This document shows positions 1 through 64,000 of a stretch of DNA of 64,000 nucleotides, piece after piece; positions within the stretch are counted from its first letter, which is position 1, and each line of letters starts with the position of its first letter. The stretch is from Paractinoplanes abujensis (GTDB taxonomy: Bacteria; Actinomycetota; Actinomycetes; Mycobacteriales; Micromonosporaceae): assembly GCF_014204895.1 (NCBI RefSeq), contig NZ_JACHMF010000001.1, positions 682,001 through 746,000 on the forward strand, given 5' to 3'. The position numbers were made by a program, and so were the translations under genes. Under the pieces are notes generated by a model. It ran no database searches, was not told the DNA's origin, and saw only the letters and a program-made list of their open reading frames with translations.

Positions 1-45
1 GGCCGCGGCGACAAAGACATGGCAACGCTGGGAGCCGTGGCATGA
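1..45 (+). CDS. trpB: Tryptophan synthase beta chain, C-terminal end only
   Basis: Only the last 14 residues and the stop lie in the window. Read from base 1, the frame gives GRGDKDMATLGAVA and then TGA. The G-R-G-D-K-D motif is the conserved C-terminal signature of TrpB, the PLP enzyme that joins indole and serine to make tryptophan. The stop overlaps the ATG of the following trpA frame (ATGA, 42-45), as expected for a trpB-trpA operon with translational coupling. The fragment is short, but the motif together with the trpA neighbour makes the call reasonably safe. Confidence 0.85.
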   Translation, partial: GRGDKDMATLGAVA

Positions 46-989
46 CTGAGCGCACCGGAGTCAGCGAAGCGTCCGTAGGGCCAGGAGGGCATGCCCCGAT
101 GCCCAGCATGAACGACTGCACCGGAGTCAGCGAAGCGTCCGTAGGGCCAGGAGGGCATGCCCTGATACACAGCATGACGAAGCTGCTGGTTCCCTACTTG
201 ACCGCGGGTGTGACCGAGAACTGGATCGACTACCTGCTCGCGATGCAGGCGGCCGGGGCGGACGCGGTGGAGATCGGGCTGCCGTTCTCCGATCCGATGC
301 TCGACGGCGCCACCATCCAGCAGGCCTCCGACCGGGCGCTCGCGCGTGGTGTCACGATCGACGCGATCCTGGCCGAGATCAAAGGCGCTCCCGTACGGGT
401 TCCGCTGATCGCTTTCACGTACGCGAACCTGGTCTTCCGGCCCGGCGCCGAGCAGTTCTGCCGCCGGCTGGCCGAGGCCGGGTTCCGCGGGCTGATCGTG
501 CCCGACCTGCCGCTCGACGAAGCCGCCGAGGTCGCCCGCGCGGCCGAGGCGGCCGGGATCGAACTCACCCTGCTGGTGGCCCCGGTGACCAGTGACGAGC
601 GGCTGGCCGAGATCGTGGCCCGCAGCCGCGGCTATGTCTACGCGGTGAGCCGGATGGGCACCACCGGCGAACGCGACGCGCTGGCTTCCACCGCGGCCAC
701 CCTGGCGGCCCGGATCAAGGCGGCCCAGGCGGCCCTGGTGGCACCGGAGGAGGCGCTGCCGGTGCTGGTCGGCTTCGGGGTGTCCGGGCCCGAGCAGGCC
801 GTGGAGGCGGGACGCGCCGGGGACGGTGTCGTGATCGGCTCGGCCCTGATGCGTAGGGTTCTCGACGGGGCCACGCCGGCCGACCTGGAAGCCGAGGTCA
901 CGGCGGTGCGCGCCGCCCTCGACCGCGCCGACCAGGAGGCCACCGCTGACCACGCCTCGCACGCCCAAATATCAGGTCATCGCGGCTGA
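42..989 (+). CDS. trpA: Tryptophan synthase alpha chain with repeated N-terminal leader
   Basis: TrpA cleaves indole-3-glycerol phosphate to indole and glyceraldehyde 3-phosphate and passes indole to TrpB. From residue 45 onward the protein matches TrpA: the strand with the catalytic Glu (VEIGLPFSDP) and catalytic Asp (MLDGATIQ), the IVPDLPL loop and the late GFGVSGPEQ and GVVIGSAL phosphate-binding segments. The frame opens at ATG 42, which overlaps the trpB stop (ATGA). Its first 44 residues are two copies of a TGVSEASVGPGGHA-type peptide that is not part of the family. A second in-frame ATG at 174 would give a normal 271-residue enzyme beginning MTKLLVPYLTAG. I report the longer frame because of the coupling, but the mature TrpA fold clearly starts near 174. 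The 3' end overlaps the GntR gene by 44 nt. Confidence 0.92.
   Translation: MTERTGVSEASVGPGGHAPMPSMNDCTGVSEASVGPGGHALIHSMTKLLVPYLTAGVTENWIDYLLAMQAAGADAVEIGLPFSDPMLDGATIQQASDRALARGVTIDAILAEIKGAPVRVPLIAFTYANLVFRPGAEQFCRRLAEAGFRGLIVPDLPLDEAAEVARAAEAAGIELTLLVAPVTSDERLAEIVARSRGYVYAVSRMGTTGERDALASTAATLAARIKAAQAALVAPEEALPVLVGFGVSGPEQAVEAGRAGDGVVIGSALMRRVLDGATPADLEAEVTAVRAALDRADQEATADHASHAQISGHRG
52..183 (+). repeat. Two tandem 66-bp units inside the trpA leader
   Basis: A 45-bp block (52-96) recurs exactly at 118-162, and the bases after each copy stay similar through an AGCATGA motif, giving a 66-bp period. Because 66 is 22 codons, the duplication keeps frame and encodes TGVSEASVGPGGHA twice. It sits between the trpB stop and the TrpA fold, so it looks like an inserted and duplicated short element and not an ancestral domain. 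Confidence 0.9.
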
Positions 990-1680
990 CCTGGGCGCCA
1001 AGATCCGCGGCGGGGAACTGCCGCCCGGCTCGGCCCTGCCCCCGCAGAAGGAGCTGAGCGGCCACTACGGCGTCACCCTGGCCACGCTGCGGCAAGCTTT
1101 GCAACAACTGGAGGCCGACGGGCTGCTCTCCCAGCAGCCGGGCCGGGGCACCTTCGTCGCCGAGCCGCGCGCCGCCTACCGCCTCGACTCGCTGCGCGGT
1201 TTCGCCGAGGATCTGCGCGCCCAGGGCCACCTGGTCACCACGCAGATCCTCGGGCAGGCGGTGGGCGCCCCACCGGCCTGGGCGGCCGCGCACCTGGGGG
1301 AGAGGCCGCCCGCCGTCCGCCTCGAACGGCTGCGGCTGCTGGCCGGACGCCCCGCCGTGCACCAGGTGTCGTGGATCCGCGGTTCCGCGCTGGCCGAGGC
1401 CGACCTCAGCGCCACCTCGCTCTATCAGGCGCTGGCCGAGCGGGGCGTGGTCGTGCAACGGGCCAGCGAGGCCGTCCGCCCGGGCGCCCTCGACCAGGCC
1501 ACGGCCGCGCTGCTGCGGCAGCCCGCGGGCACCGCGGCGTTCCTCTCCGAGCGCATCACCTACGGCCTGGACGACCGCGCCCTGGTGGCCGACCGGGCCA
1601 CGATCCTGGGCACGATGATGGAGATCCGCACCGAGCGCGCGATCACCGGCCTCACGGTGAGCTGGGCTCAGCTCGCGTAG
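946..1680 (+). CDS. GntR/HutC-family transcriptional regulator, CTG start
   Basis: The protein has an N-terminal winged helix typical of GntR regulators (about residues 8-75, including PPGSALPPQKEL, VTLATLRQALQQLEADGLL and GRGTFVAEP) and a C-terminal UTRA-type ligand-binding domain (about 95-240), so HutC subfamily. No ATG, GTG or TTG opens the frame early enough to include the whole HTH. A perfect AGGAGG at 934-939 lies six nucleotides before CTG 946, which would give LTTPRTPKYQVIAADL. I therefore take CTG as the start. The first in-frame ATG (1099) would cut through the recognition helix. The gene begins inside trpA, so the two may be translationally coupled. The ligand is unknown, and a link to tryptophan is only suggested by position. 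Confidence 0.85.
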   Translation: MTTPRTPKYQVIAADLGAKIRGGELPPGSALPPQKELSGHYGVTLATLRQALQQLEADGLLSQQPGRGTFVAEPRAAYRLDSLRGFAEDLRAQGHLVTTQILGQAVGAPPAWAAAHLGERPPAVRLERLRLLAGRPAVHQVSWIRGSALAEADLSATSLYQALAERGVVVQRASEAVRPGALDQATAALLRQPAGTAAFLSERITYGLDDRALVADRATILGTMMEIRTERAITGLTVSWAQLA

Positions 1681-1937
1681 CGCTTCTCGGCGCGGGCTCG
1701 GGCCTTGATCGCCTCCACCTCGCGGTTCTTGGGCGGGGCGGTGGTGACCAGTTCGGCCAGCAGCTCGGCGGTGGCGGCGGCCACGGCGGCCACCGCGCGG
1801 TCGAACGCGGCCTGGTTGGCCTGCGACGGCTTCGTGCTGCCGGCCACCTTGCGCACGTATTGCAGGGCGGCCGCGTGGATCTCGTCACCCGTGGCGGGCG
1901 GCTCGAAATTGTGCAGCTGGTGGATGTTGCGGCACAC
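1668..1937 (-). CDS. DUF2277 family small protein
   Basis: An 89-residue protein beginning MCRNIHQLHNFEPPAT (GTG start at 1937) and containing HAAALQYVRKVAG and KPSQANQAAFDRAV, which match the conserved DUF2277 family of actinobacterial and proteobacterial proteins of unknown function. The start is fixed by a GGAGGT Shine-Dalgarno six nucleotides upstream. An upstream in-frame ATG would add 14 residues that the family lacks. The C-terminus is rich in Arg, Lys and Ala. The gene is convergent with the GntR gene and overlaps its last 13 bp. No enzymatic motif is visible. Confidence 0.85.
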   Translation of the reverse strand: MCRNIHQLHNFEPPATGDEIHAAALQYVRKVAGSTKPSQANQAAFDRAVAAVAAATAELLAELVTTAPPKNREVEAIKARARAEKRYAS

Positions 1938-2014
1938 GGCAGGACCTCCGGACGACGAGGAACGGGCAACCTCCGTCAAGCTACGCCACCCGTACGACGA
2001 AATACGATTGGTGC

Positions 2015-2398
2015 ATGGCGCACTGGTACGAGTCCTCCATCGATCGGCAGCTGCGTGAGGCGACCGAGCGCGGCGAGTTCGACAACCTGCCCGGCCTGGG
2101 CAAGCCGCTGCGCGGTCACGGCGAGGAGTACGAGGACGACTGGTGGGTCAAGGACTGGCTGGAGCGTGAGGGCGCGACGGCCGGGATGATCCCGCCCACA
2201 CTGGCCCTGCGCCGCGAGACCGAGGATCTGGAGGCCAAGGTCGACCGGCTGCGCGGCGAGCGTGAGGTGCGCGACTACGTCGACGACCTCAACGAGCGGA
2301 TCCACCAGGCCACGGTCGGGCGCATGGACGGTCCGCCGGTCATTCTGCGCAAGCTCAACGTCGAGAAGGTGGTCGAGGGCTGGCGGGCCCGGCGCTGA
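2015..2398 (+). CDS. DUF1992 / DnaJ-homologue-subfamily-C-28-like protein
   Basis: A 127-residue protein with the DUF1992 signature: WYESSIDRQLREATERGEFDNLPGLGKPL near the start, followed by charged helices and a C-terminal NVEKVVEGWRARR. This domain occurs alone in bacteria and in eukaryotic DNAJC28; its biochemical role is not established. A TACGAT hexamer at 2003-2008 ends six nucleotides before the ATG and no Shine-Dalgarno is evident, so the transcript may be leaderless. It is divergent from the DUF2277 gene across about 77 bp. Confidence 0.85.
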   Translation: MAHWYESSIDRQLREATERGEFDNLPGLGKPLRGHGEEYEDDWWVKDWLEREGATAGMIPPTLALRRETEDLEAKVDRLRGEREVRDYVDDLNERIHQATVGRMDGPPVILRKLNVEKVVEGWRARR

Positions 2399-2447
2399 GG
2401 CCGCGGGACCCAGCTGCTTCCCAGCCGGCGGTGTTACCGCTGGACGG

Positions 2448-4499
2448 ATGAGTGCCAGGAGAAACATGGCCGGCGTGCTGGTGCTGGTGGCAGTGCTGGC
2501 CGGCGTGACCGCGATCCCGGTCGGCGCCGTGCTTGCGGCCGGCGCCCGCTGGGAGGCCCGGCAGCGCGCGGAGTTACCGGCGCAGCTGCTCGACCCGCCC
2601 ACGGCCCAGCTGACCCGCGTCTACGCGAACGACGGGAAGACGCTGATCACCACGTTCTACGACGAGGACCGGCAGGACGTCGCGCTGGACCGGATCGCCC
2701 CGGTGATGCGCAACGCGATCGTCGCCGCCGAGGACACCCGGTTCTACGAGCACGGCGGGGTCGACCTCAAAGGCCTGGCCCGCGCGTTCGTCTCGGACGC
2801 GCGTCGCGGCGCCGCCGAGCAGGGCGCGTCCACGCTTACCATGCAGCTGGTGCGCAACGTGCTCAAGAAGGATCCGACGCTGACGGCGGCCGAGCGCGCC
2901 GCGGCCACCGAGGACTCGGCGGGCCGCAAGCTGCGCGAGATCCAGTACGCGGTCGCGCTCGAGTCGCGCCTGAGCAAGCAGCAGATCCTGCGCAACTACC
3001 TGAACATCGTGTACTTCGGCGACGGTTCGTACGGGATCGAGGCCGCGGCCCGCCACATCTTCGGGGTCGCCCCGGCCCGGCTCGACCTCGCGCAGTCCGC
3101 CTTGATCGCCGGGATCGTGCAGTCGCCCGACGCCGACAACCCGATCGGCGGCGACCGGGCCAAGGCCAAGGAGCGCCAGGCGTACGTGCTCGGCGCCATG
3201 CGCAAGGCCGGCCTGATCACGCAGGCCCAGCACGACGCGGCCGTACGGGAGAAACTGACGTTCTCGGGGCAGGCTCAACCCAACGGCTGCGTCGAGGCCG
3301 CCGGCGGCTCGGGGTTCTTCTGCGACTACTTCGAGCGCTGGTGGGACACCCAGGCCTCGTTCGGCGCCACGAAGGCGCAGCGGGAGAACGCGTTGCGGCG
3401 CGGCGGCTACACGATCGTCACCACGCTCGACGCCGGGGTGCAGAGGGCCGCGGCCGAGCAGTCGCGGAAGGTGTACGCCCTCGACAGCCGGAAGACCCTG
3501 CCGATCGCGGTCGTGCAGCCCGGCACGGGCAAGGTGCTCGCGCTGGCCGTCAACCGGGAGTACGGCACCGGCCCGTCGCTCACCCGGACGGTGAACCCGC
3601 TGATCAGCGGGGGTGGCAGCGTCCACGGGTATCCGTCCGGCTCGACCTTCAAGCTGTTCACGATGCTGGCCGCGCTCGAAGCCGGGATGCCGCTGAACAC
3701 CGGCTACGACTCGCCGTCGAAGCTGGTCACGCCATGGCCCGACGCCGGACCGGGTAGCTGCGACGGCAGGTACTGCCCCGGCAACGCCAACCCGGCCTGG
3801 ATGGACGGCTACCGGACGATGTGGACGGCGTTCGGCCGCTCGGTCAACACGTATTTCGTGCACCTGGAGGAGCAGGTCGGCCCGGCCGCCGCGGTCGCGA
3901 TGGCCAAGCGGCTCGGCATCAGCTTCAGCGCCCCGGCCGACGCGGAACTGGCCGCCGAGGGCGCGGACTCGTGGGGCTCGTTCACCCTCGGGGTCGTCGA
4001 CACCACGCCGCTCGAGTTGGCCTCGGCGTACGCGACCCTGGCGGCCGACGGCGAATACTGCGCGCCGCGCCCGGTCGGGTCGATCACCGGCCCCGACGGC
4101 GCCGCGGTGACCCTGCCCAGCACGTGCACCCGGGTGCTCGATCCCGGCATCGCCCGCGCGGCCACCGACGCCGCCCGCTGCCCGGTGGGTCAGCAGAGCG
4201 CGTTCGGTCAGTGCGACGGCGGCACCGCGACCGCCGCCGGCGACATCTTCGGGCGCGGTGACCTGGCCGGCAAGACCGGCAGCACCGAGGACAACCGCAC
4301 CGAGACCTTCGTCGGTTTCACCCCGGCGGTGGCCGCCGCGGGCATCGCCAACGACCCGGCCGACCCGTCCGACCGGGTCGGCAGCGCGGTCGAGGCGCGC
4401 GTGGTGGCGGCGGTGGCCCGGACACTGCGGGTAGCGGCCGGCAACGCCGGGTCCGCGACGTTCACACCGCCGAGCGGCCGATCGGCGTACGGCGGGTGA
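2448..4499 (+). CDS. Class A (bifunctional) penicillin-binding protein
   Basis: A 683-residue cell-wall synthase with one N-terminal membrane anchor (about residues 5-28), a GT51 glycosyltransferase domain and a penicillin-binding transpeptidase domain. GT51 motifs include EDTRFYEHGGVD with the catalytic Glu at residue 95, GASTLTMQLVRN, and RKLREIQYAVALE followed by NYLNIVYFG. The transpeptidase has the acyl-enzyme Ser 399 in S-T-F-K, the S-V-N motif at 465 and K-T-G-S at 609. The domains polymerise lipid II glycan strands and cross-link stem peptides outside the membrane. I chose ATG 2448 because it opens directly onto the hydrophobic anchor; upstream in-frame sequence belongs to the shadow of the DUF1992 gene. 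The C-terminal tail is short and lacks PASTA or fibronectin modules. Confidence 0.95.
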   Translation: MSARRNMAGVLVLVAVLAGVTAIPVGAVLAAGARWEARQRAELPAQLLDPPTAQLTRVYANDGKTLITTFYDEDRQDVALDRIAPVMRNAIVAAEDTRFYEHGGVDLKGLARAFVSDARRGAAEQGASTLTMQLVRNVLKKDPTLTAAERAAATEDSAGRKLREIQYAVALESRLSKQQILRNYLNIVYFGDGSYGIEAAARHIFGVAPARLDLAQSALIAGIVQSPDADNPIGGDRAKAKERQAYVLGAMRKAGLITQAQHDAAVREKLTFSGQAQPNGCVEAAGGSGFFCDYFERWWDTQASFGATKAQRENALRRGGYTIVTTLDAGVQRAAAEQSRKVYALDSRKTLPIAVVQPGTGKVLALAVNREYGTGPSLTRTVNPLISGGGSVHGYPSGSTFKLFTMLAALEAGMPLNTGYDSPSKLVTPWPDAGPGSCDGRYCPGNANPAWMDGYRTMWTAFGRSVNTYFVHLEEQVGPAAAVAMAKRLGISFSAPADAELAAEGADSWGSFTLGVVDTTPLELASAYATLAADGEYCAPRPVGSITGPDGAAVTLPSTCTRVLDPGIARAATDAARCPVGQQSAFGQCDGGTATAAGDIFGRGDLAGKTGSTEDNRTETFVGFTPAVAAAGIANDPADPSDRVGSAVEARVVAAVARTLRVAAGNAGSATFTPPSGRSAYGG

Positions 4500-4539
4500 T
4501 TTACTCAGTATCGGGGGGTTTGCTGCCGACATTAACCCT

Positions 4540-5784
4540 GTGACCGCCGCCCACGAGCAGCGACGCCTGGCCGCTCTGCACGAGTACGAGCTGCTCGACA
4601 CGCCCGCGGGTGACGAACTGGAGGCAGTGGTACGGGTGGCGGCGCTGGTGGCCGGTGTGCCCAACGCGACGCTCAACCTGATCGACGAGAACCGGCAGTG
4701 CCAGCTCACCACGCACGGGTTCGAGGGCGCCGACTCCGCCCGTTCGGACTCGATGTGCGCGGTGCGGTTCGAGTCGGGCGACGTCACGTATCTGCCCGAC
4801 GCCGGCCTCGACGCGGCGTACGCGTTCAACCCCTGGGTCACCGGCATGCTCGGTCACGTCCGGTTCTACTTCTCGGCGCCGCTGGTCACCCCGCAGGGCT
4901 ACGCGCTGGGCTCGCTCTGCGTCTTCCACACCGAGCGCCACGAGCTGACCGCCGGGCAGATCGACCGCCTCAAGGATCTGGCCCAGGTGATCCTGGCCCT
5001 GTTCGAGCGTCGCCGGCAGGCCCGCGCCAACGAGGCCCTGGCCGCCGAGGTGCGCGAGCAGCACGATCAGCTCGAGGTCGCGATCGCCGAGCTGCGGCGC
5101 TCCAACCATGAGCTGGAGCAGTTCGCCGGTGTGGTCAGCCACGATCTGGCCGCCCCGCTGACGGTCGTCAACGGCTACCTGGAGCTGATCGAGGAGCGCG
5201 TCGCCCGCGACGATCCGGAGTCGGCCCGCTGGGTCGCTGCCTCGACCCGGGCTGTGGGCCGGATGCAGCGCCTGATCACCTCGCTGCTCACTTATGCCCG
5301 GGCCGGGCAGGCGCCCTGCCGCCCCGAGCCGGTCAAACTGGGCGAGCTGGCCGACCAGGCCCTCAACGACCTGCGCGGCACCATCTCGGACGCGACCGTG
5401 ACGGTGCCGGCGGACCTGCCGGTGATCGAGGCCGACCCCACCCTGATCCGCCAGCTGCTGCAGAACCTGCTGGGCAACGCGCTCAAGTACCGCCGCAAGG
5501 ACCGGCCTTGCCGCGTCGAGGTCGGGGCGCGCCGCGACGGCGAGCAGTGGCGGATCTCGGTGGCCGACAACGGGGTGGGCATCCCCAAGGCCCAGCGCGA
5601 GCGCGTCTTCGAGATGTTCACTCAGGTCGACCCGGCGTCCGGCCAGGGCCACGGCGTGGGGCTGTCGACCTGTCACCGGATCGTCGAGCGGCACGGCGGG
5701 CACATCGTCGCCGCCGAGACGCCGGGCGGCGGCACCACAGTGGTCTTCACGCTGCCGATGCGGCATCCGGTGCCGGTGTCATGA
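4540..5784 (+). CDS. GAF-domain sensor histidine kinase (soluble)
   Basis: A 414-residue kinase with no membrane segment: GAF domain (about 25-155, containing LNLIDENRQCQLTTHG and an S-M-C-A-V segment), a coiled-coil linker (about 155-190), HisKA with phospho-acceptor His 201 in VVSHDLAAPLTVVNGY, and a HATPase domain with N-box (LLQNLLGNALKY), G1 (VADNGVGIP) and G2 (GQGHGVGLS). It starts at GTG 4540. It is coupled by an ATGA overlap to the second kinase gene, and no response regulator lies beside either one. The partner regulator is therefore encoded elsewhere, or the two kinases cooperate. The GAF ligand is unknown. Confidence 0.9.
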   Translation: MTAAHEQRRLAALHEYELLDTPAGDELEAVVRVAALVAGVPNATLNLIDENRQCQLTTHGFEGADSARSDSMCAVRFESGDVTYLPDAGLDAAYAFNPWVTGMLGHVRFYFSAPLVTPQGYALGSLCVFHTERHELTAGQIDRLKDLAQVILALFERRRQARANEALAAEVREQHDQLEVAIAELRRSNHELEQFAGVVSHDLAAPLTVVNGYLELIEERVARDDPESARWVAASTRAVGRMQRLITSLLTYARAGQAPCRPEPVKLGELADQALNDLRGTISDATVTVPADLPVIEADPTLIRQLLQNLLGNALKYRRKDRPCRVEVGARRDGEQWRISVADNGVGIPKAQRERVFEMFTQVDPASGQGHGVGLSTCHRIVERHGGHIVAAETPGGGTTVVFTLPMRHPVPVS

Positions 5785-7745
5785 TCGAACGGTTCGCGGT
5801 CACGAGGCTGAAGTACCGGGTGGCCGGCGGGTTCGCCGTCCTGCTCACGCTTTTCCTCGCCCTGATCGTCGCGCATTTCGTGGTGAGCGAACGGGAACGC
5901 GAACAGCACGAGGCGCACGCGGCCCGGATCGACGTGTTCCGCGACACCAATCGCGCGGTGCTGCAGTACATGACCGACGCCGAGACCGGTGTCCGCGGTT
6001 TCCAGCTGACCGGCGACACGGCGTATCTTGCGCCCTACACCAGCGGGCGGGCCGGCGCCTTCAGCGCGATGCAGCGGCTGGCCGAGGACCCGCTCGACGC
6101 CGAGACCGCGCGGTTGCTGGCGGTCGAGCGCGAGTCCGCCGAGGGCTGGCTCTTCGGCTACGCCATCCCGATCGTCAACGCCGGGGTGGCCGACACCGAC
6201 GCCGAGCGGGCGGCCCGCGGCAAGGACCTGTTCGACCGGCTCCGCACGGCCAACGCCGACCTCTTCGCCGCGGTCGAGAACTTCGAGCGCCGCGTCGGCG
6301 ACCGTGAACGCGCCGCCGCCACGTACTCCACCCTGCTCTTCGCCGGCCTGGCCGCGCTGGTCGTGGCGGCCGGGTTCGGGCTCGCGCTGCTGCACCAGCG
6401 GCACCTGCTCGTCCCGCTCGAGCACATCCGGCTCACCCTGCGCCGGCTGGCCGACGGCGACCTGTCCGCCCGGGTCACTCCGGCCGGGCCGGGCGAGCTG
6501 CGCGCCGTCGCCGGCACCCTCAACGACCTGGCCGCCCGCACCGAGCAGCTGATCAGTGCCGAGCAGGCCCGGGTGGCCCGCAGCGAGCTGCGCCAGGCCG
6601 TCACCGTGCAGCTGCAGGAGGACGGCGATCCGCTGGACATGGCGGAGCGGATCGCCGAGATGATCGGCACCACCCTCGGCGCCGAGGCGGTGCACAGCCG
6701 GATCACCATTCAGGCCGGCGTCCCGATCGAGACCACGTGGCCGCGGGACGCCGAGCCGCTCGACCCGTCGATCGCCGAGCAGGTCCGATCGTGCGCGCCC
6801 GGCGGCTCGCTGCGGCCCGCGGGGCTGCCCGGCGGGCTGGTCATCCCGCTCAGCGGCGACGCGGGCTGCCCGCCCGGGCTGATCTGCCTGGTCCGCCCGG
6901 CCCGGCCGGCCTGGTCGGAGGAGGAGCGGCGGCTGCTGATCGGGCTCGCCCGCGAGATCGACCACGCCGCCCACCAGGAACGGCTGCGGCTGCGGCAGGC
7001 CCGCCTGATCAACGAGTTGCGGGTGCTCGACGAGCAGAAGGACGTCTTCGTGGCCACCGTCACCCACGAGCTGCGGACGCCGCTGACCAGCATCCTGGGT
7101 TACAGCGAGATGCTCGTGGAGGACGAGGAGCATGCGCTCGGCCTGTCGCTGGTGCAGAAGCGCGGGGTCGAGGCGATCCTGCGCAACGCGCACCGGCTCG
7201 AGGCCACGGTGGCCGACCTGCTGCTGCTCGACCGCTCCAACGAGCGGATCGGCGACGCCGAAGCCGGGCCGGTCGACCTGGCCCGCCTGGTCGGCGAGGT
7301 GCACGGCACGCTGGGCACCGCCGTCCGGGCCAAGGACCTCGAGTGCGAGCTGAGCACCGAGCCGGCCTGGGTGCGCGGCGACTCGGTGCAGCTGGAACGG
7401 GCCGTGCGCAACCTGCTCGACAACGCCGTCAAGTTCACCGCGCCCGGCGGGCACCTGGAGTGCCGGCTCGCCTGCGCCGGCGACCGCGCGGTGATCACCG
7501 TGACCGACACCGGCATCGGCATCCCGGCCGACGACGTGCCCGGGCTGTTCACCCCGTTCCACCGGGCGGCCAACGCGATGGATCAGGCAGTGCAGGGCAA
7601 CGGGCTGGGCCTGGCCATCGTGCGCAACATCGTCAACGACCACGGCGGCACCGTCACCGCCCACTCGGAGCTGGGCCGGGGGAGCACTTTCACGATGGCT
7701 CTGCCCCGGATGGCCGAAGTGCCGCCCAGATCCGGTCGCGGGTGA
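5781..7745 (+). CDS. Membrane histidine kinase with CHASE3, HAMP and GAF-like domains
   Basis: A 654-residue kinase. Transmembrane helix 1 (about 14-35) is followed by an extracellular CHASE3-type domain (about 37-175, with the characteristic [14 protein letters not shown]), transmembrane helix 2 (about 180-200), a HAMP linker (about 200-255), a degenerate GAF-like segment (about 270-400), HisKA with His 429 in [20 protein letters not shown], and a HATPase domain ([26 protein letters not shown]). The ATG overlaps the stop of the soluble kinase gene (ATGA), so both should be made together. The C-terminal 56 bp overlap the convergent molybdenum hydroxylase gene. The external signal is unknown. 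Confidence 0.92.
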
Positions 7746-10317
7746 ACGGCAGCTCGGTCAGCCGGACCCCGGTGGCGTCGCGCACCGCGTTGGCCAGCGC
7801 CGGGGCCACCGGGTTGAACGGGCTCTCGCTCATCGACTTCGCACCCAGCGGCCCGATCGCGTCGTCGGTGTCGGCGAACAACACCTCCGTCCGCGGCACG
7901 TCGGCGAACGTGGGCAGGTGATACTGCCGGAACCCGGTCGTGGTGACCTGCCCGTCCGGCCCGATGTCGACGTGCTCGGCCAGCGCCGCCCCGAGCGCCT
8001 GGGCCACCCCGCCCTCGATCTGCCCGCGGCACTGCAGCGGGTTCATCACCGTGCCCGCGTCGGCGCTGTGCACGCTGCGCAGGATCCGCAGCTCGCCGGT
8101 GTCGGGGTCGACCGCGACGCGGAACCACTGCGCGTTGAACGCCACCGATCGCGGGCTGCCGCCCCAGTGCCCCCCGGCGCTCAGCGGCTCCGCGGCCCGC
8201 GCGGCCAGCTCCTGGAGCAGGCCCTCGGTCAGCTCCGCGCCACCGGAGGCGGCCCGCAGCAACGAGTGCAGGCCGCGGGCCGCGTGCAGCACCGCCTGGC
8301 CCGCCACCACCACCCCGGTCGACGCGAAGGCCCCGGTGTCGTGCCGCACCACGTCGGTGTCGGACTGCCGTACGGTGATCCGGTCCGCCGTCGTGCCCAG
8401 CGCGTCCGCGGCGATCTGGGCGTGCACGGTCGTGCTGCCGTTGCCGAACTCCGCGGTGCCGACCGCGATCTCGAACCGGCCGTCGGGCCGCAGCGTGGCG
8501 GTCGCGTCGGCGTAGTGCCCACCCGGTGGCCCGGCCGCGATCATCGTGACCGCCATGCCGTCCCCGGTCAGCCACCCCGGCGGCGCCGGTTCCGCCGGGC
8601 CTGCCGCGGCCTCGCGCAGGTGACCCAGGCACTGATCCAGCCCGTACGAGGCGATGGTCAGGTCGTCCGCGTGGTCGCCGGGCGCGGTCAGGTGGTCGCC
8701 CTCGCGCACGATGTTGCGTTCCCGCAGCGTGATCGGGTCGATGCCGAGCCGCCGGGCCAGCTCGTCGAGCGCCGACTCCACCGCGAACGACACCTGGCCC
8801 AGCCCGTACCCCCGGAACGCCCCGGCCGGAACCGTGTTCGTGTAGACGCAGCGGGCGTCGGTGCGCATGTCGGGGCAGCGGTAGACGGCAACCGACTCGT
8901 GGCAGCCGTGGAACATCACGGCCGGTCCGTGGTTGCCGTACGCCCCGGTGTCCGCCACCACCCCGAGCTGAAGCGCGGTGAGGGTGCCGTCGGCGCGCGC
9001 GCCCACCTTGACGGTGACCGTGAACGGATGCCGGGTGGTGGCCGACGTGAACTGCTCGGCCCGCGTGTACTCGTGCCGCACCGGCTTCCGTAAACGCAGC
9101 ACGGCCAGCGCCACCAGGTCCTCGACCAGCATCTCCTGCTTGCCGCCGAACCCGCCGCCGACCCGGCCCGCGACCACCCGCACCCGATCCTCGGGCAGGT
9201 CGTACAGCTTGGCCAGGGCGCGCCGGGTCAGGAACGGCGTCTGCGTGCTGGTGCGTACGACGAGCCGGCCGTCGTCGTCGAGCCACCCGACCGCGCCGTG
9301 CGTCTCCAGGCTCGCGTGCTGCACCCGCGGGGTGCGGAAGGTCTCCTCGTAGACCACGTCGGCCGCGGCGAACCCGGCCTCCGGATCGCCCAGGTCCGCG
9401 TGCAGTTCGGCCACGATGTTGCGCTCGGCTCCGGCGTGCAGTTGCGGAGCGCCCTCGGCCATGGCCTCCTCCGGGGTGAGCACGGCCGGCCGCACCTCGT
9501 AGTCGACGACGAGCGCGCGCACGCCCGCCTCGGCGGCGGCCTCGCTGGTGGCGACGACCGCGGCCACCCGCTGCCCGGCGAAGCGCACCACGTCGTCGAG
9601 CACCCGGGTGTCCCAGGGATCCTCGGACGCGTGCTCGTGCTGCGCGGTGGAGAACCGGGCGGCGGGCGCGTCGGCGTGGGTCAGCACCAGCTCGACGCCC
9701 GGCACGGCCAGCGCGCCCGCGGTGTGCACGGCGAGGATCCGCGCGTGCGGGTGCGGCGAGCGCAGCACCTTGAGATGTCGTACGTCCGGCACGTCCAGGT
9801 CGAACGTGTAGCGGGCGGTGCCGGTGACCACCTGCGGTCCGGCCGGGGCGCCCAGATTGGCGCCGACCGACTGCCCCGCCACCGGCTCGGCCACGGTGAC
9901 CACCCCGGCCACCGCGTCGGCGATCGCACGATAACCCGTACAGCGGCAAAGGTTGCCCTTGAGGGCCCGGGGCAGATCGGCCCGCTGGTCGTCGGTGAGG
10001 GCCGCGGTCGTCATGATCAGGCCGGCGGTGCAGAACCCGCACTGGAACCCCTGCGCGTCGAGGAACCGCTGCTGCACCGGGTGCAGGTCGCCGCCGCGGG
10101 CCAGCCCCTCGATCGTGGTGACGCTGCGCCCGGCCGCCCGGAACGCGGGATAGACACAGGAGTGCACGGGCCGGCCGTCCACGTGCACCGTGCAGGCGCC
10201 GCAGTCCCCGGTGTCACATCCCTTCTTGACCCCGTACGCCCCCTCCTCGCGCAGATAGGTGCGCAGGCACTGACCGGGGCGGGGCGGCCGGTCGTGCTCG
10301 GTCCCGTCGATCCTCAT
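7690..10317 (-). CDS. Molybdenum hydroxylase: fused [2Fe-2S] and molybdopterin subunits
   Basis: An 875-residue protein of the xanthine dehydrogenase / CO dehydrogenase family in which the small iron-sulfur subunit and the large molybdopterin subunit are one chain. Residues about 1-150 hold two [2Fe-2S] sites: [17 protein letters not shown] (plant-ferredoxin type) and CGFCTAG with CRCTGY (helical type). Residues about 160-870 carry the Mo domain, including [21 protein letters not shown] and a C-terminal [12 protein letters not shown] whose Glu lies where the family's catalytic base is found. The start ATG overlaps the stop of the FAD-subunit gene (ATGA), so the pair is an operon. Substrates of this family are purines, aldehydes or aromatic acids; nothing here decides which. 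No XdhC/MobA-type maturation gene is nearby. Confidence 0.9.
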
Positions 10318-11093
10318 GCCAGCTCCGCCCGGATCTGCTCGGCGTAGAGCCGGGTCAGGTGCCGGCGCCACGCGGGCGACCCGTGCACGTCGTCGACGTA
10401 CGCGTCCGCCTCGATGCGCTCGGTCAGCGCCACCGACACCAGCTCGGCCGGCGGCGGCTCGGAGAACCGCAGCACGTACGGCCGTTTGGTCGCCGCGGTG
10501 ACGGTCAGCGTCGTCGCGCCGTCGGCGTCGCGCCGCCCGATCACGAGCACCCCCGAGCGGCCGTGGGCATGCAAAGAGCCTTGCCGGTACGCCGTGACGG
10601 CACTCAGCGACGAGGCCGGCAGCATCATCGAGCGCAGCAACTCGCCCTCGCGCAGCACGGTCCTCTCCTCGCCCGTGACGAACTCGGCCACCGGCACCGT
10701 GCGCTCGCCCGCCGGGCCCTGCAGCAGCACCGTGCCGTCGAGGGCGGCCCCGAGCGCGATCATCGGCCCGGCCGGCAGCGCGGCGCACAGGTTGCCGCCC
10801 ACCGTCGCCACGTTCCAGATCTTGAAGGAGGCCAGGAACGCGTGGCAGCACCGCTCGGCGATGTCGTAACCGCTGGCCGCCAGCTCGGCGATCGTGCAGG
10901 TGGCGGCGACTTCGACCCCGTCGGGGCGCACGGTCAGCGCGGGCCAGCCGGCGGTGGTCAGATCGAGCAGCCGGGTGATCTGCGGACGGGGTTCGCCGAA
11001 CAGCGACGTGCCGCCGCCCAGCCACGCGTCACCCGGGCGCCACTGGCCCACATGAGCTGGGCTGATCACTTCGGCCACGGTGTTGAGGTCCAC
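10314..11093 (-). CDS. Molybdenum hydroxylase FAD-binding subunit
   Basis: A 259-residue medium subunit of the xanthine dehydrogenase family (FAD_binding_5 plus CO dehydrogenase flavoprotein C-terminal domain). The FAD pyrophosphate loop is visible as [11 protein letters not shown] near residue 25, and the second family motif as [16 protein letters not shown] near residue 95. It passes electrons from the Fe-S clusters of the fused partner downstream to NAD or another acceptor. It is the first gene of a two-gene operon, and its stop overlaps the next start by 4 nt. The C-terminal domain is complete, so the subunit appears functional. Confidence 0.9.
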
Positions 11094-11122
11094 GTTCGTA
11101 CGTTACGCGCGTGGTGTTTCCG

Positions 11123-12553
11123 TCAGTTGACGATCAGCATTGTCGCCGCCACCGTGGCCGCCCACAGCGCGAACAGCAACACGGGCCGGCGCGGGACCTC
11201 GAGCTCGGGCGGCGGGGGCAGCGGGCTGAGCGCCAGGGCCCGGATCCGGGTGTCGCGCAGCGCGGCCACGAGCTGATCGGCGGTGCGCTGACGCGAACGC
11301 GACGGCCAGGGCGCGGGCACCGGCACGCTGAGGACGGCCTCGCCCGCGGTCAGCACCACCGTGCCCTCGTCGTCGTGCACGATCGCGCTGTCGGTGGCCC
11401 ACGGCTCCCGGTTGCGCTCGCGGAAGCCGATCGCCGCGATCCCGCCCGCGTGCCACCGCAGCCGCGGCCGCAGCTGCGAACGCCAGCCGAACTCGAAGCC
11501 GGCTCCGGCGGCCACCGCGGCCACGGCGATCAGCGCGTTCCGGGGCAGCCCGGCCAGGTGGGCGACCTCGGTCAGGCCCAGCGCGCCGCCCAGCCCGATG
11601 GCGACGGTGGCGATCCAGGCCCGCTGCGGGCTGATCCGGTGCTCGCGCGGCACGAAGGCATCGGCGTCGCGGTCCGCCGGGCGCAGCGACTCCGGGTCGA
11701 CCAGCTGCTCCTCGTCGTCCTCGATCTCGCGGGGCAGGCCCTCGACCACGTCGTACGGCACCTCGATGACCTCGCCGACCGGGCCGACCGGCACGTGCAG
11801 CCGCTCGCCGACCTCGAGCGCGCACCAGGAGCCCGGTCGCGGATCGCCGTAGAGCACGGCGGCCTCGGTGTGCACGTCGTCCTCGTCGTGCCACGGTTCC
11901 GGTTCGGCCACGTCGAACGCGAACTCCAGCGCGGTGCGGCCGTCCGCCGAGGGCACCAGCACATGGACGTAGCCCTCCTGCTCGACGGCCCGTACGGCGT
12001 GCACGGGCTGCGGTGTCGTGAACAGGCGGCGCAGCGCGGACTGGTGCCGTACGGCCCGGGCCAGCAGCGCGCAGCCCAGCGAGAAGGCGCAGATCGTGAG
12101 GGCCAGCCACGGAACGGCCGCGTCGTCGACGGCCACCCAGAACACCCCGGCCGCGGCCATGAGCAACAGCGCGAACCCGCCCACCTCGGCCGGGACGGCG
12201 ACGTGCGGGAGGGCGTACGGGGGAGGGGGCCGGCGATGCGGGACGGGCAGCGGCGCGGGCGGCTTGTCGAGGCGGGACACCACGATCGCGGCGGCCGCAT
12301 AACCCCAGGTCACGAGCACAGTGCCGGGGGAGTTGGCGAGCGGGGTCCAGAGCACCGCGCCGAGCACGGCGGCCCACGCGGCGGCGCCCCGATGCGCGTA
12401 GACCATGAGCGCGGGCCCGATCAGCACCCCCAGCCCGACCCAGCGGGCGGCCGGGGCGGGGTCCGAGGGGCCGCCGAACACGCCGAAGACCAGCAGGAAC
12501 GTGACCAGGCCGGCGGCCGGCACAGCGGTGTCCACCCGCATCAGCCAACGCAT
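11123..12553 (-). CDS. Multi-pass membrane protein of unknown function
   Basis: I do not recognise this 476-residue protein. It shows about four N-terminal hydrophobic helices (residues about 10-30, 38-55, 60-75, 80-95), two more around 125-170, a soluble acidic middle domain (about 190-300, with EIEDDEEQLVDPE), two helices around 315-350, another soluble segment, and a final helix at the C-terminus (about 455-475). The soluble portions are rich in short beta-strand patterns such as VHVLVPSADGRTALEFAF. The start ATG 12553 has only a weak, very close GGAG; a second ATG at 12541 is possible. It is 29 bp downstream-facing from the molybdenum hydroxylase FAD gene on the same strand but has no obvious functional link. 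Confidence 0.6.
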   Translation of the reverse strand: MRWLMRVDTAVPAAGLVTFLLVFGVFGGPSDPAPAARWVGLGVLIGPALMVYAHRGAAAWAAVLGAVLWTPLANSPGTVLVTWGYAAAAIVVSRLDKPPAPLPVPHRRPPPPYALPHVAVPAEVGGFALLLMAAAGVFWVAVDDAAVPWLALTICAFSLGCALLARAVRHQSALRRLFTTPQPVHAVRAVEQEGYVHVLVPSADGRTALEFAFDVAEPEPWHDEDDVHTEAAVLYGDPRPGSWCALEVGERLHVPVGPVGEVIEVPYDVVEGLPREIEDDEEQLVDPESLRPADRDADAFVPREHRISPQRAWIATVAIGLGGALGLTEVAHLAGLPRNALIAVAAVAAGAGFEFGWRSQLRPRLRWHAGGIAAIGFRERNREPWATDSAIVHDDEGTVVLTAGEAVLSVPVPAPWPSRSRQRTADQLVAALRDTRIRALALSPLPPPPELEVPRRPVLLFALWAATVAATMLIVN

Positions 12554-12604
12554 GACTCCATCGTCATGCGTTGGCCTCGATGATGTGGGCGAATTATGGC
12601 CTTT

Positions 12605-14770
12605 TCAGGGGCCGCCGACGATGCTGGTGACCTGATGGCCGCTGTTGACCGTCTGCCCCGTGTTGTTGATGACGTTGACGATCGTGCCGGTGCCGCCGAG
12701 CGAGACCGTGACCATGTCGCGGAAGCGCACACCCGGCTTGGCCGGCACCTCGAACGCCCGCTGCGCCACCACCGACGGGTTGACGTTGAAGAAGCAGTAA
12801 CTGCCCAAGCCGTACGCCTCATGGCTGTTCACCGCGTCGGCCACCTTGTACGCGGCCCAGCCCCGCGTCGAGCCGTTCATCCAGGCCGCCTGGTTCGGCG
12901 GGTCGTACGGCATCTCGTTCTGATAGAAGTACGTGCGGCCGCGCTCACCGTTCCAGATCGTCTGGTACTGCTGATAGTGCTCGACGAACAGGCCGTAGAA
13001 CGTCACGTCGTCGCCGTTGACGATCAGCCCGTTGCGCCCGCTGTTGACGTTCCAGCCGACGGTGCCGCCGTTGCCGTGGTCGGCCCGCCAGATCCAGGCG
13101 TGGTCACCGATCACGTCGTCGCTGTTGACCTCGACGCTGACCGTGGCCTTGCCCGCGATCGAACCGCCGACCCGCACGAACACGTCCGAGAGCACGGTCG
13201 GGTTCGCGGCGTGGTCGGCCGCCGAACCCGCCGGGCCCACCTGCAGCAGCGTGTTCGAGTTGGTCGTGCCCGCGTCGAAAAGCACCCCGGCCAGCCGTAC
13301 GCCGTCCACGTCGGCGATGTTCATGGCGTTGACGCCACCGGTCGGGACGAAGGTGGCCAGGCCGAGACCCAGGACCACCGTGTTGGCCCGGGTCACGTTG
13401 AGTGTCTGGTTGAGGTTGTAGACACCCGGAGTGACCAGCAGGTTCTTGCCCTGGGCGAGGGCCGCGTTGATCGTGGCGGCGGTGTCACCGGGCTTGACGA
13501 CGGCGAAGGTGCTGATCGGCAAGCTCGTGCCCGCCGGGTTGCCGTCGGCCCACGTCGTGCCGCTCGCGTTGCTGCGCAGGGCAGGCACGAAGACCTGGTA
13601 CGCCCCGGCCGAGTCCACGTACAGGTAAGGCTTCTCGGCGATGACCGGGCTCGAGCCGACCGTGGTGAACGGCGGGCTGGGGAAGCTCTGGGCCGGGGCG
13701 CCGGGGGAGCCGACGAACACCTGGTTCCAGTTCGAGCCGTTCCAGCTGCCCATCTGCGAGTTGCGGGTGAGGAACTGCTGCTGGCTGCCCGACTGGATCT
13801 GGCCGTCGATCTTCGAGTCGGCGATGAAGCCACCGCTCGACCAGCCGCCGTCGCTGAGCGCCAGATTTCCCCGTACGTGCATCCGGCGGTACGGCGCGGC
13901 CTGGCTCACCGACCACCGGTCCAGGCCGTCCTGCGGGGTGACGCTCAGACCCTCGGCGGATCGCCAGAAGTTCTGGGTGGCGTTCTGCGAGCCGTCGGGC
14001 CACCAGTCGGCCTCCACGTGCACATGGCCGTTGATGGTGGTCTGGCCGGGAACCAGCCCGAGCCCGGCGACCTGGGTGAAGAAGCCGACGTTGACGTCGA
14101 CGTTGTAGGTGCCCGGCTTGAACAGCAGCGCGTGGCGGGCCGTTCCGAACTGGTTGGTCACCTGCTGGTTGAAGGTGCTGGTGAGCTTGCTCTGAATCGC
14201 CGACGCGCTCATCGACGGGTCGAAGATCGCGACGTTGGGGCCGAGGTCCGGGTTGTTCGGATTGTTCGGCGGGGTGGTCGGGGGTGTCGTCGGGCCGCCG
14301 CTCATGGTCCACTTCTGGTTGGCGCCGCCGCCGCACGTCCAGAGCTGCAGCTTGGCGCCGTCGGCGAGGTTGTTGTCCTTGATGTCGAGGCACTTGCCGG
14401 CCTTGACGTTGACCAGATCCTTGGCCGCGTTGAGCGTCCACTGCTGGCTGGTCAGGCCGGCGTAGCAGTCCCACAGGTGCACGACGGCGCCGTCGGTGGT
14501 GGCGCCGTTGGCTACATCGAGGCACTTGTTGAGGCCGCGCAGCGAGCCGTCGTCGCCGAGGGTCCACGTCTGGTTGGGGCCGCCGGCACACGCCCACATC
14601 TGAGGCTGGTTCCCGTTGGCCGTGCTGCCGTTGGTCACGTCGAGACACTTGCCGTTGGCCGAGCTGCTGATCGACCCGGTGGTCGCGGCGTACGCCTGGG
14701 TCACGCCGACGACGCCGACGGCGGTTGCGGTGAGGCCGACGAGCGCGGCCGTCAGGAGTCTTCTCTTCAT
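12605..14770 (-). CDS. Secreted ricin-type lectin fused to a parallel beta-helix domain
   Basis: A 721-residue extracellular protein. A Sec signal peptide ends near residue 29 (TQAYA/A). Residues about 30-160 form a ricin-B beta-trefoil with repeated GKCLDV motifs and three QxW motifs (NQTWTL, SQQWTL, NQKWTM). A Thr/Pro/Asn linker follows (about 160-178). The large C-terminal part (about 180-720) reads as a parallel beta-helix rich in Asn and Gly turns (FKPGTYNVDVNVGFFTQV, LLVTPGVYNLNQTLNV, IGDHAWIWRADHGNGG). Very similar actinomycete proteins are often auto-labelled adenylyl cyclase; I see no cyclase motif and infer a carbohydrate-active role. Its ATG lies 8 bp after the stop of the alginate-lyase-like gene, so they form an operon. 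Confidence 0.75.
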   Translation of the reverse strand: MKRRLLTAALVGLTATAVGVVGVTQAYAATTGSISSSANGKCLDVTNGSTANGNQPQMWACAGGPNQTWTLGDDGSLRGLNKCLDVANGATTDGAVVHLWDCYAGLTSQQWTLNAAKDLVNVKAGKCLDIKDNNLADGAKLQLWTCGGGANQKWTMSGGPTTPPTTPPNNPNNPDLGPNVAIFDPSMSASAIQSKLTSTFNQQVTNQFGTARHALLFKPGTYNVDVNVGFFTQVAGLGLVPGQTTINGHVHVEADWWPDGSQNATQNFWRSAEGLSVTPQDGLDRWSVSQAAPYRRMHVRGNLALSDGGWSSGGFIADSKIDGQIQSGSQQQFLTRNSQMGSWNGSNWNQVFVGSPGAPAQSFPSPPFTTVGSSPVIAEKPYLYVDSAGAYQVFVPALRSNASGTTWADGNPAGTSLPISTFAVVKPGDTAATINAALAQGKNLLVTPGVYNLNQTLNVTRANTVVLGLGLATFVPTGGVNAMNIADVDGVRLAGVLFDAGTTNSNTLLQVGPAGSAADHAANPTVLSDVFVRVGGSIAGKATVSVEVNSDDVIGDHAWIWRADHGNGGTVGWNVNSGRNGLIVNGDDVTFYGLFVEHYQQYQTIWNGERGRTYFYQNEMPYDPPNQAAWMNGSTRGWAAYKVADAVNSHEAYGLGSYCFFNVNPSVVAQRAFEVPAKPGVRFRDMVTVSLGGTGTIVNVINNTGQTVNSGHQVTSIVGGP

Positions 14771-14778
14771 GGCGTTCC

Positions 14779-15981
14779 TCAGGCCGGGTTGTTCGCGTGG
14801 GTGAGCGTCTCCCAGGCCACGAACAGGTTGTTCGTGCCCTGCGGGCGGCGCGCTTCGGTGTACGTCTTGCTGTTGCTCATGGCGATGCCGAGCCGGTTCG
14901 CGAGGGCGTTGTAAGCCACCTCGGTCACCGGCCCGAGGCCCTTGACCACGGAGCCGCCGCAGATGTTCGCGGGCACGGCCGTGCCGTTCTCGAACTTGGT
15001 GTGGAAACCGAGCGCGTGCCGCATCCGGTCACTCACCTCGGGCCACAGGTCCTCGCCCTGGATCCGGGTGGTCTCGGCGACGTGGCTGATCGCGCTCAGG
15101 CCGTACCCGGTGTGCACGAAATCGCGGCACGTCTCCTGGCTCAGGCCGTCCACGAACGTGCTCTGCCCCTGCCAGTAGCTGATCAGCTCGGCCCGGGTGT
15201 CGACGCTGCCGACGGGGGGATACTTCGGCTGGCTGCCGTCGGCCGTCACGTAGACGTACGCGGCGGTGCGGGCCTTGAAGCGGGTGATCGCCCGGTCGTA
15301 GCTCGCCCGGTCGTCGAGGAAGACGGAGATGCCGGCCGCGGCCTCCATCATCGACAGTTCCCAGTTGCCGTTGCTGCTGCTGCCGCCGATCACCGTGGGC
15401 AGGTAGACGGTGCGCAGCATGGTGGCGAACCGGGCCTGGTTGGGCCAGCCGGAATACGTGTACTTGATGATCTCGGCGGCGCGCGGCCACACCGAGCCGG
15501 CCCAGCCCGTCTGCAGCGGGGCGTTGCTGTTGGTGTGCGCCTTGACGGTGGCCGACCACGCGTCCATGAGGGCGATCGACTTCTGCGCGTACGCCGGGTT
15601 GCCGCCGATGTACCAGATGAGCGCGTCGGTGTAGGCCGCGAGGGCGTCCTCACGCTCGTCGGTGCAGCCGTTGTTCGGGTTCGAGTAGGAGCCGCACTCG
15701 ACAGTGGCGCGCGGCTTGGGCGTACGGCTCAAGGACGCGTACCGGCTGCTGACCATCTGGGTGTAGGCCGCGGCCCAGGGCTGGGCGCCTGCGCTGACCT
15801 TGCCCTTGACGAAGTCGAGCTGGGCCCGGCTGACCAGGACGCCCGGGTGGGCGAAGGTGGCGGGGGCGGCTGCCTGTCCGACCGCTTCGGATTCGGCGGC
15901 GTCGGCGGTCAGGCGGACGCCGAACGTGGCGGCCGCCGCGACCAATGCCGTGAACGCCGCCAACAGGGCGCGTTTGTGCAT
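14779..15981 (-). CDS. Secreted alginate-lyase-family polysaccharide lyase
   Basis: A 400-residue protein with a signal peptide (about residues 1-29, hydrophobic core LLAAFTALVAAAATFGV) and an alpha/alpha-toroid alginate-lyase-type domain. Family-like segments include FAHPGVLVSRAQLDFVK at the start, the AAYTDALIWYIGGN helix, a NGNWELSMMEAAAGISVF helix with the N-W-x-L-x-x-x-E pattern, and DGLSQETCRDFVHTGYGL containing the H-T-x-Y-G-L motif near the active site. I chose ATG 15981 (MHKRALLAAF) because it starts the signal peptide. It is the first gene of an operon with the lectin/beta-helix protein. Upstream lie an inverted repeat overlapping the ribosome-binding site and a LacI-type palindrome. 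The exact uronate polymer is not predictable. Confidence 0.78.
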   Translation of the reverse strand: MHKRALLAAFTALVAAAATFGVRLTADAAESEAVGQAAAPATFAHPGVLVSRAQLDFVKGKVSAGAQPWAAAYTQMVSSRYASLSRTPKPRATVECGSYSNPNNGCTDEREDALAAYTDALIWYIGGNPAYAQKSIALMDAWSATVKAHTNSNAPLQTGWAGSVWPRAAEIIKYTYSGWPNQARFATMLRTVYLPTVIGGSSSNGNWELSMMEAAAGISVFLDDRASYDRAITRFKARTAAYVYVTADGSQPKYPPVGSVDTRAELISYWQGQSTFVDGLSQETCRDFVHTGYGLSAISHVAETTRIQGEDLWPEVSDRMRHALGFHTKFENGTAVPANICGGSVVKGLGPVTEVAYNALANRLGIAMSNSKTYTEARRPQGTNNLFVAWETLTHANNPA

Positions 15982-15983
15982 GG

Positions 15984-16048
15984 GGGATCTCCCGGGTGGG
16001 GGTGGGGAACCGGAAAGTGAGTTAACAGTTCCCATCCCGGGAGATCCC
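15984..16048 (-). promoter_or_regulatory. 13-bp inverted repeat covering the ribosome-binding site of the lyase gene
   Basis: GGGATCTCCCGGG at 15984-15996 and CCCGGGAGATCCC at 16036-16048 are perfect inverted complements separated by 39 nt. On the minus strand the lower-coordinate arm contains GGGAG about seven nucleotides before the ATG at 15981, i.e. the Shine-Dalgarno itself. A folded transcript would bury the ribosome-binding site; alternatively the two arms are paired protein-binding sites. Which applies cannot be told from sequence. Confidence 0.6.
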
Positions 16049-16097
16049 GGTCAAGCACAGATCGACGTACTTAAGTCCCTCTTAAAAGTTCCGGCAC

Positions 16098-16113
16098 AAG
16101 AGAGCGCTCTCTT
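16098..16113. promoter_or_regulatory. 16-bp LacI-family-type operator palindrome
   Basis: AAGAGAGCGCTCTCTT is a perfect 16-bp palindrome with the central G-C-G-C typical of operators bound by LacI-family sugar regulators such as CebR-like proteins. It lies about 117 bp upstream of the alginate-lyase gene and directly after the SDR gene stop, so it most likely controls the polysaccharide operon 15981-12605. No lacI gene is in the window. Confidence 0.65.
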
Positions 16114-16123
16114 TATTCCGGGC

Positions 16124-17212
16124 TTAGTTGAAGTAGTGGCCAGACTCAAGATCGTCGATGAGAGCGGGTCCGGCCGGGCTCCAGCCGAGCAGCTCACGCG
16201 TGATCGTGCTGGACGCCGGGTTGTCCATCGCGAACATGGGCCCGATCCACCCGAAGTCCTCCGGGGCGGCCGGGCCGGTGGGCACGCCCAGCCCGCGCCC
16301 GATGGCCTCCGCGATCGCCCGGCCCGTGACCGCCTCCTCGGCGACTGCGTGGAGCACAAGTCCCGCGGTCTTCCCGGCCGCCACCGTCTCACCCGGCGTC
16401 GCCGCGGCTGTCCCGGCTGCCGCCCTCGCGGCCGTCGCTGCCCCGCCCGCCGGGTTTCCGCCGGTCGCTGTCCCGCCCGGCGCTGTCCCGCCCGGCGCTG
16501 TCCCGCCCGGCGCTGTCCCGCCCGGCGCTGTCCCGCCCGGCGCTGCCCCGTCGGGTGTTGCCGCGCCGATCGTCGGTGCCTTCTCGATCGCCAGGCGGAA
16601 CAGGGTCGCCGCGTCGTCCCGGTGCACGGCCGTCCATCGGTTGGAGCCGTCGCCGACGTAGCCGGCCAGTTTGCGCTCGCGGGCCACGTTCACGAGCGTC
16701 GGCACGAACCCGTAGTCGCCGGTTCCGTGCACGGAGGGCGCCAGCCGCACGACGATCGGCCGCACGTCCCGCTCGGCGAACGCGAGCGCCGCGGCCGCGG
16801 ATTGCTGACGAGGGTGGCCGGCGCCCGGCTCGGGCCGGTCCCGCTCGGTGGCCACCTGTCCGGGCGGCAGGATGCCGAGGGTTCCCGAGGCGATCGCGAA
16901 CGCCCGCCCCGACCCCTCGAGGGCCTGCCCGATCACGTCGATGGCGGCCCGGTCCTTGCGCAGCGACTCGGCGAAGTTGCCGAAGTCGTGCACGAAGGCC
17001 AGGTGAATGGTTGCGTCAGTGCCGGTGGCCCCCTCCCGGATCACGTCGAGCGTGTCCAGGTCACCCCGCAGCACCTCCGCTCCCGCCGCGGCGACCCGCT
17101 CCGCCGCGGCGTCCGACCGGGCCAGTCCCACCACGGAGTGCCCGTGCCGGATCAGCTCGGGCACCACGGCCGACCCGATCCACCCCGACGCTCCGGTGAC
17201 GAATACGCGCAT
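16124..17212 (-). CDS. NAD-dependent epimerase/SDR protein with expanded low-complexity insert
   Basis: A 362-residue extended-type short-chain dehydrogenase. The Rossmann nucleotide-binding motif is FVTGASGWIGSAVV (about residues 4-17), and DLDTLD, HLAFVHDF and VRLAPSVHG follow the family pattern. The usual active-site Y-x-x-x-K is not evident near residue 140, where QQSAAAALAFAERD occurs, so this is an atypical SDR. Between about residues 210 and 275 the fold is interrupted by an Ala/Gly/Thr/Pro insert built from TAPGG pentapeptides; the normal sequence resumes at GLVLHAVAEEAV. The gene is divergent from the TetR regulator at 17347, and three operators between them suggest repression by it. 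Confidence 0.82.
   Translation of the reverse strand: MRVFVTGASGWIGSAVVPELIRHGHSVVGLARSDAAAERVAAAGAEVLRGDLDTLDVIREGATGTDATIHLAFVHDFGNFAESLRKDRAAIDVIGQALEGSGRAFAIASGTLGILPPGQVATERDRPEPGAGHPRQQSAAAALAFAERDVRPIVVRLAPSVHGTGDYGFVPTLVNVARERKLAGYVGDGSNRWTAVHRDDAATLFRLAIEKAPTIGAATPDGAAPGGTAPGGTAPGGTAPGGTAPGGTATGGNPAGGAATAARAAAGTAAATPGETVAAGKTAGLVLHAVAEEAVTGRAIAEAIGRGLGVPTGPAAPEDFGWIGPMFAMDNPASSTITRELLGWSPAGPALIDDLESGHYFN
16466..16555 (-). repeat. 15-bp minisatellite, six copies, inside the SDR gene
   Basis: CGCTGTCCCGCCCGG repeats five times without change (16466-16540), and a sixth copy at 16541-16555 has two mismatches. Fifteen bases are five codons, so copy-number change keeps frame; on the minus strand each unit encodes a P-G-G-T-A pentapeptide. 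Degenerate partial copies flank the array. The repeat inserts a flexible linker in a normally compact enzyme. Confidence 0.92.
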
Positions 17213-17250
17213 GACAGTCCTTCTCTCTTTCGATGCCGCACCCGGCGGCG

Positions 17251-17330
17251 ATGTCAGTCGCTGTCATTACCGTAGCCGCGGATGTCAGCCCCTGTCATCA
17301 CGTGCACGCTGTGATGTCAGAGACTGACGT
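17251..17330. promoter_or_regulatory. Three phased TGTCAG operators between the SDR and TetR genes
   Basis: Three related 17-bp sites begin at 17251 (ATGTCAGTCGCTGTCAT), 17282 (ATGTCAGCCCCTGTCAT) and 17314 (ATGTCAGAGACTGACGT). All share ATGTCAG, and the third is closest to a palindrome (TGTCAG-AGA-CTGAC). The starts are 31 and 32 bp apart, three helical turns, so the sites lie on one face of the DNA. They fill the 134-bp divergent intergenic region and are probably bound by the TetR protein encoded at 17347. Confidence 0.75.
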
Positions 17331-17346
17331 TGGATAGGATGACGTC

Positions 17347-17937
17347 ATGGGACGCTGGGAACCGAACGGGCAGGCCCGCCTTCGGCAGGCGGCGCTCGAC
17401 CTCTACTCGTCCCGGGGCTTCGAGAACACGACAGTCGCCGAGATCGCCGAGCGCGCCGGGCTCACCGAACGCACGTTCTTCCGGCACTTCACCGACAAGC
17501 GCGAAGTCCTCTTCGCCGGCTCCGACCGCCTCCAGCAGCTGCTGGTCGAGACGACCGCGGCGGCGCTCGAAACCGCCGGCCCGGCCGGGGCGGTGGCGGC
17601 TGCCTTCGAGCACGCCGCCGCGACGTACTTCCCCGAGGTGGCGTTCTCGCGCCAGCGCCAGGACATCATCGACGCCAACCCGCCGCTGCAGGAACGCGAG
17701 CTGGCCAAACTCCACCGCGTGGCCGAAGCGCTGGCCCAAGTGCTGCGCGACCGGGGCGTCACCGCCCCGTCCGCCGCGGTGGCCGCCGAATCGGGGGTGG
17801 CCGCCTTCAAGGTCGCCTTCGCCGCCTGGACAACCGATCCCGACGACGGGGCGCTGATCGACCACATGCGTGAGGCCTTCCGCCTCCAGCGCGTTCTGCT
17901 CACCGAGCCGACGCCCGCGGGTCTGCCGTCCACCTGA
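17347..17937 (+). CDS. TetR-family transcriptional regulator
   Basis: A 196-residue regulator. The N-terminal HTH (about residues 8-55) has the family pattern RQAALDLYSSRGFENTTVAEIAERAGLTERTFFRHFTDK with the recognition helix near LTERTFFRHF. The rest is a helical ligand-binding domain. It is transcribed away from the SDR gene, and three repeated operator-like sites lie between them, so it probably represses itself and the SDR gene. A TGACGTCA palindrome overlaps the start codon (17340-17347). Ligand unknown. Confidence 0.9.
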   Translation: MGRWEPNGQARLRQAALDLYSSRGFENTTVAEIAERAGLTERTFFRHFTDKREVLFAGSDRLQQLLVETTAAALETAGPAGAVAAAFEHAAATYFPEVAFSRQRQDIIDANPPLQERELAKLHRVAEALAQVLRDRGVTAPSAAVAAESGVAAFKVAFAAWTTDPDDGALIDHMREAFRLQRVLLTEPTPAGLPST

Positions 17938-18253
17938 TAGCCGCCGCCCGCCGCCCGCGCAGCCGCCGCCCGCGCAGCCGCCGCCCGCCGCACCGCAGCC
18001 GCCGCCCGCGTGCCGCCGCCCGCCACACTGCAGCCGCCGCCCGCGCAGCCGCCGCCCGCGTGCCGCCGCCCGCCACACTGCAGCCGCCGCCCGCGCCGCC
18101 GCCCCGCGCCGCCGCCGCCCCGCGCCGCCGCCGCCCGCCGCACCGCCGCCGCCCCCGCGTCGCCGTCCCCGCTGTACCGCGGCCACCCCGCCCGCAGCCG
18201 CCAGCCGAGTTGACGCCCGCCCGGCGAATCTGAAACTTCCTCGGAATCTCCGG
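17938..18253. repeat. Non-coding GCCGCC-rich repeat tract with a 50-bp period
   Basis: This 316-bp stretch between the TetR gene and the flavoprotein gene holds no gene I can support. It is built from GCCGCC and CCGCCCGCGCAGCC units. Around 18001-18044 a 44-bp segment including CCACACTGCAG recurs at 18051-18094, an exact 50-bp period; further degenerate units continue to about 18180. Open frames across it code only for Pro/Arg/Ala runs and are artefacts of composition. Confidence 0.75.
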
Positions 18254-18259
18254 TACCCT
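18254..18259 (+). promoter_or_regulatory. Candidate -10 hexamer, leaderless start
   Basis: TACCCT ends eight nucleotides before ATG 18268. TGAAAC lies 17 bp upstream as a possible -35. No Shine-Dalgarno is present between them and the start, consistent with a leaderless transcript for the flavoprotein gene. Confidence 0.4.
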
Positions 18260-18267
18260 GCCGGACC

Positions 18268-19938
18268 ATGGACGCAGACGTCATCGTTGTTGGGGGCGGG
18301 CTCGCCGGCCTCGCCGCCGCTCACGAACTCACCTCGGCCGGCAAGCGGGTCGCGCTCGTCGACCAGGAGAACGCGGCCAACCTCGGCGGGCAGGCGTATT
18401 GGTCCTTCGGCGGACTGTTCCTCGTCGACACACCCGAGCAGCGCCGCATGCGTGTGGCCGACTCGTTCGACCTGGCCTGGAGCGACTGGCAGGGCAGCGC
18501 GGGCTTCGACCGGCTCGACGACCAGGACTCGTGGGGCTACCAGTGGGCCCGGTCGTATGTCGAGTTCGCGTCCGGCGAGAAGCGGGCCTGGCTGTCGTCG
18601 CTCGGCCTCTCGTGGCTGCCGACCGTGGGCTGGGCCGAACGCGGCAGTCTGCGCGCCGACGGGCACGGCAATTCGGTGCCGCGTTTCCACGTCACCTGGG
18701 GGACCGGCACGGGTGTGGTCGCGCCGTTCGTCCGGTCGATCGAGGAGGCCGCGGCCCGCGGGCTGGTGACGTTCCACTACCGCCACCGGGTCGACGAGCT
18801 CATCGTGGAGAACGGCGCGGTCACCGGCGTACGGGGAAAGGTCTTGGCGCCCTCCGGCGACGCCCGCGGTGAGCCCTCCAATCGCGACGAGGCCGGCGAC
18901 TTCAGTCTCACCGCGCAGGCAGTGGTGGTCGCCTCCGGGGGCATCGGCGGCAACCACGAACTGGTCCGCGAATTCTGGCCCGACCGGCTGGGCACGCCGC
19001 CCCGCACGATGATCACCGGCGTTCCCGCGTACGTGGACGGCCGCATGCTGGACATCACGGCGAGCGCGGGAGCGAGGCTCGTCAACCGGGACCGCATGTG
19101 GCATTACACCGAGGGCATCCAGAACTGGAATCCGATCTGGCCCGGCCACGGCATCCGCATCCTGCCCGCGCCGTCGTCGATGTGGTTCGACGCCCTCGGA
19201 CGCCGCCTGCCCGCGCCCTGCCTGCCCGGTTACGACACGATGAGCACGCTGCAACACCTGCGGGTGACGCCGGACATCGCCGAGTACGACCACTCCTGGT
19301 TCATTCTCACGCAGCGGATCATCGAGAAGGAGTTCGCGCTTTCCGGCTCCGAGCAGAACCCCGACATCACCTCGGGCGACAAGCGGGCCTTCGTCAAAGA
19401 GCGGCTGCTCGGCAAGGGCGCCCCCGCCCCCGTAGAAGCTTTCAAGCGCAAAGGCGCCGACTTCGTGGTCGCCTCCACCCTGGAGGACCTGGTAGCCGGG
19501 ATGAACAAACTGACCGACCAGCCGTTACTGGACGTGGCCCGGATCCGCACCCAGATCGAGGCGCGCGACCGCCAGATGGCCAACCCGTATGCGAAGGACG
19601 CCCAGGTGCAGGGAATCCGCAATTCGCGCCGCTATCTGGGCGACCGGATCGGCCGCACCGCCACCCCGCACCGCATCCTCGACCCGGCCGCGGGCCCGCT
19701 GATCGGCGTCAAGCTGCACATCCTGACCCGCAAAACCCTGGGCGGCGTCCAAACCGACCTGGATTCGCGCGCCCTGCAAAGCGACGGCACCCCCATCCCG
19801 GGCCTGTACGCCGCAGGTGAGGTAGCCGGCTTCGGCGGCGGCGGCGTGCACGGCTACAACGCTCTGGAGGGCACGTTCCTCGGCGGCTGCCTCTACAGCG
19901 GCCGCAACGCCGGCCGCCACCTGGCCCGCACCCTCTGA
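18268..19938 (+). CDS. FAD-binding dehydrogenase (fumarate reductase / ketosteroid dehydrogenase superfamily)
   Basis: A 556-residue flavoprotein. The N-terminal FAD-binding motif is VIVVGGGLAGLAAAHEL (about residues 5-21), followed by NLGGQAYWSFGGLFLVDTPEQRR, characteristic of the uncharacterised FAD-binding dehydrogenase family related to KstD and fumarate reductase flavoproteins. GNSVPRFHVTWGTG and VVVASGGIGGNHELV occur mid-chain, and the C-terminal flavin-closing segment reads IPGLYAAGEVAGFGGGGVHGYNALEGTFLGGCLYSGR. Full length for the family, and no membrane segment. Substrate unknown. It lies alone downstream of a repeat tract and is followed by a hairpin terminator. Confidence 0.88.
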   Translation: MDADVIVVGGGLAGLAAAHELTSAGKRVALVDQENAANLGGQAYWSFGGLFLVDTPEQRRMRVADSFDLAWSDWQGSAGFDRLDDQDSWGYQWARSYVEFASGEKRAWLSSLGLSWLPTVGWAERGSLRADGHGNSVPRFHVTWGTGTGVVAPFVRSIEEAAARGLVTFHYRHRVDELIVENGAVTGVRGKVLAPSGDARGEPSNRDEAGDFSLTAQAVVVASGGIGGNHELVREFWPDRLGTPPRTMITGVPAYVDGRMLDITASAGARLVNRDRMWHYTEGIQNWNPIWPGHGIRILPAPSSMWFDALGRRLPAPCLPGYDTMSTLQHLRVTPDIAEYDHSWFILTQRIIEKEFALSGSEQNPDITSGDKRAFVKERLLGKGAPAPVEAFKRKGADFVVASTLEDLVAGMNKLTDQPLLDVARIRTQIEARDRQMANPYAKDAQVQGIRNSRRYLGDRIGRTATPHRILDPAAGPLIGVKLHILTRKTLGGVQTDLDSRALQSDGTPIPGLYAAGEVAGFGGGGVHGYNALEGTFLGGCLYSGRNAGRHLARTL

Positions 19939-19949
19939 CCGCGGCCGCC

Positions 19950-19988
19950 GCGCCGGGCCGCAATCCGAACCGATCGCCGGCCCGGCGC
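19950..19988 (+). terminator. Hairpin downstream of the flavoprotein gene
   Basis: GCGCCGGGCCG (19950-19960) pairs perfectly with CGGCCCGGCGC (19978-19988) across a 17-nt loop, starting 12 nt after the stop codon. There is no U tract, as is common in high-GC actinomycetes. Confidence 0.55.
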
Positions 19989-20266
19989 CCGCCCGCTGAT
20001 CGCCCGCCCGCGCCCGCCCATTGATCCGCACGTTCTGACGCGGCCGGGGCCTTGACCCGAGCCGTTGACCGGTCGGCATCCTGGCCCGAGCCCTATGAAC
20101 GCGCGCTGTCAGTCCCGCATGCTGCGACCCGCTCGCACCCTGACCCACCTCCCTGCCCGCAGCCGGCCCGTCGCGGTGGACCGCCGCGGTCAACCTGATG
20201 CCGGTCCGCCGCGGTCGGCGCGCCGAAGTCAAGGCGCCGCGGTCAGCCCGCCGGGATCCGCCCGAA

Positions 20267-20336
20267 GTCGGCCCACCGTGGTCGGCCCGCCGTGGTCGGC
20301 CCACCGTGGTCGGCCCGCCGTGGTCGGCCCGCCCTG
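20267..20336. repeat. Five tandem 14-bp units in a gene-free interval
   Basis: GTCGGCCCACCGTG and GTCGGCCCGCCGTG alternate in five units (20267-20336; the last has one further change), with looser GGTCGGC/GGTCAGC relatives upstream from about 20205. The whole interval 19939-20410 (472 bp) contains no supportable gene; besides the hairpin at 19950 and this array I see only GC-rich unique sequence. Confidence 0.85.
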
Positions 20337-20410
20337 GTCGGAAGGCCGACGGCTGGCGCTTGCCGGCCGCGGATCGTGGCGGCGCGGGAGCGCGGGTTTC
20401 GCCGCGGGCG

Positions 20411-21391
20411 TTACGGGAGGGACCAGCGCTGGTTGGCGGAACCGGTGCAGTCGGTGATGACGACGCGGCTGCCCGACTTGCGGCCGCCCGCCGGGTCGGT
20501 CAGGCAGTCGTTGCTGACGGCGTTGAGCAGGCGCTGGCCGGAGACGCGCCACTGGGCCGGGGTGCGGCCGTCGCACGTGACGACCTCGACCGCGCCGCCG
20601 CCGACCAGCAGGGCGCACTTGCCCATCACGCGCAGGGTGCCGTCGGTGGCCAGCGTCCACGTCTGGGCCACCGAGTTGTTGCATTCGTACGTCTGCACGA
20701 AGTTGCCGTCGACCGCGACGGCGCCGTTCAGGTCGAGGCACTGGCCGTTCTGGCCGCGGATCACGCCGGTGCGGTCGGCCTGGGGCGGGTCGGGCGCGAC
20801 GAGCTGCGGGCCGCCGGTCGGGGCGGTCTTCTCCCCGCCCGGTGACGTCGGGTTCAGCGAGATCGGGGTCGGGCTGGTCACGGCGGGTGACCCCCCGGGT
20901 GCGGAGGCTCCCGCGCTCGTGGAGGCCGAGGCGGACGACGCGGCGGCGCCGGCCGTGCTCCCGGTGCGGCCCGGCCGGTCGGCCGACGTGCCGGAGAGCG
21001 ATGGCGAGACCGTGGCGCTCGTGGGCAGCGGGGCCTTCGCGGCGGGAATCTCGGCTCCGGGCTCGGTGGCGACCGACGGCCGGACGTCTTCGTGGCGCAG
21101 CGCCGCGTAACCGGCCGCGGCGGCCCCCAGCACCACGACGGCGGCGACCGACGTCAGGACCAGCAGCCGCCTCCGGTGGTTGCCGGGTGCGGGCTTGTCA
21201 CCGGTGTGCCGGCGCTTGAACGGAAGATGCAGGATCGCCGTGGGCGCGTCGTCACCGCCCGGCTCCGGCCGGACCGGCGCCGCCGGCCAGGTCTGAGCGG
21301 ACTCGTCGTGGTCGAGCGCGCCGGAGTCGCGCAGCACGAACGGACGCACGAGCAACGGATCCCGCTCGCCGTTCTGGTTACCGTCCGTCAC
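20411..21391 (-). CDS. Membrane-anchored ricin-type beta-trefoil lectin protein
   Basis: A 326-residue protein with a cytoplasmic N-terminus (about 1-75), one transmembrane helix (about 76-97, LLVLTSVAAVVVLGAAAAGYA), a long Ser/Thr/Ala/Pro-rich extracellular stalk (about 100-205) and a C-terminal ricin-B domain (about 207-326). The lectin domain shows GQCLDLNGA, AQTWTL, PAQWRV and NQRWSLP, the QxW-type repeats. It likely displays a carbohydrate-binding head at the cell surface. The cytoplasmic part has no catalytic motif. It is divergent from the secreted peptidase gene across 266 bp. Confidence 0.82.
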   Translation of the reverse strand: MTDGNQNGERDPLLVRPFVLRDSGALDHDESAQTWPAAPVRPEPGGDDAPTAILHLPFKRRHTGDKPAPGNHRRRLLVLTSVAAVVVLGAAAAGYAALRHEDVRPSVATEPGAEIPAAKAPLPTSATVSPSLSGTSADRPGRTGSTAGAAASSASASTSAGASAPGGSPAVTSPTPISLNPTSPGGEKTAPTGGPQLVAPDPPQADRTGVIRGQNGQCLDLNGAVAVDGNFVQTYECNNSVAQTWTLATDGTLRVMGKCALLVGGGAVEVVTCDGRTPAQWRVSGQRLLNAVSNDCLTDPAGGRKSGSRVVITDCTGSANQRWSLP

Positions 21392-21657
21392 GCTTCACCC
21401 GCCGCCATCGAGTCTGCACAAGACGATCGGCGGTCCAACATACCCGCGATGATCGTGAATCCGCCTCCCCGTGAACATCCGACTTTCCGCCCGATGTGGT
21501 CGTCCGGGCAGTGATCCATGCCATTGAGTCGGCTTGGCGACAGTTGATCGAGCAGCAACGTCGCTGCTCCCCGGCGGCGCACCGGCCTGATCCTCAGCGC
21601 CCCTATTTTCTGCTCATCCGGGCGCGACACGGGCACCGGCTGATCAGAAGGGTCCCC

Positions 21658-23451
21658 ATGTCGCTTCCCTCCCGCCTGCTCGCCGCAGGTGTCGCGGGCC
21701 TGGTCATGGCCGGTGCGCTGGTCGCCCCGGCCGCGGCCGCCCCGGACAGCACTGCCGCCGCCCCGGACAGCACTGCCGCCGCTGCGGATGGCACGGCCGA
21801 GGTTTCGGCTCTGGCGCGGACCGCGCGGACCTCCGCCGTGGAGCGCCGGCGCGTCGACTCCGTGGCGACCCCCAAGCTGCGCTGGTATTCCTGCTACACG
21901 TGGGCGCAGTGCACGACCGCGCAGGTGCCGCTCGACTACGACCGTCCCTCCGGCCGCAAGGTCACCCTGGCCCTGCTGCGTGTCAAAGCCCGCGACCAGA
22001 AGCACAAGATCGGCAGCCTCTTCGTGAACCCGGGCGGCCCCGGCGGTTCGAGTGTCGCGCTCGCGCTGGCCTCGCCGTACTTCATGAGCGACCCGCTGCT
22101 CGAGCGCTTCGACATCGTCGGCATGGATCCGCGCGGCATCGGCTTCAGCGACCCCGTCACCTGTTTCACCGGACCCGGTCGCCAGCAGCCCGTCCTGGCC
22201 ACGCTCAACACCGGTTTCCCGTACGGGGGCAAGGCCGAGAAGGCTTTCCTGAAAGCGGCCGCCAAGCAGGGCCGGGCCTGCTCGACCACCGGACGCGAAC
22301 TCGCCGGTGCGATGTCGACGGCCGAGGTCGCGCGCGACATGGACGTCATGCGCCGGGCGGTCGGCGACAGCAAGCTCAGCTACCTGGGCTTCAGTTACGG
22401 CACCGCGCTCGGGCAGTACTACGCGAACATGTTCCCGGACCGCTTTCGCGCGATCGCCGTCGACGGCGTGATCGACCCCCGCGCGTGGGTCGGCAGCGGC
22501 CGCACGGCCGGGCAGGTGCAGGACGACCGGTTGCGTTCGGCCGACGGCGCGTGGAAGGCGCTGCAGGAGATCATGCGGCGCTGCAACGCGGCCGGCGCGG
22601 ACAAGTGCGAATTCTCGGGGCAGGCGCTGCGCCGCTTCCGGATCATCGCGGACCGTCTCCAGGCCAGGCCGCTGGCCGTGGGCGGCCAGAAGATCACCTA
22701 CGCCGCATTCGTGAGCATGGCGCTGAGCTCGCTCTACGACGTGGAGGCGGGCGCCGAGGTGACCGAGATGGCGGCCGCGTTGTGGCGGCTGACCACACCC
22801 GGCGCGAAGACGACAGGCACCGAGGCCGGCGTCGTGCTCCGCGCGCACCGGAAGTCGATCGGTCGGGCCTTCCCGTACGACAACTCGTTCGACGCCTACA
22901 CCGCGGTCATGTGCACCGACGGCCGGCACCCCGCGCACGGCACCACCTGGGTCAAGGCAGGCGCCAAGGCCGACAAGCGCGCCCCCTACTTCGGCCGCGC
23001 CTGGGTGTGGGCCAGCGCGGCCTGCGCCCGCGACTCGTGGACCGTCCGCGACGAGGACGCCTACACCGGGCCCTTCAACCGCCGCACCAAGAACCCTGTC
23101 CTCGTGGTCGGCAGTTACTGGGATCCGGCGACCAACTACGTCGACGCGGTCAAGTCGTCCCGCCTGATCCCGCACAGCCGCCTCCTGTCGAGCGCCAACT
23201 GGGGCCACACCGCCTACGGCACGTCGGCCTGCGTGACCGGCGCCATGGATCGCTACCTGCTCACGCGGACCCTGCCCGCCAAGGGCAAGACCTGCGTCGG
23301 TGACGTTCAGCCCTTCCGGACGAAGCTGAGCGACGACCCGGACGAGACCACCGAGGACGCCTTCGACCTCAACACCGCCGGCCCGGCCGAGATCGCCGCC
23401 CACGGCCTGCCGGCCGAGAACAGCCCGAAGGTTCTCCCGCCCGTCCGCTGA
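21658..23451 (+). CDS. Secreted alpha/beta-hydrolase peptidase, S33 tripeptidyl-aminopeptidase type
   Basis: A 597-residue exported hydrolase. The signal peptide (about 1-29) ends in A-A-A, followed by a duplicated APDSTAA heptapeptide encoded by a 21-bp repeat. The catalytic domain begins with LRWYSC and AQVPLDYDRP. The oxyanion segment is FVNPGGPGGSS, the nucleophile is Ser 246 in G-F-S-Y-G-T, and the late GSYWDPATN (Asp) and NWGHTAYG (His) lie in the C-terminal TAP-like region. It likely removes short N-terminal peptides extracellularly. I chose ATG 21658 because it starts the signal peptide and has an AGAAGGG Shine-Dalgarno. The leader contains a 7-bp hairpin (21550-21569). The C-terminal ~70 residues are a polar extension. 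Confidence 0.88.
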   Translation: MSLPSRLLAAGVAGLVMAGALVAPAAAAPDSTAAAPDSTAAAADGTAEVSALARTARTSAVERRRVDSVATPKLRWYSCYTWAQCTTAQVPLDYDRPSGRKVTLALLRVKARDQKHKIGSLFVNPGGPGGSSVALALASPYFMSDPLLERFDIVGMDPRGIGFSDPVTCFTGPGRQQPVLATLNTGFPYGGKAEKAFLKAAAKQGRACSTTGRELAGAMSTAEVARDMDVMRRAVGDSKLSYLGFSYGTALGQYYANMFPDRFRAIAVDGVIDPRAWVGSGRTAGQVQDDRLRSADGAWKALQEIMRRCNAAGADKCEFSGQALRRFRIIADRLQARPLAVGGQKITYAAFVSMALSSLYDVEAGAEVTEMAAALWRLTTPGAKTTGTEAGVVLRAHRKSIGRAFPYDNSFDAYTAVMCTDGRHPAHGTTWVKAGAKADKRAPYFGRAWVWASAACARDSWTVRDEDAYTGPFNRRTKNPVLVVGSYWDPATNYVDAVKSSRLIPHSRLLSSANWGHTAYGTSACVTGAMDRYLLTRTLPAKGKTCVGDVQPFRTKLSDDPDETTEDAFDLNTAGPAEIAAHGLPAENSPKVLPPVR

Positions 23452-23458
23452 GGTGCCC

Positions 23459-23494
23459 GCCGCCCGCTCACCGATCGCCGGTGGGCGAGGCGGC
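23459..23494. terminator. Bidirectional hairpin between convergent genes
   Basis: GCCGCCCGCTCACC (23459-23472) pairs with GGTGGGCGAGGCGGC (23480-23494) across a 7-nt loop with one bulged base and one G-U pair. It lies between the S33 peptidase stop and the VIT/vWA gene stop and could terminate both transcripts. Confidence 0.6.
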
Positions 23495-23503
23495 GGCCTG
23501 TGT

Positions 23504-25987
23504 TCAGCGTTTCCAGAACGATTTGCGCTCCGGAGCCGGCTCGGACGGGGCGGGAGCACTCTCGGCGGCCCCCGGCTCGGCCGCGGACTCCGACGGGCCT
23601 GATGTGCCCGCGAACGTGGTCAGGATCTCGGTGGCCGCCGCCCACTTCTCGGCCGTGCCGGTGTCGGAGCGCAGCTTGGCGACCAGGTCCTTGAGCGGGG
23701 CGAAATCGGGATCGTCGAGCCCTGCCACCAGCACGTCAAGCCGGCTCGCGAGGTCGTCGAGCAGGTCGCGGCGCTCCCAGTCGGGCAGCTCGCCGGCATC
23801 GCGCAGCCGCTGGGCCTCGGTGGCCGCCAGGGCCCGTACCTCGTCGATGCTGAGAGCACTTCCGAACGACGGCTGGGCCTTGGCCCGCATCATCGCCGGG
23901 CGGGCGGCGGCACGGCCCGTTCGGAAGCCGCCGGCACCGCCCGGGCTCCCGGGCACCACGCCTCCGCCCCCGCCGAAGCCGGCCGAACCGGACTCGGCCG
24001 GCGCGGCCATCGACTCCAGGGTGGCCGGGGCGAAGCGGGCCGGCCTGGACGGCGCCGGAGCCGGCATCGGCGCGGCCGCCCCGGCCGACATGGGCATGAC
24101 GCGGAGCGCCGCACTGTCGTCCATGGACTCCCAGCCGTCGGGGAACTCGACCGGCTGGGTCACCCGGCGGGTCTCGCCGCCCTCGTTGACCACCCGGTTG
24201 TCCACCGCCACGAACGCGGTGAACCGGCACAGCACTCCGTATCGCAGCGACGTCGCCACGATGCGCTGCTCGAGACCGAGGTCGCCCGCCGCGTACGCGT
24301 CTTCGAGATCGCGCAGCCGTGCCCGCGCCCACTGGGCCTCGACCGCCGCCTCGCGACGTTCCTGCACCGCCACCGTCGTGCGGAACTCCCGGTCGTCGCG
24401 CGTGCGCCCGGTGACCACCAGTTCGCCGGCCGGCCGGCCGGTGAAGCGGCCACTCACCACCAGCGGGACCCCCGGATAGAGGCCGGGGAGCCGGGCCGGC
24501 GACGTGTCGTCGTCGACCAGGGTCAGGCCCGTCGCCGTGACCCGCAGGCCGGTGACGACCGGGGCGCCGATGCGCCGGTGGATGTGCTCCATCGCCTCGT
24601 CGAGACGGTCCTCGCTCTCGACCAGCTCGGCCCGCCCGGCCCCGAGCGCGGCCAGCCGCCCCAGGAACCCGGCGTTGACCGCGCGATCGATCCCGATCGT
24701 GTGGATGCGGGTCGTGCCGATCAGCGGCGTGACGTCGCGGACGATCTGATCCTCGTTGCCGACCTGGCCGTCGGTGACCAGCACGAGCACCCGGTCGCGG
24801 CCCTCGCTCGCGCGCAGCAGCTCAAGCCCTTGGCGCAGTGGGGTGAGCAGCTCGGTGCCGCCGCGGGCGCCTGCCTTGGCCAGGTGCTCGACCGCGCGGA
24901 AACGGTGCCGGTCGGTCGCCTCGGCCAGCCCGGCCGGCAGGTCGCCGGGCCGGTCGACCTGGTGGTCGAAGGTGAGCACGGCGAAACGGTCGGCGGCGGT
25001 CAGGGTGTCGACCACCCGGGCCGCGGCCCGGCGGGCGGCCACCATCTTCCAGCCACCCATGCTGCCCGAACGGTCGAGCAGCAGCACCACGTCTTTCGGG
25101 CGGGCCGGCGTGGCGTCGGCGGGCGGCAGCACCACCAGCTGGAAGACGCCCTCGGGCTCCTCGGCGGACTCGTCGGGCACGGCGATCGCGGTCTGACCGC
25201 CTCCGGCATAGGGCAGGCGCAGGATGAAGTCGCGGTTGGCGCGCTCGCCGGGGCCGATCGTCAGCACGCCGTCGCGGTCGACCACCGTGTGCAGGCTCGA
25301 CCGCACCTCGCCCAGCTCGAGCCCGGCCGGGTCGATCTCGACGGAGACGCCCAGCCGCAACGGGTTGGGGAAACCCGGCAACAGCACCGGGGGAGTGATG
25401 CGCGAGGCGTCGGGCACGGCGTCGGTGTCGGGCGCGTAGCCGTCACCCACCGACCGGCCGGGCAGGGGCGTGCCCGGGATGTAGCGCGGGGCCACCACGA
25501 GCGGGAACCGGAACGTGGCTTCGCCGTCGGAGAACGGCAACGGCCCGACCAGGCTCAGCTCGACGGTGACGCGCTCGCCGGGCACGATGTTGCCGACCCG
25601 CATCGTGAACACGTCGGGTCGCTCCTCCTCGGCGATCGAGGCCCGCCGGCCGGAGGCGATCGCCTGGTCGTACGCCTGGCGGGCCGCGCCGCGCTCCTGC
25701 AGTTCGGCGGTGACCACGCGGTCGTCGCACGTCATCGTCATGCCGGTGACGGCGGCCCGGTCCGGCAGCGGAAAGACGTAGGTCGCCTCGAGCGCGTCGT
25801 CGTGCACGTTGACGAACTCGGTGGTCACGACCGTGTGCGCGACCAGGCCGCTGATGCGGGCCCGCACGTCGAGCCGGTCGAGCGGCAGGGCACCGCGGTC
25901 GGTGCGCAGCATGCCGAAGCCGGCGTCGGGGAGAATCCGGATGCGGCTGATCTCCCCCGGCGCCATCGGGGTGACGGAAAAGGTCAT
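23504..25987 (-). CDS. VIT domain and von Willebrand factor A domain protein
   Basis: An 827-residue protein related to inter-alpha-trypsin inhibitor heavy chains. A VIT domain (about residues 10-135, with ATYVFPLPDRAAVTGM and NIVPGERVTVEL) is followed by a vWA domain (about 298-470) whose MIDAS starts at Asp 305 in DRSGSMGG, with TDGQVGNED later. A C-terminal Gly/Pro/Ala-rich segment and a helical tail (about 725-827) end in KSFWKR. It has no signal peptide, so it may act in the cytoplasm as a metal-dependent adhesion or scaffold protein. Its ATG overlaps the stop of the MerR-like gene (ATGA), so the two form an operon. Confidence 0.85.
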   Translation of the reverse strand: MTFSVTPMAPGEISRIRILPDAGFGMLRTDRGALPLDRLDVRARISGLVAHTVVTTEFVNVHDDALEATYVFPLPDRAAVTGMTMTCDDRVVTAELQERGAARQAYDQAIASGRRASIAEEERPDVFTMRVGNIVPGERVTVELSLVGPLPFSDGEATFRFPLVVAPRYIPGTPLPGRSVGDGYAPDTDAVPDASRITPPVLLPGFPNPLRLGVSVEIDPAGLELGEVRSSLHTVVDRDGVLTIGPGERANRDFILRLPYAGGGQTAIAVPDESAEEPEGVFQLVVLPPADATPARPKDVVLLLDRSGSMGGWKMVAARRAAARVVDTLTAADRFAVLTFDHQVDRPGDLPAGLAEATDRHRFRAVEHLAKAGARGGTELLTPLRQGLELLRASEGRDRVLVLVTDGQVGNEDQIVRDVTPLIGTTRIHTIGIDRAVNAGFLGRLAALGAGRAELVESEDRLDEAMEHIHRRIGAPVVTGLRVTATGLTLVDDDTSPARLPGLYPGVPLVVSGRFTGRPAGELVVTGRTRDDREFRTTVAVQERREAAVEAQWARARLRDLEDAYAAGDLGLEQRIVATSLRYGVLCRFTAFVAVDNRVVNEGGETRRVTQPVEFPDGWESMDDSAALRVMPMSAGAAAPMPAPAPSRPARFAPATLESMAAPAESGSAGFGGGGGVVPGSPGGAGGFRTGRAAARPAMMRAKAQPSFGSALSIDEVRALAATEAQRLRDAGELPDWERRDLLDDLASRLDVLVAGLDDPDFAPLKDLVAKLRSDTGTAEKWAAATEILTTFAGTSGPSESAAEPGAAESAPAPSEPAPERKSFWKR

Positions 25988-26640
25988 GACGGACTCCCAT
26001 CGGTCGTGCCGTCGGCGGTGATCAGGCCTCGGGCGGTGAGCAGGTCGAGCAGGGGCGCGGCGGCCTCGGCGACGGCGTCGCGGTCGGCATCGGAGACAGC
26101 GGCGGGAACGAGCAGCAGCACGCCACCGCCGAGCGCCAGGCCGGTGAAGGCCTGGCTCGCCGCGACGGAACGGACGGGCGGCGAGTGGGCGGGCAGCGGG
26201 AGGTCGGCCGGGGAGTGGGCGGGCAGCGGGAGGTCGGCCGGCGGCGCGGCGGCCTCGGCGGGGTGGTCGGCCCAGAAGCGGGACCGCTGAGCGTGATGCC
26301 CGAATGTGTTCTCGTCGATCGTGACCATCAGGCCGGGCGGGACGTGGGCGATCTCGGTCAGCCGGGCCGGGGAGACGGCGGTCAGCTCGGCCTGGATCTG
26401 GGCGAGGGTGAGACCCTCGGCCTGCCGCCGCTTGACGGCGACCAGTTGTTGCAGGTGGCGCGGGCCGTAAAGGGCTGTGCGGCCGCGCATGCCGAGCGGC
26501 TTGTCGACCAGGCCGATCGTCGAATACCACCGGATGGCCCGGCGGTCGGGCACGTCGCGAACGCGTCCGTTCGGCGCGCCCGGGTATTCGGCCTCGAGGG
26601 CTTCACGTACCCGTTCTACCAACTCGTCCAGCGTCCACAT
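25984..26640 (-). CDS. MerR-type transcriptional regulator with repeat-containing linker
   Basis: A 218-residue protein with an N-terminal MerR-like winged helix (about 20-90: RVRDVPDRRAIRWYSTIGLVDKPL, RTALYGPRHLQQLVAVKRRQAEGLTLAQIQ) and a C-terminal domain without recognisable effector motifs or cysteines. Between them is a duplicated PADLPLPAHS segment encoded by a 30-bp direct repeat (26183-26241). The gene is co-transcribed with the VIT/vWA gene. Two palindromes in its own promoter suggest autoregulation. The -10 box lies 7 nt before the ATG, so the transcript is probably leaderless. Confidence 0.82.
   Translation of the reverse strand: MWTLDELVERVREALEAEYPGAPNGRVRDVPDRRAIRWYSTIGLVDKPLGMRGRTALYGPRHLQQLVAVKRRQAEGLTLAQIQAELTAVSPARLTEIAHVPPGLMVTIDENTFGHHAQRSRFWADHPAEAAAPPADLPLPAHSPADLPLPAHSPPVRSVAASQAFTGLALGGGVLLLVPAAVSDADRDAVAEAAAPLLDLLTARGLITADGTTDGSPS
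26183..26241 (-). repeat. 30-bp direct repeat, two copies, in the MerR-like gene
   Basis: The 29-30 bp unit starting GAGTGGGCGGGCAGCGGGAG at 26183 recurs at 26213. It is in frame (10 codons) and encodes PADLPLPAHS twice in the linker between the HTH and the C-terminal domain. Confidence 0.9.
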
Positions 26641-26647
26641 GCTGACG

Positions 26648-26677
26648 ACTATGACACTGTCACCATGACACTGTCAA
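26648..26677 (-). promoter_or_regulatory. MerR-type promoter with two TGACAcTGTCA palindromes
   Basis: On the minus strand TTGACA (26672-26677) and CATAGT (26648-26653) are separated by 18 bp, and CATAGT ends 7 nt before the ATG at 26640. Two identical 11-bp palindromes, TGACACTGTCA at 26652-26662 and 26666-26676 (14-bp period), cover the spacer and overlap both boxes. This arrangement matches MerR-family autoregulated promoters with a lengthened spacer. The divergent cyclase gene starts 21 bp away and may share control. Confidence 0.75.
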
Positions 26678-26697
26678 TGAGAGTAAGGTGCTGCGGC

Positions 26698-27393
26698 ATG
26701 CGACTCGTGAGCCTCTCCCACGTGCACGACCCGGCGACCACAAACGTCTATCCGGGCGACCCGCCCTTCGAGCTGGAGACCGTCGCCACGATCGAGCAGG
26801 ACGGCTATTACCTGCGTCTCGTCCGCCAGGGTGAGCACACGGGCACCCACTGGGGCGCTCCCGGCCACTTCAATCCGGGCCAGCCCTTGGCCGACGAGCT
26901 CGACCTCGCCGACCTGCATCTGCGGGCGGTCAAGCTCGACGTGCGGGAGAAGTGCGTCCGCGACCCCGATTACGCCGTGACGATCGCCGACGTCGAGGCC
27001 TGGGAAAGGACGCACGGGCGCATCCCCGACGAGTCCATGGTGGTCATTTGGACGGGCTGGGACGCGAAGTGGGGCACGGCCGAGTTCACCAACGCCGGTG
27101 CGGACGGCGCGCCCCACCATCCCGGCTTCGCCGTCGAGACCGCGCGCTGGCTGATCGACACGGGCCGCGTCGGCCACCGCGGCGGCACCGGCACCGACGC
27201 GTTCAGTCCCGACGTGGGCGCCGACGCCACGTACACGGTGTCGCACTTGATCTACCAGCGTCACCGCATCAGCCTGGAGATCCTCGCGAATCTCGAGGCG
27301 CTGCCCGAGACGGGGGCCCACATCCTCTGCGGCGGCCAGATCAACCGGGCCGGCTCAGGCTCTCCGGCCCTGATCTACGGCTTGCTGCCGTGA
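26698..27393 (+). CDS. Cyclase-family (kynurenine-formamidase-like) metal-dependent hydrolase
   Basis: A 231-residue member of the cyclase/formamidase family. SLSHVHDPATTNVYPGDPPFEL at the start and HTGTHWGAPGHF correspond to the family's metal-binding H-x-G-T-H-x-D-x-P-x-H motif, with Gly in place of the usual Asp. VIWTGWD, ETARWLID and FSPDVG follow the family layout. Family members hydrolyse N-formylkynurenine or related amides and lactones. The Asp-to-Gly change makes catalysis uncertain. It is divergent from the MerR gene, and its 3' end overlaps the convergent metallopeptidase gene by 19 bp. Confidence 0.8.
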   Translation: MRLVSLSHVHDPATTNVYPGDPPFELETVATIEQDGYYLRLVRQGEHTGTHWGAPGHFNPGQPLADELDLADLHLRAVKLDVREKCVRDPDYAVTIADVEAWERTHGRIPDESMVVIWTGWDAKWGTAEFTNAGADGAPHHPGFAVETARWLIDTGRVGHRGGTGTDAFSPDVGADATYTVSHLIYQRHRISLEILANLEALPETGAHILCGGQINRAGSGSPALIYGLLP

Positions 27394-29441
27394 TCCGGCG
27401 CGGGGGCGGAGGACCCGCCGGGCTGCAGGGTGCCGTTGGCGATCAGGCGGTAGGGGGCGTAGCGCTTCTCGGACTCGGTGGGCTCGTCGTGCGAGACGAT
27501 CGCCACCACCCGCGGATAGGCGGCCAAGCGTTCGACCTGCGACAACGGGACGACCTCGGCCCGGCCCGGGGCCAAGCCGGCCAGGCGCACGTGCCAGGCG
27601 TGGACGGGGGTTCGCCGCAGGGCGGTCGGGGCGGCCCAGCCGGCCAGCGAGGTGCCGTCGCTGAGCTTGCGGCCGGCCAGAGTGATGGTCCCGATCCGCC
27701 AGCCGCCCTTGGAGCCGGCCGCGTCGGTCACGTAACGCAGGCCGAGCAGCACCTTTCTGCCCGCGTAGGCCCGGAGGGGATAGTTCGCCGTCACGACGCC
27801 GTTGCTGGCGCCGGTCAGGGCGGGCCCGAGCCGCCCGGGCACGGTCCGGTCGCCGGTCACGGCGTGATAGGTGCGCCCGCCGTTGATCGAGATCATCACG
27901 TAGGCGTAGTCGTAGCGTTCCTCGGCCGCGTAGGACGTCTCGAGCGACAGCACCGGCTCGCCCGCCGGAATCGTGACCTTGCGGACCGCGTACGAGTCGA
28001 GGTCGTCGGCATTGCCGGAGAAGAGGGTGCCGCCGGCGATCGTCCAGCCCGTCGGCAGCGGGTCCAGCGTGCTCGCGCCCCGGAACGAGACCGACTTGAG
28101 CGGCGTCGGCAGGGGCACGTAATCGGCTCCGTTCGGCGCCGCGCCCGGCATGTCGTACGCGGTCCGGTTGCTCAGGTTGATCGAGGAGCGCAGCGAGGCG
28201 GCGGTCACCCGCTCGGCGGCGATCCCTGCGACTGGCCCGTCCACGCCGTCGAGCAGTGTCATCAGCTGGAAGTCGTGCAGCACGTCGTAGAGGGCGACCC
28301 CGACCGGCAACGCCGCCTGCACCGCGGCCAGGCCCTGCCGCATCCCGTCGCGGTGCAGCATGGTCAGCACCTCGATTCCGAAGCGGTCGTGCAGATAGAG
28401 CATGAACTGATAGACGTTCCCGTAATCGGCCAGCACCTCGCTCGGTGCGCCCTCGTCCCACAGGTTCAGCGAGTTCTGCGGGCCGCCGCAGTCGCGCGGG
28501 TTGATGTTGTAGGGCGTGTGCACCGGCCCCCACCCCTGAAAACACATCAGGTGCGTGTCGTTGCCCGGGTCGTGCACCCCGGCGTGGCCGTCGACGTAGC
28601 CGGTCAGGCTCTGCGCGAAGTCGGCCATCCCCTCGTTGAGCCAGGTCTTCTCGTCGGGGTCGGTGTAATAGGTGAGCAGGTGCTGCCACTCGTGGGCGAA
28701 GGTCGCCTCGTACATGCGGGGCCGCGCGGGCCGGCTGGTGCACAAGTCACCGGTGGGGTCGTCGGCCGGTCGTGCGCCGAGCCGATGCTTCCAGTCGTAG
28801 GCGTCGATGGTCATGACGTTGCGGTCGAAGAGTTCGTTGAGCTGCCGCGAGAAGAACCCGGCGACGTAGGTGACCGCCTTGGGGAAGGTGAAGTAGTTGG
28901 CGTCGCGGATGTTGTCGACCAGGGTGACCGTCTTGTCGCCGTCGCCGGTGAAGTCGCCGTCCATCGTCGCCGCCGCGCCGTTGCGTTCGGGCGGGATGCT
29001 GAAGACGGCCGTCTCCTTCGGGTAGATCGTGCCGTCGAACTCGCGGACCAGGTCAGCGATGTTCTTGTCGGTGACCTCGATCGAGTTCTTGCGGCAGTCG
29101 GTGGCCGGGAAGGCGAGATCCTGCGCGACCCAGACCTCGATGTGCCGGCCGACCGCCTTGAGCGTGTAGTTCTTGCGATAGAGGTCGCCGGTGGTGTCGT
29201 CGAGGCCGACCCATTCCCGTACGGTCCCGACCGCGGGGGTCGGCCCGGCGGCCCGCCGGGCCTGGGGCCGCGGTTTCGTGTCGGTGGGAAGTGGCCGCCC
29301 GTCGAGCGTGAAGTGCCGGTGGCTGAGCTCGCGGGTGTCGGGCGCGGAGACGGCGGTTTCCGCCGGTTGAGCTGTGGCCGGAATGGGGATCCCCGTGAAA
29401 AGCACGAGGGCGGCAAAAGCAGCAAACCGGTCACGGTTCAT
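27375..29441 (-). CDS. Secreted zinc metallopeptidase (HEWQH type)
   Basis: A 688-residue exported protein with a signal peptide (about 1-24, FAAFAALVLFTGIPIPATAQ). The zinc site is HEWQH at residues 250-254, a variant H-E-x-x-H, followed after about 17 residues by N-E-G-M-A-D-F whose Glu is a likely third ligand, as in M6/M30-like peptidases. A beta-rich C-terminal region (about 430-600) resembles immune-inhibitor-A-type modules (SLETSYAAEERYDYAYVMISINGG). The final part repeats hydrophobic beta strands and ends in a Pro-rich tail. I chose ATG 29441 because it starts the signal peptide. It is not obviously in an operon. Confidence 0.8.
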   Translation of the reverse strand: MNRDRFAAFAALVLFTGIPIPATAQPAETAVSAPDTRELSHRHFTLDGRPLPTDTKPRPQARRAAGPTPAVGTVREWVGLDDTTGDLYRKNYTLKAVGRHIEVWVAQDLAFPATDCRKNSIEVTDKNIADLVREFDGTIYPKETAVFSIPPERNGAAATMDGDFTGDGDKTVTLVDNIRDANYFTFPKAVTYVAGFFSRQLNELFDRNVMTIDAYDWKHRLGARPADDPTGDLCTSRPARPRMYEATFAHEWQHLLTYYTDPDEKTWLNEGMADFAQSLTGYVDGHAGVHDPGNDTHLMCFQGWGPVHTPYNINPRDCGGPQNSLNLWDEGAPSEVLADYGNVYQFMLYLHDRFGIEVLTMLHRDGMRQGLAAVQAALPVGVALYDVLHDFQLMTLLDGVDGPVAGIAAERVTAASLRSSINLSNRTAYDMPGAAPNGADYVPLPTPLKSVSFRGASTLDPLPTGWTIAGGTLFSGNADDLDSYAVRKVTIPAGEPVLSLETSYAAEERYDYAYVMISINGGRTYHAVTGDRTVPGRLGPALTGASNGVVTANYPLRAYAGRKVLLGLRYVTDAAGSKGGWRIGTITLAGRKLSDGTSLAGWAAPTALRRTPVHAWHVRLAGLAPGRAEVVPLSQVERLAAYPRVVAIVSHDEPTESEKRYAPYRLIANGTLQPGGSSAPAPDHGSKP

Positions 29442-29479
29442 GAAAATGGACGCTACCTGTGGCGGGTGGCGTCCGGTGC

Positions 29480-29746
29480 CTATTCGAAGAGGGAGTGGTT
29501 CCGTCCGCTCTCGGCGCGGCGGCGGGCCCGGCGGCGCAACTGCACGACGACCATGTCGACCACGGCCACCGCGGCCCAGGCCAGCAGCAGCCAGCCCGGC
29601 ACCGTCCAGCCGGAGCGCAGCAGCACGATCCCGAGGACGGTGCAGACGACGAACCCGAACGCGGCCAGGATCAGCCGCAGGTTGAGCGGGCTGTACGGTT
29701 CCTCGACCGTGCCGCGCCGGCCGGGCGGTTGGGCGCCGATGGGCAT
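29480..29746 (-). CDS. Small two-helix membrane protein, DUF6343-like
   Basis: An 88-residue protein starting MPIGAQPPGRRGT (ATG 29746). YSPLNLRLILAAFGFVVCTVLGIVLL and WLLLAWAAVAVVDMVVVQL form two transmembrane helices, ending in an Arg-rich cytoplasmic tail. The S-P-L-x-L-R-L motif before the first helix matches my recollection of the DUF6343 family of small actinobacterial membrane proteins; that match should be regarded as tentative. A longer frame from 29779 is possible but lacks support. It lies between the metallopeptidase and the ABC permease gene on the same strand. Confidence 0.6.
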   Translation of the reverse strand: MPIGAQPPGRRGTVEEPYSPLNLRLILAAFGFVVCTVLGIVLLRSGWTVPGWLLLAWAAVAVVDMVVVQLRRRARRRAESGRNHSLFE

Positions 29747-29783
29747 GCGCGGCGCGTACCCTCGCCCGGCCGGGCACAAACCC

Positions 29784-30566
29784 CTAGTTCACCTCGCGGC
29801 GCAGCACCCGCACGACGCCCACCACCAACGGCAGCAGCACCCAGACCGCGGCCGAGGCGCCGACCCGCGCCCACTCCTCACCGGTCATGCCGGCCTCGGT
29901 CATCGCCGTGGTCGTGGTGTTGATGTCGAGCCAGCGCGACACGTCGCCCAGCGCCCTGATCGTGCCGCCGAGGATGCCCCAGACCATGGGCAGGGCCAGA
30001 TACAGCACGATGGCCAGGGGCGAGTTGAGCAGCAGAGCGCCGAAGGCCAGACCCATCAGCACGAAGATGACCTGCATGGCGGCGCCCTGCCAGATCAGCG
30101 AGCCGGGAATGTCCCACCTGCCGTCACCGCCGAGCGCGCCGGCGAGCAGGTTGGCCACCGCCGCGATGACCATCATGGCCGCGGTCGAGACGATCGCGAT
30201 CAGCGCCCCGGCCGCCAGCTTGGCCACGATCACCCGCTCGCGCGCCGGCACCAGGGTGAAGGTGGTGAGCGCGGTGCGTTGCGACCATTCGGCCGTCATC
30301 GACAGGATGCCCAGCACGGGCAGCAGGACGGCCGAGGGCAGCAGGGCCAGCCCGAAGAAGCCTTCGAGGTTCTGTTCCTCGTCGGGCGCCCAGCCGAGCA
30401 GGATCGCCGAGGTGCCCACCGTGGCCAGCGCGATGATGATCAACAGCCACAGCCCGGCCCGCGTGTCGGCCAGTTTGCGCAGCTCGACCGTCGTCAGCCG
30501 GCCGAGGCCGGGCGTGCGGGACTCGGGGCGTACGGAGGGAGCTTGATCTTCCAGAACGGCGGTCAT
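29784..30566 (-). CDS. ABC-2 type transporter permease
   Basis: A 260-residue membrane protein with six hydrophobic helices (about 40-60, 72-92, 118-145, 160-185, 190-210, 235-255) and the ABC-2 permease layout. It starts with a soluble stretch TPGLGRLTTVELRKLADTRAGLWLL, and MTAEWSQRTALTTFTLVPARERVIVAK matches the family's coupling-helix region. Its ATG overlaps the stop of the ATPase gene by 4 nt, so they are translated together and form an exporter, typically for antibiotics, lipids or peptides. The substrate is unknown. Confidence 0.88.
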   Translation of the reverse strand: MTAVLEDQAPSVRPESRTPGLGRLTTVELRKLADTRAGLWLLIIIALATVGTSAILLGWAPDEEQNLEGFFGLALLPSAVLLPVLGILSMTAEWSQRTALTTFTLVPARERVIVAKLAAGALIAIVSTAAMMVIAAVANLLAGALGGDGRWDIPGSLIWQGAAMQVIFVLMGLAFGALLLNSPLAIVLYLALPMVWGILGGTIRALGDVSRWLDINTTTTAMTEAGMTGEEWARVGASAAVWVLLPLVVGVVRVLRREVN

Positions 30567-31462
30567 CGGACAGCCTCCTTGACGGAATCGCCGGCGGTCA
30601 GGGTGAGGAACATCTGCTCGAGGCCACCGGAGCCGGCCGGCCGCAGTTCGAGCAGGACGAGCCCGGCGTCGGCGGCGGCCCGCCCGATCACCTCGGCTCC
30701 GGTCGGCACCACGACCGCCCCGTCGGTCGTCCGCGTGCCGTGCAGACCCGCCCGGTCGAGCACCATCGCCAGCGCGGCGGGGTCGGCCGCGCGCACCAGG
30801 GTGCCGGTCTGGGCCAGCAGTTCGGCCTTGTCACCCTGCGCGACGACCTTGCCGGCGCCGATGACCACCAGCCGGTCGGCGACCGCCTCGACCTCGCGCA
30901 GCAGGTGCGACGAGAGCAGCACCGAGCCGCCCCGGTCGGCGAAGTCGCGCAGCAGGCCGCGCATCCAGTAGATGCCCTCGGGGTCGAGCCCGTTGGCCGG
31001 CTCGTCGAGGATCAGCACGGCCGGGTCGCCCAGCAGGGCCAGGGCCAGGCCGAGCCGTTGCCGCATGCCGAGCGAGTAGGCCCGCACGCGCCGCTTGCCC
31101 GCGACCGTGTTCAGCCCGACCCGGTCGAGCGCGCGCGGCACCTCCTTGGTGTCGATGCCCATGGTCAGGGCGGCCAGGGTCAAGACCTCTTTCCCCGTAC
31201 GGCCGGGGTGCTGAGCCGAAGCGTCGAGCAGCACGCCCACCTCGCGGCCGGGGTTGCCGAGCCGGCGGTAGGGCACGCCGCGGACGGTGGCCGACCCGGA
31301 CGTGGGCGTGGACAGACCACAGATCATCCGCATGGTGGTCGACTTGCCCGCGCCGTTCGGGCCGAGGAAGCCGGTCACCGTGCCGGGCTCGCACGTGAAG
31401 GACACGTCGTTGACGGCGGCATGGGCGCCGTACCTTCTCGTGAGATTTTCGACCGTGATCAT
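30563..31462 (-). CDS. ABC transporter ATP-binding protein
   Basis: A 299-residue ATPase. Walker A is GPNGAGKST (about residues 36-44), the signature motif is YSLGMRQRLGLA (a common variant of LSGGQ in drug-export ATPases), Walker B is AVLILDEP and the switch is SSHLLREV. The C-terminal ~80 residues resemble the regulatory domain of DrrA-type exporters. I chose ATG 31462 (MITVENLTRRYG), which begins the domain. The gene is divergent from a two-component system, which usually controls such exporters. Confidence 0.92.
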   Translation of the reverse strand: MITVENLTRRYGAHAAVNDVSFTCEPGTVTGFLGPNGAGKSTTMRMICGLSTPTSGSATVRGVPYRRLGNPGREVGVLLDASAQHPGRTGKEVLTLAALTMGIDTKEVPRALDRVGLNTVAGKRRVRAYSLGMRQRLGLALALLGDPAVLILDEPANGLDPEGIYWMRGLLRDFADRGGSVLLSSHLLREVEAVADRLVVIGAGKVVAQGDKAELLAQTGTLVRAADPAALAMVLDRAGLHGTRTTDGAVVVPTGAEVIGRAAADAGLVLLELRPAGSGGLEQMFLTLTAGDSVKEAVR

Positions 31463-31579
31463 GCATCCAGCCTGCGGCCGCCGGATGGGGCCACGCTTCG
31501 GCCGGAGGTCGGTCGCCGCGAACCTTGGTCTACCCCGGGCACCGACTTTGGTAGGTATCCGTGGTCCGCCGCCCGCCCG

Positions 31580-31585
31580 TAGAGT
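31580..31585 (+). promoter_or_regulatory. Candidate -10 hexamer of the kinase gene, leaderless start
   Basis: TAGAGT ends seven nucleotides before the GTG at 31593, with no Shine-Dalgarno between. I see no convincing -35. The 130-bp divergent region also carries two similar segments, ACCTTGGTCTACC and ACTTTGGTAGGT (about 31522-31558), that could bind the response regulator. Confidence 0.4.
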
Positions 31586-31592
31586 TTCCGGC

Positions 31593-32822
31593 GTGGGGTT
31601 CAGCCAGGAATACCGGTGGCTGCTGCCGTCCGCGCTCGAGGCGCCGGATCCGGGTCGCAGGTCGACCCGTGACTGGCTGATCGACGTCCTGGCGTTCCTG
31701 TCGGGGTTCGGCTTCACCGTCTACGGCACGATCGATCTGCTCCGGCCGGAGCCCACGTTGCTGGTCGAGCAGGCCGGCAACCCCGCCTGGCTGATCTGGA
31801 CCGACTTCGCCTGCGCGACGGTGGCCGCAATCGGGCTGTGGTGGCGGCGCACGAGACTGCTGATCCCGCTGGCGATCTATTGCGTGGTCATCTCGATCTT
31901 CACTGTGGCCGCCGCCTTCACGCTGCTCATCGTGCTCTTCACCATCGCCGTGCACCGCAAGTTCCTGGTGCTGGCCATCTTTTTCGTCAGCATCACCGCC
32001 ACCAACGCCGTCTTCCCGTTCATCCGCCCCGAGACCGGCCGCAATTATTGGGAGACAGCCGCCTGGGGCACCGTCTTCCTGGTGATCGTCTGCTTGTGGG
32101 GCATGGTGGTACGCGCCCGCCGCCAGTTGCTCGCGTCGTACCGGGATCGTGCCGAGCGCGCCGAGGCCGAGCAGCAGCTGCGGGTGGCGCAGGCCCGCAC
32201 AACCGAGCGCAACCGCATCGCCCGCGAGATGCACGACGTGCTGGCCCACCGCATCTCGCTGCTGAGCCTGCACGCGGGCGCCCTCGAGATCAAACCGGAC
32301 GCCGCGCCCGACGACGTGGCCAACGCCGCCGGGGTCATCCGGGCCAGCGCACATCAGGCGCTGCAGGATCTGCGCGAGGTGATCGGCGTGCTGCGCGACG
32401 ACCGGCCCGAGGGCGCGCCCGAGCCGCCGCAGCCGACGCTGGGGGAGCTGCCCGCGCTGGCCGAGGAGTCGCGCTCGGCCGGTGTCAAGGTCAGCCTCGA
32501 CGTCGCGGTCGAACCCGAGGCGGTGCCGGCCGGCACGGGCCGCACGGCCTATCGGATCGTGCAGGAGGGCCTGACCAACGCCCGCAAACACGCTCCCGGC
32601 GCTCTCGTGCGGGTCAACGTGGCCGGCTCGGCCGGTGACGGCCTGGTGATCGAGGTCCGCAACCCGTGGCCGATCGGCGGGAACGGCACGTCGATCCCGG
32701 GCACGGGCACCGGCCTGATCGGTCTGACCGAGCGCACGGCGCTGGCCGGTGGGCGGCTGAGCCACGGCCGCACGCCGCAGAACGAGTTCGCTCTGACAGC
32801 ATGGCTGCCATGGCCGACGTGA
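31593..32822 (+). CDS. Sensor histidine kinase of the NarL-system (HisKA_3) type
   Basis: A 409-residue kinase with four to five membrane helices (about residues 28-180), a short coiled coil, a HisKA_3 dimerisation domain with phospho-acceptor His 214 in REMHDVLAHRISLL, and a HATPase domain (IVQEGLTNARKHAPGA, GTGLIGLTERTALAGG). The GTG start at 31593 is supported by the -10 box just upstream. It is paired with the response regulator whose start lies inside its 3' end, and it is divergent from the ABC exporter genes, implying that it controls export in response to membrane or antibiotic stress. Confidence 0.9.
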   Translation: MGFSQEYRWLLPSALEAPDPGRRSTRDWLIDVLAFLSGFGFTVYGTIDLLRPEPTLLVEQAGNPAWLIWTDFACATVAAIGLWWRRTRLLIPLAIYCVVISIFTVAAAFTLLIVLFTIAVHRKFLVLAIFFVSITATNAVFPFIRPETGRNYWETAAWGTVFLVIVCLWGMVVRARRQLLASYRDRAERAEAEQQLRVAQARTTERNRIAREMHDVLAHRISLLSLHAGALEIKPDAAPDDVANAAGVIRASAHQALQDLREVIGVLRDDRPEGAPEPPQPTLGELPALAEESRSAGVKVSLDVAVEPEAVPAGTGRTAYRIVQEGLTNARKHAPGALVRVNVAGSAGDGLVIEVRNPWPIGGNGTSIPGTGTGLIGLTERTALAGGRLSHGRTPQNEFALTAWLPWPT

Positions 32823-33475
32823 ACGATCCGGTGCGGGTGCTGATCGTCGACGACGACGCGCTGGTGCGGGCCGGGCTCGGCATGATCCTGTCGGCCGCGC
32901 CGGACATCGCGGTGGTGGGTGAGGCGGCCGACGGCGCCGAGGTGCCCGGGGCGGTGTCGCGGCACGAACCCGACGTCGTCCTGATGGACATCCGGATGCC
33001 GCGTGTCGACGGGTTGTCCGCCACCGAGACACTCAGGGCCCGCCCCGGCGCGCCCGAGGTGATCGTGCTGACCACCTTCGACGCCGACGAGTTCGTGCTG
33101 CGCGCGCTGCGCGCCGGGGCCAGCGGTTTTCTGCTCAAGGACACGCCTCCGGCGGAGATCCTGCGAGCCGTACGGCGGGTGTCCGTGGGCGAGGCCATGC
33201 TGTCGCCCACTGTCACCCGGCAGCTGATCGCGCACGTTGCCGCGCCCGCCCCGCCCTCGCGCAGCCGGGCCACCGAGCGGCTCGATCGGCTCAGCGAGCG
33301 TGAGCGCGACGTGGCCCTGGCCCTGGCTCACGGCCGGTCCAACGCCGAGATCGCGGGCGACCTGCACATGTCGATCGCCACCGTGAAGGCTCACGTCTCC
33401 CGGCTGCTGATCAAGCTCGAACTCAACAACCGTGTGCAGGTCGCGATCCTGGTCCACGACGCCGGGCTGGTCTAG
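32810..33475 (+). CDS. NarL/LuxR-type response regulator
   Basis: A 221-residue regulator. The receiver domain (about 8-125) has acidic residues D-D-D near the start, phospho-acceptor Asp 60 in VLMDIRMPRVDG, T-T-F near 85 and K in FLLKDTPP. The C-terminal LuxR-type HTH (about 155-215) contains LSERERDVALALAHGRSNAEIAGDL and VKAHVSRLL. It overlaps the kinase gene by 13 bp; an alternative ATG at 32801 adds three residues. It likely activates the divergent ABC exporter. Confidence 0.93.
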   Translation: MADVNDPVRVLIVDDDALVRAGLGMILSAAPDIAVVGEAADGAEVPGAVSRHEPDVVLMDIRMPRVDGLSATETLRARPGAPEVIVLTTFDADEFVLRALRAGASGFLLKDTPPAEILRAVRRVSVGEAMLSPTVTRQLIAHVAAPAPPSRSRATERLDRLSERERDVALALAHGRSNAEIAGDLHMSIATVKAHVSRLLIKLELNNRVQVAILVHDAGLV

Positions 33476-34650
33476 CGGGCCGGCACCGGCGGCCAGAGCG
33501 GCTCCTCGGCCCGGCGCTCGGATTCGCGCAGGACCCGCAGGATGTTGCGCCCGGCCAGTTTGCCCAGGTCGTCGTCCGGCCAGCCGCGCCCGGCGAGCTC
33601 GGTGAGCAGAAGCGGGTAGCTCGACACGTCGCCCATGCCGTCGGGCAGCTCGGGTGTGCCGTCGTAGTCGCCGCCCAGGCCGATGTGGTCCACCCCGGCC
33701 ACGTCGCGGGCGTGCTCCACCTGGTCGGCCACCTGCGCGACGGTCACCGGCGGGCGCGGATTGGCGGCCAGCCACGACGCGAACTCCGGTTCCACCAGCC
33801 GGTCCGGGCCCGGCCACTCCGGCAGCGTGGCCGGGTCCTCGCCGGGGCGCGGCGCCCGCGGCCATTCGGCCGGGCGCGCCGGCGGTCCGAGCCGCTGCCA
33901 TTGTTCGTCGGCCGCGGCCATCCACGCCCGCGACTCGGCCGACACGAACGGCGCGACGAACGTCAGCTGAATGACGCCGCCGTTGTCGCGCAGCCGGGTC
34001 AGCACGTCGTCGGGCACGTTGCGCGGGTGGTCGTGCAAGGCCCGCACGCCGGAGTGACTGAAGATGACCGGGGCGACCGCCGTGTCCAGCGCGGCGTGCA
34101 TCGTCACCGGCGCCACGTGCGACAGGTCCACCAGCACACCGATCCGCTGCATCTCCCGTACGACGGCTCGTCCTTCGTCGTTGAGCCCGCCGACCTGGGA
34201 TTCCCGTACGGCGGAATCGGCCCAGGACAGGTTCTCGTTGTGCGTCAGCGTCACATAGCGCACGCCCAGCCGCGCGAATGCCCGCAGCACGCCGAGCGAG
34301 GTGGCCAGGCTGTGCCCGCCCTCGATCCCGATCAGCGAGGCGATCTTCCCGTCGGCCATGGCCTGCTCGACGTGATCCGCGCTGTACGCGATCGCGAAGT
34401 CGCCGGGGTAGGCCGCGGCCATCCGGTAAACGGCGTCGATCTGCTCCATCGTCGCGACCACGGCCTCGGGCTCGCTCAGGTCGCCCGGCACGTAGACCGA
34501 CCAGAACTGCCCACCGACACCGCCCGCGCGCAGCCGGGGAATGTCGGTCTGCAGCTCGGGCCGCGGCTCGTCCAGCCCTTCGACCCGATACCCGAAGCGT
34601 CCGCGCAGCTGCATGGGCAGGTCGTTGTGCCCGTCGATGATCAGTTCCAT
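33472..34650 (-). CDS. Membrane-dipeptidase family (M19) metallopeptidase
   Basis: A 392-residue renal-dipeptidase-type enzyme. Metal and catalytic motifs are visible in order: DGHNDLP (H-x-D), LIGIEGGHSL with the bridging Glu, VLVDLSHVA, VIFSHSGVRAL and HIGLGGDYDGTPELP. The enzyme hydrolyses dipeptides, including those with D-residues at the C-terminal position, using a dinuclear zinc site. No signal peptide, so cytoplasmic. The 3' end overlaps the response-regulator gene by 4 bp. Upstream on the minus strand TAGCCA (34657-34662) ends 6 nt before the ATG, 18 bp after TTGCTT, a probable leaderless promoter. Confidence 0.9.
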   Translation of the reverse strand: MELIIDGHNDLPMQLRGRFGYRVEGLDEPRPELQTDIPRLRAGGVGGQFWSVYVPGDLSEPEAVVATMEQIDAVYRMAAAYPGDFAIAYSADHVEQAMADGKIASLIGIEGGHSLATSLGVLRAFARLGVRYVTLTHNENLSWADSAVRESQVGGLNDEGRAVVREMQRIGVLVDLSHVAPVTMHAALDTAVAPVIFSHSGVRALHDHPRNVPDDVLTRLRDNGGVIQLTFVAPFVSAESRAWMAAADEQWQRLGPPARPAEWPRAPRPGEDPATLPEWPGPDRLVEPEFASWLAANPRPPVTVAQVADQVEHARDVAGVDHIGLGGDYDGTPELPDGMGDVSSYPLLLTELAGRGWPDDDLGKLAGRNILRVLRESERRAEEPLWPPVPAR

Positions 34651-34656
34651 CCTGTC

Positions 34657-34686
34657 TGGCTACCCCGCGCAAGCACCGAAAAGCAA
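34657..34686 (-). promoter_or_regulatory. Candidate promoter of the M19 dipeptidase gene
   Basis: On the minus strand TTGCTT is followed after 18 bp by TAGCCA (34657-34662), which ends six nucleotides before the ATG at 34650, consistent with a leaderless transcript. Only the hexamers support it. Confidence 0.4.
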
Positions 34687-34773
34687 GACTTGAGGAAAAC
34701 GACCCCCGCAACCCGACCGCACCGCGACGGGCACCGGACGCGCACCGGGCGTGCCGGAATCTCTTTCCCATGC

Positions 34774-34791
34774 CCGGCTGACAACAGCCGG
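34774..34791 (+). other. Small hairpin in the leader of the GH26 gene
   Basis: CCGGCTG (34774-34780) pairs with CAGCCGG (34785-34791) around an ACAA tetraloop, eight nucleotides before the GGGGGAG Shine-Dalgarno. It could shape ribosome access or mRNA stability; it does not match a riboswitch class that I recognise. Confidence 0.45.
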
Positions 34792-34812
34792 ACAGAGCGG
34801 GGGAGATTCACA

Positions 34813-36339
34813 ATGCGTCGTTCCAAGCTGAAGAAGTACTCGGTCATGACCGCCGTCATCGCCGGTGCCGCCGGTGTCGCGGCTGCGGGTCCGGCCCAGG
34901 CCGCCGCGGGGACCACCCTGAAGCTTGCCGCGGGTGACGACGCGTACGTCTCGAGCGCCCGTACGGGTGTCGCCTTCGGCGCGGAGACCAAGCTGGTGGC
35001 CGGGGTCGCCGGCAAGGAGACGAAGACCTCGTTCCTCAAGTTCGCCGTCCCGGCGGGCACCAAGGTCGCCGGCGCGCGCCTCGTCCTGACCACGCAGGCC
35101 GCCTCGGCCAGCACGGTCGCCATCCGCCAGGTCGCGAACACCACCTGGGCCGAGGGCAAGCTCACCGCGGCCACCGCCCCGGCGCTCGGCTCGGTGCTGG
35201 GCAGCGCCGTGCCCGGCGCGACCCTGTCGTTCGACCTGGGCAAGGTCGTCAAGGGTCCCGGCACGTACGCCTTCGCCCTGTCCTCGACGGGTGCGGCCGT
35301 GCGGTTCCAGTCGGCCGAGGCCAAGACGGGCGCCCCGGTGCTCGAGGTCAAGACCGACACCGACGTGTCGCCGCCAGTGGTGTCGACGCCCAAGCCCGCC
35401 GGTGACTGTGTGACCGACGCGAAGCTGGTGCCCTCCTGTGGCGTGCTCTGGGGCGCCGCGGCCGGCGGTTTCACGACCGCGCCGCGCGACCAGGCCCTCA
35501 AGGACTGGGAGAAGCTCAGCGGCCGGACCTCCACGATCTTCCACACCTACCACAAGGGTGACGAGACCTTCCCCACCAAGGCCGAGATCGCCATGACGAG
35601 CGACGCCGCCAGCCCCCGGGTGCTGCTGACCAACTGGAAGATCGCGTACGGCTCGTCGTGGGCCAAGGTGGCCCAGGGCCAGCAGGACAAGCGCATCGAC
35701 GCCTTCGCCGCGCGCGCCAAGGCGTACGGGAAGAAGTTCTTCCTGGTTCTGAACCACGAGCCCGAGAACGACGTCGTGGCCAGGGCCGGCTCGGGCATGG
35801 AGGCCAAGGACTTCGCCGCGATGTACCGCCACACGATCCTGCGCCTGCGCGCCCAGGGCGTGACCAATGTCGTCAACGTGATGGCGTACATGGGTAACGA
35901 GAAGTGGATGGCCCAGTCGTGGTGGAAGGACCTGTACCCCGGTGACGACGTCGTCGACTGGATGGGCCTCGACTCCTACGTGAGCGTCGAGCCCGGCTAC
36001 TACCACGCCGGCAAGTTCAACGACCTGCTCGACCGCGCGCCGACCGGCGGTGGCCTCGGCTTCTACGAGTGGTCGACCACCCAGCACGCCGCCAAGCCGC
36101 TGATGGTCGCCGAGTGGGGCGCCTACCACCGCGTCGGCAAGATCCACGACAAGTCGGCGGTCTACCACAGCGTCCTGCCCGAGCTGGCCAAGCGTCCGGG
36201 CATCAAGGCGATCGTGTACTTCGACACCAAGCACGACGACGAGGGCGACCGCGACATCAGCATCGACAGCACCCCGGCCGCGCTGGCCGCGTTCAAGAAG
36301 CTGGCCGCCGACCCGATCTTCAAGGTCAAGCTGGGCTGA
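34813..36339 (+). CDS. Secreted GH26-type glycanase with N-terminal carbohydrate-binding module
   Basis: A 508-residue exported enzyme. A signal peptide (about 1-34, ending PAQAAA) precedes a beta-sandwich of the DNRLRE/CBM96 type (about 36-175, LKLAAGDDAYVSSA, TSFLKFAVPAGTKVAGARLVL), a short linker and a C-terminal GH26-like TIM barrel (about 195-508). The acid/base Glu 316 is in LNHEPEND and the nucleophile Glu 434 in MVAEWGAY, both matching beta-mannanase family positions. It probably cleaves beta-mannan or mixed-linkage glucan outside the cell. A strong GGGGGAG Shine-Dalgarno precedes ATG 34813. Confidence 0.85.
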   Translation: MRRSKLKKYSVMTAVIAGAAGVAAAGPAQAAAGTTLKLAAGDDAYVSSARTGVAFGAETKLVAGVAGKETKTSFLKFAVPAGTKVAGARLVLTTQAASASTVAIRQVANTTWAEGKLTAATAPALGSVLGSAVPGATLSFDLGKVVKGPGTYAFALSSTGAAVRFQSAEAKTGAPVLEVKTDTDVSPPVVSTPKPAGDCVTDAKLVPSCGVLWGAAAGGFTTAPRDQALKDWEKLSGRTSTIFHTYHKGDETFPTKAEIAMTSDAASPRVLLTNWKIAYGSSWAKVAQGQQDKRIDAFAARAKAYGKKFFLVLNHEPENDVVARAGSGMEAKDFAAMYRHTILRLRAQGVTNVVNVMAYMGNEKWMAQSWWKDLYPGDDVVDWMGLDSYVSVEPGYYHAGKFNDLLDRAPTGGGLGFYEWSTTQHAAKPLMVAEWGAYHRVGKIHDKSAVYHSVLPELAKRPGIKAIVYFDTKHDDEGDRDISIDSTPAALAAFKKLAADPIFKVKLG

Positions 36340-36378
36340 CGCCTGTTACCTGATGCTTCGTCCGATGTTCCAGTTGCC

Positions 36379-36408
36379 TTGAGCACCAGTTGTTCATCTT
36401 CGTAGGGC
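36379..36408 (+). promoter_or_regulatory. Candidate promoter for the lysine-rich micro-ORF
   Basis: TTGAGC (36379-36384) and TAGGGC (36403-36408) are separated by 18 bp. Between this site and the micro-ORF is a palindrome GATCGCG-C-CGCGATC (36452-36466). The transcript would run about 190 nt to the terminator at 36595. Confidence 0.45.
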
Positions 36409-36493
36409 CCCCGTACGCCTCCGCTTTCCGTAACGTTAACCACCGGCGCCGGATCGCGCCGCGATCGGTTTGAGGTCGAAAGGGGGTCCCACC

Positions 36494-36541
36494 ATGGCTA
36501 AGAAGTCGAAGAAGGACAAGAAGAACAAGAAGAAGAAGTGA
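36494..36541 (+). CDS. 15-residue lysine-rich micro-protein
   Basis: ATG 36494 opens MAKKSKKDKKNKKKK and then TGA: 11 of 15 residues are Lys. A GGGGG-containing purine stretch (AAAGGGGG) lies about six nucleotides upstream, and a 14-bp hairpin terminator starts 19 nt after the stop. All lysines use AAG, the preferred codon of high-GC actinomycetes. The start site, ribosome-binding site and terminator make a compact single-gene unit, so I treat it as genuine despite its size. Function is unknown; the charge suggests binding to nucleic acid or ribosomes. It could alternatively be a leader peptide within a small RNA. Confidence 0.6.
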   Translation: MAKKSKKDKKNKKKK

Positions 36542-36560
36542 CCTGACTCTTCTTGGCTCG

Positions 36561-36595
36561 CGGCGGCTTCCCCGGAACGTACGGGGAAGCCGCCG
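36561..36595 (+). terminator. Strong 14-bp intrinsic terminator hairpin
   Basis: CGGCGGCTTCCCCG (36561-36574) pairs perfectly with CGGGGAAGCCGCCG (36582-36595) around a 7-nt loop, followed by TTCCTGTTT. It ends the micro-ORF transcript and separates it from the GGDEF-EAL gene. Confidence 0.9.
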
Positions 36596-36680
36596 TTCCT
36601 GTTTCCCCCGGATCCCTCAGGTGATCGGCCGAGAACCCGATCTGCTGTTCGCCGGACGCGACAACCAGGGGAGGGACGCG

Positions 36681-39260
36681 ATGATGTCGGGCGCCGCCCT
36701 ACCCGTCCTCGTGCTGCTCGTCTGCGTCGCCCTGGCCACCGTGGCCGGCTCGGGAACGCTGGCCGGCCTGACCGCGCTGACCGCCCTCGCCGTCGCCGGC
36801 ATGGCCCTGTACGTCATGCGCTTACGCCAAGCCCGTACGCGGATGGCCTGGCTCGGGCTCGGCGCGGGCGCCCTGGCCGAGGCCGTGGGCATCATCGTCG
36901 ACGGACCGCAGGGCGCCGGACACATCGCCATGGCCGTGATCATCGCCGGCACGCTCCTCGTCACCCCGACACCCGAACAGACCCGCCTGACCCGTCTGCG
37001 CAGCATCGTCGACGCCCTGCTGGTGGCCAGCTCGCTGCTCATGACGAGCTGGAACTTCGTGCTGGCGCCGGCCGAGGCGGACGGCAACACATTGCTGATC
37101 GCCTTGCCGGTGGCCGACGTCGTGCTCGGCACCGTCGCGATCGCCGCCCTCGCCCGCTGGCACCGCGGCTACCGCGGCTCGGCCACACTCGTCATGGTCA
37201 GCGTCGCGTTGATGCTGATCGCGCTGGGGGACAGCGCCGCCGTCCGGATGCTGGCCGAGGACACCACCGGCTGGCTGGCGATGCCCGAGGCGGGCGGGCT
37301 CGCCGGCTACGGATTGCTGCTGCTGGCCGGCATCCGTGCCGCGGGCACGGGACGCCTGGCCGACGAGCAGGACGAGCCCGACGCGATCGTCACGCGCCGG
37401 TCGGCCAGCCTTTTCCTGCCGTACGCGGCGGTGCTCGCGGCCGTGGCGTCCGGCACGTTCTGGCTGGCCACCGGTCACACCAGCTCGCCCGTCTTCACGT
37501 GGTGCCGGTTCGCCTCGATCGGTCTGATCATGCTGCGCGGGCTGATCCTCGTGCTCGACAACCGCCAGCTCGCCCGCCGCCTGGAAGAACGGGTCACCGA
37601 CCGGACGGCCGAAGTGGCCAACCGCGAACAGCGCTTCCGGGCCCTCGTCGAGCAGAGCTCCGACTCGCTGGCGATCCTCGAAGCCGACTCGACCGTGCGC
37701 TACCAGAGCTCGTCCGTCGAACGGATCTTCGGTTACCCCGCCGCGGTCCTCGTGGGCCGGCGCCTCATCGACATCGTCGGGAAGCGGGCCGCACCCCGGG
37801 TCCAGGCGGCCATCGAGAACGTGCTCGGCCGGCCGGGCGGAATCCACACGTTCACCGTGACGCTGCCCCACCAGGACGGCTCCTGGCGACTGTCCGAGAT
37901 GACCATCACCAATCTGCTCGACGACCCGTACGTACGGGGTCTGGTCTTCAACACCCGCGACGTGAGCGACGCCCAGCAGCTGCAGGACCAGCTCCGCCAC
38001 GAGGCCTACCACGACGCGCTGACCGGTCTCGTCAACCGCGCGCTGTTCCGCGAACGGCTGGCCGCGGCCTTCCAGGACGACGTGTCGATCCTCTTCCTCG
38101 ACCTGGACGGGTTCAAAGAAGTCAACGACAGCCTCGGGCACGCCGCCGGCGACCAGCTGCTGGTGCAGGTGGCCGCGCGGCTGCTCGACGTGGTGCCGCC
38201 CCCGCACACCGTGGCCCGCCTCGGCGGCGACGAGTTCGCCGTGATCACCTCGGCCGACGCCGCCGCGCTGGCCGTGGCCGTCCTCGACAGCCTCGACGAG
38301 CCGTTCCTGGTCGACGGACGCGAACTGCATGTCGGCGCGGGCGTCGGGGTCGCCGCGGCCGCCGACGCCACCGACATCGAACAGTTGCAACGCAACGCCG
38401 ACCTGGCCATGTACAAAGCCAAAGAAGCCGGCGGCGGTGTCTACGCGAGCTACGACCCGGCCATGCACGACGCCCTCATGCGACGGCTGTCACTCGCCGA
38501 CGACCTGCGCCTCGCCCTGGACCGCGACGAACTGGTGCTGCACTACCAGCCCACCGTCGACCTGGCCACCGGGGACATCGTCGGCTTCGAGGCCCTCGTA
38601 CGGTGGCAGCACCCCACCCGCGGCATGGTGCCCCCACTCGAATTCATCGGCATCGCCGAATCAACCGGCCTGATCGTGCCGCTCGGCCGCTGGGTCCTCG
38701 CCGAGGCCTGCCGCCAAGCGGTCGCCTGGGGCCGCCCCGTGAAAATGGCCGTGAACGTGTCGGTCCGCCAATTCGAGGCCGGCGACCTGGCCGCCACCGT
38801 GGCGGCGGTACTCGCCGAAACCGGGATGCCGGCCGACCAGCTGTGCCTCGAAATGACCGAAAGCGTGCTGCTGACCGACACCGACGAAAACCTGTCCCGC
38901 ATCGTCGGCCTCAAAGCGCTCGGCGTGATGCTGGCCATGGACGACTTCGGCACAGGATATTCGTCGCTGGCCTACCTGCGGCGCTTCCCCATGGACGTGC
39001 TGAAGATCGACCGCTCCTTCGTCGACCGCCTCGGCTCCGGCGACGCCGAAGACGAGACCCTGGTCAACACGATCATCCGGCTGGGGCGGCGATTCGGCAT
39101 GCTGACCGTGGCCGAAGGGATCGAGAACGAGGCCCAGCTGGCGGTGCTGCGGGGGATGGGGTGCGACTACGCGCAGGGGTACTTCCTGTCACGGCCGGTG
39201 CCTGCTCCCGAAGCCGGGGCACTGCTGGAGGCGGGGTTGCCGGCTTACGCGGGGGCCTAG
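36681..39260 (+). CDS. Membrane GGDEF-EAL protein with PAS domain (cyclic-di-GMP metabolism)
   Basis: An 859-residue protein with about eight N-terminal membrane helices (residues about 1-300), a coiled coil, a PAS domain (about 335-440, FRALVEQSSDSLAILEADSTVRY split over two helices), a GGDEF domain with an intact GGDEF at 515-519, and an EAL domain with an intact E-A-L at 637-639, plus DDFGTGYSSL and VAEGIENE. Both the diguanylate cyclase and phosphodiesterase active sites look complete, so it may make, degrade or switch between both activities for c-di-GMP, which controls development in actinomycetes. I chose ATG 36681 for its AGGGGAGGG Shine-Dalgarno; GTG 36621 is possible. Confidence 0.92.
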   Translation: MMSGAALPVLVLLVCVALATVAGSGTLAGLTALTALAVAGMALYVMRLRQARTRMAWLGLGAGALAEAVGIIVDGPQGAGHIAMAVIIAGTLLVTPTPEQTRLTRLRSIVDALLVASSLLMTSWNFVLAPAEADGNTLLIALPVADVVLGTVAIAALARWHRGYRGSATLVMVSVALMLIALGDSAAVRMLAEDTTGWLAMPEAGGLAGYGLLLLAGIRAAGTGRLADEQDEPDAIVTRRSASLFLPYAAVLAAVASGTFWLATGHTSSPVFTWCRFASIGLIMLRGLILVLDNRQLARRLEERVTDRTAEVANREQRFRALVEQSSDSLAILEADSTVRYQSSSVERIFGYPAAVLVGRRLIDIVGKRAAPRVQAAIENVLGRPGGIHTFTVTLPHQDGSWRLSEMTITNLLDDPYVRGLVFNTRDVSDAQQLQDQLRHEAYHDALTGLVNRALFRERLAAAFQDDVSILFLDLDGFKEVNDSLGHAAGDQLLVQVAARLLDVVPPPHTVARLGGDEFAVITSADAAALAVAVLDSLDEPFLVDGRELHVGAGVGVAAAADATDIEQLQRNADLAMYKAKEAGGGVYASYDPAMHDALMRRLSLADDLRLALDRDELVLHYQPTVDLATGDIVGFEALVRWQHPTRGMVPPLEFIGIAESTGLIVPLGRWVLAEACRQAVAWGRPVKMAVNVSVRQFEAGDLAATVAAVLAETGMPADQLCLEMTESVLLTDTDENLSRIVGLKALGVMLAMDDFGTGYSSLAYLRRFPMDVLKIDRSFVDRLGSGDAEDETLVNTIIRLGRRFGMLTVAEGIENEAQLAVLRGMGCDYAQGYFLSRPVPAPEAGALLEAGLPAYAGA

Positions 39261-39332
39261 TTCCAGGTCACTCGGGAGCGTGAATGCGCGCCGCCGGGGG
39301 TTTGTGGGGATGTGACGTCGGGGACGCGCGCC

Positions 39333-39365
39333 GGAGCCCCGCGTCTTGGCGGGACGCGGGGCTCC
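39333..39365. terminator. 13-bp bidirectional terminator hairpin
   Basis: GGAGCCCCGCGTC (39333-39345) pairs perfectly with GACGCGGGGCTCC (39353-39365) around TTGGCGG. It lies between the convergent ends of the GGDEF-EAL gene and the glycosyltransferase gene. Confidence 0.85.
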
Positions 39366-39390
39366 TGACTGCGGCTGCGGTTCGGCAGAG

Positions 39391-41331
39391 CTAAGCCGCT
39401 TGGGTGAGGTCGTAGACCGTTGTCCCGCCGGCGGTGGTGGCCGTGTAATTGGCGGCTACCCAGGCGGCGATCAGGCCGGCCTGTGTGGACTGACCGCCGC
39501 CCGTGCCGCCACCGGCGATGTAGTAGTGGAGTTGGCCGGCGGCCACGTAAGCCTGGAACTCGGCCAGCGTGGGCGAGGGGTCGGAGCCGTTCCAGCCGCC
39601 GAGGGCGATCACCGCGGTGCCGCTGGCCAGCTCGAGGTCGGCCGCTGAGGTGGCTCCGCTCACCGCGGCGGACCACTGGGTGGTGGAGGACTTCAGCAGG
39701 GCCGTCAGCTCGCTGTTGGTGGACCGGTCGCTCCCAGCGCCGCCTCCACCCGCCGGACCACCCATGGCGGACCCGGACGGCGCGCCCGACGATCCGGACG
39801 AAGCAGCACCTGACGATGACCCGGGCGGCACGGCATCCGAGGCCCTGTTGCCGTCGGGCCCACCACCCCGCAAGGCGCCGAAGCCGGCGGCCGAAGACGG
39901 CCCCGACGACGGAATGGACCCGTTGTGCGCACCAGCGGCGGTGGCCCCCGCCCAAGCCGCGCCCCCAGCCCCCGCCGACAGCACCGCCACCGTCAACGCC
40001 ACCACCGCGAGCCGCCGCAACGGCACCAGCAGCACCAGCGCGACCCCCACCCCGGCCGTGAGCGAACCCCAGCGCAGCCAGGGCTGCCAGTCGGCCCGCC
40101 CGAGCAGCACCCATCCCCACACCGCGGTCGCCCCCACCATGGCGGCCAGCACCGCCCGGGCTCGCAGCGAGGTCCGGGCAGCCCACATCGCGCGGCCGGC
40201 GACGGCTACGAGGGCGGCGATCGCCGGGGCCAGCGCGACGGTGTAGTACGGGTGGATCGTGCCGCTCATGTACGAGAACGTCAGCCCGGTGACCAGCGTC
40301 CATCCGCCCCACAGCACGATCGCCGCGCGCTGGTGGTCGGTGCGCGGCCGCCGCCACGTGCAGGCGAGCCCGGCCGCCAGGCCGATCAGTGCGGCCGGCA
40401 GCAGCCACGAGATCTCCAGCCCCATCGACGTGCCGAAGAGCCGCCCGATCCCGGTCGAGCCGCCGAAGGAGGCGTTCGCCACGGCCGACCCGCCCGTGGA
40501 GCCGAGGAGGCGCCCCAGCCCGTTGTAGCCCAGGGCCAGTTCCCACAGCGTGTTGTTGGTGGAGCCCGCGATGTAGGGCCGCGACGAGGCCGGCCACAGC
40601 GACACCAGCGCGACGTACCACCCCGCCGACACGATCAGCGCGAGCCCGGCCAGCAGCAGGTCCCGGATGCGCCGCTTCAGGCCGGTGGGCGCCGCGATCA
40701 GGTACACCAGAGCGAACGCGGGCAGCACCAGGAACGCCTGCATCATCTTGGTCAGGAAACCGAAGCCCAGCAGAACGCCGGTGAGCGCCAGCCATTTGCA
40801 CGCGGCTTTCTCCACGGCCCGTACGGTCGTGTAGGCCGCCGCCGTCATCAGCAGCACGAGCAGCGCGTCGGGGTTGTCGTACCGGAACATGAGCACGGCC
40901 ACCGGGGTGAGCGCCAGCGCCGCCCCCGCGACCAGCCCGGCCGCCTGTCCCGACCAGCGTTTGACCGCCGCGTACAGGAACCACACACTGGCCACGCCCA
41001 TCAGCGCCTGCGGGGCCAGGATCGCCCAGCTGTTGACGCCGAAGAGGCGCGCGGACAGGCCCATCACCCACATCGCGGCGGGCGGTTTGTCGACCGTGAT
41101 GGCGTTGCCCGCGTCGAGCGAGCCGAACAGCCACGCCTTCCAGCTCTGCGCGCCGGCTTGGGCGGCGGCCGCGTAGAAGCTGTTGCCCCACCCGGATGCG
41201 CCCAGGTCCCACAGGTAGAGCACCGCCGTGCCGAGCAGCAGAATGAGCACCGGCCAGCGCCGCGCACCGGAGGCGGGCGGGGCTGCGGGCCGAGGCGCAA
41301 CTGCAGGTGGCCGTTCCAACAAGGTCGTCAT
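39391..41331 (-). CDS. GT39/ArnT-like membrane glycosyltransferase
   Basis: A 646-residue integral membrane protein with about 11-12 helices (residues about 28-450) of the dolichyl-phosphate-mannose/ArnT-like GT-C fold. GNSFYAAAAQAGAQSWKAWLFGSLDAGNAITVDKPPAAMW contains the acidic and D-K-P-P motifs of the YcdU/ArnT group, in which this loop faces the outside. A Ser/Gly/Ala-rich extracytoplasmic linker (about 470-540) leads to a soluble domain (about 545-646, TSAADLELASGTAVIALGGWNGSDP). It transfers sugars from polyprenyl-phosphate carriers to cell-envelope acceptors. Starts at ATG 41331. It is divergent from the TetR gene across 242 bp. Confidence 0.85.
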   Translation of the reverse strand: MTTLLERPPAVAPRPAAPPASGARRWPVLILLLGTAVLYLWDLGASGWGNSFYAAAAQAGAQSWKAWLFGSLDAGNAITVDKPPAAMWVMGLSARLFGVNSWAILAPQALMGVASVWFLYAAVKRWSGQAAGLVAGAALALTPVAVLMFRYDNPDALLVLLMTAAAYTTVRAVEKAACKWLALTGVLLGFGFLTKMMQAFLVLPAFALVYLIAAPTGLKRRIRDLLLAGLALIVSAGWYVALVSLWPASSRPYIAGSTNNTLWELALGYNGLGRLLGSTGGSAVANASFGGSTGIGRLFGTSMGLEISWLLPAALIGLAAGLACTWRRPRTDHQRAAIVLWGGWTLVTGLTFSYMSGTIHPYYTVALAPAIAALVAVAGRAMWAARTSLRARAVLAAMVGATAVWGWVLLGRADWQPWLRWGSLTAGVGVALVLLVPLRRLAVVALTVAVLSAGAGGAAWAGATAAGAHNGSIPSSGPSSAAGFGALRGGGPDGNRASDAVPPGSSSGAASSGSSGAPSGSAMGGPAGGGGAGSDRSTNSELTALLKSSTTQWSAAVSGATSAADLELASGTAVIALGGWNGSDPSPTLAEFQAYVAAGQLHYYIAGGGTGGGQSTQAGLIAAWVAANYTATTAGGTTVYDLTQAA

Positions 41332-41524
41332 GCCGGCAAGAGTCGGCCTCCGCTCTGTGCCCGCACTGTGCTTGTTCTATGAGGTCCCGTTCTCACAGAA
41401 GGCCCACAGTTTGCTGGTCGCGTACGCGTCCCGGCTTCGGGTTCCGGGCCGGGGCGCGCCAGTCCGGCGGGCTTGGTCCACGTGGGTGCGGGGACGGTGC
41501 CGAGGGTGTGCCGCAGTTCGAGGT

Positions 41525-41558
41525 GGTACTGAGTACCGTCCGGGACTCGGTTCCGTCC
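41525..41558. promoter_or_regulatory. Paired GGnACT operator upstream of tetR
   Basis: A perfect 13-bp palindrome GGTACTGAGTACC (41525-41537) is followed 17 bp later by a related half-conserved copy GGGACTCGGTTCCG (from about 41542); both are followed by GTCC. The pair lies just upstream of TAGGGT (41562-41567), a -10 box ending 6 nt before the tetR ATG, so a bound repressor would block that promoter. Confidence 0.65.
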
Positions 41559-41561
41559 CGC

Positions 41562-41567
41562 TAGGGT
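41562..41567 (+). promoter_or_regulatory. Candidate -10 hexamer of the second tetR gene
   Basis: TAGGGT ends 6 nt before ATG 41574, with no Shine-Dalgarno between, again suggesting a leaderless transcript. The operator pair sits immediately upstream where a -35 would lie. Confidence 0.45.
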
Positions 41568-41573
41568 GGGCTC

Positions 41574-42158
41574 ATGTCCTTGCGGGAGGCCAAACGGCAG
41601 CGGGTCCGCGAGCAACTGGTCGAGGCGGCCTTCGCGCTGTACGCCGAGCATGGCTTCGCCCAGGTCTCGGTGACCGACATCGCCGAACGGGCCCAGGTCG
41701 GGCGCACGACGTTCTTCCGCTATTTCGGCGACAAGCAGGAGGTCCTGTTCGCCGGCGAGCAGCGGCTGATCGAGGAGTTCGCCGCCGACTCCCTGGCCGA
41801 GGCGCCCCCGCCGCGCGATCTGGCCGGCGCGTTGTCGCAGCTCTGGGGCCTCGCCTACGCCAAACGCGACATCGTCGTGGGCGACAGAGCCATGTTCGGC
41901 GTACGGCAGAGGTTGATCGCGACGGTGCCCGAGTTGCAGGACCGGGCCAACCGCAAGATGCAGCGCATCGCCGAAGCGCTCGAGACGACCCTCGTACGGC
42001 GGAAAACCGACCCGGAGGTGGCGCTGCTGGCGGCCCAGATCGGGATCGCCTGTTTCCGGGTGGCGCTGCAGACGGCAGGGGAGGATCCGAAAAAGGTGAT
42101 GCCTGCCATGGAACGGGTAGTCCGACAAGTGATCTCCACGGCGTCGCCGTCGCACTAG
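41574..42158 (+). CDS. TetR-family transcriptional regulator
   Basis: A 194-residue regulator with the HTH at about residues 8-55 (VREQLVEAAFALYAEHGF, VSVTDIAERAQVGRTTFFRYFGDKQEV), closely resembling the HTH of the other TetR in this window. The C-terminal domain is helical with no obvious ligand motif. The ATG follows a -10-like TAGGGT by 6 nt. Two operators just upstream suggest autoregulation and possibly control of the divergent glycosyltransferase gene. It precedes pgi by 57 bp but the promoter arrangement does not show co-transcription. Confidence 0.9.
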   Translation: MSLREAKRQRVREQLVEAAFALYAEHGFAQVSVTDIAERAQVGRTTFFRYFGDKQEVLFAGEQRLIEEFAADSLAEAPPPRDLAGALSQLWGLAYAKRDIVVGDRAMFGVRQRLIATVPELQDRANRKMQRIAEALETTLVRRKTDPEVALLAAQIGIACFRVALQTAGEDPKKVMPAMERVVRQVISTASPSH

Positions 42159-42215
42159 CACGATTCGTGCCAGGATGAGGACGAGAGTCCGGGTTCAAGG
42201 AAGAGACTAGGACAA

Positions 42216-43853
42216 ATGAGCGAACACGTTTCCGACAGCGCCGAGTGGCTCGCGCTGCAGGGCCACGCCGAGAAGTTCAACGGGGTGCACCTGCGCGACC
42301 TCTTCGGCAGCGACCCGAAGCGCGGCGAGCGCCTGACCGCGCAGGTTGCCGACCTCACCGTCGACTACAGCAAGAACCTGGTCAACGACGAAGTGCTGAG
42401 CGCTCTGCTGGCGCTGGCCGAACGGGCCAAGCTGCGCGAGCGCACCGCCGCGATGTTCGCCGGCGAGCACATCAACGTCACCGAGGACAGGGCCGTGCTG
42501 CACACGGCGCTGCGCCTGCCCCGCGACGCCACGCTCGAGGTGGACGGGCAGAACGTGGTGGCCGAGGTGCACGAGGTGCTCGACCGGATGGGCGCGTTCA
42601 GCGACCGGGTGCGTTCGGGCGAGTGGACCGGCCACACCGGTCAGCGCATCAGGACCGTCGTCAACATCGGCATCGGCGGGTCCGACCTGGGCCCCGTGAT
42701 GGCGTACGAGGCGCTCAAGGACTTCAAGGCGCCCGAGATCGAGTGCCGGTTCATCTCCAACATCGACCCCACCGACCTGCACGAGAAGACGCACGACCTC
42801 GACCCGGCGACCACGCTGTTCATCGTCTGCTCCAAGACGTTCGGCACGCAGGAGACGCTGACCAACGCGACCGAGGCGCGTAACTGGCTGCTGGCCGGCC
42901 TGGGGTCCGATGCCGGCGCGGACGCGGTGGCCAAGCACTTCGTGGCGGTCAGCACGAACGCCAAGCGGGTCGCCGACTTCGGCATCGACACCGAGAACAT
43001 GTTCGGCTTCTGGGACTGGGTGGGCGGCCGCTACTCGCTGCCCTCGGCGGTCGGCCTGTCCGTGATGATCGCGGTCGGCAAGGAGCACTTCGCCGACATG
43101 CTGGCCGGTTACCGCGCCGTCGACGAGCACTTCCTCAACACGCCGCTCGAGTCGAACGTGCCGGCGCTGCTGGGCCTGCTCAACGTCTGGTACGACACGT
43201 TTCTGGGCGCCCAGTCGCACGCCGTCCTGCCGTACTCGCAATATCTGCACCGCTTCGCCGCCTACCTCCAGCAGCTCACGATGGAGAGCAACGGCAAGTC
43301 CGTACGGCTCGACGGGTCGCCCGCGTCGTTCCAGACCGGCGAGGTCTTCTGGGGCGAGCCCGGCACGAATGGTCAGCACGCGTTCTACCAGCTGATCCAC
43401 CAGGGCACCAAGCTGATCCCGGCCGACTTCATCGGGTTCAGCAAGCCGAACCACGACATCGGCGAGATGCACGACCTGTTCATGTCGAACTTCTTCGCCC
43501 AGACCGGCGCCCTCGCGTTCGGCCGCACGCTCGATCAGGTGCTCGCCGAGGGCACGTCGCCCGAGATCGCGCCGCACCGGGTCATGCGGGGCAACCACCC
43601 GACGACCACGATCCTGGCCGAGCGGCTGACCCCGGCCGTCCTGGGGCAGCTGATCGCGCTCTACGAGCACATCACGTTCACCCAGGGCACGATCTGGGAG
43701 ATCAACTCGTTCGACCAGTGGGGTGTCGAGCTGGGCAAGGTCATGGCCAACCAGCTGGCGCCCAAGCTGACCGCGTCGTCCGAGCCGGCCGCGGACGACG
43801 ACTCGTCGACCAATGCGCTGATCAAGCTGTACCGCTCGCAGCGCGGCCGCTGA
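42216..43853 (+). CDS. pgi: Glucose-6-phosphate isomerase
   Basis: A 545-residue PGI of the long eubacterial type, interconverting glucose 6-phosphate and fructose 6-phosphate in glycolysis and gluconeogenesis. Motifs include [20 protein letters not shown] (phosphate loop), [56 protein letters not shown] containing the catalytic Glu and His region, and the C-terminal [10 protein letters not shown] with a catalytic Lys. Length and motifs are normal. A purine-rich AAGGAAGAG stretch precedes ATG 42216. It is a stand-alone housekeeping gene here. Confidence 0.97.
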
Positions 43854-43879
43854 AAACTGTCGTACGCGGGCTCTAGGGT
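43851..43879 (+). promoter_or_regulatory. Candidate leaderless promoter overlapping the pgi stop
   Basis: TGAAAA (43851-43856, containing the pgi stop codon) and TAGGGT (43874-43879) are 17 bp apart. TAGGGT ends 7 nt before ATG 43887 and no Shine-Dalgarno is present. Confidence 0.5.
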
Positions 43880-43886
43880 CGTCGGC

Positions 43887-44957
43887 ATGAACGCGTCGAC
43901 GGCCCTGGGCCTACGGATGACCAGCCTGCTGCTGCGCGGCAACGCCCCGGGCGACGTCACGGGCATCGTCGAGTGGTTCGGCGCGATGCAGGCGCAGGAC
44001 GTCAACAGCGCGCTCTGGTCGCTCGGCTGCCGCCTGCCCGGCTGGTCCCTCGAGCAGGTCAACGCGGCGATCGAGGACAAAAGCGTCCTCCGTACGTGGC
44101 CCATGCGCGGCACTGTCCATTGGGTGCCCGCGGCCGACGCCCACTGGATGCTCGACCTGATGGGCGTGCGTGCCCTCAGTGGCGCCGCGAAACGCCGCGA
44201 GGTGCTCGGCCTCGACGAGGCGACCGTCGACCGGGCCGTCGAGATCCTGAGCGCGGCCCTGCGAGGTGGCGGCCGGCTCACCCGGGCCGAGTGCATGGCC
44301 GCGATGACCGGCGGTGGCGTCGAGATCGCCGGCCAGCGGGGCTATCACCTGCTTTGGTATGCGTCGCAGCGCGGCGTCACGGCCATCGCGCCGCATGTCG
44401 GCAAGGAGCAGACGTTCGTCCTGCTCGACGAGTGGGTGCCCGAGCCACGCCGCCCGTCCCGCGAGGAGGCGCTGGGCCTGATCGCGCTGCGCTATTTCCG
44501 CAGCCACGGCCCGGCCCCGCGCAAGGATTTCGTCGGCTGGACGGGCCTGACGACGACCGACTGCCGTACGGGCATCGCCGTCGCCGGTGATCAACTGACC
44601 ACGGTGGAGGTCGACGGCGTCGAGATGATCATGGCGGCCGACGCGCCCGACCTCGGCGCGGGGGAGTGGCTGGCGCTGCCCGGCTTCGACGAATACATGC
44701 TGGGCTACAAGGACCGCTCGCTGATGACCGACGACTTCGAGGCGGTCGTTCCCGGCGGCAACGGCGTGTTCCGCTCCACGCTCGTGCAGGCGGGCCGGGT
44801 CCGCGCGACCTGGACCCGCACGCTCACCCGCAAGGGCGTCACGGTGACCGTCGAACCATTGACGAAGTTCACCGCGGCTGATCGCCGAGCCGCAGCCGAG
44901 GCCCTGGAGCCGTATGCGGCTTATCTGGGCCTGACGCTGACTGTTAAGAACCCTTGA
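43887..44957 (+). CDS. Winged-helix DNA-binding-domain protein (HTH_42 family)
   Basis: A 356-residue protein of the crosslink-repair-related winged-helix family (AlkX/YcaQ-like in E. coli). The N-terminal region has MQAQDVNSALWSLGCRL and the tandem winged helices about residues 15-150 (WPMRGTVHWVPAADAHWML, RLTRAECMAAM); the middle contains the WYASQRGV segment and the C-terminal part LPGFDEYMLGYKDRS, a hallmark of the family. Members unhook DNA interstrand crosslinks or bind damaged DNA. It is complete and stands alone between pgi and the chitinase gene. Confidence 0.85.
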   Translation: MNASTALGLRMTSLLLRGNAPGDVTGIVEWFGAMQAQDVNSALWSLGCRLPGWSLEQVNAAIEDKSVLRTWPMRGTVHWVPAADAHWMLDLMGVRALSGAAKRREVLGLDEATVDRAVEILSAALRGGGRLTRAECMAAMTGGGVEIAGQRGYHLLWYASQRGVTAIAPHVGKEQTFVLLDEWVPEPRRPSREEALGLIALRYFRSHGPAPRKDFVGWTGLTTTDCRTGIAVAGDQLTTVEVDGVEMIMAADAPDLGAGEWLALPGFDEYMLGYKDRSLMTDDFEAVVPGGNGVFRSTLVQAGRVRATWTRTLTRKGVTVTVEPLTKFTAADRRAAAEALEPYAAYLGLTLTVKNP

Positions 44958-44982
44958 TATTTAAACATGTGAACTCCATGAT
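44954..44982 (+). promoter_or_regulatory. Candidate chitinase promoter
   Basis: TTGATA (44954-44959), overlapping the stop of the winged-helix gene, and CATGAT (44977-44982) are 17 bp apart in an unusually AT-rich stretch. The transcript leader would be about 30 nt and contains a CGTAACG...CGTACG half-repeat and a GGGAG Shine-Dalgarno. Confidence 0.55.
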
Positions 44983-45019
44983 GTGCGTAACGCAGGTCAC
45001 GTACGCATAGGGAGTCGCC

Positions 45020-46348
45020 ATGGGTGTGCGTCGCAGGGTGCTGGCGCTGGCCGCCGCACTGGGAGTAGCAGCCGGCGGGTTCGCCGTCGCCGTGACCGGA
45101 GGGAGTGTCGCCTCCGCCGCGGTGGCCTGCTCGGCCACGGTCTGGCGCGAGGGCCCGACGTACACCGCGGGTCAGCAGGTCACCTACAACGCCCACCTCT
45201 ACCAGGCCCTGGTCACCCACACCGCGTACGCGGGCACGGGCTGGAACCCGGCCGCCACCCCGACCCTGTGGCGTGATCTCGGAGCTTGCACGGGCGGCCC
45301 GGCCACGCCGCCGCCCACCACCACTGCGCCGCCGACGACCCCGCCCCCGAGCACGCCACCCCCGAGCACCCCGCCGCCCACCACGCCGCCGCCCACCGGT
45401 TGTGCCGTCCGCGGTAAGCCCGCGGGCAAGGTGCTGCAGGGCTACTGGGAGAACTGGGACGGCGCGTCCAACGGCGTGCACCCCGGCCTGGGCTGGATCC
45501 CGATGAACGACAGCCGGATCACCCAGCACGGGTACAACGTGCTCATGGCCGCCTTCCCGGTGATCCGCTCCGACGGCACGGTGCTGTGGGAGAACGGCAT
45601 GGACGCCGGCGTCAAGGTGCCCACCGTGGCCGAGATCTGCGCGGCCAAGCAGCAGGGCGCGACGATCCTGATGTCGATCGGCGGCGCCACCGCGGGCATC
45701 GACCTGAGCTCAGCCGCCGTGGCCGACCGCTTCGTGACCACGATCGTGCCGATCCTCAAGCAGTACAACTTCGACGGCATCGACATCGACATCGAGACCG
45801 GCCTCACCGGCAGCGGCAACATCAACCAGCTCTCGACCTCGCAGGCCAACCTGATCCGCATCATCGACGGCGTGCTGGCCGCCATGCCGGCGAACTTCGG
45901 CCTGACCATGGCGCCCGAGACGGCCTACGTCACCGGCGGCAGCGTCACGTACGGCTCGATCTGGGGCTCCTACCTGCCGATCATCAAGAAGTACCTGGAC
46001 AACGGCCGCTTGTGGTGGCTGAACATGCAGTACTACAACGGCTCGATGTACGGCTGCAACGGCGACTCGTACGGCGCCGGCACGGTCCAGGGCTTCACCG
46101 TGCAGACCCAGTGCCTGGCCAACGGCCTCACCATCCAGGGCACGACGATCCGCATCCCGTACGACAAGCAGGTCCCCGGCCTCCCCGCCCAGCCCGGCGC
46201 GGGCGGCGGCTACATGACGCCGGCCCTGGTCACCCAGGCCTACAACAGCGTCCCCGGCATCAAGGGCCTGATGACCTGGTCGATCAACTGGGACGGTTCC
46301 CGCGGCTGGACGTTCGGCGACAACGTGAAGCGCCTGCAGGGCCGCTGA
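45020..46348 (+). CDS. Secreted GH18 chitinase with chitin-binding domain
   Basis: A 442-residue exported enzyme. A signal peptide (about 1-34) is followed by a CBM5/12-type chitin-binding domain (about 36-92, TVWREGPTYTAGQQVTYNAHLYQAL, TPTLWRDLGAC), a Thr/Pro linker of (TPPP)-type repeats (about 95-130), and a GH18 catalytic TIM barrel (about 133-442). The catalytic motif is DGIDIDIE with Glu 259 as proton donor; ILMSIGGATAG and GLMTWSINWD are further family landmarks. It degrades chitin outside the cell, as is typical for soil actinomycetes. The start has a GGGAG Shine-Dalgarno. Confidence 0.95.
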   Translation: MGVRRRVLALAAALGVAAGGFAVAVTGGSVASAAVACSATVWREGPTYTAGQQVTYNAHLYQALVTHTAYAGTGWNPAATPTLWRDLGACTGGPATPPPTTTAPPTTPPPSTPPPSTPPPTTPPPTGCAVRGKPAGKVLQGYWENWDGASNGVHPGLGWIPMNDSRITQHGYNVLMAAFPVIRSDGTVLWENGMDAGVKVPTVAEICAAKQQGATILMSIGGATAGIDLSSAAVADRFVTTIVPILKQYNFDGIDIDIETGLTGSGNINQLSTSQANLIRIIDGVLAAMPANFGLTMAPETAYVTGGSVTYGSIWGSYLPIIKKYLDNGRLWWLNMQYYNGSMYGCNGDSYGAGTVQGFTVQTQCLANGLTIQGTTIRIPYDKQVPGLPAQPGAGGGYMTPALVTQAYNSVPGIKGLMTWSINWDGSRGWTFGDNVKRLQGR

Positions 46349-46357
46349 CGCCGGGCC

Positions 46358-46395
46358 GCGCGCGGGGCGGTGACCGCCATCATCGCCCCGCGCGC
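46358..46395. terminator. 12-bp hairpin between chitinase and NADAR genes
   Basis: GCGCGCGGGGCG (46358-46369) pairs perfectly with CGCCCCGCGCGC (46384-46395) across 14 nt. It is between convergent genes and extends into the last codons of the NADAR gene, so it can serve both strands. Confidence 0.7.
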
Positions 46396-47477
46396 TCCGA
46401 GCGCACCAGCTCCAGCAGCCGCCCCAGCCAGTTGGCGCCCTCCGAGCTCCAGAAGCCGGACCGCCAGTCGACGTAGAGCAGCCGGGCGTCGCCGGTGTCC
46501 CGCAGCTGGAGCGCCATCTGCGGATGCCGGTCGAACTTGTCGCGCAGCAGCGCCGCCATCACGCCGAGCCGCACCGCGGGCCAGTCCTCCCGGCGCGGCG
46601 CCTCCTCGGCCCGGCGCCGGGCGTCGAGCCCGCGCGCGGTGGCGGCAATCCGGTCGTGCCAGGCGGCGTCGCTCGTGGACAACGCCCAGTAGGCGTGCAT
46701 GACGCTTGCATACTCCCGCCCGCCGTGGCCGACCACCGCCGGATAGTCGATCTGCAGCACTTCCGGGCCCGGCGGCTCCGGCCAGCCGTTCGGATAGACG
46801 TGACCGCCCACGCGCAGCGGCGCCGTGGTCTCCGGCCCGTCCGCGGTGTCCCGCTCCCGCGACTCGGCGGCACCGCGCTCGCTGCGGCGGAAATACTCCA
46901 GCGCCCCCTCCCGGACCGCCGGCGACACGGTCAGCGTGCGCTCAGGATGCCGGGCCGGGATGGTCTCGCCCGGCTCGGCCAGCAGGATCCGCACCGGCAC
47001 GTCGTTCTGATCCATGTCGCCCAGCATGAAGATCCGCCGGTGCGCGGGCACCGCGTGATACAGCTCCCGTACGGTCTCCAGCCCCGCCGGGCTCGGGTCG
47101 GCGGCGTACGCGACAAGCGCGTCCCAGCAGCGCCGGGAGGAGTCCGGCCGCCCGTTGAGCCGGTCCAGGTCGTCGGCCAGGTCGCCCAGCACCAGCTCGG
47201 GGGTCAGCCACGAGTCCAGGTGGGCCGGGCCGGAGGCCGTGCCGTCGACGACGATGCGCGCACCCCCGGGCGGCGCCAACGTCACCGTGCCGTCGTCGAA
47301 CGCAGCACGCAGCCCGGCGAAGTCGGTCGACGTCCACTGCCAGGCGACGACACCGTCGGCGTAGACGCGCAGCGGGGTCAGGGCGTAATGCTCCCGCTCA
47401 CGAACGAAGACCAGGCGTTGCCGCCCCCGCACGACCTCGGTCTCGACGGTCCGCCAGGTCGGCGTGGTATCCGGCAT
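46380..47477 (-). CDS. Two-domain protein with C-terminal NADAR (YbiA-like) domain
   Basis: A 365-residue protein. The C-terminal half (about 225-365) follows the NADAR/YbiA pattern: YASVMHAYWALSTSDAAWHDRIA (helix with the H-x-Y-x-A motif), DWPAVRLGVMAALLRDKFDRHPQM, LRDTGDARLLYVDW, FWSSEGANWLGRLLELVR. NADAR domains bind or cleave ADP-ribose-type glycosidic bonds and occur in riboflavin metabolism and in reversal of ADP-ribosylation by phage-defence toxins. The N-terminal ~200 residues (TWRTVETEVVRGRQRLVFVREREHYALTPLRVYADG, plus a helical part) resemble an uncharacterised domain found with NADAR in actinomycetes. No adjacent toxin gene is seen. ATG 47477 has TAGGCT ending six nucleotides before it. 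Confidence 0.72.
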   Translation of the reverse strand: MPDTTPTWRTVETEVVRGRQRLVFVREREHYALTPLRVYADGVVAWQWTSTDFAGLRAAFDDGTVTLAPPGGARIVVDGTASGPAHLDSWLTPELVLGDLADDLDRLNGRPDSSRRCWDALVAYAADPSPAGLETVRELYHAVPAHRRIFMLGDMDQNDVPVRILLAEPGETIPARHPERTLTVSPAVREGALEYFRRSERGAAESRERDTADGPETTAPLRVGGHVYPNGWPEPPGPEVLQIDYPAVVGHGGREYASVMHAYWALSTSDAAWHDRIAATARGLDARRRAEEAPRREDWPAVRLGVMAALLRDKFDRHPQMALQLRDTGDARLLYVDWRSGFWSSEGANWLGRLLELVRSERAGR

Positions 47478-47607
47478 CCGGCGAGCCTAACGATCTCCGC
47501 TCAGGGACTATCGGCGACATCGTCGGTTTCCCACCTGCTGCTCCAGGAGGACCGGGCCATGGCGTGAGGTGAATCTCCGTCGATCGTGGCTTCCGACTCG
47601 ACCGGCC

Positions 47608-47636
47608 TTGCGGTGTCCATGCCGGGGTGGTAGCTG
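47608..47636 (+). promoter_or_regulatory. Candidate promoter of the SCO2521-like gene
   Basis: TTGCGG (47608-47613) and TAGCTG (47631-47636) are 17 bp apart, about 33 bp before the start codon at 47669. The rest of the 191-bp intergenic region shows nothing I can name. Confidence 0.4.
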
Positions 47637-47668
47637 AGAGTTACAGTCTGTCGACAGGGGATGGCCGG

Positions 47669-48610
47669 ATGCTGATCGTGGGTGAAGTCCACACCGGCGT
47701 GCTGCGCGGGCGCGGACCGATGAGGGCGAGCGAGGCTGCGCTGCTGGTCGACCTCGTGGCCGGCGAGCCGGTGTTGCGCCTCGACCGCCCTCGGGCGTAC
47801 GTGCGGTCACCCAGCCGCCCCGTCGGGGTCGACTGCCCGCTCGGCGGGGTGTCCTCGGCGCGGCAGGTCCGGGGCATCGGCACCGTTCTGCAACGTGCGG
47901 CGGTCGTCGGCGGCCACATCGTGCAGGGCACCGCGTGGGCTGCCGTGCTCCCGGCCGAAAGCAGCGCACGCCAACCTTGGTCGCACTACTTGGCCCGGCC
48001 CGGCGTGATCGAAGCCATGGGCCGATTTCGTCCGGCCGAGCTGGCCGCCGCTTTCGCCGCCCCCGCCCGCGACACCGCCGCGCTCGACCTGGGTGAGATC
48101 GCTGGCCGTGCGTCCGATGCGGTGCAGAGCGCTGTCCCCGCCGACGGCCGTCCTTACGAGCGGTTGCGCCTGCCCCGCACCCGGCTGCGGTTCGTGATCG
48201 AGCGGGCCGGCGCCCCCAGCCCGCCCCGCCTCACCGTGCACGACGAGCAGCTACGGGTGCTGCGCCTGACCCTGCCGGCCGACGTCGAACCGCGGCTGGT
48301 GGTTGCGTTCGGTGAGGATCTGGCGCTCCACGACTGGCTACTGACCTCGGTAACCGGTCTCGTCGAGCGGGCTGGGATCGGCATTCTTCCGTTCGACGAG
48401 GCGCTGCGACGTCTGCGCCCGGCCGTCCAGCATCTGCTGCACCTCTGGCTGCCCGGCCGCCGCAGCGACCTGACCCGCGATCTGTGGGGGCAGATGGAGC
48501 GACGGGACGCCCTGAGCGATCAGTGGAGACTAGTACGCGATCGCATCCGCGACCTTGTCGCGCTGGCCGCTGTGGAAACGAGCTCGACGAAGAGGGAATT
48601 GGCCCCGTGA
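47669..48610 (+). CDS. SCO2521-like conserved protein of unknown function
   Basis: A 313-residue protein starting MLIVGEVHTGVLRGRG, which I recognise as like the SCO2521 family of Streptomyces and relatives, named only by locus. It shows CPLGGVSSARQVRGIGTVLQRAAVVGGHIVQGTA mid-N-terminal and a C-terminal helical part, with no catalytic motif and no membrane segment. The ATG at 47669 follows AGGGGA by seven nucleotides; an upstream in-frame start at 47627 lacks such a site. Its stop overlaps the next gene's GTG (GTGA, 48607-48610). The related families SCO2522, SCO2523 and SCO2524 lie on the opposite strand just beyond, so the set is nearly complete here. The family match is from memory and should be tested. 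Confidence 0.75.
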   Translation: MLIVGEVHTGVLRGRGPMRASEAALLVDLVAGEPVLRLDRPRAYVRSPSRPVGVDCPLGGVSSARQVRGIGTVLQRAAVVGGHIVQGTAWAAVLPAESSARQPWSHYLARPGVIEAMGRFRPAELAAAFAAPARDTAALDLGEIAGRASDAVQSAVPADGRPYERLRLPRTRLRFVIERAGAPSPPRLTVHDEQLRVLRLTLPADVEPRLVVAFGEDLALHDWLLTSVTGLVERAGIGILPFDEALRRLRPAVQHLLHLWLPGRRSDLTRDLWGQMERRDALSDQWRLVRDRIRDLVALAAVETSSTKRELAP

Positions 48611-49563
48611 GCGTTCCGGCACGTCAGGTCAACGAGAGTTCCGGTGTCATTCGTACGGCCGTGCTCACCGTCGCCACGGGCGGGACAACTTTCCTCGTCA
48701 CCAATGGGCTCGACCAGCCGCAGGCGACCTGCATCATCCTGTCGATCCTCATCGGCGGCATCGTCCTGATAACGCGCTTCCTGATCGCCTTCGAAAAGCG
48801 CCTGGCCGAGGTCGAGAAGCTCGGGGCTGCCGGCATGGCCGATATGAAGAGGCTGGTCGGGGACGCCTTCTTCAAGATCAGTGAGGCGACCGATTTGTTC
48901 GGGTCGGTCGAGGCCTCGGCGCTGCAGACCGACGTGGTGACTCAGCTCGTCCGTAACTCAACGTTGATCTCACCCGATTCGCCGCCGATCGTCCACCGGT
49001 TCGTCGAAGCGAAGATCAAGGAAACCTCGGACTTCCTCAAGCAGCTCTCCGACGGAAGCACGGTGACCTACTACGGCGAGGACCGCGACTGGCTGCTCGG
49101 GTTGACCCGGCACGCCACCGCGAGCATCGACGCGATCAGTCTGGCTTCCGTCGACCACGACCTGTGGAACAGCGAGATCGGCCTGCGCTACCTCGACGCT
49201 CAACGCCGCGCGGCACGGAACGGCATGCGGGTGCGACGCATTTTCGTGCTCGAACGCCCCGACCCGGAGTTGGGCGCCAAGCTGCTCGGTGCGTACGAGG
49301 AGCAGCGCCAGATGGCGATCGACGTGCGGCTGCTCGTTCGCTCCGCCGTTCCGACCCCGCTGCAAATTCAGCTGCGCGACCTGGTCGTTTTCGACGACAT
49401 CGTCGCCTACGAGACCACGCCCACCATCAGCGACCCGCATCTCGCCCAGGTGGCCGAGACCCGGCTGGTGCTGACCGCGGCGCGCGTCAAGGACTGCTCA
49501 CAGATGTTCCGTGAACTGTGGGAGTTGTCCTGCGAACCGGGGACGGGTCAGAGGAACGCGTAG
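48607..49563 (+). CDS. Membrane-anchored protein with PLD-fold-like cytoplasmic domain
   Basis: A 318-residue protein starting at GTG 48607, which overlaps the SCO2521-like stop. Two transmembrane helices (about 14-34 and 39-60) are joined by a short loop, followed by a coiled-coil-like stretch (about 60-95) and a C-terminal domain (about 125-310). That domain has a phospholipase-D-superfamily-like feel: YLDAQRRAARNGMRVRRIFVLERPDPEL, LRDLVVFDDIVAYET. However, no H-x-K-x(4)-D motif is present, so it would be catalytically dead or a binding module. I do not recognise a named family. It is convergent with, and overlaps by 16 bp, the SCO2522-like gene. Confidence 0.65.
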   Translation: MSVPARQVNESSGVIRTAVLTVATGGTTFLVTNGLDQPQATCIILSILIGGIVLITRFLIAFEKRLAEVEKLGAAGMADMKRLVGDAFFKISEATDLFGSVEASALQTDVVTQLVRNSTLISPDSPPIVHRFVEAKIKETSDFLKQLSDGSTVTYYGEDRDWLLGLTRHATASIDAISLASVDHDLWNSEIGLRYLDAQRRAARNGMRVRRIFVLERPDPELGAKLLGAYEEQRQMAIDVRLLVRSAVPTPLQIQLRDLVVFDDIVAYETTPTISDPHLAQVAETRLVLTAARVKDCSQMFRELWELSCEPGTGQRNA

Positions 49564-50507
49564 CCGATGCGCCCGACCGCCTCGTCCGGCAGGTCGAGAC
49601 CCTCGCCCTGTGCCCGCTTGCGCACCTGCTCTACGGCTGCTGGGTCGACGGCGACGTTGCCCAGAATCGTGCGGACCGCCAGCTCGATCGACAGGAAACG
49701 AGAATCGAGTGCGGTGAAGGTCCGGTACGCCCGCATCGGCGCCGCTCTCGGATTCAGTTGAACGACCGGCGCCATCAGCTCCCACTCGACCGGCAGCGTC
49801 TCGGGGGTGGCCGCGACCGGATCGGCAACCGGCCGGCCGAGATGCCGTAGCAGGCCGAGTCGTTGCAGCTGCCATACGGCGGCCAGGAACGGGCACGACC
49901 ACAACCGCCCGCCGTTCGGCTGATCGGCCCACAGCTCGATATCCACGAAGATCGAATGATTGCGGGCGGCGCTCTGCCGCGGCGGCCGCCACTGCCGGGG
50001 CGTGGCCATCGCTGCTGCTGACGTGCCGGGGGAGCGCTCGCCGTTGGTCAGCCAACCGGTCACGCTGGTTGCCGGGCGTCCGTTCGCGCCCTCGGTCGGC
50101 TCGTCCACCAGATGTTCTTGCACCAAGCGGGCCACGTCCACCTCACCCGCTCGCGCGCATCCCGACTCGCGGGCCACATAGTCGATAGTCAACCCGGTCC
50201 TCTCGGCCGCGGCCACAAGCCTGGTCACGACCTCGCGTGGCGAGGAGAACCGGGTGAAGTAGTCGTCGATCAGGAAACACGTGCTGATCCGCGCGCGACC
50301 CGTGGCGACCGACTGCTCTGCTTGACGTACGGCGGTCTCGGCCCACGGGCGTACGCGGTCGAACTGCCGGCGCAGCCGGGAATCACCCTCGTTGAAGTCC
50401 TCCATGTAGAGGTGACCCAGCTCGACCGACAGGTGCGACAGCGCGACCGACCGGACCGGCGCGGCCGGCACGCCGAGCTCAGTGGCAAAATCGTCGGCAG
50501 TCGTCAC
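49548..50507 (-). CDS. SCO2522-like conserved protein of unknown function
   Basis: A 319-residue protein with VRSVALSHLSVELGHLYMEDFNEGDSRLR near the start, which I associate with the uncharacterised SCO2522 family, and RISTCFLIDDYFTRFSSPREVV. No transmembrane segment or catalytic motif. I take GTG 50507 (VTTADDF), whose GTGA overlaps the stop of the P-loop gene; GTG 50519 is an alternative with 16 bp overlap. It is the last gene of the long minus-strand operon and its 3' end overlaps the convergent PLD-fold-like gene. The family match is from memory. Confidence 0.7.
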   Translation of the reverse strand: MTTADDFATELGVPAAPVRSVALSHLSVELGHLYMEDFNEGDSRLRRQFDRVRPWAETAVRQAEQSVATGRARISTCFLIDDYFTRFSSPREVVTRLVAAAERTGLTIDYVARESGCARAGEVDVARLVQEHLVDEPTEGANGRPATSVTGWLTNGERSPGTSAAAMATPRQWRPPRQSAARNHSIFVDIELWADQPNGGRLWSCPFLAAVWQLQRLGLLRHLGRPVADPVAATPETLPVEWELMAPVVQLNPRAAPMRAYRTFTALDSRFLSIELAVRTILGNVAVDPAAVEQVRKRAQGEGLDLPDEAVGRIGYAFL

Positions 50508-51421
50508 AGACGGACCCACGCGTTCTCGTCGACGATCTTCTTAGACAACTCCTCGAAGGCAACCACCGTGCGCTCGTTGGCCGTTCGATGCAGCCACACA
50601 TCGTCGTTGGAGAGGAGCTGCTCCTGCCACTGCAGCACCGGATCGAGCGGTACCTCGCCGATCATGGTGAGCCTGCCCACTCCCTTATTGGCTGCGAGTT
50701 CCTGCAGGCGCTTGTTGCAGACGTCGAGCCACGCCAGTTGCTCGGGGCGCAGGCCCGCCTGGTCGGGTGCCGACGGGTCGAGCACTGCCGTCCGTACGAA
50801 TCGGATCGCCTCGCGCAGCGACTGGGGGTCGTGGCCCAGATGCCCGCCGGTCTCGATGATGCCGTGCCGGCCGTAGACCAGGCCGCTGGCCGTGATGATG
50901 TGCTGCCGGGTCCACCGGTGGAAGACCAGCCAGCGGGCCACGATGTCGCGCAGGGCCTTGTTCTGTGTGGCGGCCAGCACGATCTCGGTCGCATAGGACC
51001 GGCCCGCGCTCAAGTCGACCATGATCAGGTCGTACTCCTCATCGAGCCGCTGGAACAGCGTGACGCAGCGCTCGACGATGCCGGGCTGGGAGCTGAACTC
51101 GCCCCGGCCCACGTCGCCGGGCAGCAGCGTCAGCCGGCCTGCGCCCGCCGGTCGGTTGCGCAACGTCTCTCGCTGCGACTCGGCCCACACGTTGAGCCGC
51201 CGCGGCTCGGGTGCGCCGTCGATCAGGTAACTGTGCAGGCCGCCCTCCTGGACGCCGGCCAGCGCCTCGGGCAGGTCGAAGATCGCGCCGGACGTGGGTG
51301 AGCCGAAGTCGAAGTCGAGATAGCAGACGTCGTAACCCTGCAGCGCGTGCCGGTAGGCCAAGTTGCTGCTGGTCACCGAGCGGCCCGTGCCACCCTTGTC
51401 GGAGGTCGCAAAGATGATCAT
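50504..51421 (-). CDS. SCO2523-like variant P-loop ATPase (MinD/ParA-type)
   Basis: A 305-residue SIMIBI-class protein. It starts MIIFATSDKGGTGRSVTSSN: the deviant Walker A motif keeps the signature Lys (K-G-G) but has Arg where MinD/ParA proteins have the catalytic-loop Lys (KGGTGRS at residues 9-15). YDVCYLDFDFGSPTSG is switch-I-like, and YDLIMVDLSAGRS is the Walker-B-like strand. This matches the variant P-loop family named after SCO2523. Such ATPases usually position other proteins or act as switches. The start overlaps the SCO2524-like stop by 1 nt (TGATG). Confidence 0.8.
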   Translation of the reverse strand: MIIFATSDKGGTGRSVTSSNLAYRHALQGYDVCYLDFDFGSPTSGAIFDLPEALAGVQEGGLHSYLIDGAPEPRRLNVWAESQRETLRNRPAGAGRLTLLPGDVGRGEFSSQPGIVERCVTLFQRLDEEYDLIMVDLSAGRSYATEIVLAATQNKALRDIVARWLVFHRWTRQHIITASGLVYGRHGIIETGGHLGHDPQSLREAIRFVRTAVLDPSAPDQAGLRPEQLAWLDVCNKRLQELAANKGVGRLTMIGEVPLDPVLQWQEQLLSNDDVWLHRTANERTVVAFEELSKKIVDENAWVRL

Positions 51422-53277
51422 CAGCTGATCCCGCTGTCGGCCCGCCGCGCCGCGGAGAGGCGGTCGAGCTTGCGCAGCACCTCTTCGGCCACGGCGACAG
51501 CCACACCGGGCCGTTCCCGGCGCACGGCCCGCGCCCGCCGCAGCTCGGTGCCGATCCGTTCCAGCTCGATGCGCAGCGTCTCGCCGCGTGTCGTCGTGCC
51601 GTTGAGCAGCTCACGGTCGTACAGGTGGTCGGCCTCGCTGAGCAGGTCGGCCGCAATCTGGGTAAGCAGGGTGCTACGCAGCGGCGGGTTGTTGATCAGC
51701 CGCGCCGCCGCCACGAGACAGTCGACCACACGCTTCGTGTAATACCAGGACACCTCGCGGACCTCGTCGGGCAGGTATTTGTATGCTCCTGCCGCACGGT
51801 CCCACAGCCCGTGGTCATCGCCCTCGCGCAGCACCCGCTCCTGCAGGTGCGACCAGATCGCGTCGGCGAGGTCGAGCAGGCGGGAGCGAACGGGACCGTC
51901 ATCGACCATGTCGGCCAGGGTGAGCGCCCGCTTGAAGAGGGTGGGCGCGATGTCGGCGACCGTCCAGGCCAGCCGCGGGCCACCGTGACCCTCACTGCCT
52001 TCGAGCGGGAAGCGCAGGCCCGGGTGGTGGATTTTGACCGCGGCTTCGGGTTCTGTGGACCGCCGGGTGATTCGGCTGCGGTTGGCCAGTTCCTCAAGCA
52101 CCTCGGTCACGCGGCCCAGCTCCGTGGTGGCCGGCCGGACGGCCTGCATGTTCTGGATGACCACGCCCGTGACCAGCAGGCTGAAGTAGTCGAACTCGAT
52201 GCCGTCAGTGGTGCGCCAGGGCAGATCTTCAATCGGCCAGCGACCCGACCCGAATGTGGCGACGGCTGCCCAGTAGGACCGGGTGAGCTCGAAGCGCAGC
52301 TGCAACGACTGCGCAAGTCGGACTTGCTCGGCGTCGAGCAGGCCGAGCAGCCGGGTGCGTTCCGACGAGAGCGCCTGGACGGCGTCCATGGCCACGGTGG
52401 TGAAGTAGAGGTAAGGCGCGTTCTGCGCGGCGCCGGCACACTGCTCGCCGATCGAGGCCGACGTCTCGATTGTGGGTGCCTCCTGCACGACACCCCACGA
52501 CCAGCCGCACTCGAAGAGCCGATTCGGGTTGTCGAGTTCGTTGCCCTCGGCGGCGCCGGAACCGATCGTGACGTCGTCCCGCAAGCGGGCGTTGATCTCA
52601 CGGAGCGCCTCGCGCAGTTCGTCGACTACCTGGTGGCTGGGCCGTCGCTCCTGGTTGACCGTGCGTACCAGTTCCAGGCCGGCGAGGCTGTCGGCCGTGA
52701 AGACGTTGACCGCAAAACTGCGGAGCAGACCTGCCATCGCCGCCGTCAAGCGCAAGCTGGCCGCCTTCTCCAACTCGTCGACCTGCGTGAGCAATGACGC
52801 ACGGGTAACGACCTGCCGGAAGATCTTGGTGAAGCCGATCGTGGCCAGCATCAGCGTGACCGAGATGGAGAACGAGTCGACCACGTCGAGCTCGCGCTGC
52901 TCCTGCTTGATCTCGGCGCCCGGGCTCTCGTTCTCGTCGACCGAGAAATACGAGTCGCCGGAGAAGACGGGGGTACCGCCGGAATCGGTGTACCGGTCGA
53001 TGTAACTGCGCAGTGCCCGCAACAGCCGCTGCGGGATCTGCAGGTTGTCGCCGACCGTCCGCAACGTGTCGAGCACGTCGCTGGCGACCGCGTCAGGATT
53101 GTCGAGACGGAACAGCGGAATCTCGGTAGCCGGAGCCATGATGCACAACAGTTGCTCGGCGTCGCTGATCGAGTTGCTGCCGCTGCGCCCGCCTGGAAAC
53201 CACTCACCGTCGTGATAGGAAACCCGGGCTGTGGACCGCCAGATGTCGAGAAGCTGCTGGCGTGGTTGGATCTGCAT
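51421..53277 (-). CDS. SCO2524-like large conserved protein of unknown function
   Basis: A 618-residue, largely alpha-helical soluble protein that starts MQIQPRQQLLDIWRSTARVSYHDGEW, with DAEQLLCIMAPATEIPLFRLDNPD soon after; I recognise the SCO2524 family. The mid-region has VDSFSISVTLMLATIGF and a helical stretch RSFAVNVFTADSLAGLELV, and the C-terminus is highly charged (ELRRARAVRRERPGVAVAVAEEVLRKLDRL). No known enzymatic motif. An AGGA Shine-Dalgarno precedes the ATG. It begins 15 nt after the stop of the DAAO gene on the same strand, linking the SCO252x genes to the amino-acid genes. Its stop overlaps the P-loop gene start. Confidence 0.75.
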   Translation of the reverse strand: MQIQPRQQLLDIWRSTARVSYHDGEWFPGGRSGSNSISDAEQLLCIMAPATEIPLFRLDNPDAVASDVLDTLRTVGDNLQIPQRLLRALRSYIDRYTDSGGTPVFSGDSYFSVDENESPGAEIKQEQRELDVVDSFSISVTLMLATIGFTKIFRQVVTRASLLTQVDELEKAASLRLTAAMAGLLRSFAVNVFTADSLAGLELVRTVNQERRPSHQVVDELREALREINARLRDDVTIGSGAAEGNELDNPNRLFECGWSWGVVQEAPTIETSASIGEQCAGAAQNAPYLYFTTVAMDAVQALSSERTRLLGLLDAEQVRLAQSLQLRFELTRSYWAAVATFGSGRWPIEDLPWRTTDGIEFDYFSLLVTGVVIQNMQAVRPATTELGRVTEVLEELANRSRITRRSTEPEAAVKIHHPGLRFPLEGSEGHGGPRLAWTVADIAPTLFKRALTLADMVDDGPVRSRLLDLADAIWSHLQERVLREGDDHGLWDRAAGAYKYLPDEVREVSWYYTKRVVDCLVAAARLINNPPLRSTLLTQIAADLLSEADHLYDRELLNGTTTRGETLRIELERIGTELRRARAVRRERPGVAVAVAEEVLRKLDRLSAARRADSGIS

Positions 53278-53292
53278 CAGCCGTCCTGTCGG

Positions 53293-54282
53293 TCAGTCGG
53301 GGAGCGGGGTGACCAGGTCGAGCACTTCCGTTGCGCAACCCCAGGCGAGGCTCACGCCGGAGCCGCTGTGGCCGTAGTTGTGGATCACGTGACCGTCCTG
53401 CGTCGTGACCAATTCGAGTCTTACGGTGGGCCGGTGCGGCCGGATACCGACTCGATGCTCGAGAATTTCCGAGTGTCCTATCCTGGGGTCGATCTCGGCG
53501 CAGCGCCGCACTATTGCTTCGGCCGTCGTGGTATCGGGTTCGTAGCCGTCTGCGTCCGGTTCGGCGCAGCCGCCGAGGAGCAACACGTCGTCGCCCTGGG
53601 GCAGAAAGTACGTCGAGTCGTCTATTCCGCTGCTCTGTTCGATGAAGAACTCCGCGATTCCTGGGTTTCGCACCGCCACGAGCTGGCCGCGTATGGGTCG
53701 TACCGACGGATCCGGCACAAGGTCCCGAGCGCCATATCCACCGCAGTTGACCACGACCCGCGCCTCTGCCATGGCCTCGCTCAAGGTGGTGAGCCGTCGC
53801 CTCACCACCTCTGCGCCCAGCGACTGCAACTCTGCGCCCAGGAAAGCCAGATAGGCCGGCATATCGATGACTGGCGCCCGGTAGCGCCATCCGACTGCGA
53901 AGCCGGTGGGCAGCTCATCGCGCTCACACACTCGGAACTCGGGCAGATTTCGACTCCAGCCCGGGATCTCCACCAACGTCTGCGAGGCCTCGATGCCCGA
54001 CAGCATCCGGACGCCGGGTACGCCGTCGACGGCCATGCGGGCGAAGCGTCCTAGGGATTCCTCGGCCCACCGGCCGCGGTGGGGGTGCTCGGCGTAGAGC
54101 GGGTCCCAGATGGCTCCCGCCGCCGATGACGTGCGCGAGGGGCATCGGTCTGCGGCGTACACACGAACCTTCAGCCCGGACTTCGCCAGGCGCAAGGCGG
54201 TGGTGAGGCCGATCACGCCGGCGCCCACGACAACGACGTCGGCCGGTGATCCCGAATGCGGATCGCTGCTCGGGCCGATCAT
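53293..54282 (-). CDS. D-amino-acid-oxidase-like FAD protein, copy 2
   Basis: A 329-residue flavoprotein of the DAAO family. The FAD motif is VVVVGAGVIGLTTALRLAKSG (about 16-36). The substrate carboxylate-binding Arg lies in GIRPHRPTVRLE, and HVIHNYGHSGSGVSLAWGCA is the C-terminal FAD-binding motif. DAAO-type enzymes oxidise D-amino acids to imino acids plus H2O2. It is roughly 40-50 percent similar, by eye, to the other DAAO-like gene at 56202. Its ATG overlaps the preceding hydroxyacid-dehydrogenase-like stop (ATGA). The gene is in the middle of the operon and ends 15 nt before the SCO2524-like gene. Confidence 0.85.
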   Translation of the reverse strand: MIGPSSDPHSGSPADVVVVGAGVIGLTTALRLAKSGLKVRVYAADRCPSRTSSAAGAIWDPLYAEHPHRGRWAEESLGRFARMAVDGVPGVRMLSGIEASQTLVEIPGWSRNLPEFRVCERDELPTGFAVGWRYRAPVIDMPAYLAFLGAELQSLGAEVVRRRLTTLSEAMAEARVVVNCGGYGARDLVPDPSVRPIRGQLVAVRNPGIAEFFIEQSSGIDDSTYFLPQGDDVLLLGGCAEPDADGYEPDTTTAEAIVRRCAEIDPRIGHSEILEHRVGIRPHRPTVRLELVTTQDGHVIHNYGHSGSGVSLAWGCATEVLDLVTPLPD

Positions 54283-55250
54283 GGCTGAGCTCTTCGCTCG
54301 CGATGATCAGGGTTGTTCACCAGAGGCGATCCGAGACCGTCGAGCACGTCGCACACTGCCTGGGCGGCAGCCGAACTCGATCGAAGGTTCGCTTCGTGTG
54401 TGCGGTAAGCCGTTGAGACCGAGGCGACGAACCGGTGCGGGTCGAGACTCTCCAAGTGTTTCCACTCGGGCCCCTTGCCGAGACCGTCGAACGCGGCTTT
54501 GATGCGTCCTGCCTCGATCGCCTCGGCCAGCGCCGAGGGGTCAACGAGACGCGGATGGCCCGTATTGACCAGCATGGCCCCCGTACGCATACCACCCAGT
54601 TCAAGGGCGCCCAACAACGGCGGTTCCCCCTCGGCCGGTCCGGGCCGGTGCAGGCAGATGGCGTCGGACTCCGAAATAAGCTCCTCGATGCTGACATGAC
54701 GCATTCCGAGGGCAGCCTCGAGTGGCTCGTTGCGGCGAGGCGCTGCGTAGATGACGCGCATGCCGAATCCCAGGGCAGCAGTCCGGGCTACCCGTGAACC
54801 GATCCGGCCGGCGCCCACGATGCCGAGAGTCCGGCCACCGAGCTCATCGCCCAGCGGCCCGGGCGGCAGGGGCCGGGCGAGAGTCAGAAGGAGACGGATG
54901 GTGTGCTCGGCCACCGCCGTCGCATTCGTTCCGGGAGTGTTCGCAAATGCTATGCCGAGCTCGAAGGCGCGTTGCCAACCCGGAACGTGGGCCCGGAAAT
55001 CGGTGCCCAGGAAGGCGACAGCTTCCAACGCCGTGGCTTGCTCGAAGTGTTCGGTTGTGGGTACTTCCTCGCCGCCGATCAGATATCCGCGGATTCCGAT
55101 CAAAGCGGCGTGCAGCTCTTCGGGGTTGAGCGCGTGATCCGGGACCAGACGTACCTCGTAGTGTCTTTCCTCGATCATCGTGAGGACGCTGGAGGGGGTG
55201 CTGTCCCCGGTCACAAGTATCTTGCCGGAAGATCGGTGGGTGAACACCAT
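54279..55250 (-). CDS. D-2-hydroxyacid dehydrogenase-like protein with altered active site
   Basis: A 323-residue protein of the phosphoglycerate dehydrogenase / D-isomer-specific 2-hydroxyacid dehydrogenase fold. The Rossmann motif is GIVGAGRIGSRVARTAALGFG (about 145-165) and the substrate-domain segment is FLGTDFRAHVPGW, followed by NTPGTNATAVAEHTIRLLL. At the usual catalytic positions the protein departs from the family: the Arg of N-T-x-R-G is replaced by His (NTGHPRLVD), the Glu of A-x-D-V-F-x-x-E-P is missing (AFDGLGKGPEW), and the T-P-H motif is SVSTAYRTH. It may be inactive, moonlight or have a new chemistry. It lies between the methyltransferase-fold gene (12-nt gap) and the second DAAO gene (ATGA overlap). 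Confidence 0.78.
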   Translation of the reverse strand: MVFTHRSSGKILVTGDSTPSSVLTMIEERHYEVRLVPDHALNPEELHAALIGIRGYLIGGEEVPTTEHFEQATALEAVAFLGTDFRAHVPGWQRAFELGIAFANTPGTNATAVAEHTIRLLLTLARPLPPGPLGDELGGRTLGIVGAGRIGSRVARTAALGFGMRVIYAAPRRNEPLEAALGMRHVSIEELISESDAICLHRPGPAEGEPPLLGALELGGMRTGAMLVNTGHPRLVDPSALAEAIEAGRIKAAFDGLGKGPEWKHLESLDPHRFVASVSTAYRTHEANLRSSSAAAQAVCDVLDGLGSPLVNNPDHRERRAQP

Positions 55251-55262
55251 GAACTCCGTTCT

Positions 55263-56195
55263 TCAGCGGACGCGGTACGAGATCAGGGTGAAGGTGCCGC
55301 GTGCTGAAAAGGCTTCGTACCGGTCGATCCCAGGTGTGTGCAGAGCAGGGCTTAAGTGTTGCTGGATCGCATCCACAAGCGGGCCGGTGGAGTCCGCCTG
55401 AACGTCGTCGGGTTCGTGCTCGATGACCAGTCGTCCGTGGTGCACATGCTCGGTCAGCCGGCGCAACATCCCGACGGTCAGCTCCGTGAAGGGACGCGGC
55501 GCGGAGCCGGTCGGCTGGCCTACCATCGCTCCGACACGCTCGAGCACAGCCGATGCCGCCGTGCGCACCTCGGCCGGGGCGGTCACAGTAGGAGATGTCG
55601 GGCCAAACGGCGGCGACGTGTAGACGAGCGCAGGCGTCGCTGCCGGGTTCAATGCGCGCCACGCTTGCGGATCGGTCGCATCCCCGCATACCACGCGAAC
55701 GGTCGATGATCTGGGTGGTGCGATCTCCAGATCGGTCGCGAACATGGAGGCATGCGCCGTCCGGCCGTGGGCAGCCCGGACAGCGGCCAGTACGGCCAGC
55801 GCTGACACCACGACCGCGTCGGCCGGATCGATCCGATCGGCGATGTCCGTCAACGCCGAGGTCAGCCAGCCCGTTTGGCCGGCGGCAGCGAGCGGCGGCA
55901 ACAGCGGAACGTGCCGGAATTGCGCCGTCGCTTTGGCCAGGGTCACGCAGGCGAGCAGGGGATCGCGCTCGATACCGAAGAAGTCGAGCCCGAGTATTCG
56001 TGCGGCCGCCGCAGTGCTGCCACCACCACAGAAAGGATCGATGACCACGGCCGGTCCGGCGGTGCGGAGCTTGCTCAGGATGTCCGCTGTGGTCCGGGCG
56101 TTGGAGGCGTTCTTGGCCTGAAACCAGCGGTCCACCGGCTCGGACGGGTCGGGGTCGTAACCCCTGCTGTCGATCTGGGTGTTGAGTGTGCTCAT
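55263..56195 (-). CDS. Amino-methyltransferase-fold protein (DNA/RNA N-methylase-like)
   Basis: A 310-residue protein with hallmarks of SAM-dependent amino-methyltransferases: motif I DPFCGGGSTAAAA (about 53-65), motif II GIERDP, and motif IV TSPPFGPTSP (about residue 183), the order I then IV seen in the gamma class and in tRNA G10-type enzymes. The N-terminal stretch DRWFQAKNASNARTTADILSKL also fits that group. It has no target-recognition domain, no endonuclease partner and no RNA-binding THUMP, so the substrate is not obvious; small molecule, tRNA or DNA are all possible. It lies between the two DAAO-like genes' cluster members with 6-12 nt gaps, so it is part of the operon. It does not look like the SCO2525-type methyltransferase that accompanies SCO2521-2524 in Streptomyces. 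Confidence 0.75.
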   Translation of the reverse strand: MSTLNTQIDSRGYDPDPSEPVDRWFQAKNASNARTTADILSKLRTAGPAVVIDPFCGGGSTAAAARILGLDFFGIERDPLLACVTLAKATAQFRHVPLLPPLAAAGQTGWLTSALTDIADRIDPADAVVVSALAVLAAVRAAHGRTAHASMFATDLEIAPPRSSTVRVVCGDATDPQAWRALNPAATPALVYTSPPFGPTSPTVTAPAEVRTAASAVLERVGAMVGQPTGSAPRPFTELTVGMLRRLTEHVHHGRLVIEHEPDDVQADSTGPLVDAIQQHLSPALHTPGIDRYEAFSARGTFTLISYRVR

Positions 56196-56201
56196 CTCGA
56201 C

Positions 56202-57149
56202 CTATCCGAGCAGGGCGGTGACATCGCGCGCGCATCCCCAGGAAAGGGTCACGCCGGATCCACCGTGTCCGTAGTTGTGAATGACGACCGTGTCGTCGTG
56301 AACCTCTCGCTCCAACCGGACTTGCGATCGAACCGGTCGCAGCGCGGACTGCTGGTGGAGCGTCCGAGCCTGCTCCAGCCTGGGCTCGATCGCCGCGCAC
56401 CGGGCGCGGATGCGGGCCGCCATGTCGGCAACTGCTTGCCGGCTGTCCGGCTCCTCGTCGAGGAGGCAGCCGCCGAGGATCACGTGGTCGGAGTGGGCGA
56501 TGTAGTAGGTGGGCTCGGCATCTTCCGGATAGTCGGAGAAGAAGCCTGGTTCGATGCCCGGATTTTCTACCTGGACGAGGAGTCCCCAGCTTGCCGTCAC
56601 CTCGGGATCGGGCACCAGGCGACGGGCGCCCAGCCCCGCGCAATTGATGACCGCGTCGGCCTCGGCCATCGCCTCGCGTATGCCGCGGAGCGGGCGGGTG
56701 AGCATTTCGGTCCGCACCTTGAGGTCGTTCAGTCTCTGTTGGAGATATCGCAGGTAGACCGGCATCTCAAAGATGGGCGCTGAATACGTCCAGCCGGCCA
56801 CGAAACCGTCCGGGATCCGCTCCGGAGCCAGGACGGCGTAGCCCGGCAAGTTGTGCAGCCAGGCCGGTGGCGACATCTCGATCCGGGACGCCTCGTATCC
56901 GCCCACGAACTGGACGCCTGCGTCCGCGCCCAGCGATCCTACTTCGCGCAGAGTCAGCAGACTCCACCGAAGCACCCGGTCGTCGGAGACCAGATAGGGC
57001 CCCCACAACGCCCCCGCCCTCGCCGACGTCGTCTCGCTGGGGCGGTGGGCCGTGAGAACCGTGACGCTGCAACCGGCCTCGGCGAGAGAAAGCGCGGTTG
57101 TCATGCCGACGACTCCGGATCCGATGACCACAACGTCGGCGCTCGCCAT
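56202..57149 (-). CDS. D-amino-acid-oxidase-like FAD protein, copy 1
   Basis: A 315-residue DAAO-family flavoprotein, beginning VVVIGSGVVGMTTALSLAEAG. The conserved SARAGALWGPY segment, the carboxylate-binding Arg in ALRPVRSQVRLE and the C-terminal VVIHNYGHGGSGVTLSWGCA are all present. Compared with the copy at 53293 the substrate loop is different (PTYYIAHSD against STYFLPQGD), suggesting a distinct substrate. It follows the aminotransferase gene by 9 nt with an AAGGTGG Shine-Dalgarno and precedes the methyltransferase-fold gene by 6 nt. Confidence 0.85.
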   Translation of the reverse strand: MASADVVVIGSGVVGMTTALSLAEAGCSVTVLTAHRPSETTSARAGALWGPYLVSDDRVLRWSLLTLREVGSLGADAGVQFVGGYEASRIEMSPPAWLHNLPGYAVLAPERIPDGFVAGWTYSAPIFEMPVYLRYLQQRLNDLKVRTEMLTRPLRGIREAMAEADAVINCAGLGARRLVPDPEVTASWGLLVQVENPGIEPGFFSDYPEDAEPTYYIAHSDHVILGGCLLDEEPDSRQAVADMAARIRARCAAIEPRLEQARTLHQQSALRPVRSQVRLEREVHDDTVVIHNYGHGGSGVTLSWGCARDVTALLG

Positions 57150-57158
57150 GCGTCCACC

Positions 57159-58331
57159 TTAGTCACGCCGATTACGCAGAGGAAGACGACGATGGACGTT
57201 GCGTGTTCGGCTGAGGGACTCGACGAAGAGGTCGATGCCGCGGGCGAAGTAGGCGGGATCGCGCATCAGTGCGAGACGGACGAAAGTGCCTGTCTCGAGG
57301 GACTCCCCGGCCCAGAAGAACTGATCTCCGTTGAGCACCTCCAGCTGCCGGGCCCGGCACTCCTCGAGGAGCGTGTCTCGGCCCGTGGGCAGCCTCAGCC
57401 ACTCCACACTCAGCGCAGGATTACGGTCTCGCCGCCGCGGATCCTGGCCGATGGAACCCACCTGCGCCTCGATGGCGTTGTCGAAGTAGGCCCGATTCTT
57501 GAGAATGATCTTCCGGGCACGTTCGAGTTCGTTGTCGGGCCGGCTCGGATCCAGCATGACGGTGAGTGCTCGGAGCCCTAGTTCCGAGACGTTCAGCAGG
57601 TATTGCGTGTGGATGGCGCGAATCGGCTCGCTCAGACGGCGAGTGACGCCGATGACCGCCGCTTTGACATCTGCGAAGGCGAGCGCCTTGCCCGTGTCGT
57701 CGATGGTGATGAGGTCGGCACCTTGCTCCTCGGCCGCTCGGACGAGGTCCCAGCGCATCGTGTCGTCACACCAGCGAAAGGCGGTGTCCACGACCAGGAG
57801 GACATCGCGGGCGGCGGCCCAGCCGATCAGCTCCTCCAACGACGCCCGGGTCGGGCAGCGTCCGGTGGGGTTGTTCGGGGCGACCAGGACCAGGGCTCCC
57901 AGTCCGTTCAGATCCAGCCGGGCGAGGTCGACCGTCGGTGTCAGGTCTCGCTCGTCAATCGGAATCGGCTTGATGTCCAGCGTGCGCAGGAGCCCCGGAA
58001 TGTTGTCGAAGGTGGGGCAGACGACGCCGACCGGCCGGTCCATCCTCCTCAGGTGACTGGCGACGGCGGACATCGCGACCGAGGACGCATAGGTCACGAA
58101 GGTCCGGCCGTCCGGATACTCCTGTCCGGTGTGATGGGTCAGCGCGCGGAGAAACTGCCGCTCGGCCTCGGGGTAGTCCGGCCGGGTCCCGGCTAGTGCC
58201 CTCTCGACCGCAGTCCTGATGCCGGCCTGGCTTTCGGCCGAGAGAGTTTGATGCGCGTGCCCGTCCGAAAGGTTGATCACACGTGGGTCGAGGGCGCGGA
58301 GTTCCAGTTCGGTGAGATTGCGGGCGGTCAT
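57159..58331 (-). CDS. PLP-dependent aminotransferase, class I/II fold
   Basis: A 390-residue fold-type-I PLP enzyme. The N-terminal segment is RVINLSDGHAHQTLS, the A-P-N-N-P-T-G motif is at about residue 155, VDTAFRWCDD holds the Asp that binds the pyridine nitrogen, and TIDDTGKALAFADVKAAVI contains the candidate Schiff-base Lys. It resembles histidinol-phosphate/aspartate-type aminotransferases found in biosynthetic clusters. I chose ATG 58331, with GGAGGAG three nucleotides upstream; the longer GTG start at 58343 would place that site inside the gene. It follows the small membrane protein gene by 12 nt and probably supplies or consumes an amino acid handled by the DAAO-like enzymes. Confidence 0.82.
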   Translation of the reverse strand: MTARNLTELELRALDPRVINLSDGHAHQTLSAESQAGIRTAVERALAGTRPDYPEAERQFLRALTHHTGQEYPDGRTFVTYASSVAMSAVASHLRRMDRPVGVVCPTFDNIPGLLRTLDIKPIPIDERDLTPTVDLARLDLNGLGALVLVAPNNPTGRCPTRASLEELIGWAAARDVLLVVDTAFRWCDDTMRWDLVRAAEEQGADLITIDDTGKALAFADVKAAVIGVTRRLSEPIRAIHTQYLLNVSELGLRALTVMLDPSRPDNELERARKIILKNRAYFDNAIEAQVGSIGQDPRRRDRNPALSVEWLRLPTGRDTLLEECRARQLEVLNGDQFFWAGESLETGTFVRLALMRDPAYFARGIDLFVESLSRTRNVHRRLPLRNRRD

Positions 58332-58343
58332 TTTCTCCTCCAC

Positions 58344-58622
58344 TCAAAGTGCCTGCTGATCGTTCGGTTCGTTGTCGAAGCGGCGGCCGGGCCGATGATA
58401 TGAAACGCCGATGCGGGCGGCCGTGAATGCCAGCGAAAGCAGCGGCGCGAAGGTGGTCAGGAGTGCGAAGTCGTCAAGAAAATAACTGGGAACGGCGACG
58501 ACCAGCGAGAGGGTCTGCATCAATTCGATGATCAGCGCCAGCGCGTTGTTCCCGTGTTGACAGTGGCACTCGAACTCTCCAGGCGAATGCCGGCCGCCGG
58601 CGAACTTCCTGAATCGCCGCAT
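58344..58622 (-). CDS. Small two-helix membrane protein, first gene of the operon
   Basis: A 92-residue protein starting MRRFRKFAGGRHSPGEFECHCQ. ATG 58622 is preceded by GGAGGAA with correct spacing, whereas a longer frame from 58706 has no such site. Two hydrophobic helices (about 28-50 and 54-75: ALALIIELMQTLSLVVAV, FALLTTFAPLLSLAFTA) follow a C-H-C motif and end in an Arg/Asp-rich tail. I do not recognise a family. It lies directly upstream of the aminotransferase and is divergent from the XRE-type regulator, so it is the likely first gene of the operon. Confidence 0.65.
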   Translation of the reverse strand: MRRFRKFAGGRHSPGEFECHCQHGNNALALIIELMQTLSLVVAVPSYFLDDFALLTTFAPLLSLAFTAARIGVSYHRPGRRFDNEPNDQQAL

Positions 58623-58703
58623 GACATTCCTCCATCTCGCTTCCGTTATTGCGGCCAGCATGAGGACTGTTCGTGCCTCCAGGAAAGCGGGCGACTCGGC
58701 CTT

Positions 58704-58748
58704 CACGCAATGCGTGCACCGCGCTCTGCACGTGTCGCGTGCAGAGCG
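58704..58748. promoter_or_regulatory. Two palindromes in the divergent operon/regulator intergenic region
   Basis: CACGCA-A-TGCGTG (58704-58716) is a perfect 13-bp palindrome. CGCTCTGCACG (58722-58732) and CGTGCAGAGCG (58738-58748) are an 11-bp perfect inverted repeat with a 5-nt loop. They lie in the 218-bp region between the operon start (58622) and the XRE-type regulator (58841), which also has repeated CCGTTGA boxes (about 58812-58826). These are good candidates for the regulator's operators, or for transcript hairpins. Confidence 0.6.
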
Positions 58749-58840
58749 GTCGCCGGTGGTCGACGGGCTGCCCGGAGCGGAGCTAGCCTGCAGCTAGTCC
58801 GGCGCTTCGGGCCGTTGACCGTTGACCTCGGGAGACGACA

Positions 58841-60190
58841 GTGGACAAGCAGCACGGCAGTGCATGTGGACGCCGCCTGGCGGAGCAGGTCAAGCAGGCT
58901 CGGGGCACCCCCTACGACGCGGCTCACGCGATTCACCAGCACTGCGGTGTCTCGCTGCTGCGCGCCCATCGGGTGGCCCACGGCTATACCTTGACCGACG
59001 TCGCCGACCGTTTGAAAGAGATCCTGCGCGACCGGGGAGTTGTCAGTGATGGCCTGGCCCATCAGATGATCTCCCGTTGGGAGAGCGGTTCTGACACGCC
59101 GTCGGCCCGCTATTTCGACGCCCTGTGTTACCTCTACCGCACCAGGCCTGACCGTCTCGGTTTCGGTCACGACTACACGGAGCCGGACGAGCCGTCTCGA
59201 AAAGTGGATGTGCCCGACGGAGTGGAGGTGCTGACGGCCGAAGGGCTGGGCACAGTTCGCCTCAACGGTCGCACCGCCCGTCAAGCAGTTTCCTACTTCG
59301 AGCAGCGGGCCGACGACAGTGGCTACGGGCTCTACACGACCGCGCCACTCGATTTCGTGCCGGCCCGGATGATGGATATCGCCGCGATTCAGCGTTTGCT
59401 GTTGCAGCGGCAGCCGGTCGGCCTGGAACGGCGTCTTTATCGCACGCTGGCCAAGAATGCGGGCTTCATCGGTGTGCGGCTCACCGACGTCGCCAGCGTT
59501 CACGAGACCATGAACTGGTTCGGTGTGGCCCGGCATGCCGCTCGCCGGGCCCAGGACGCCGGTATCGAGGCGTGGATTGCCGGTCACCTCTGTGATGCCC
59601 ATGCCTGCTACGGGCACTCGCTGCGGCAAGGGCTGGACGCCGCGCGAGTGGCGCAGCTGGCCAGCGGGTCGGCGCCCAACTCGGCGGCGCTCTTCGGCTA
59701 TCTGTCGGAGGCCGGCGTCCAGGCCCGGCTGGGTAACCGCCGGGAGACGCTGGTGGCCGTCCGCACGGCGGAGCGCATATTCGACGAGCTGCCCCCAGAG
59801 ATGATCGCGGCGGACGGCATCCGTATCCCGGAGTACTTCCTGCGCTGGCACCAGTCGAATGCCCTCAGCATCGTGGGTGAGGGCCGGCTCGCCGATCCGC
59901 TACGACACCGGGCGCTGGAACTCACCTCGGTAAGCGGAGATCTTGTCGGCCGTTCCCTGCTTCATCTTGATCGGGCTGCCGTCATGTTCGCGTCCGGTGA
60001 GGTCGATGGCGCTTGTCAGTCGGTCCGGGCGGCGTGGGACGTGCCGACGGAGTTTCACGTCGGCCAGATCCCGGAGCGGACCAAGACCATCCTGAGCGCC
60101 TTGCCGTCGAGCAAGACGAGCACCTCCGAGGTGCGCCATCTCGTCGAATACCTGCGATCACTGAACGGATCCCGGCTTTACCCGGCGTGA
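58841..60190 (+). CDS. XRE-type HTH regulator with TPR-like C-terminal domain
   Basis: A 449-residue regulator. An N-terminal HTH (about residues 35-100) reads RAHRVAHGYTLTDVADRLKEILRDRG, LAHQMISRWESGSDTPSARYFDALCYLY, the Cro/C1-type pattern. The rest (about 150-449) is a helical, TPR-like sensor domain typical of large actinomycete regulators that respond to peptides or metabolites. GTG 58841 has GGGAGA eight nucleotides upstream. The gene is divergent from the nine-gene operon and probably controls it through the palindromes between them. Confidence 0.8.
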   Translation: MDKQHGSACGRRLAEQVKQARGTPYDAAHAIHQHCGVSLLRAHRVAHGYTLTDVADRLKEILRDRGVVSDGLAHQMISRWESGSDTPSARYFDALCYLYRTRPDRLGFGHDYTEPDEPSRKVDVPDGVEVLTAEGLGTVRLNGRTARQAVSYFEQRADDSGYGLYTTAPLDFVPARMMDIAAIQRLLLQRQPVGLERRLYRTLAKNAGFIGVRLTDVASVHETMNWFGVARHAARRAQDAGIEAWIAGHLCDAHACYGHSLRQGLDAARVAQLASGSAPNSAALFGYLSEAGVQARLGNRRETLVAVRTAERIFDELPPEMIAADGIRIPEYFLRWHQSNALSIVGEGRLADPLRHRALELTSVSGDLVGRSLLHLDRAAVMFASGEVDGACQSVRAAWDVPTEFHVGQIPERTKTILSALPSSKTSTSEVRHLVEYLRSLNGSRLYPA

Positions 60191-60252
60191 CTGCCGGAGT
60201 GCGACCAGCGGTGTGATCCACGCCGCAGCGCAGGTTCTTTGATTTTGAAATA

Positions 60253-60266
60253 GTTGCCGGGTCAAC
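60253..60266. promoter_or_regulatory. Possible MarR-type half-site pair upstream of the monooxygenase gene
   Basis: GTTG (60253-60256) and CAAC (60263-60266) form an inverted GTTG-n6-CAAC element in the AT-rich stretch between the XRE gene and the luciferase-like gene. MarR-family regulators often bind such TTGA/TCAA sites at flavin monooxygenase operons. The match is weak and no marR gene is in the window. Confidence 0.3.
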
Positions 60267-60325
60267 GAGGTTGAGGGTGGCAGTACGCGGGACACATACG
60301 GGTCCCGGGGCAGAGGGAGCGGGTC

Positions 60326-61411
60326 ATGCAGTTCGGAATCTTCAGCGTCAGCGACATCACGACCGATCCGACGACCGGGCAGACGCCGACCGAGCACGAG
60401 CGCATCAAGAACATCGTGACGATCGCCAAGCACGCCGAGGAGGTCGGTCTCGACGTCTTCGCGCTCGGCGAGCACCACAACGAGCCGTTCTTCTCGTCGT
60501 CGCCCACCACCACACTCGGCTACATCGCCGCGCAGACCGACAATCTGCTGCTCAGCACGGCGACCACGCTGATCACCACCAACGACCCGGTGAAGATCGC
60601 CGAGGACTACGCGATGCTGCAGCACTTGTCGGGCGGCCGCGTCGACCTGATGATGGGGCGCGGCAACACCGGGCCGGTCTACCCCTGGTTCGGCAAGGAC
60701 ATCCGGGCCGGCATCCCGCTCGCCATCGAGAACTACGCGCTGCTGCACAAGCTGTGGCGTGAGCACGTCGTCGACTGGTCCGGCAAGTTCCGTACGCCGC
60801 TGCAGTCGTTCACGTCGACCCCGCGCCCGCTCGACGGCATCCCACCGTTCGTGTGGCACGGCTCGATCCGCAGCCCCGAGATCGCTGAGCAGGCCGCCTT
60901 CTACGGCGACGGTTTCTTCGCCAACCACATCTTCTGGCCGAAGGAGCACACGCAGCGGATGATCGCGCTCTACCGCCAGCGTTTCGCGCACTACGGCCAC
61001 GGCGACCCCGACCGGGCCATCGTCGGTCTCGGCGGGCAGGTCTTCATGCGCAAGAACAGCCAGGACGCGGTCAAGGAGTTCCGGCCGTACTTCGACAACG
61101 CACCGGTCTACGGCCACGGCCCGTCACTGGAGGACTTCACCAGCCAGACGCCGCTCACCGTGGGCAGCCCGCAGCAGGTGATCGACCGCACGCTGGGCTT
61201 CCGCGACTACGTCGGCGACTACCAGCGCCAGCTGTTCCTGCTCGACCACGCCGGTCTGCCGCTGAAGACCGTGCTGGAGCAGCTCGACCTGCTCGGCGAG
61301 GAAGTCGTGCCGGTGCTGCGCAAGGAGTTCGCGTCGCTCAAGCCGGCCCACGTGCCGGACGCCCCTACCCACGCCTCGATGCTCGCCGCCCGGCAGGAGG
61401 TCGCCGCATGA
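60326..61411 (+). CDS. LLM-class (luciferase-like) FMN-dependent monooxygenase, CE1758 type
   Basis: A 361-residue luciferase-like TIM-barrel flavoenzyme. Motifs include MQFGIFSVSDI at the start, DVFALGEHHNEPFFSSSPTTTLGYIAAQT, VDLMMGRGNTGPVYPWFGKD and FFANHIFWPKEHTQRM. I recognise the CE1758-type family that occurs with a dedicated FMN reductase. It oxidises an organic substrate with FMNH2 and oxygen; the substrate is unknown. The stop overlaps the reductase start (ATGA), so they are translated together. GAGGGAG precedes the ATG. Confidence 0.88.
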   Translation: MQFGIFSVSDITTDPTTGQTPTEHERIKNIVTIAKHAEEVGLDVFALGEHHNEPFFSSSPTTTLGYIAAQTDNLLLSTATTLITTNDPVKIAEDYAMLQHLSGGRVDLMMGRGNTGPVYPWFGKDIRAGIPLAIENYALLHKLWREHVVDWSGKFRTPLQSFTSTPRPLDGIPPFVWHGSIRSPEIAEQAAFYGDGFFANHIFWPKEHTQRMIALYRQRFAHYGHGDPDRAIVGLGGQVFMRKNSQDAVKEFRPYFDNAPVYGHGPSLEDFTSQTPLTVGSPQQVIDRTLGFRDYVGDYQRQLFLLDHAGLPLKTVLEQLDLLGEEVVPVLRKEFASLKPAHVPDAPTHASMLAARQEVAA

Positions 61412-62001
61412 AGCGCAACCTGGTAGTGGTGTCGGCGGGGCTGAGCCAGCCCTCGTCCACCCGGCTGCTGGCCGATCAGCTGGCCGCGGCCGTGGTGGCC
61501 GGCCGTGAGATCGACTTCGACGTCACCGTGATCGAGCTGCGCGACCTCGCTCACGACATCGCCAACCACCTGCTGACCGGCTTCCCGCCCGCGGCCCTCA
61601 AACAGGCCCTGGACGCGGTGGCCGGCGCGGACGGGCTGATCGCGGTGACGCCGATCTTCACGGCCAGTTACAGCGGGCTGTTCAAGTCGTTCTTCGACGT
61701 GGTCGACAAGGACGCGCTGGTCGACAAGCCGGTGCTGATCGCGGCCACGGCCGGGACGGCCCGCCACTCGCTGGCCCTGGAGCACGCTCTGCGACCCATG
61801 TTCGCCTACCTGCGGGCGGTCGTGGTGCCGACGGCGGTCTTCGCGGCCACCGACGACTGGGGCGCCGACTCGTCGGACGGCTACCTGCAGTCCCGGATCA
61901 CCCGGGCCGCGGCGGAACTGGTGGCCGAGGTGTCGCGCCGCGAGCCGGCCACCGTCGCGGATCCGTTCGCGCTCACTGTCGACTTCAAAGACCTCCTGTA
62001 A
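61408..62001 (+). CDS. NAD(P)H-dependent FMN reductase, CE1759 type
   Basis: A 197-residue flavodoxin-like reductase. VVVSAGLSQPSSTRLLADQLAAAV binds the FMN phosphate, and GLIAVTPIFTASYSGLFKSFFDVVD and VLIAATAGTARHSLALEHALRPMFAYL follow the family pattern. It supplies reduced FMN to the monooxygenase encoded just upstream, with which it shares a 4-nt overlap (ATGA). This gene pair is conserved in Corynebacterium and other actinobacteria, and the match is strong. Confidence 0.9.
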   Translation: MKRNLVVVSAGLSQPSSTRLLADQLAAAVVAGREIDFDVTVIELRDLAHDIANHLLTGFPPAALKQALDAVAGADGLIAVTPIFTASYSGLFKSFFDVVDKDALVDKPVLIAATAGTARHSLALEHALRPMFAYLRAVVVPTAVFAATDDWGADSSDGYLQSRITRAAAELVAEVSRREPATVADPFALTVDFKDLL

Positions 62002-62052
62002 GACGGGCGGCGCCGGGGTACAAAGAAGCGAGCCGACGAAGGGGTCACCGTC

Positions 62053-62625
62053 ATGGGTGAGATCGTGCTGGTCCGGCACGGGCAGACCGAGTGGAGTGCG
62101 AACGGCAAGCACACGTCGTACACCGATCTCGATCTGACCGCGGACGGGGAGCTTCAGGCGCGGGCCGTCGCGCCGCGGGTCGAGAAGCGGCAATTCGTGG
62201 CCGTGGTCTCGAGCCCACGCCGGCGGGCGTTACGCACCGCCGAGCTGGCCGGGCTCACGGTCACCGAGACGACCGAGGATCTGGCCGAGTGGAACTACGG
62301 GAAGTACGAGGGCATCACCTCGGCCACGATCCACGAGACCGATCCGGACTGGTGGCTGTTCTCCGACGGCGCGCCCGGTGGCGAGTCGCCCGACCAGATC
62401 GCCGAGCGGATCGACCGCGTACTGGAAAAGGTCCGGCCCCTGCTCGACGCGGGGGATGTGGCGCTGATCGGGCACGGCCACGCGTTGCGGGTGGTCGGGG
62501 CGCGGTGGCTCGGGCTGCCGGCCGAGTACGGCGGCCGGCTCAAGCTGGGCACGGCGACGCTGTCGATCCTGGGTTTCGACCACGGGCGCACCGCCATCGA
62601 CACGTGGAACGCCCCCTGCGGCTGA
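62053..62625 (+). CDS. Histidine phosphatase (phosphoglycerate-mutase-like) family protein
   Basis: A 190-residue protein of the histidine phosphatase superfamily. The phospho-acceptor His is in LVRHGQTEWS (R-H-G motif), the acid/base Glu region in DLAEWNYGKYEG, and the second His in ALIGHGHALRVVGARWLG. The Arg-rich SSPRRRALRTAELAGL segment binds phosphate. It dephosphorylates a small molecule or acts as a cofactor-dependent mutase; the exact substrate is not predictable. It starts at ATG 62053 and stands alone. Confidence 0.9.
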   Translation: MGEIVLVRHGQTEWSANGKHTSYTDLDLTADGELQARAVAPRVEKRQFVAVVSSPRRRALRTAELAGLTVTETTEDLAEWNYGKYEGITSATIHETDPDWWLFSDGAPGGESPDQIAERIDRVLEKVRPLLDAGDVALIGHGHALRVVGARWLGLPAEYGGRLKLGTATLSILGFDHGRTAIDTWNAPCG

Positions 62626-62705
62626 GCCGGTCCGCACCCGGAAGATCACGCAAGCTTCGGATTGACGCCGCCTGATGTTGCGGTGCGGCCGCCATATTGA
62701 CCGTC

Positions 62706-64000
62706 GTGGAACGACGGAATCTTTTCAGGGCGGCCGCGGCCGCGACCCTCGTGACGACGGCGGCCCCCGAGGTGGCGCACGCCGCGCCGGCGACGTTCGA
62801 TCAGGACGACCCGCGGTTCGCGATCGCGGTGCTGCCGGACACCCAGTACCTGTTCGACGCGGACAGCTCCGACCCGGCGCCGCTGCGGGAAACCTTCGGC
62901 TACCTGCTCGAGCAGCGGGCCGAGGACAACATCGCCTTCCTGACGCACCTCGGGGACGTCACCGAGCACGGCACCGAGCAGGAGATCGTGCTGGCCGGGC
63001 AGACGTTCACGAAGATCGACGGGAAGTTGCCGTACAGCGTGCTGGCCGGCAACCACGACGTCGACGGCTCGAAGGACGACCAGCGCGGCGCCAGCGCGTA
63101 CCTGTCGACCTTCGGCCCGCAGCGGCAGCGCAAGTCGCGCACCTTCCTGGGCGCCTCACCCGACGGTTACAACACGGCCCACCTGATCGAGGCGGCCGGC
63201 CGGAAGTGGCTGATCCTGGCCCTGGACTGGCGCATCTCCGACAAGGGTCTGGCCTGGGTCAAGTCGATCATGGGTGACTATCCGACGATCGTCACGACCC
63301 ACGACCTCGCCTACGCCGACGACACCGGGCAGGCCGCCCTGTCGGACCACGGCCAGCGGCTCTGGGACAACCTGATCAAGGACCACGACCAGATCTTCCT
63401 GACCCTCAACGGGCACTACTGGCCGCCCGGGCGCACCACCCTGAGGAACGCCCGGGGCAACGACGTCCACGTGCACATCACCAACTATCAGGACCGCTAC
63501 TACGGCGGCGCCGGCATGATCCGGCTGTACCGCTTCGACCTGGTCCGCAACCGGATCGACGTGGAGACGTTCGCGCCCTGGTTCCTGGCCCGCGACCCCG
63601 CCCGGCGGACCCCGCTGGAGTCCGAGACGATCGAGCTGACCAGCGACGTCGACCGGTTCAGCCTCGACTTCGACTTCGACGCCCGGTTCCCCACGCCCAA
63701 GCCTGCCCCGCGGCCCGCGGCCCGGGTGGTCGACCGGCACACCGCCGCCTACTGGCGTTTCGACCAGGCCGGACAGAGCGTGGCCGACGGTGCGACCGTG
63801 CGTGACCTCAGCGGCAAAGGCAACCATTTGACCGTACGGCGTCTCGCCAACAGCACCCCCGAGACGCTGACGCTGAGCGAGGAACACCACGTCGGCGCGC
63901 CCGCCCACGCCAGCTTGCGCTTCGACGGCGGCAAGAACCCCGACCGCGGCGCCGTCCTGCAGACCGCCGGCAACGCGCCGCTCAACAGCGCGAAGTTCCT
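62706..64000 (+). CDS. Tat-exported metallophosphoesterase with LamG-like C-terminal domain, truncated by window end
   Basis: The frame from GTG 62706 remains open to the last base, so only the first 431 residues are seen. The start has a twin-arginine motif (ERRNLFRAAAAATLVTTAAP, R-R-N-L-F-R). The calcineurin-like phosphoesterase domain (about 35-320) shows VLPDTQYL (first Asp), HLGDVTEHG, AGNHDVDG and TLNGHYW metal ligands. A second domain begins near residue 345 (AAYWRFDQAGQSVADGATVRDLSGKG), resembling a LamG/concanavalin-like fold. It probably hydrolyses phosphoesters outside the cell. Start choice: GTG opens the Tat signal; no better ATG precedes it. Confidence 0.82.
   Translation, partial: MERRNLFRAAAAATLVTTAAPEVAHAAPATFDQDDPRFAIAVLPDTQYLFDADSSDPAPLRETFGYLLEQRAEDNIAFLTHLGDVTEHGTEQEIVLAGQTFTKIDGKLPYSVLAGNHDVDGSKDDQRGASAYLSTFGPQRQRKSRTFLGASPDGYNTAHLIEAAGRKWLILALDWRISDKGLAWVKSIMGDYPTIVTTHDLAYADDTGQAALSDHGQRLWDNLIKDHDQIFLTLNGHYWPPGRTTLRNARGNDVHVHITNYQDRYYGGAGMIRLYRFDLVRNRIDVETFAPWFLARDPARRTPLESETIELTSDVDRFSLDFDFDARFPTPKPAPRPAARVVDRHTAAYWRFDQAGQSVADGATVRDLSGKGNHLTVRRLANSTPETLTLSEEHHVGAPAHASLRFDGGKNPDRGAVLQTAGNAPLNSAKF

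Follow-up and report, generated by a model that had tools for sequence, protein, structure and literature searches.

Literature searches yielded only passing mentions of SCO2521–SCO2524. In the part of PMC11472566 accessible to us, SCO2521–2526 is named as an operon of the HupS regulon, and normal growth of Streptomyces coelicolor is reported to need SCO2525. The locus described here, from Paractinoplanes abujensis, resembles the SCO2521–SCO2525 locus of S. coelicolor and its relatives in that SCO2521 to SCO2524 all score above their family cut-offs and follow the order 2524-2523-2522. It differs, however, in having no SCO2525, the place of which is taken by a module of amino-acid genes. We refer to the whole 64,000-nucleotide stretch analysed as the window.

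Other described systems share single components with this locus. The arginine oxidases MppP, RohP and Ind4, which serve pathways to bioactive compounds according to the accessible part of PMC7497351, include the closest solved relatives of the PLP oxidase in the module and share its conserved N-terminal residues and DTGK lysine. They are, however, only ~30–35% identical to it, and the window-type oxidase adjoins SCO252x or STAND genes. The best solved relatives of both D-amino-acid-oxidase (DAAO)-type proteins are eukaryotic-type D-amino-acid and D-aspartate oxidases, whereas the window proteins are bacterial and operon-encoded. The predicted conflict systems of Kaur et al. 2020 (PMC7159879) include, in the text accessible to us, trypsin/Trypco and MoxR parts and a pairing of a caspase gene with a weakly hydrolase-like gene. 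Relatives of the window locus approach these NTP-dependent systems and STAND/NLR-like proteins by carrying DUF4062-NACHT-HEAT, NA-iREase3-NACHT or caspase-STAND-type proteins; the window, in contrast, has a DUF6879 membrane protein and no STAND protein, and that text contains neither SCO25xx names nor amino-acid oxidases. DUF4062 is described in PMC13174449 as a TIR-like antiphage NADase (the Swarozyc system) and forms the N-terminal part of an alternative protein of relatives, whereas the window has no DUF4062, and SCO25xx is absent from the main text of that paper as far as accessible.

Gene organisation and the SCO2521–SCO2524 core

The locus comprises the following genes.

47669 to 48610, plus strand: SCO2521-family protein (NCBIfam NF040565, 281 bits, cut-off 150; frame open from 47627)
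48607 to 49563, plus strand: DUF6879 protein with an N-terminal membrane anchor, without HxKx4D (PF21806, 29.3 bits, cut-off 23.9)
49548 to 50507, minus strand: SCO2522-family protein (NCBIfam, 445 bits, cut-off 200); its predicted model resembles class I aminoacyl-tRNA synthetase cores
50504 to 51421, minus strand: SCO2523-family ParA/MinD-like P-loop protein with KGGTGRS (NCBIfam, 477 bits, cut-off 200)
51421 to 53277, minus strand: SCO2524-family protein, predicted alpha/alpha toroid (NCBIfam, 878 bits, cut-off 300)
53293 to 54282, minus strand: DAAO2, D-amino-acid/D-aspartate-oxidase-like flavoprotein (motifs, solved relatives, tree)
54279 to 55250, minus strand: 2-hydroxyacid-dehydrogenase-fold protein without the catalytic Arg/Glu/His, proposed imine reductase (alignment)
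55263 to 56195, minus strand: N-methyltransferase-fold protein with invariant DPxxGxGS and SPPF, proposed SCO2525 replacement (motifs)
56202 to 57149, minus strand: DAAO1, module-type DAAO (motifs; sister of the Frankia QA3 module DAAO, support 1.0)
57159 to 58343, minus strand: PLP- and O2-dependent amino-acid (probably L-arginine) oxidase, own subclade of the MppP/RohP clade (sequence clade)
58344 to 58622, minus strand: small membrane protein of 92 aa, without a cluster partner in other loci
58841 to 60190, plus strand: NsdA-family HTH/TPR-like regulator of the module (93 bits, cut-off 75)

Gene calls confirmed the tight minus-strand run of nine genes from 58622 to 49548 that the original prediction had described, all neighbours being 0–15 nt apart or overlapping. 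Read from 58622, the gaps are 0 nt (small membrane protein/PLP oxidase), 9 nt (PLP oxidase/DAAO1), 6 nt (DAAO1/methyltransferase), 12 nt (methyltransferase/reductase), −4 nt (reductase/DAAO2), 15 nt (DAAO2/SCO2524), −1 nt (SCO2524/SCO2523) and −4 nt (SCO2523/SCO2522), and the reading frames of the locus genes are all open. The genes for the SCO2521-like and membrane proteins converge on this run (47669–49563, with a 16-nt overlap with SCO2522) and the regulator gene diverges from it, with 218 nt between, both as predicted. A sigma-70-type consensus scan, which is weak evidence, detected no terminator-like or promoter-like site in 49000–60400, including the junction between 53277 and 53293, where a strong terminator or promoter would have spoken against the prediction.

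The assignment to SCO2521–SCO2524 held for all four genes, each of which passes its NCBIfam equivalog cut-off. SCO2523 carries KGGTGRS, invariant in 8/8 aligned sequences, in place of the standard P-loop motif KGGxGKT/S; a literature search on the KGGVGR motif returned nothing. For the predicted model of SCO2522, Foldseek pointed to catalytic cores of class I aminoacyl-tRNA synthetases with ArgRS at the top (E of 0.19 at best), and no sequence-profile link to ArgRS or to any solved structure was found; the aminoacyl-tRNA-synthetase-like fold is a putative one, resting on the model. SCO2524 is present in 140 of the 250 genomes of the window's family, and the core is patchy elsewhere (7/396 phylum genomes, and 16/81 in the genus of another genome, G391).

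Enzymes of the amino-acid module

The gene at 57159–58343 had been taken for an aminotransferase. An ordinary transaminase was rejected, since the nearest solved relatives of its product are the arginine oxidases MppP (8e-36) and RohP (1e-31). E15, D27 and H29 have catalytic roles in MppP. N-terminal residues E14, D27 and H29 and the DTGK lysine are kept in 29/29 aligned relatives, and the N-terminal DGHA and DTGK lysine motifs of this clade are present in the window protein, the substrate of which is probably L-arginine. It is not MppP itself (TIGR04462 equivalog, 119.4 bits against a cut-off of 450), and 22/29 relatives, including the window protein, have Ala where MppP has Ser190.

The product of 54279–55250 kept the hydroxyacid-dehydrogenase fold expected for it, but not the catalytic residues: of the triad of D-2-hydroxyacid dehydrogenases (Arg, Glu, His), the Arg (replaced by His or Ser) and the His are missing in 5/5 module sequences, and the Glu column holds Gly in the window. 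An active hydroxyacid dehydrogenase was therefore rejected, and we propose an imine reductase. Ind5 is an imine reductase; a literature search on indolmycin, Ind5 and arginine returned nothing. The methyltransferase-fold gene could be refined by its motifs to an SPPF-type N-methyltransferase, with the D, P, G, G and S of DPFxGxGS and SPPF invariant in 19/19 sequences, and its score against Pfam N6_N4_Mtase (25.1 bits) lies just below the cut-off of 26.7. The predicted XRE/TPR-type regulator proved to be of the NsdA family, the name-giver of which regulates Streptomyces development, and has homologues in Frankia sp. QA3 (55%) and the Streptomyces-like genome G732 (45%).

Both window DAAO genes encode a full-length DAO fold with the dinucleotide motif, RPxRxxxRL and HNYGH[GS]G. 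The DAAO-like assignment thus stood, while the suggestion of catalytically altered enzymes does not apply to these two proteins, in which no alteration is visible. DAAO1 is the sister of the Frankia QA3 module protein, and DAAO2 falls within the group of DAAOs that accompany SCO252x in the genus, its exact placement being weak (support 0.32).

Linkage, replacement of SCO2525 and exchange of the module

Related loci were surveyed by tblastn because the gene caller was simple. From 76 regions, 6 without SCO2522 or SCO2523 were left out, leaving 70 complete loci; the sample is non-random, as the window and two further loci (L061 and L082) entered by other routes and same-genus genomes are over-represented. 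Genus names given for numbered genomes (e.g., Streptomyces-like) are inferred. A DAAO-type gene is found in 43 of the 70 loci, often as a separate gene of different orientation, and is absent from the other 27, including 9/9 Streptomyces-type loci. Of 28 same-genus genomes, 24 (that of the window among them) carry a DAAO-type gene no more than 15 kb from SCO2524, where ~0.006 per genome would be expected, so this link with amino-acid genes is not due to chance. SCO252x and amino-acid redox genes do co-occur, in agreement with the original prediction.

That prediction had also joined the enzymes and SCO252x into one pathway. The comparison instead shows an insertable module at the SCO2525 position, and no fixed SCO252x pathway. 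Methyltransferase, PLP oxidase and reductase make up a mobile unit that also turns up in one Kitasatospora, in Frankia sp. QA3 and in two genomes of Streptomyces-like type. One DAAO, the methyltransferase, the PLP oxidase, the reductase and the regulator precede SCO2524 in Frankia QA3, and the same set without a DAAO lies near SCO2524 in G732. In genomes G902 and G889 the three enzymes are followed, instead of by SCO252x, by a caspase-domain protein with a STAND-type NTPase region (WD40 repeats were shown for that of G902), with NACHT scoring below the Pfam cut-off in both (21.8 and 20.1 against 26.7 bits); the caspase gene adjoins a weakly hydrolase-like gene. The close-clade PLP oxidase is rare (1/250 genomes of the family, and 2/297 and 1/35 in the other sets), and the module methyltransferase occurs in 3/70 loci, two of which (window and Frankia) did not come from the SCO2524 sampling. 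Across the wider PLP-oxidase family, 47/49 loci have no SCO252x gene within stretches of up to 10 kb per side, and a reductase-type gene neighbours the oxidase in 12/49.

SCO2525 does not adjoin SCO2524 in the window. The sole SCO2525-type match of this genome (G000:C1:4490005) lies 3.8 Mb away, as the C-terminus of a SAV_2336-CATRA protein whose gene adjoins Trypco2, trypsin and MoxR-like genes. The absence of SCO2525 is not specific, since it is also missing from 21 of the 67 loci without the module methyltransferase and present in 46; these are all the apparently whole copies among the 70 loci, the SCO2525 signal of locus L178 being a broken copy. Fragments of a broken SCO2525 adjoin SCO2524 in G732 and the module in G902, and both genomes have weaker homologues elsewhere (122 and 126 bits, cut-off 240). 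Of 30 loci, the one closest to the window locus in SCO2524 identity shares its flanks (89–97% identity) and has SCO2525 where the window has the module. GC3 is 0.73–0.81 in the module genes, 0.82–0.90 in the core and 0.90–0.95 in three flanking genes. The usual place of the SCO2525 methyltransferase being taken by the module suggests that a modified, perhaps arginine-derived, amino acid is part of the locus function.

The slot between SCO2522 and SCO2521

Between SCO2522 and SCO2521, 47/70 loci have a DUF6879 protein, as does the window, and 14/70 a NACHT-HEAT protein; none has both. The NACHT-HEAT proteins have a DUF4062-NACHT-HEAT architecture in 6/6 scanned, and in 3 further loci an NA-iREase3-NACHT protein adjoins SCO2524 (architecture held in 2/2 scanned), NA-iREase3 being annotated as an inactive nuclease domain. 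These STAND alternatives, which are signalling proteins of cell-suicide type, had been missed originally, and they change the likely function of the locus. The window protein, previously described as a membrane PLD-fold protein, belongs to DUF6879, on which no paper was found. An active PLD enzyme was rejected, HxKx4D being found in 0/47 cluster members of 290–360 residues, a length range that covers all but 6 of the 53 members. A hydrophobic stretch at the N-terminus was seen in each of the 47 DUF6879 partner proteins tested, which leaves the membrane link of the formerly proposed SCO252x machine plausible.

No known system in PADLOC fits: 10 of the 12 window proteins were scanned and gave only methyltransferase and weak, unspecific matches. 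For partner proteins, a NACHT-HEAT protein (L113), a caspase protein (L205) and SCO2525 proteins gave none; the single match among five was HEAT-ARM_XIII over the WD40 part of another (L138), and two of the three STAND-type partners tried matched no model.

Proposed function and alternative explanations

The comparison shows a four-protein core (SCO2521–2524), a slot whose occupant is exchangeable, DAAO as a common companion and a site for a methyltransferase, usually SCO2525. We tentatively propose, as a reading that falls short of an even chance, a modular, STAND-linked chromosomal locus for conflict or stress signalling in hyphal actinomycetes, the module of which would make or clear an arginine-derived amino acid. 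While the families, their linkage and the swapping are observed, we infer a substrate, a reaction order, a mode of sensing, an output and a trigger. In the window assembly (NsdA-type regulator, small membrane protein, PLP oxidase, DAAO, N-methyltransferase, reductase and second DAAO, at the SCO2525 place), the PLP oxidase would use O2 to convert an L-amino acid (arginine being the likeliest) into an unsaturated or hydroxylated 2-imino or 2-keto acid, the reductase would turn the imine into an amino acid of D- or other altered form, which the methyltransferase would N-methylate, and the DAAOs would clear or activate the D-form with release of H2O2. SCO2522, with its putative synthetase-like fold, and SCO2523/2524 might sense the compound and, in response, switch the membrane-bound DUF6879 protein from one state to another. 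Several results count against the proposed reading: no PADLOC system fits, the window has no STAND protein, NACHT scores below its cut-off in the caspase proteins, NA-iREase3 is annotated as inactive, the module is rare, most PLP-oxidase-family loci have no SCO252x gene nearby, SCO2525 is also lost where there is no module, Streptomyces-type loci have no DAAO, and the fold of SCO2522 rests on a predicted model. In a more specific version, which we regard as improbable, the module would derive from L-arginine an analogue, N-methylated or of D-configuration, that acts as the second messenger of a bacterial NLR-like system; read by SCO2522 and SCO2523/2524, it would gate the DUF6879 effector in the window and DUF4062-NADase, NA-iREase3 or caspase STAND-type effectors in relatives, with DAAO as off-switch.

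The HupS regulon membership of the SCO2521–2526 operon and the growth requirement for SCO2525 (PMC11472566, accessible part) fit development as well as conflict. SCO2521–2525 could possibly, though somewhat doubtfully, control growth and differentiation, the module tuning an amino-acid signal for hyphal development and the NACHT neighbours being another signalling input. The NsdA family of the regulator and the frequency of the core in the family agree with this, but its patchiness elsewhere, the exchange of the slot protein for DUF4062-NACHT proteins and the occurrence of SCO2525 fused with CATRA domains, next to genes for Trypco2, trypsin and MoxR-like proteins, do not. It is less likely still that the enzymes make a small arginine-derived antimetabolite with SCO252x as a mere neighbour. 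The pathways served by MppP, RohP and Ind4 (PMC7497351, accessible part) would favour this, as would the PLP oxidases beside a reductase-type gene, 10 of 12 without SCO252x; yet co-localisation with SCO252x is repeated in three distant genomes, the module sits at the SCO2525 site with SCO2525 decayed, and a profile search found a synthetase or exporter family in none of ten genes scanned.

Two motif-intact DAAO-type flavoenzymes and an O2-dependent PLP oxidase in a single operon, together with the DAAO genes in 43/70 loci, could also point to oxidative suicide, in which these enzymes, as effectors, would make H2O2 and drain NAD(P)H and arginine once the core is triggered. We consider this very unlikely, as the slot already holds a candidate effector and DAAO is missing from 27/70 loci and often separate and differently oriented. 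An unrelated amino-acid operon brought next to SCO2524 by a rearrangement would agree with the rare, sporadic module, but proximity within 10 kb has a chance of ~0.2% per 9-Mb genome, Frankia and G732 also have the set beside SCO252x, and DAAO is linked in 24/28 genomes, so that mere chance is hardly credible.

The SCO2521–2524 families, which are common in hyphal actinomycetes, gain testable partners from this analysis: a membrane or STAND slot protein, a DAAO and, one in exchange for the other, a methyltransferase or an arginine-oxidase module. If the core does read a small molecule from the module, a bacterial system of immune or suicide type would use an amino-acid-derived signal; even otherwise, the O2- and PLP-dependent oxidases partnered by an unusual reductase and methyltransferase are defined as a subclade.

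Occurrence on mobile elements and in metagenomes

A plasmid- or phage-borne module was considered and rejected: SCO2524 and the module methyltransferase had no plasmid match, and the PLP oxidase matched only two plasmid records at 26–28% identity, with none confirmed in viral contigs. Among the 120 of 1030 metagenomic SCO2522 matches listed, one besides Frankia QA3 equals a PLP-oxidase contig in size (31241), a pairing we do not trust because the two hits come from different sources. Contig sizes of 53920 and 10978 are common to the metagenomic matches of the PLP oxidase and the methyltransferase.

Organization of the locus and its amino-acid genes

The genome that carries the window is a single contig of 9.33 Mb. 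The nine closely packed minus-strand genes of the original prediction are borne out, as their successive spacings are 0, 9, 6, 12, -4, 15, -1 and -4 nt and all nine frames are open. The SCO2521-, SCO2522- and SCO2524-like labels were likewise confirmed, as was the variant P-loop ATPase, here assigned to SCO2523, each of the four families surpassing its NCBIfam cut-off. SCO2521 and a membrane-anchored DUF6879 protein converge toward the operon, and a TPR-like regulator of the NsdA family is transcribed divergently from it. The main features are:

58622-49548, minus strand, nine-gene operon
57159-58343, minus strand, PLP oxidase
55263-56195, minus strand, methyltransferase
54279-55250, minus strand, 2-hydroxyacid-dehydrogenase-fold protein (reductase)

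Adjoining the locus, a CE1758-family FMN-dependent luciferase-like monooxygenase (60326-61411; 713 bits versus a cut-off of 479) belongs to a flank common to other genomes of the genus.

With the D-amino-acid oxidase-type gene DAAO1 as query, 69 matches were obtained in 39 of 60 genomes (E <= 1e-20). Of the 28 SCO2524-bearing genomes of the same genus (the window's own counted), 24 have a DAAO no more than 15 kb from that gene, versus about 0.006 expected by chance per genome, in agreement with the proposed co-occurrence of amino-acid genes with SCO252x; in the same sample, none of the three SCO2524-bearing genomes of other genera has one at this distance. A tblastn survey of 76 regions gave 70 complete loci (SCO2522, SCO2523 and SCO2524 all present), of which all 70 contain SCO2521 and 43 a DAAO, with none in the nine Streptomyces-type loci. 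The amino-acid link of SCO252x loci is general. In the tree, DAAO1 groups with the DAAO of the Frankia module (support 1.0), and DAAO2 falls among DAAOs adjoining SCO252x in the window's genus, its exact position being weak (support 0.32). Two other genomes have a second copy of SCO2524 near the first (loci L120 of G009 and L125 of G017); in L120, the copies have a DAAO-type gene between them.

A module at the position of SCO2525

Locus L111 of comparison genome G033 shares both flanks with the window at 89-97% identity and the core, including DUF6879, at 82-93%. In L111, SCO2525 occupies the position of the window's module (regulator, small membrane protein, PLP oxidase, DAAO1, methyltransferase and reductase, plus the second DAAO, DAAO2), and the single DAAO adjoins SCO2521 instead. 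In Frankia sp. QA3, module genes precede SCO2524-2523-2522-2521-DUF6879, all on one strand, with identities to the window of 58% for the DAAO (to DAAO1), 34% for the methyltransferase, 45% for both the PLP oxidase and the reductase, and 55% for the regulator. In the Streptomyces-like genome G732, a stretch of about 4.5 kb containing other genes separates SCO2524 from the regulator, methyltransferase, PLP oxidase and reductase, and only fragments of SCO2525 are left beside SCO2524 (near 4078617-4079115, L213). In G902, of the same genus, SCO2525 fragments (near 5742864-5743123, L212) stand directly ahead of the methyltransferase of the acquired module, and the flank on one side consists of the genes flanking the SCO2525 operon in Streptomyces-type loci L177, L179 and L183. 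Intact SCO2525 was found at the locus in none of the five module genomes (window, Frankia QA3, G732, G902 and the putative Kitasatospora G889), and Frankia QA3 and G889 gave no SCO2525 match anywhere in the genome. SCO2525 is also missing from 21 of 67 module-less loci (tblastn), which counts against the specificity of its absence.

The module is a swap-in at the SCO2525 position. It is rare, the close-clade PLP oxidase occurring in 1 of 250 genomes of the window's family, 2 of 297 of the family of comparison genome G391 and 1 of 35 of the Frankia family. The GC3 of the module genes is below that of the core and three flanking genes, consistent with a later arrival of the module. The window genome's one SCO2525 domain lies away from the locus (L211, contig 1, 4481000-4500000), at the C-terminus of a 1323-residue protein with SAV_2336 N-terminal and CATRA-N/C regions.

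Enzymes of the module

The gene originally labeled an aminotransferase is better described as a putative PLP oxidase, its nearest solved structures being MppP (8e-36) and RohP (1e-31), which, according to PMC7497351, are PLP enzymes that oxidize L-arginine with O2. An alignment of 29 relatives shows no variation at E14, D27, H29 or the DTGK lysine. Both predicted DAAO-like genes held up, with D-amino-acid and D-aspartate oxidases as nearest relatives and the motifs RPxRxxxRL and HNYGH[GS]G retained, as did the methyltransferase fold, whose SAM-binding and SPPF motifs are invariant in 19 sequences. For the hydroxyacid-dehydrogenase-like gene, the fold and the nucleotide-binding glycines stand and the catalytic residues do not: all five module sequences have His or Ser in place of the catalytic Arg and have lost the catalytic His, and in the window protein the Glu column holds Gly. 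A reductase-type gene adjoins the PLP oxidase in 12 of 49 loci; two of these reductase-type neighbors, from other subclades (L082, L206), have the Arg and likewise lack the His.

Two full-length arginyl-tRNA synthetase genes occur in three of eight genomes tested, namely the window's own (L220, L224), G033 (L218, L223) and G889 (L215, L222). No PLP-oxidase relative of the clade was found in G033, thus the doubled synthetase is uncorrelated with the module.

Possible function of the locus

The best reading is that the locus serves conflict or stress signaling, with exchangeable sensor/effector and small-molecule parts. Between SCO2522 and SCO2521, the 70 complete loci (tblastn) carry the DUF6879 membrane protein in 47 cases and a NACHT and HEAT protein of about 1400 residues in 14, never both. 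All six NACHT-HEAT proteins scanned are DUF4062-NACHT-HEAT, and DUF4062 is, according to a 2026 report (PMC13174449), a TIR-like NADase active against phage. In three of the nine other complete loci, an NA-iREase3-NACHT protein adjoins SCO2524 (tblastn; two scanned). In G902 and G889, both of which lack SCO2524, the gene after methyltransferase, PLP oxidase and reductase encodes a protein of 1427 or 1436 residues, and next to it is a gene with weak hydrolase-fold matches. Both large proteins combine a caspase domain with a STAND-type NTPase region in which the NACHT model is under its cut-off; that of G902, scanned for WD40 repeats, has them. This caspase-plus-hydrolase pairing recalls the conflict systems described in PMC7159879, as do the Trypco2, trypsin-like and MoxR/MadB-like genes alongside the L211 protein.

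The main rival to conflict or stress signaling is developmental control, favored by a HupS regulon report and by the growth role ascribed to SCO2525 in PMC11472566. A natural-product pathway is a weakened alternative that keeps some likelihood, because in the wider family 47 of 49 loci with a PLP oxidase have no SCO252x gene in the examined stretch.

SCO2525 of L177 (10853-11698) matches PF01234, the nicotinamide/phenylethanolamine N-methyltransferase family, at 26.3 bits (cut-off 25), a match of interest beside the DUF4062 proteins, which PMC13174449 reports to release nicotinamide.
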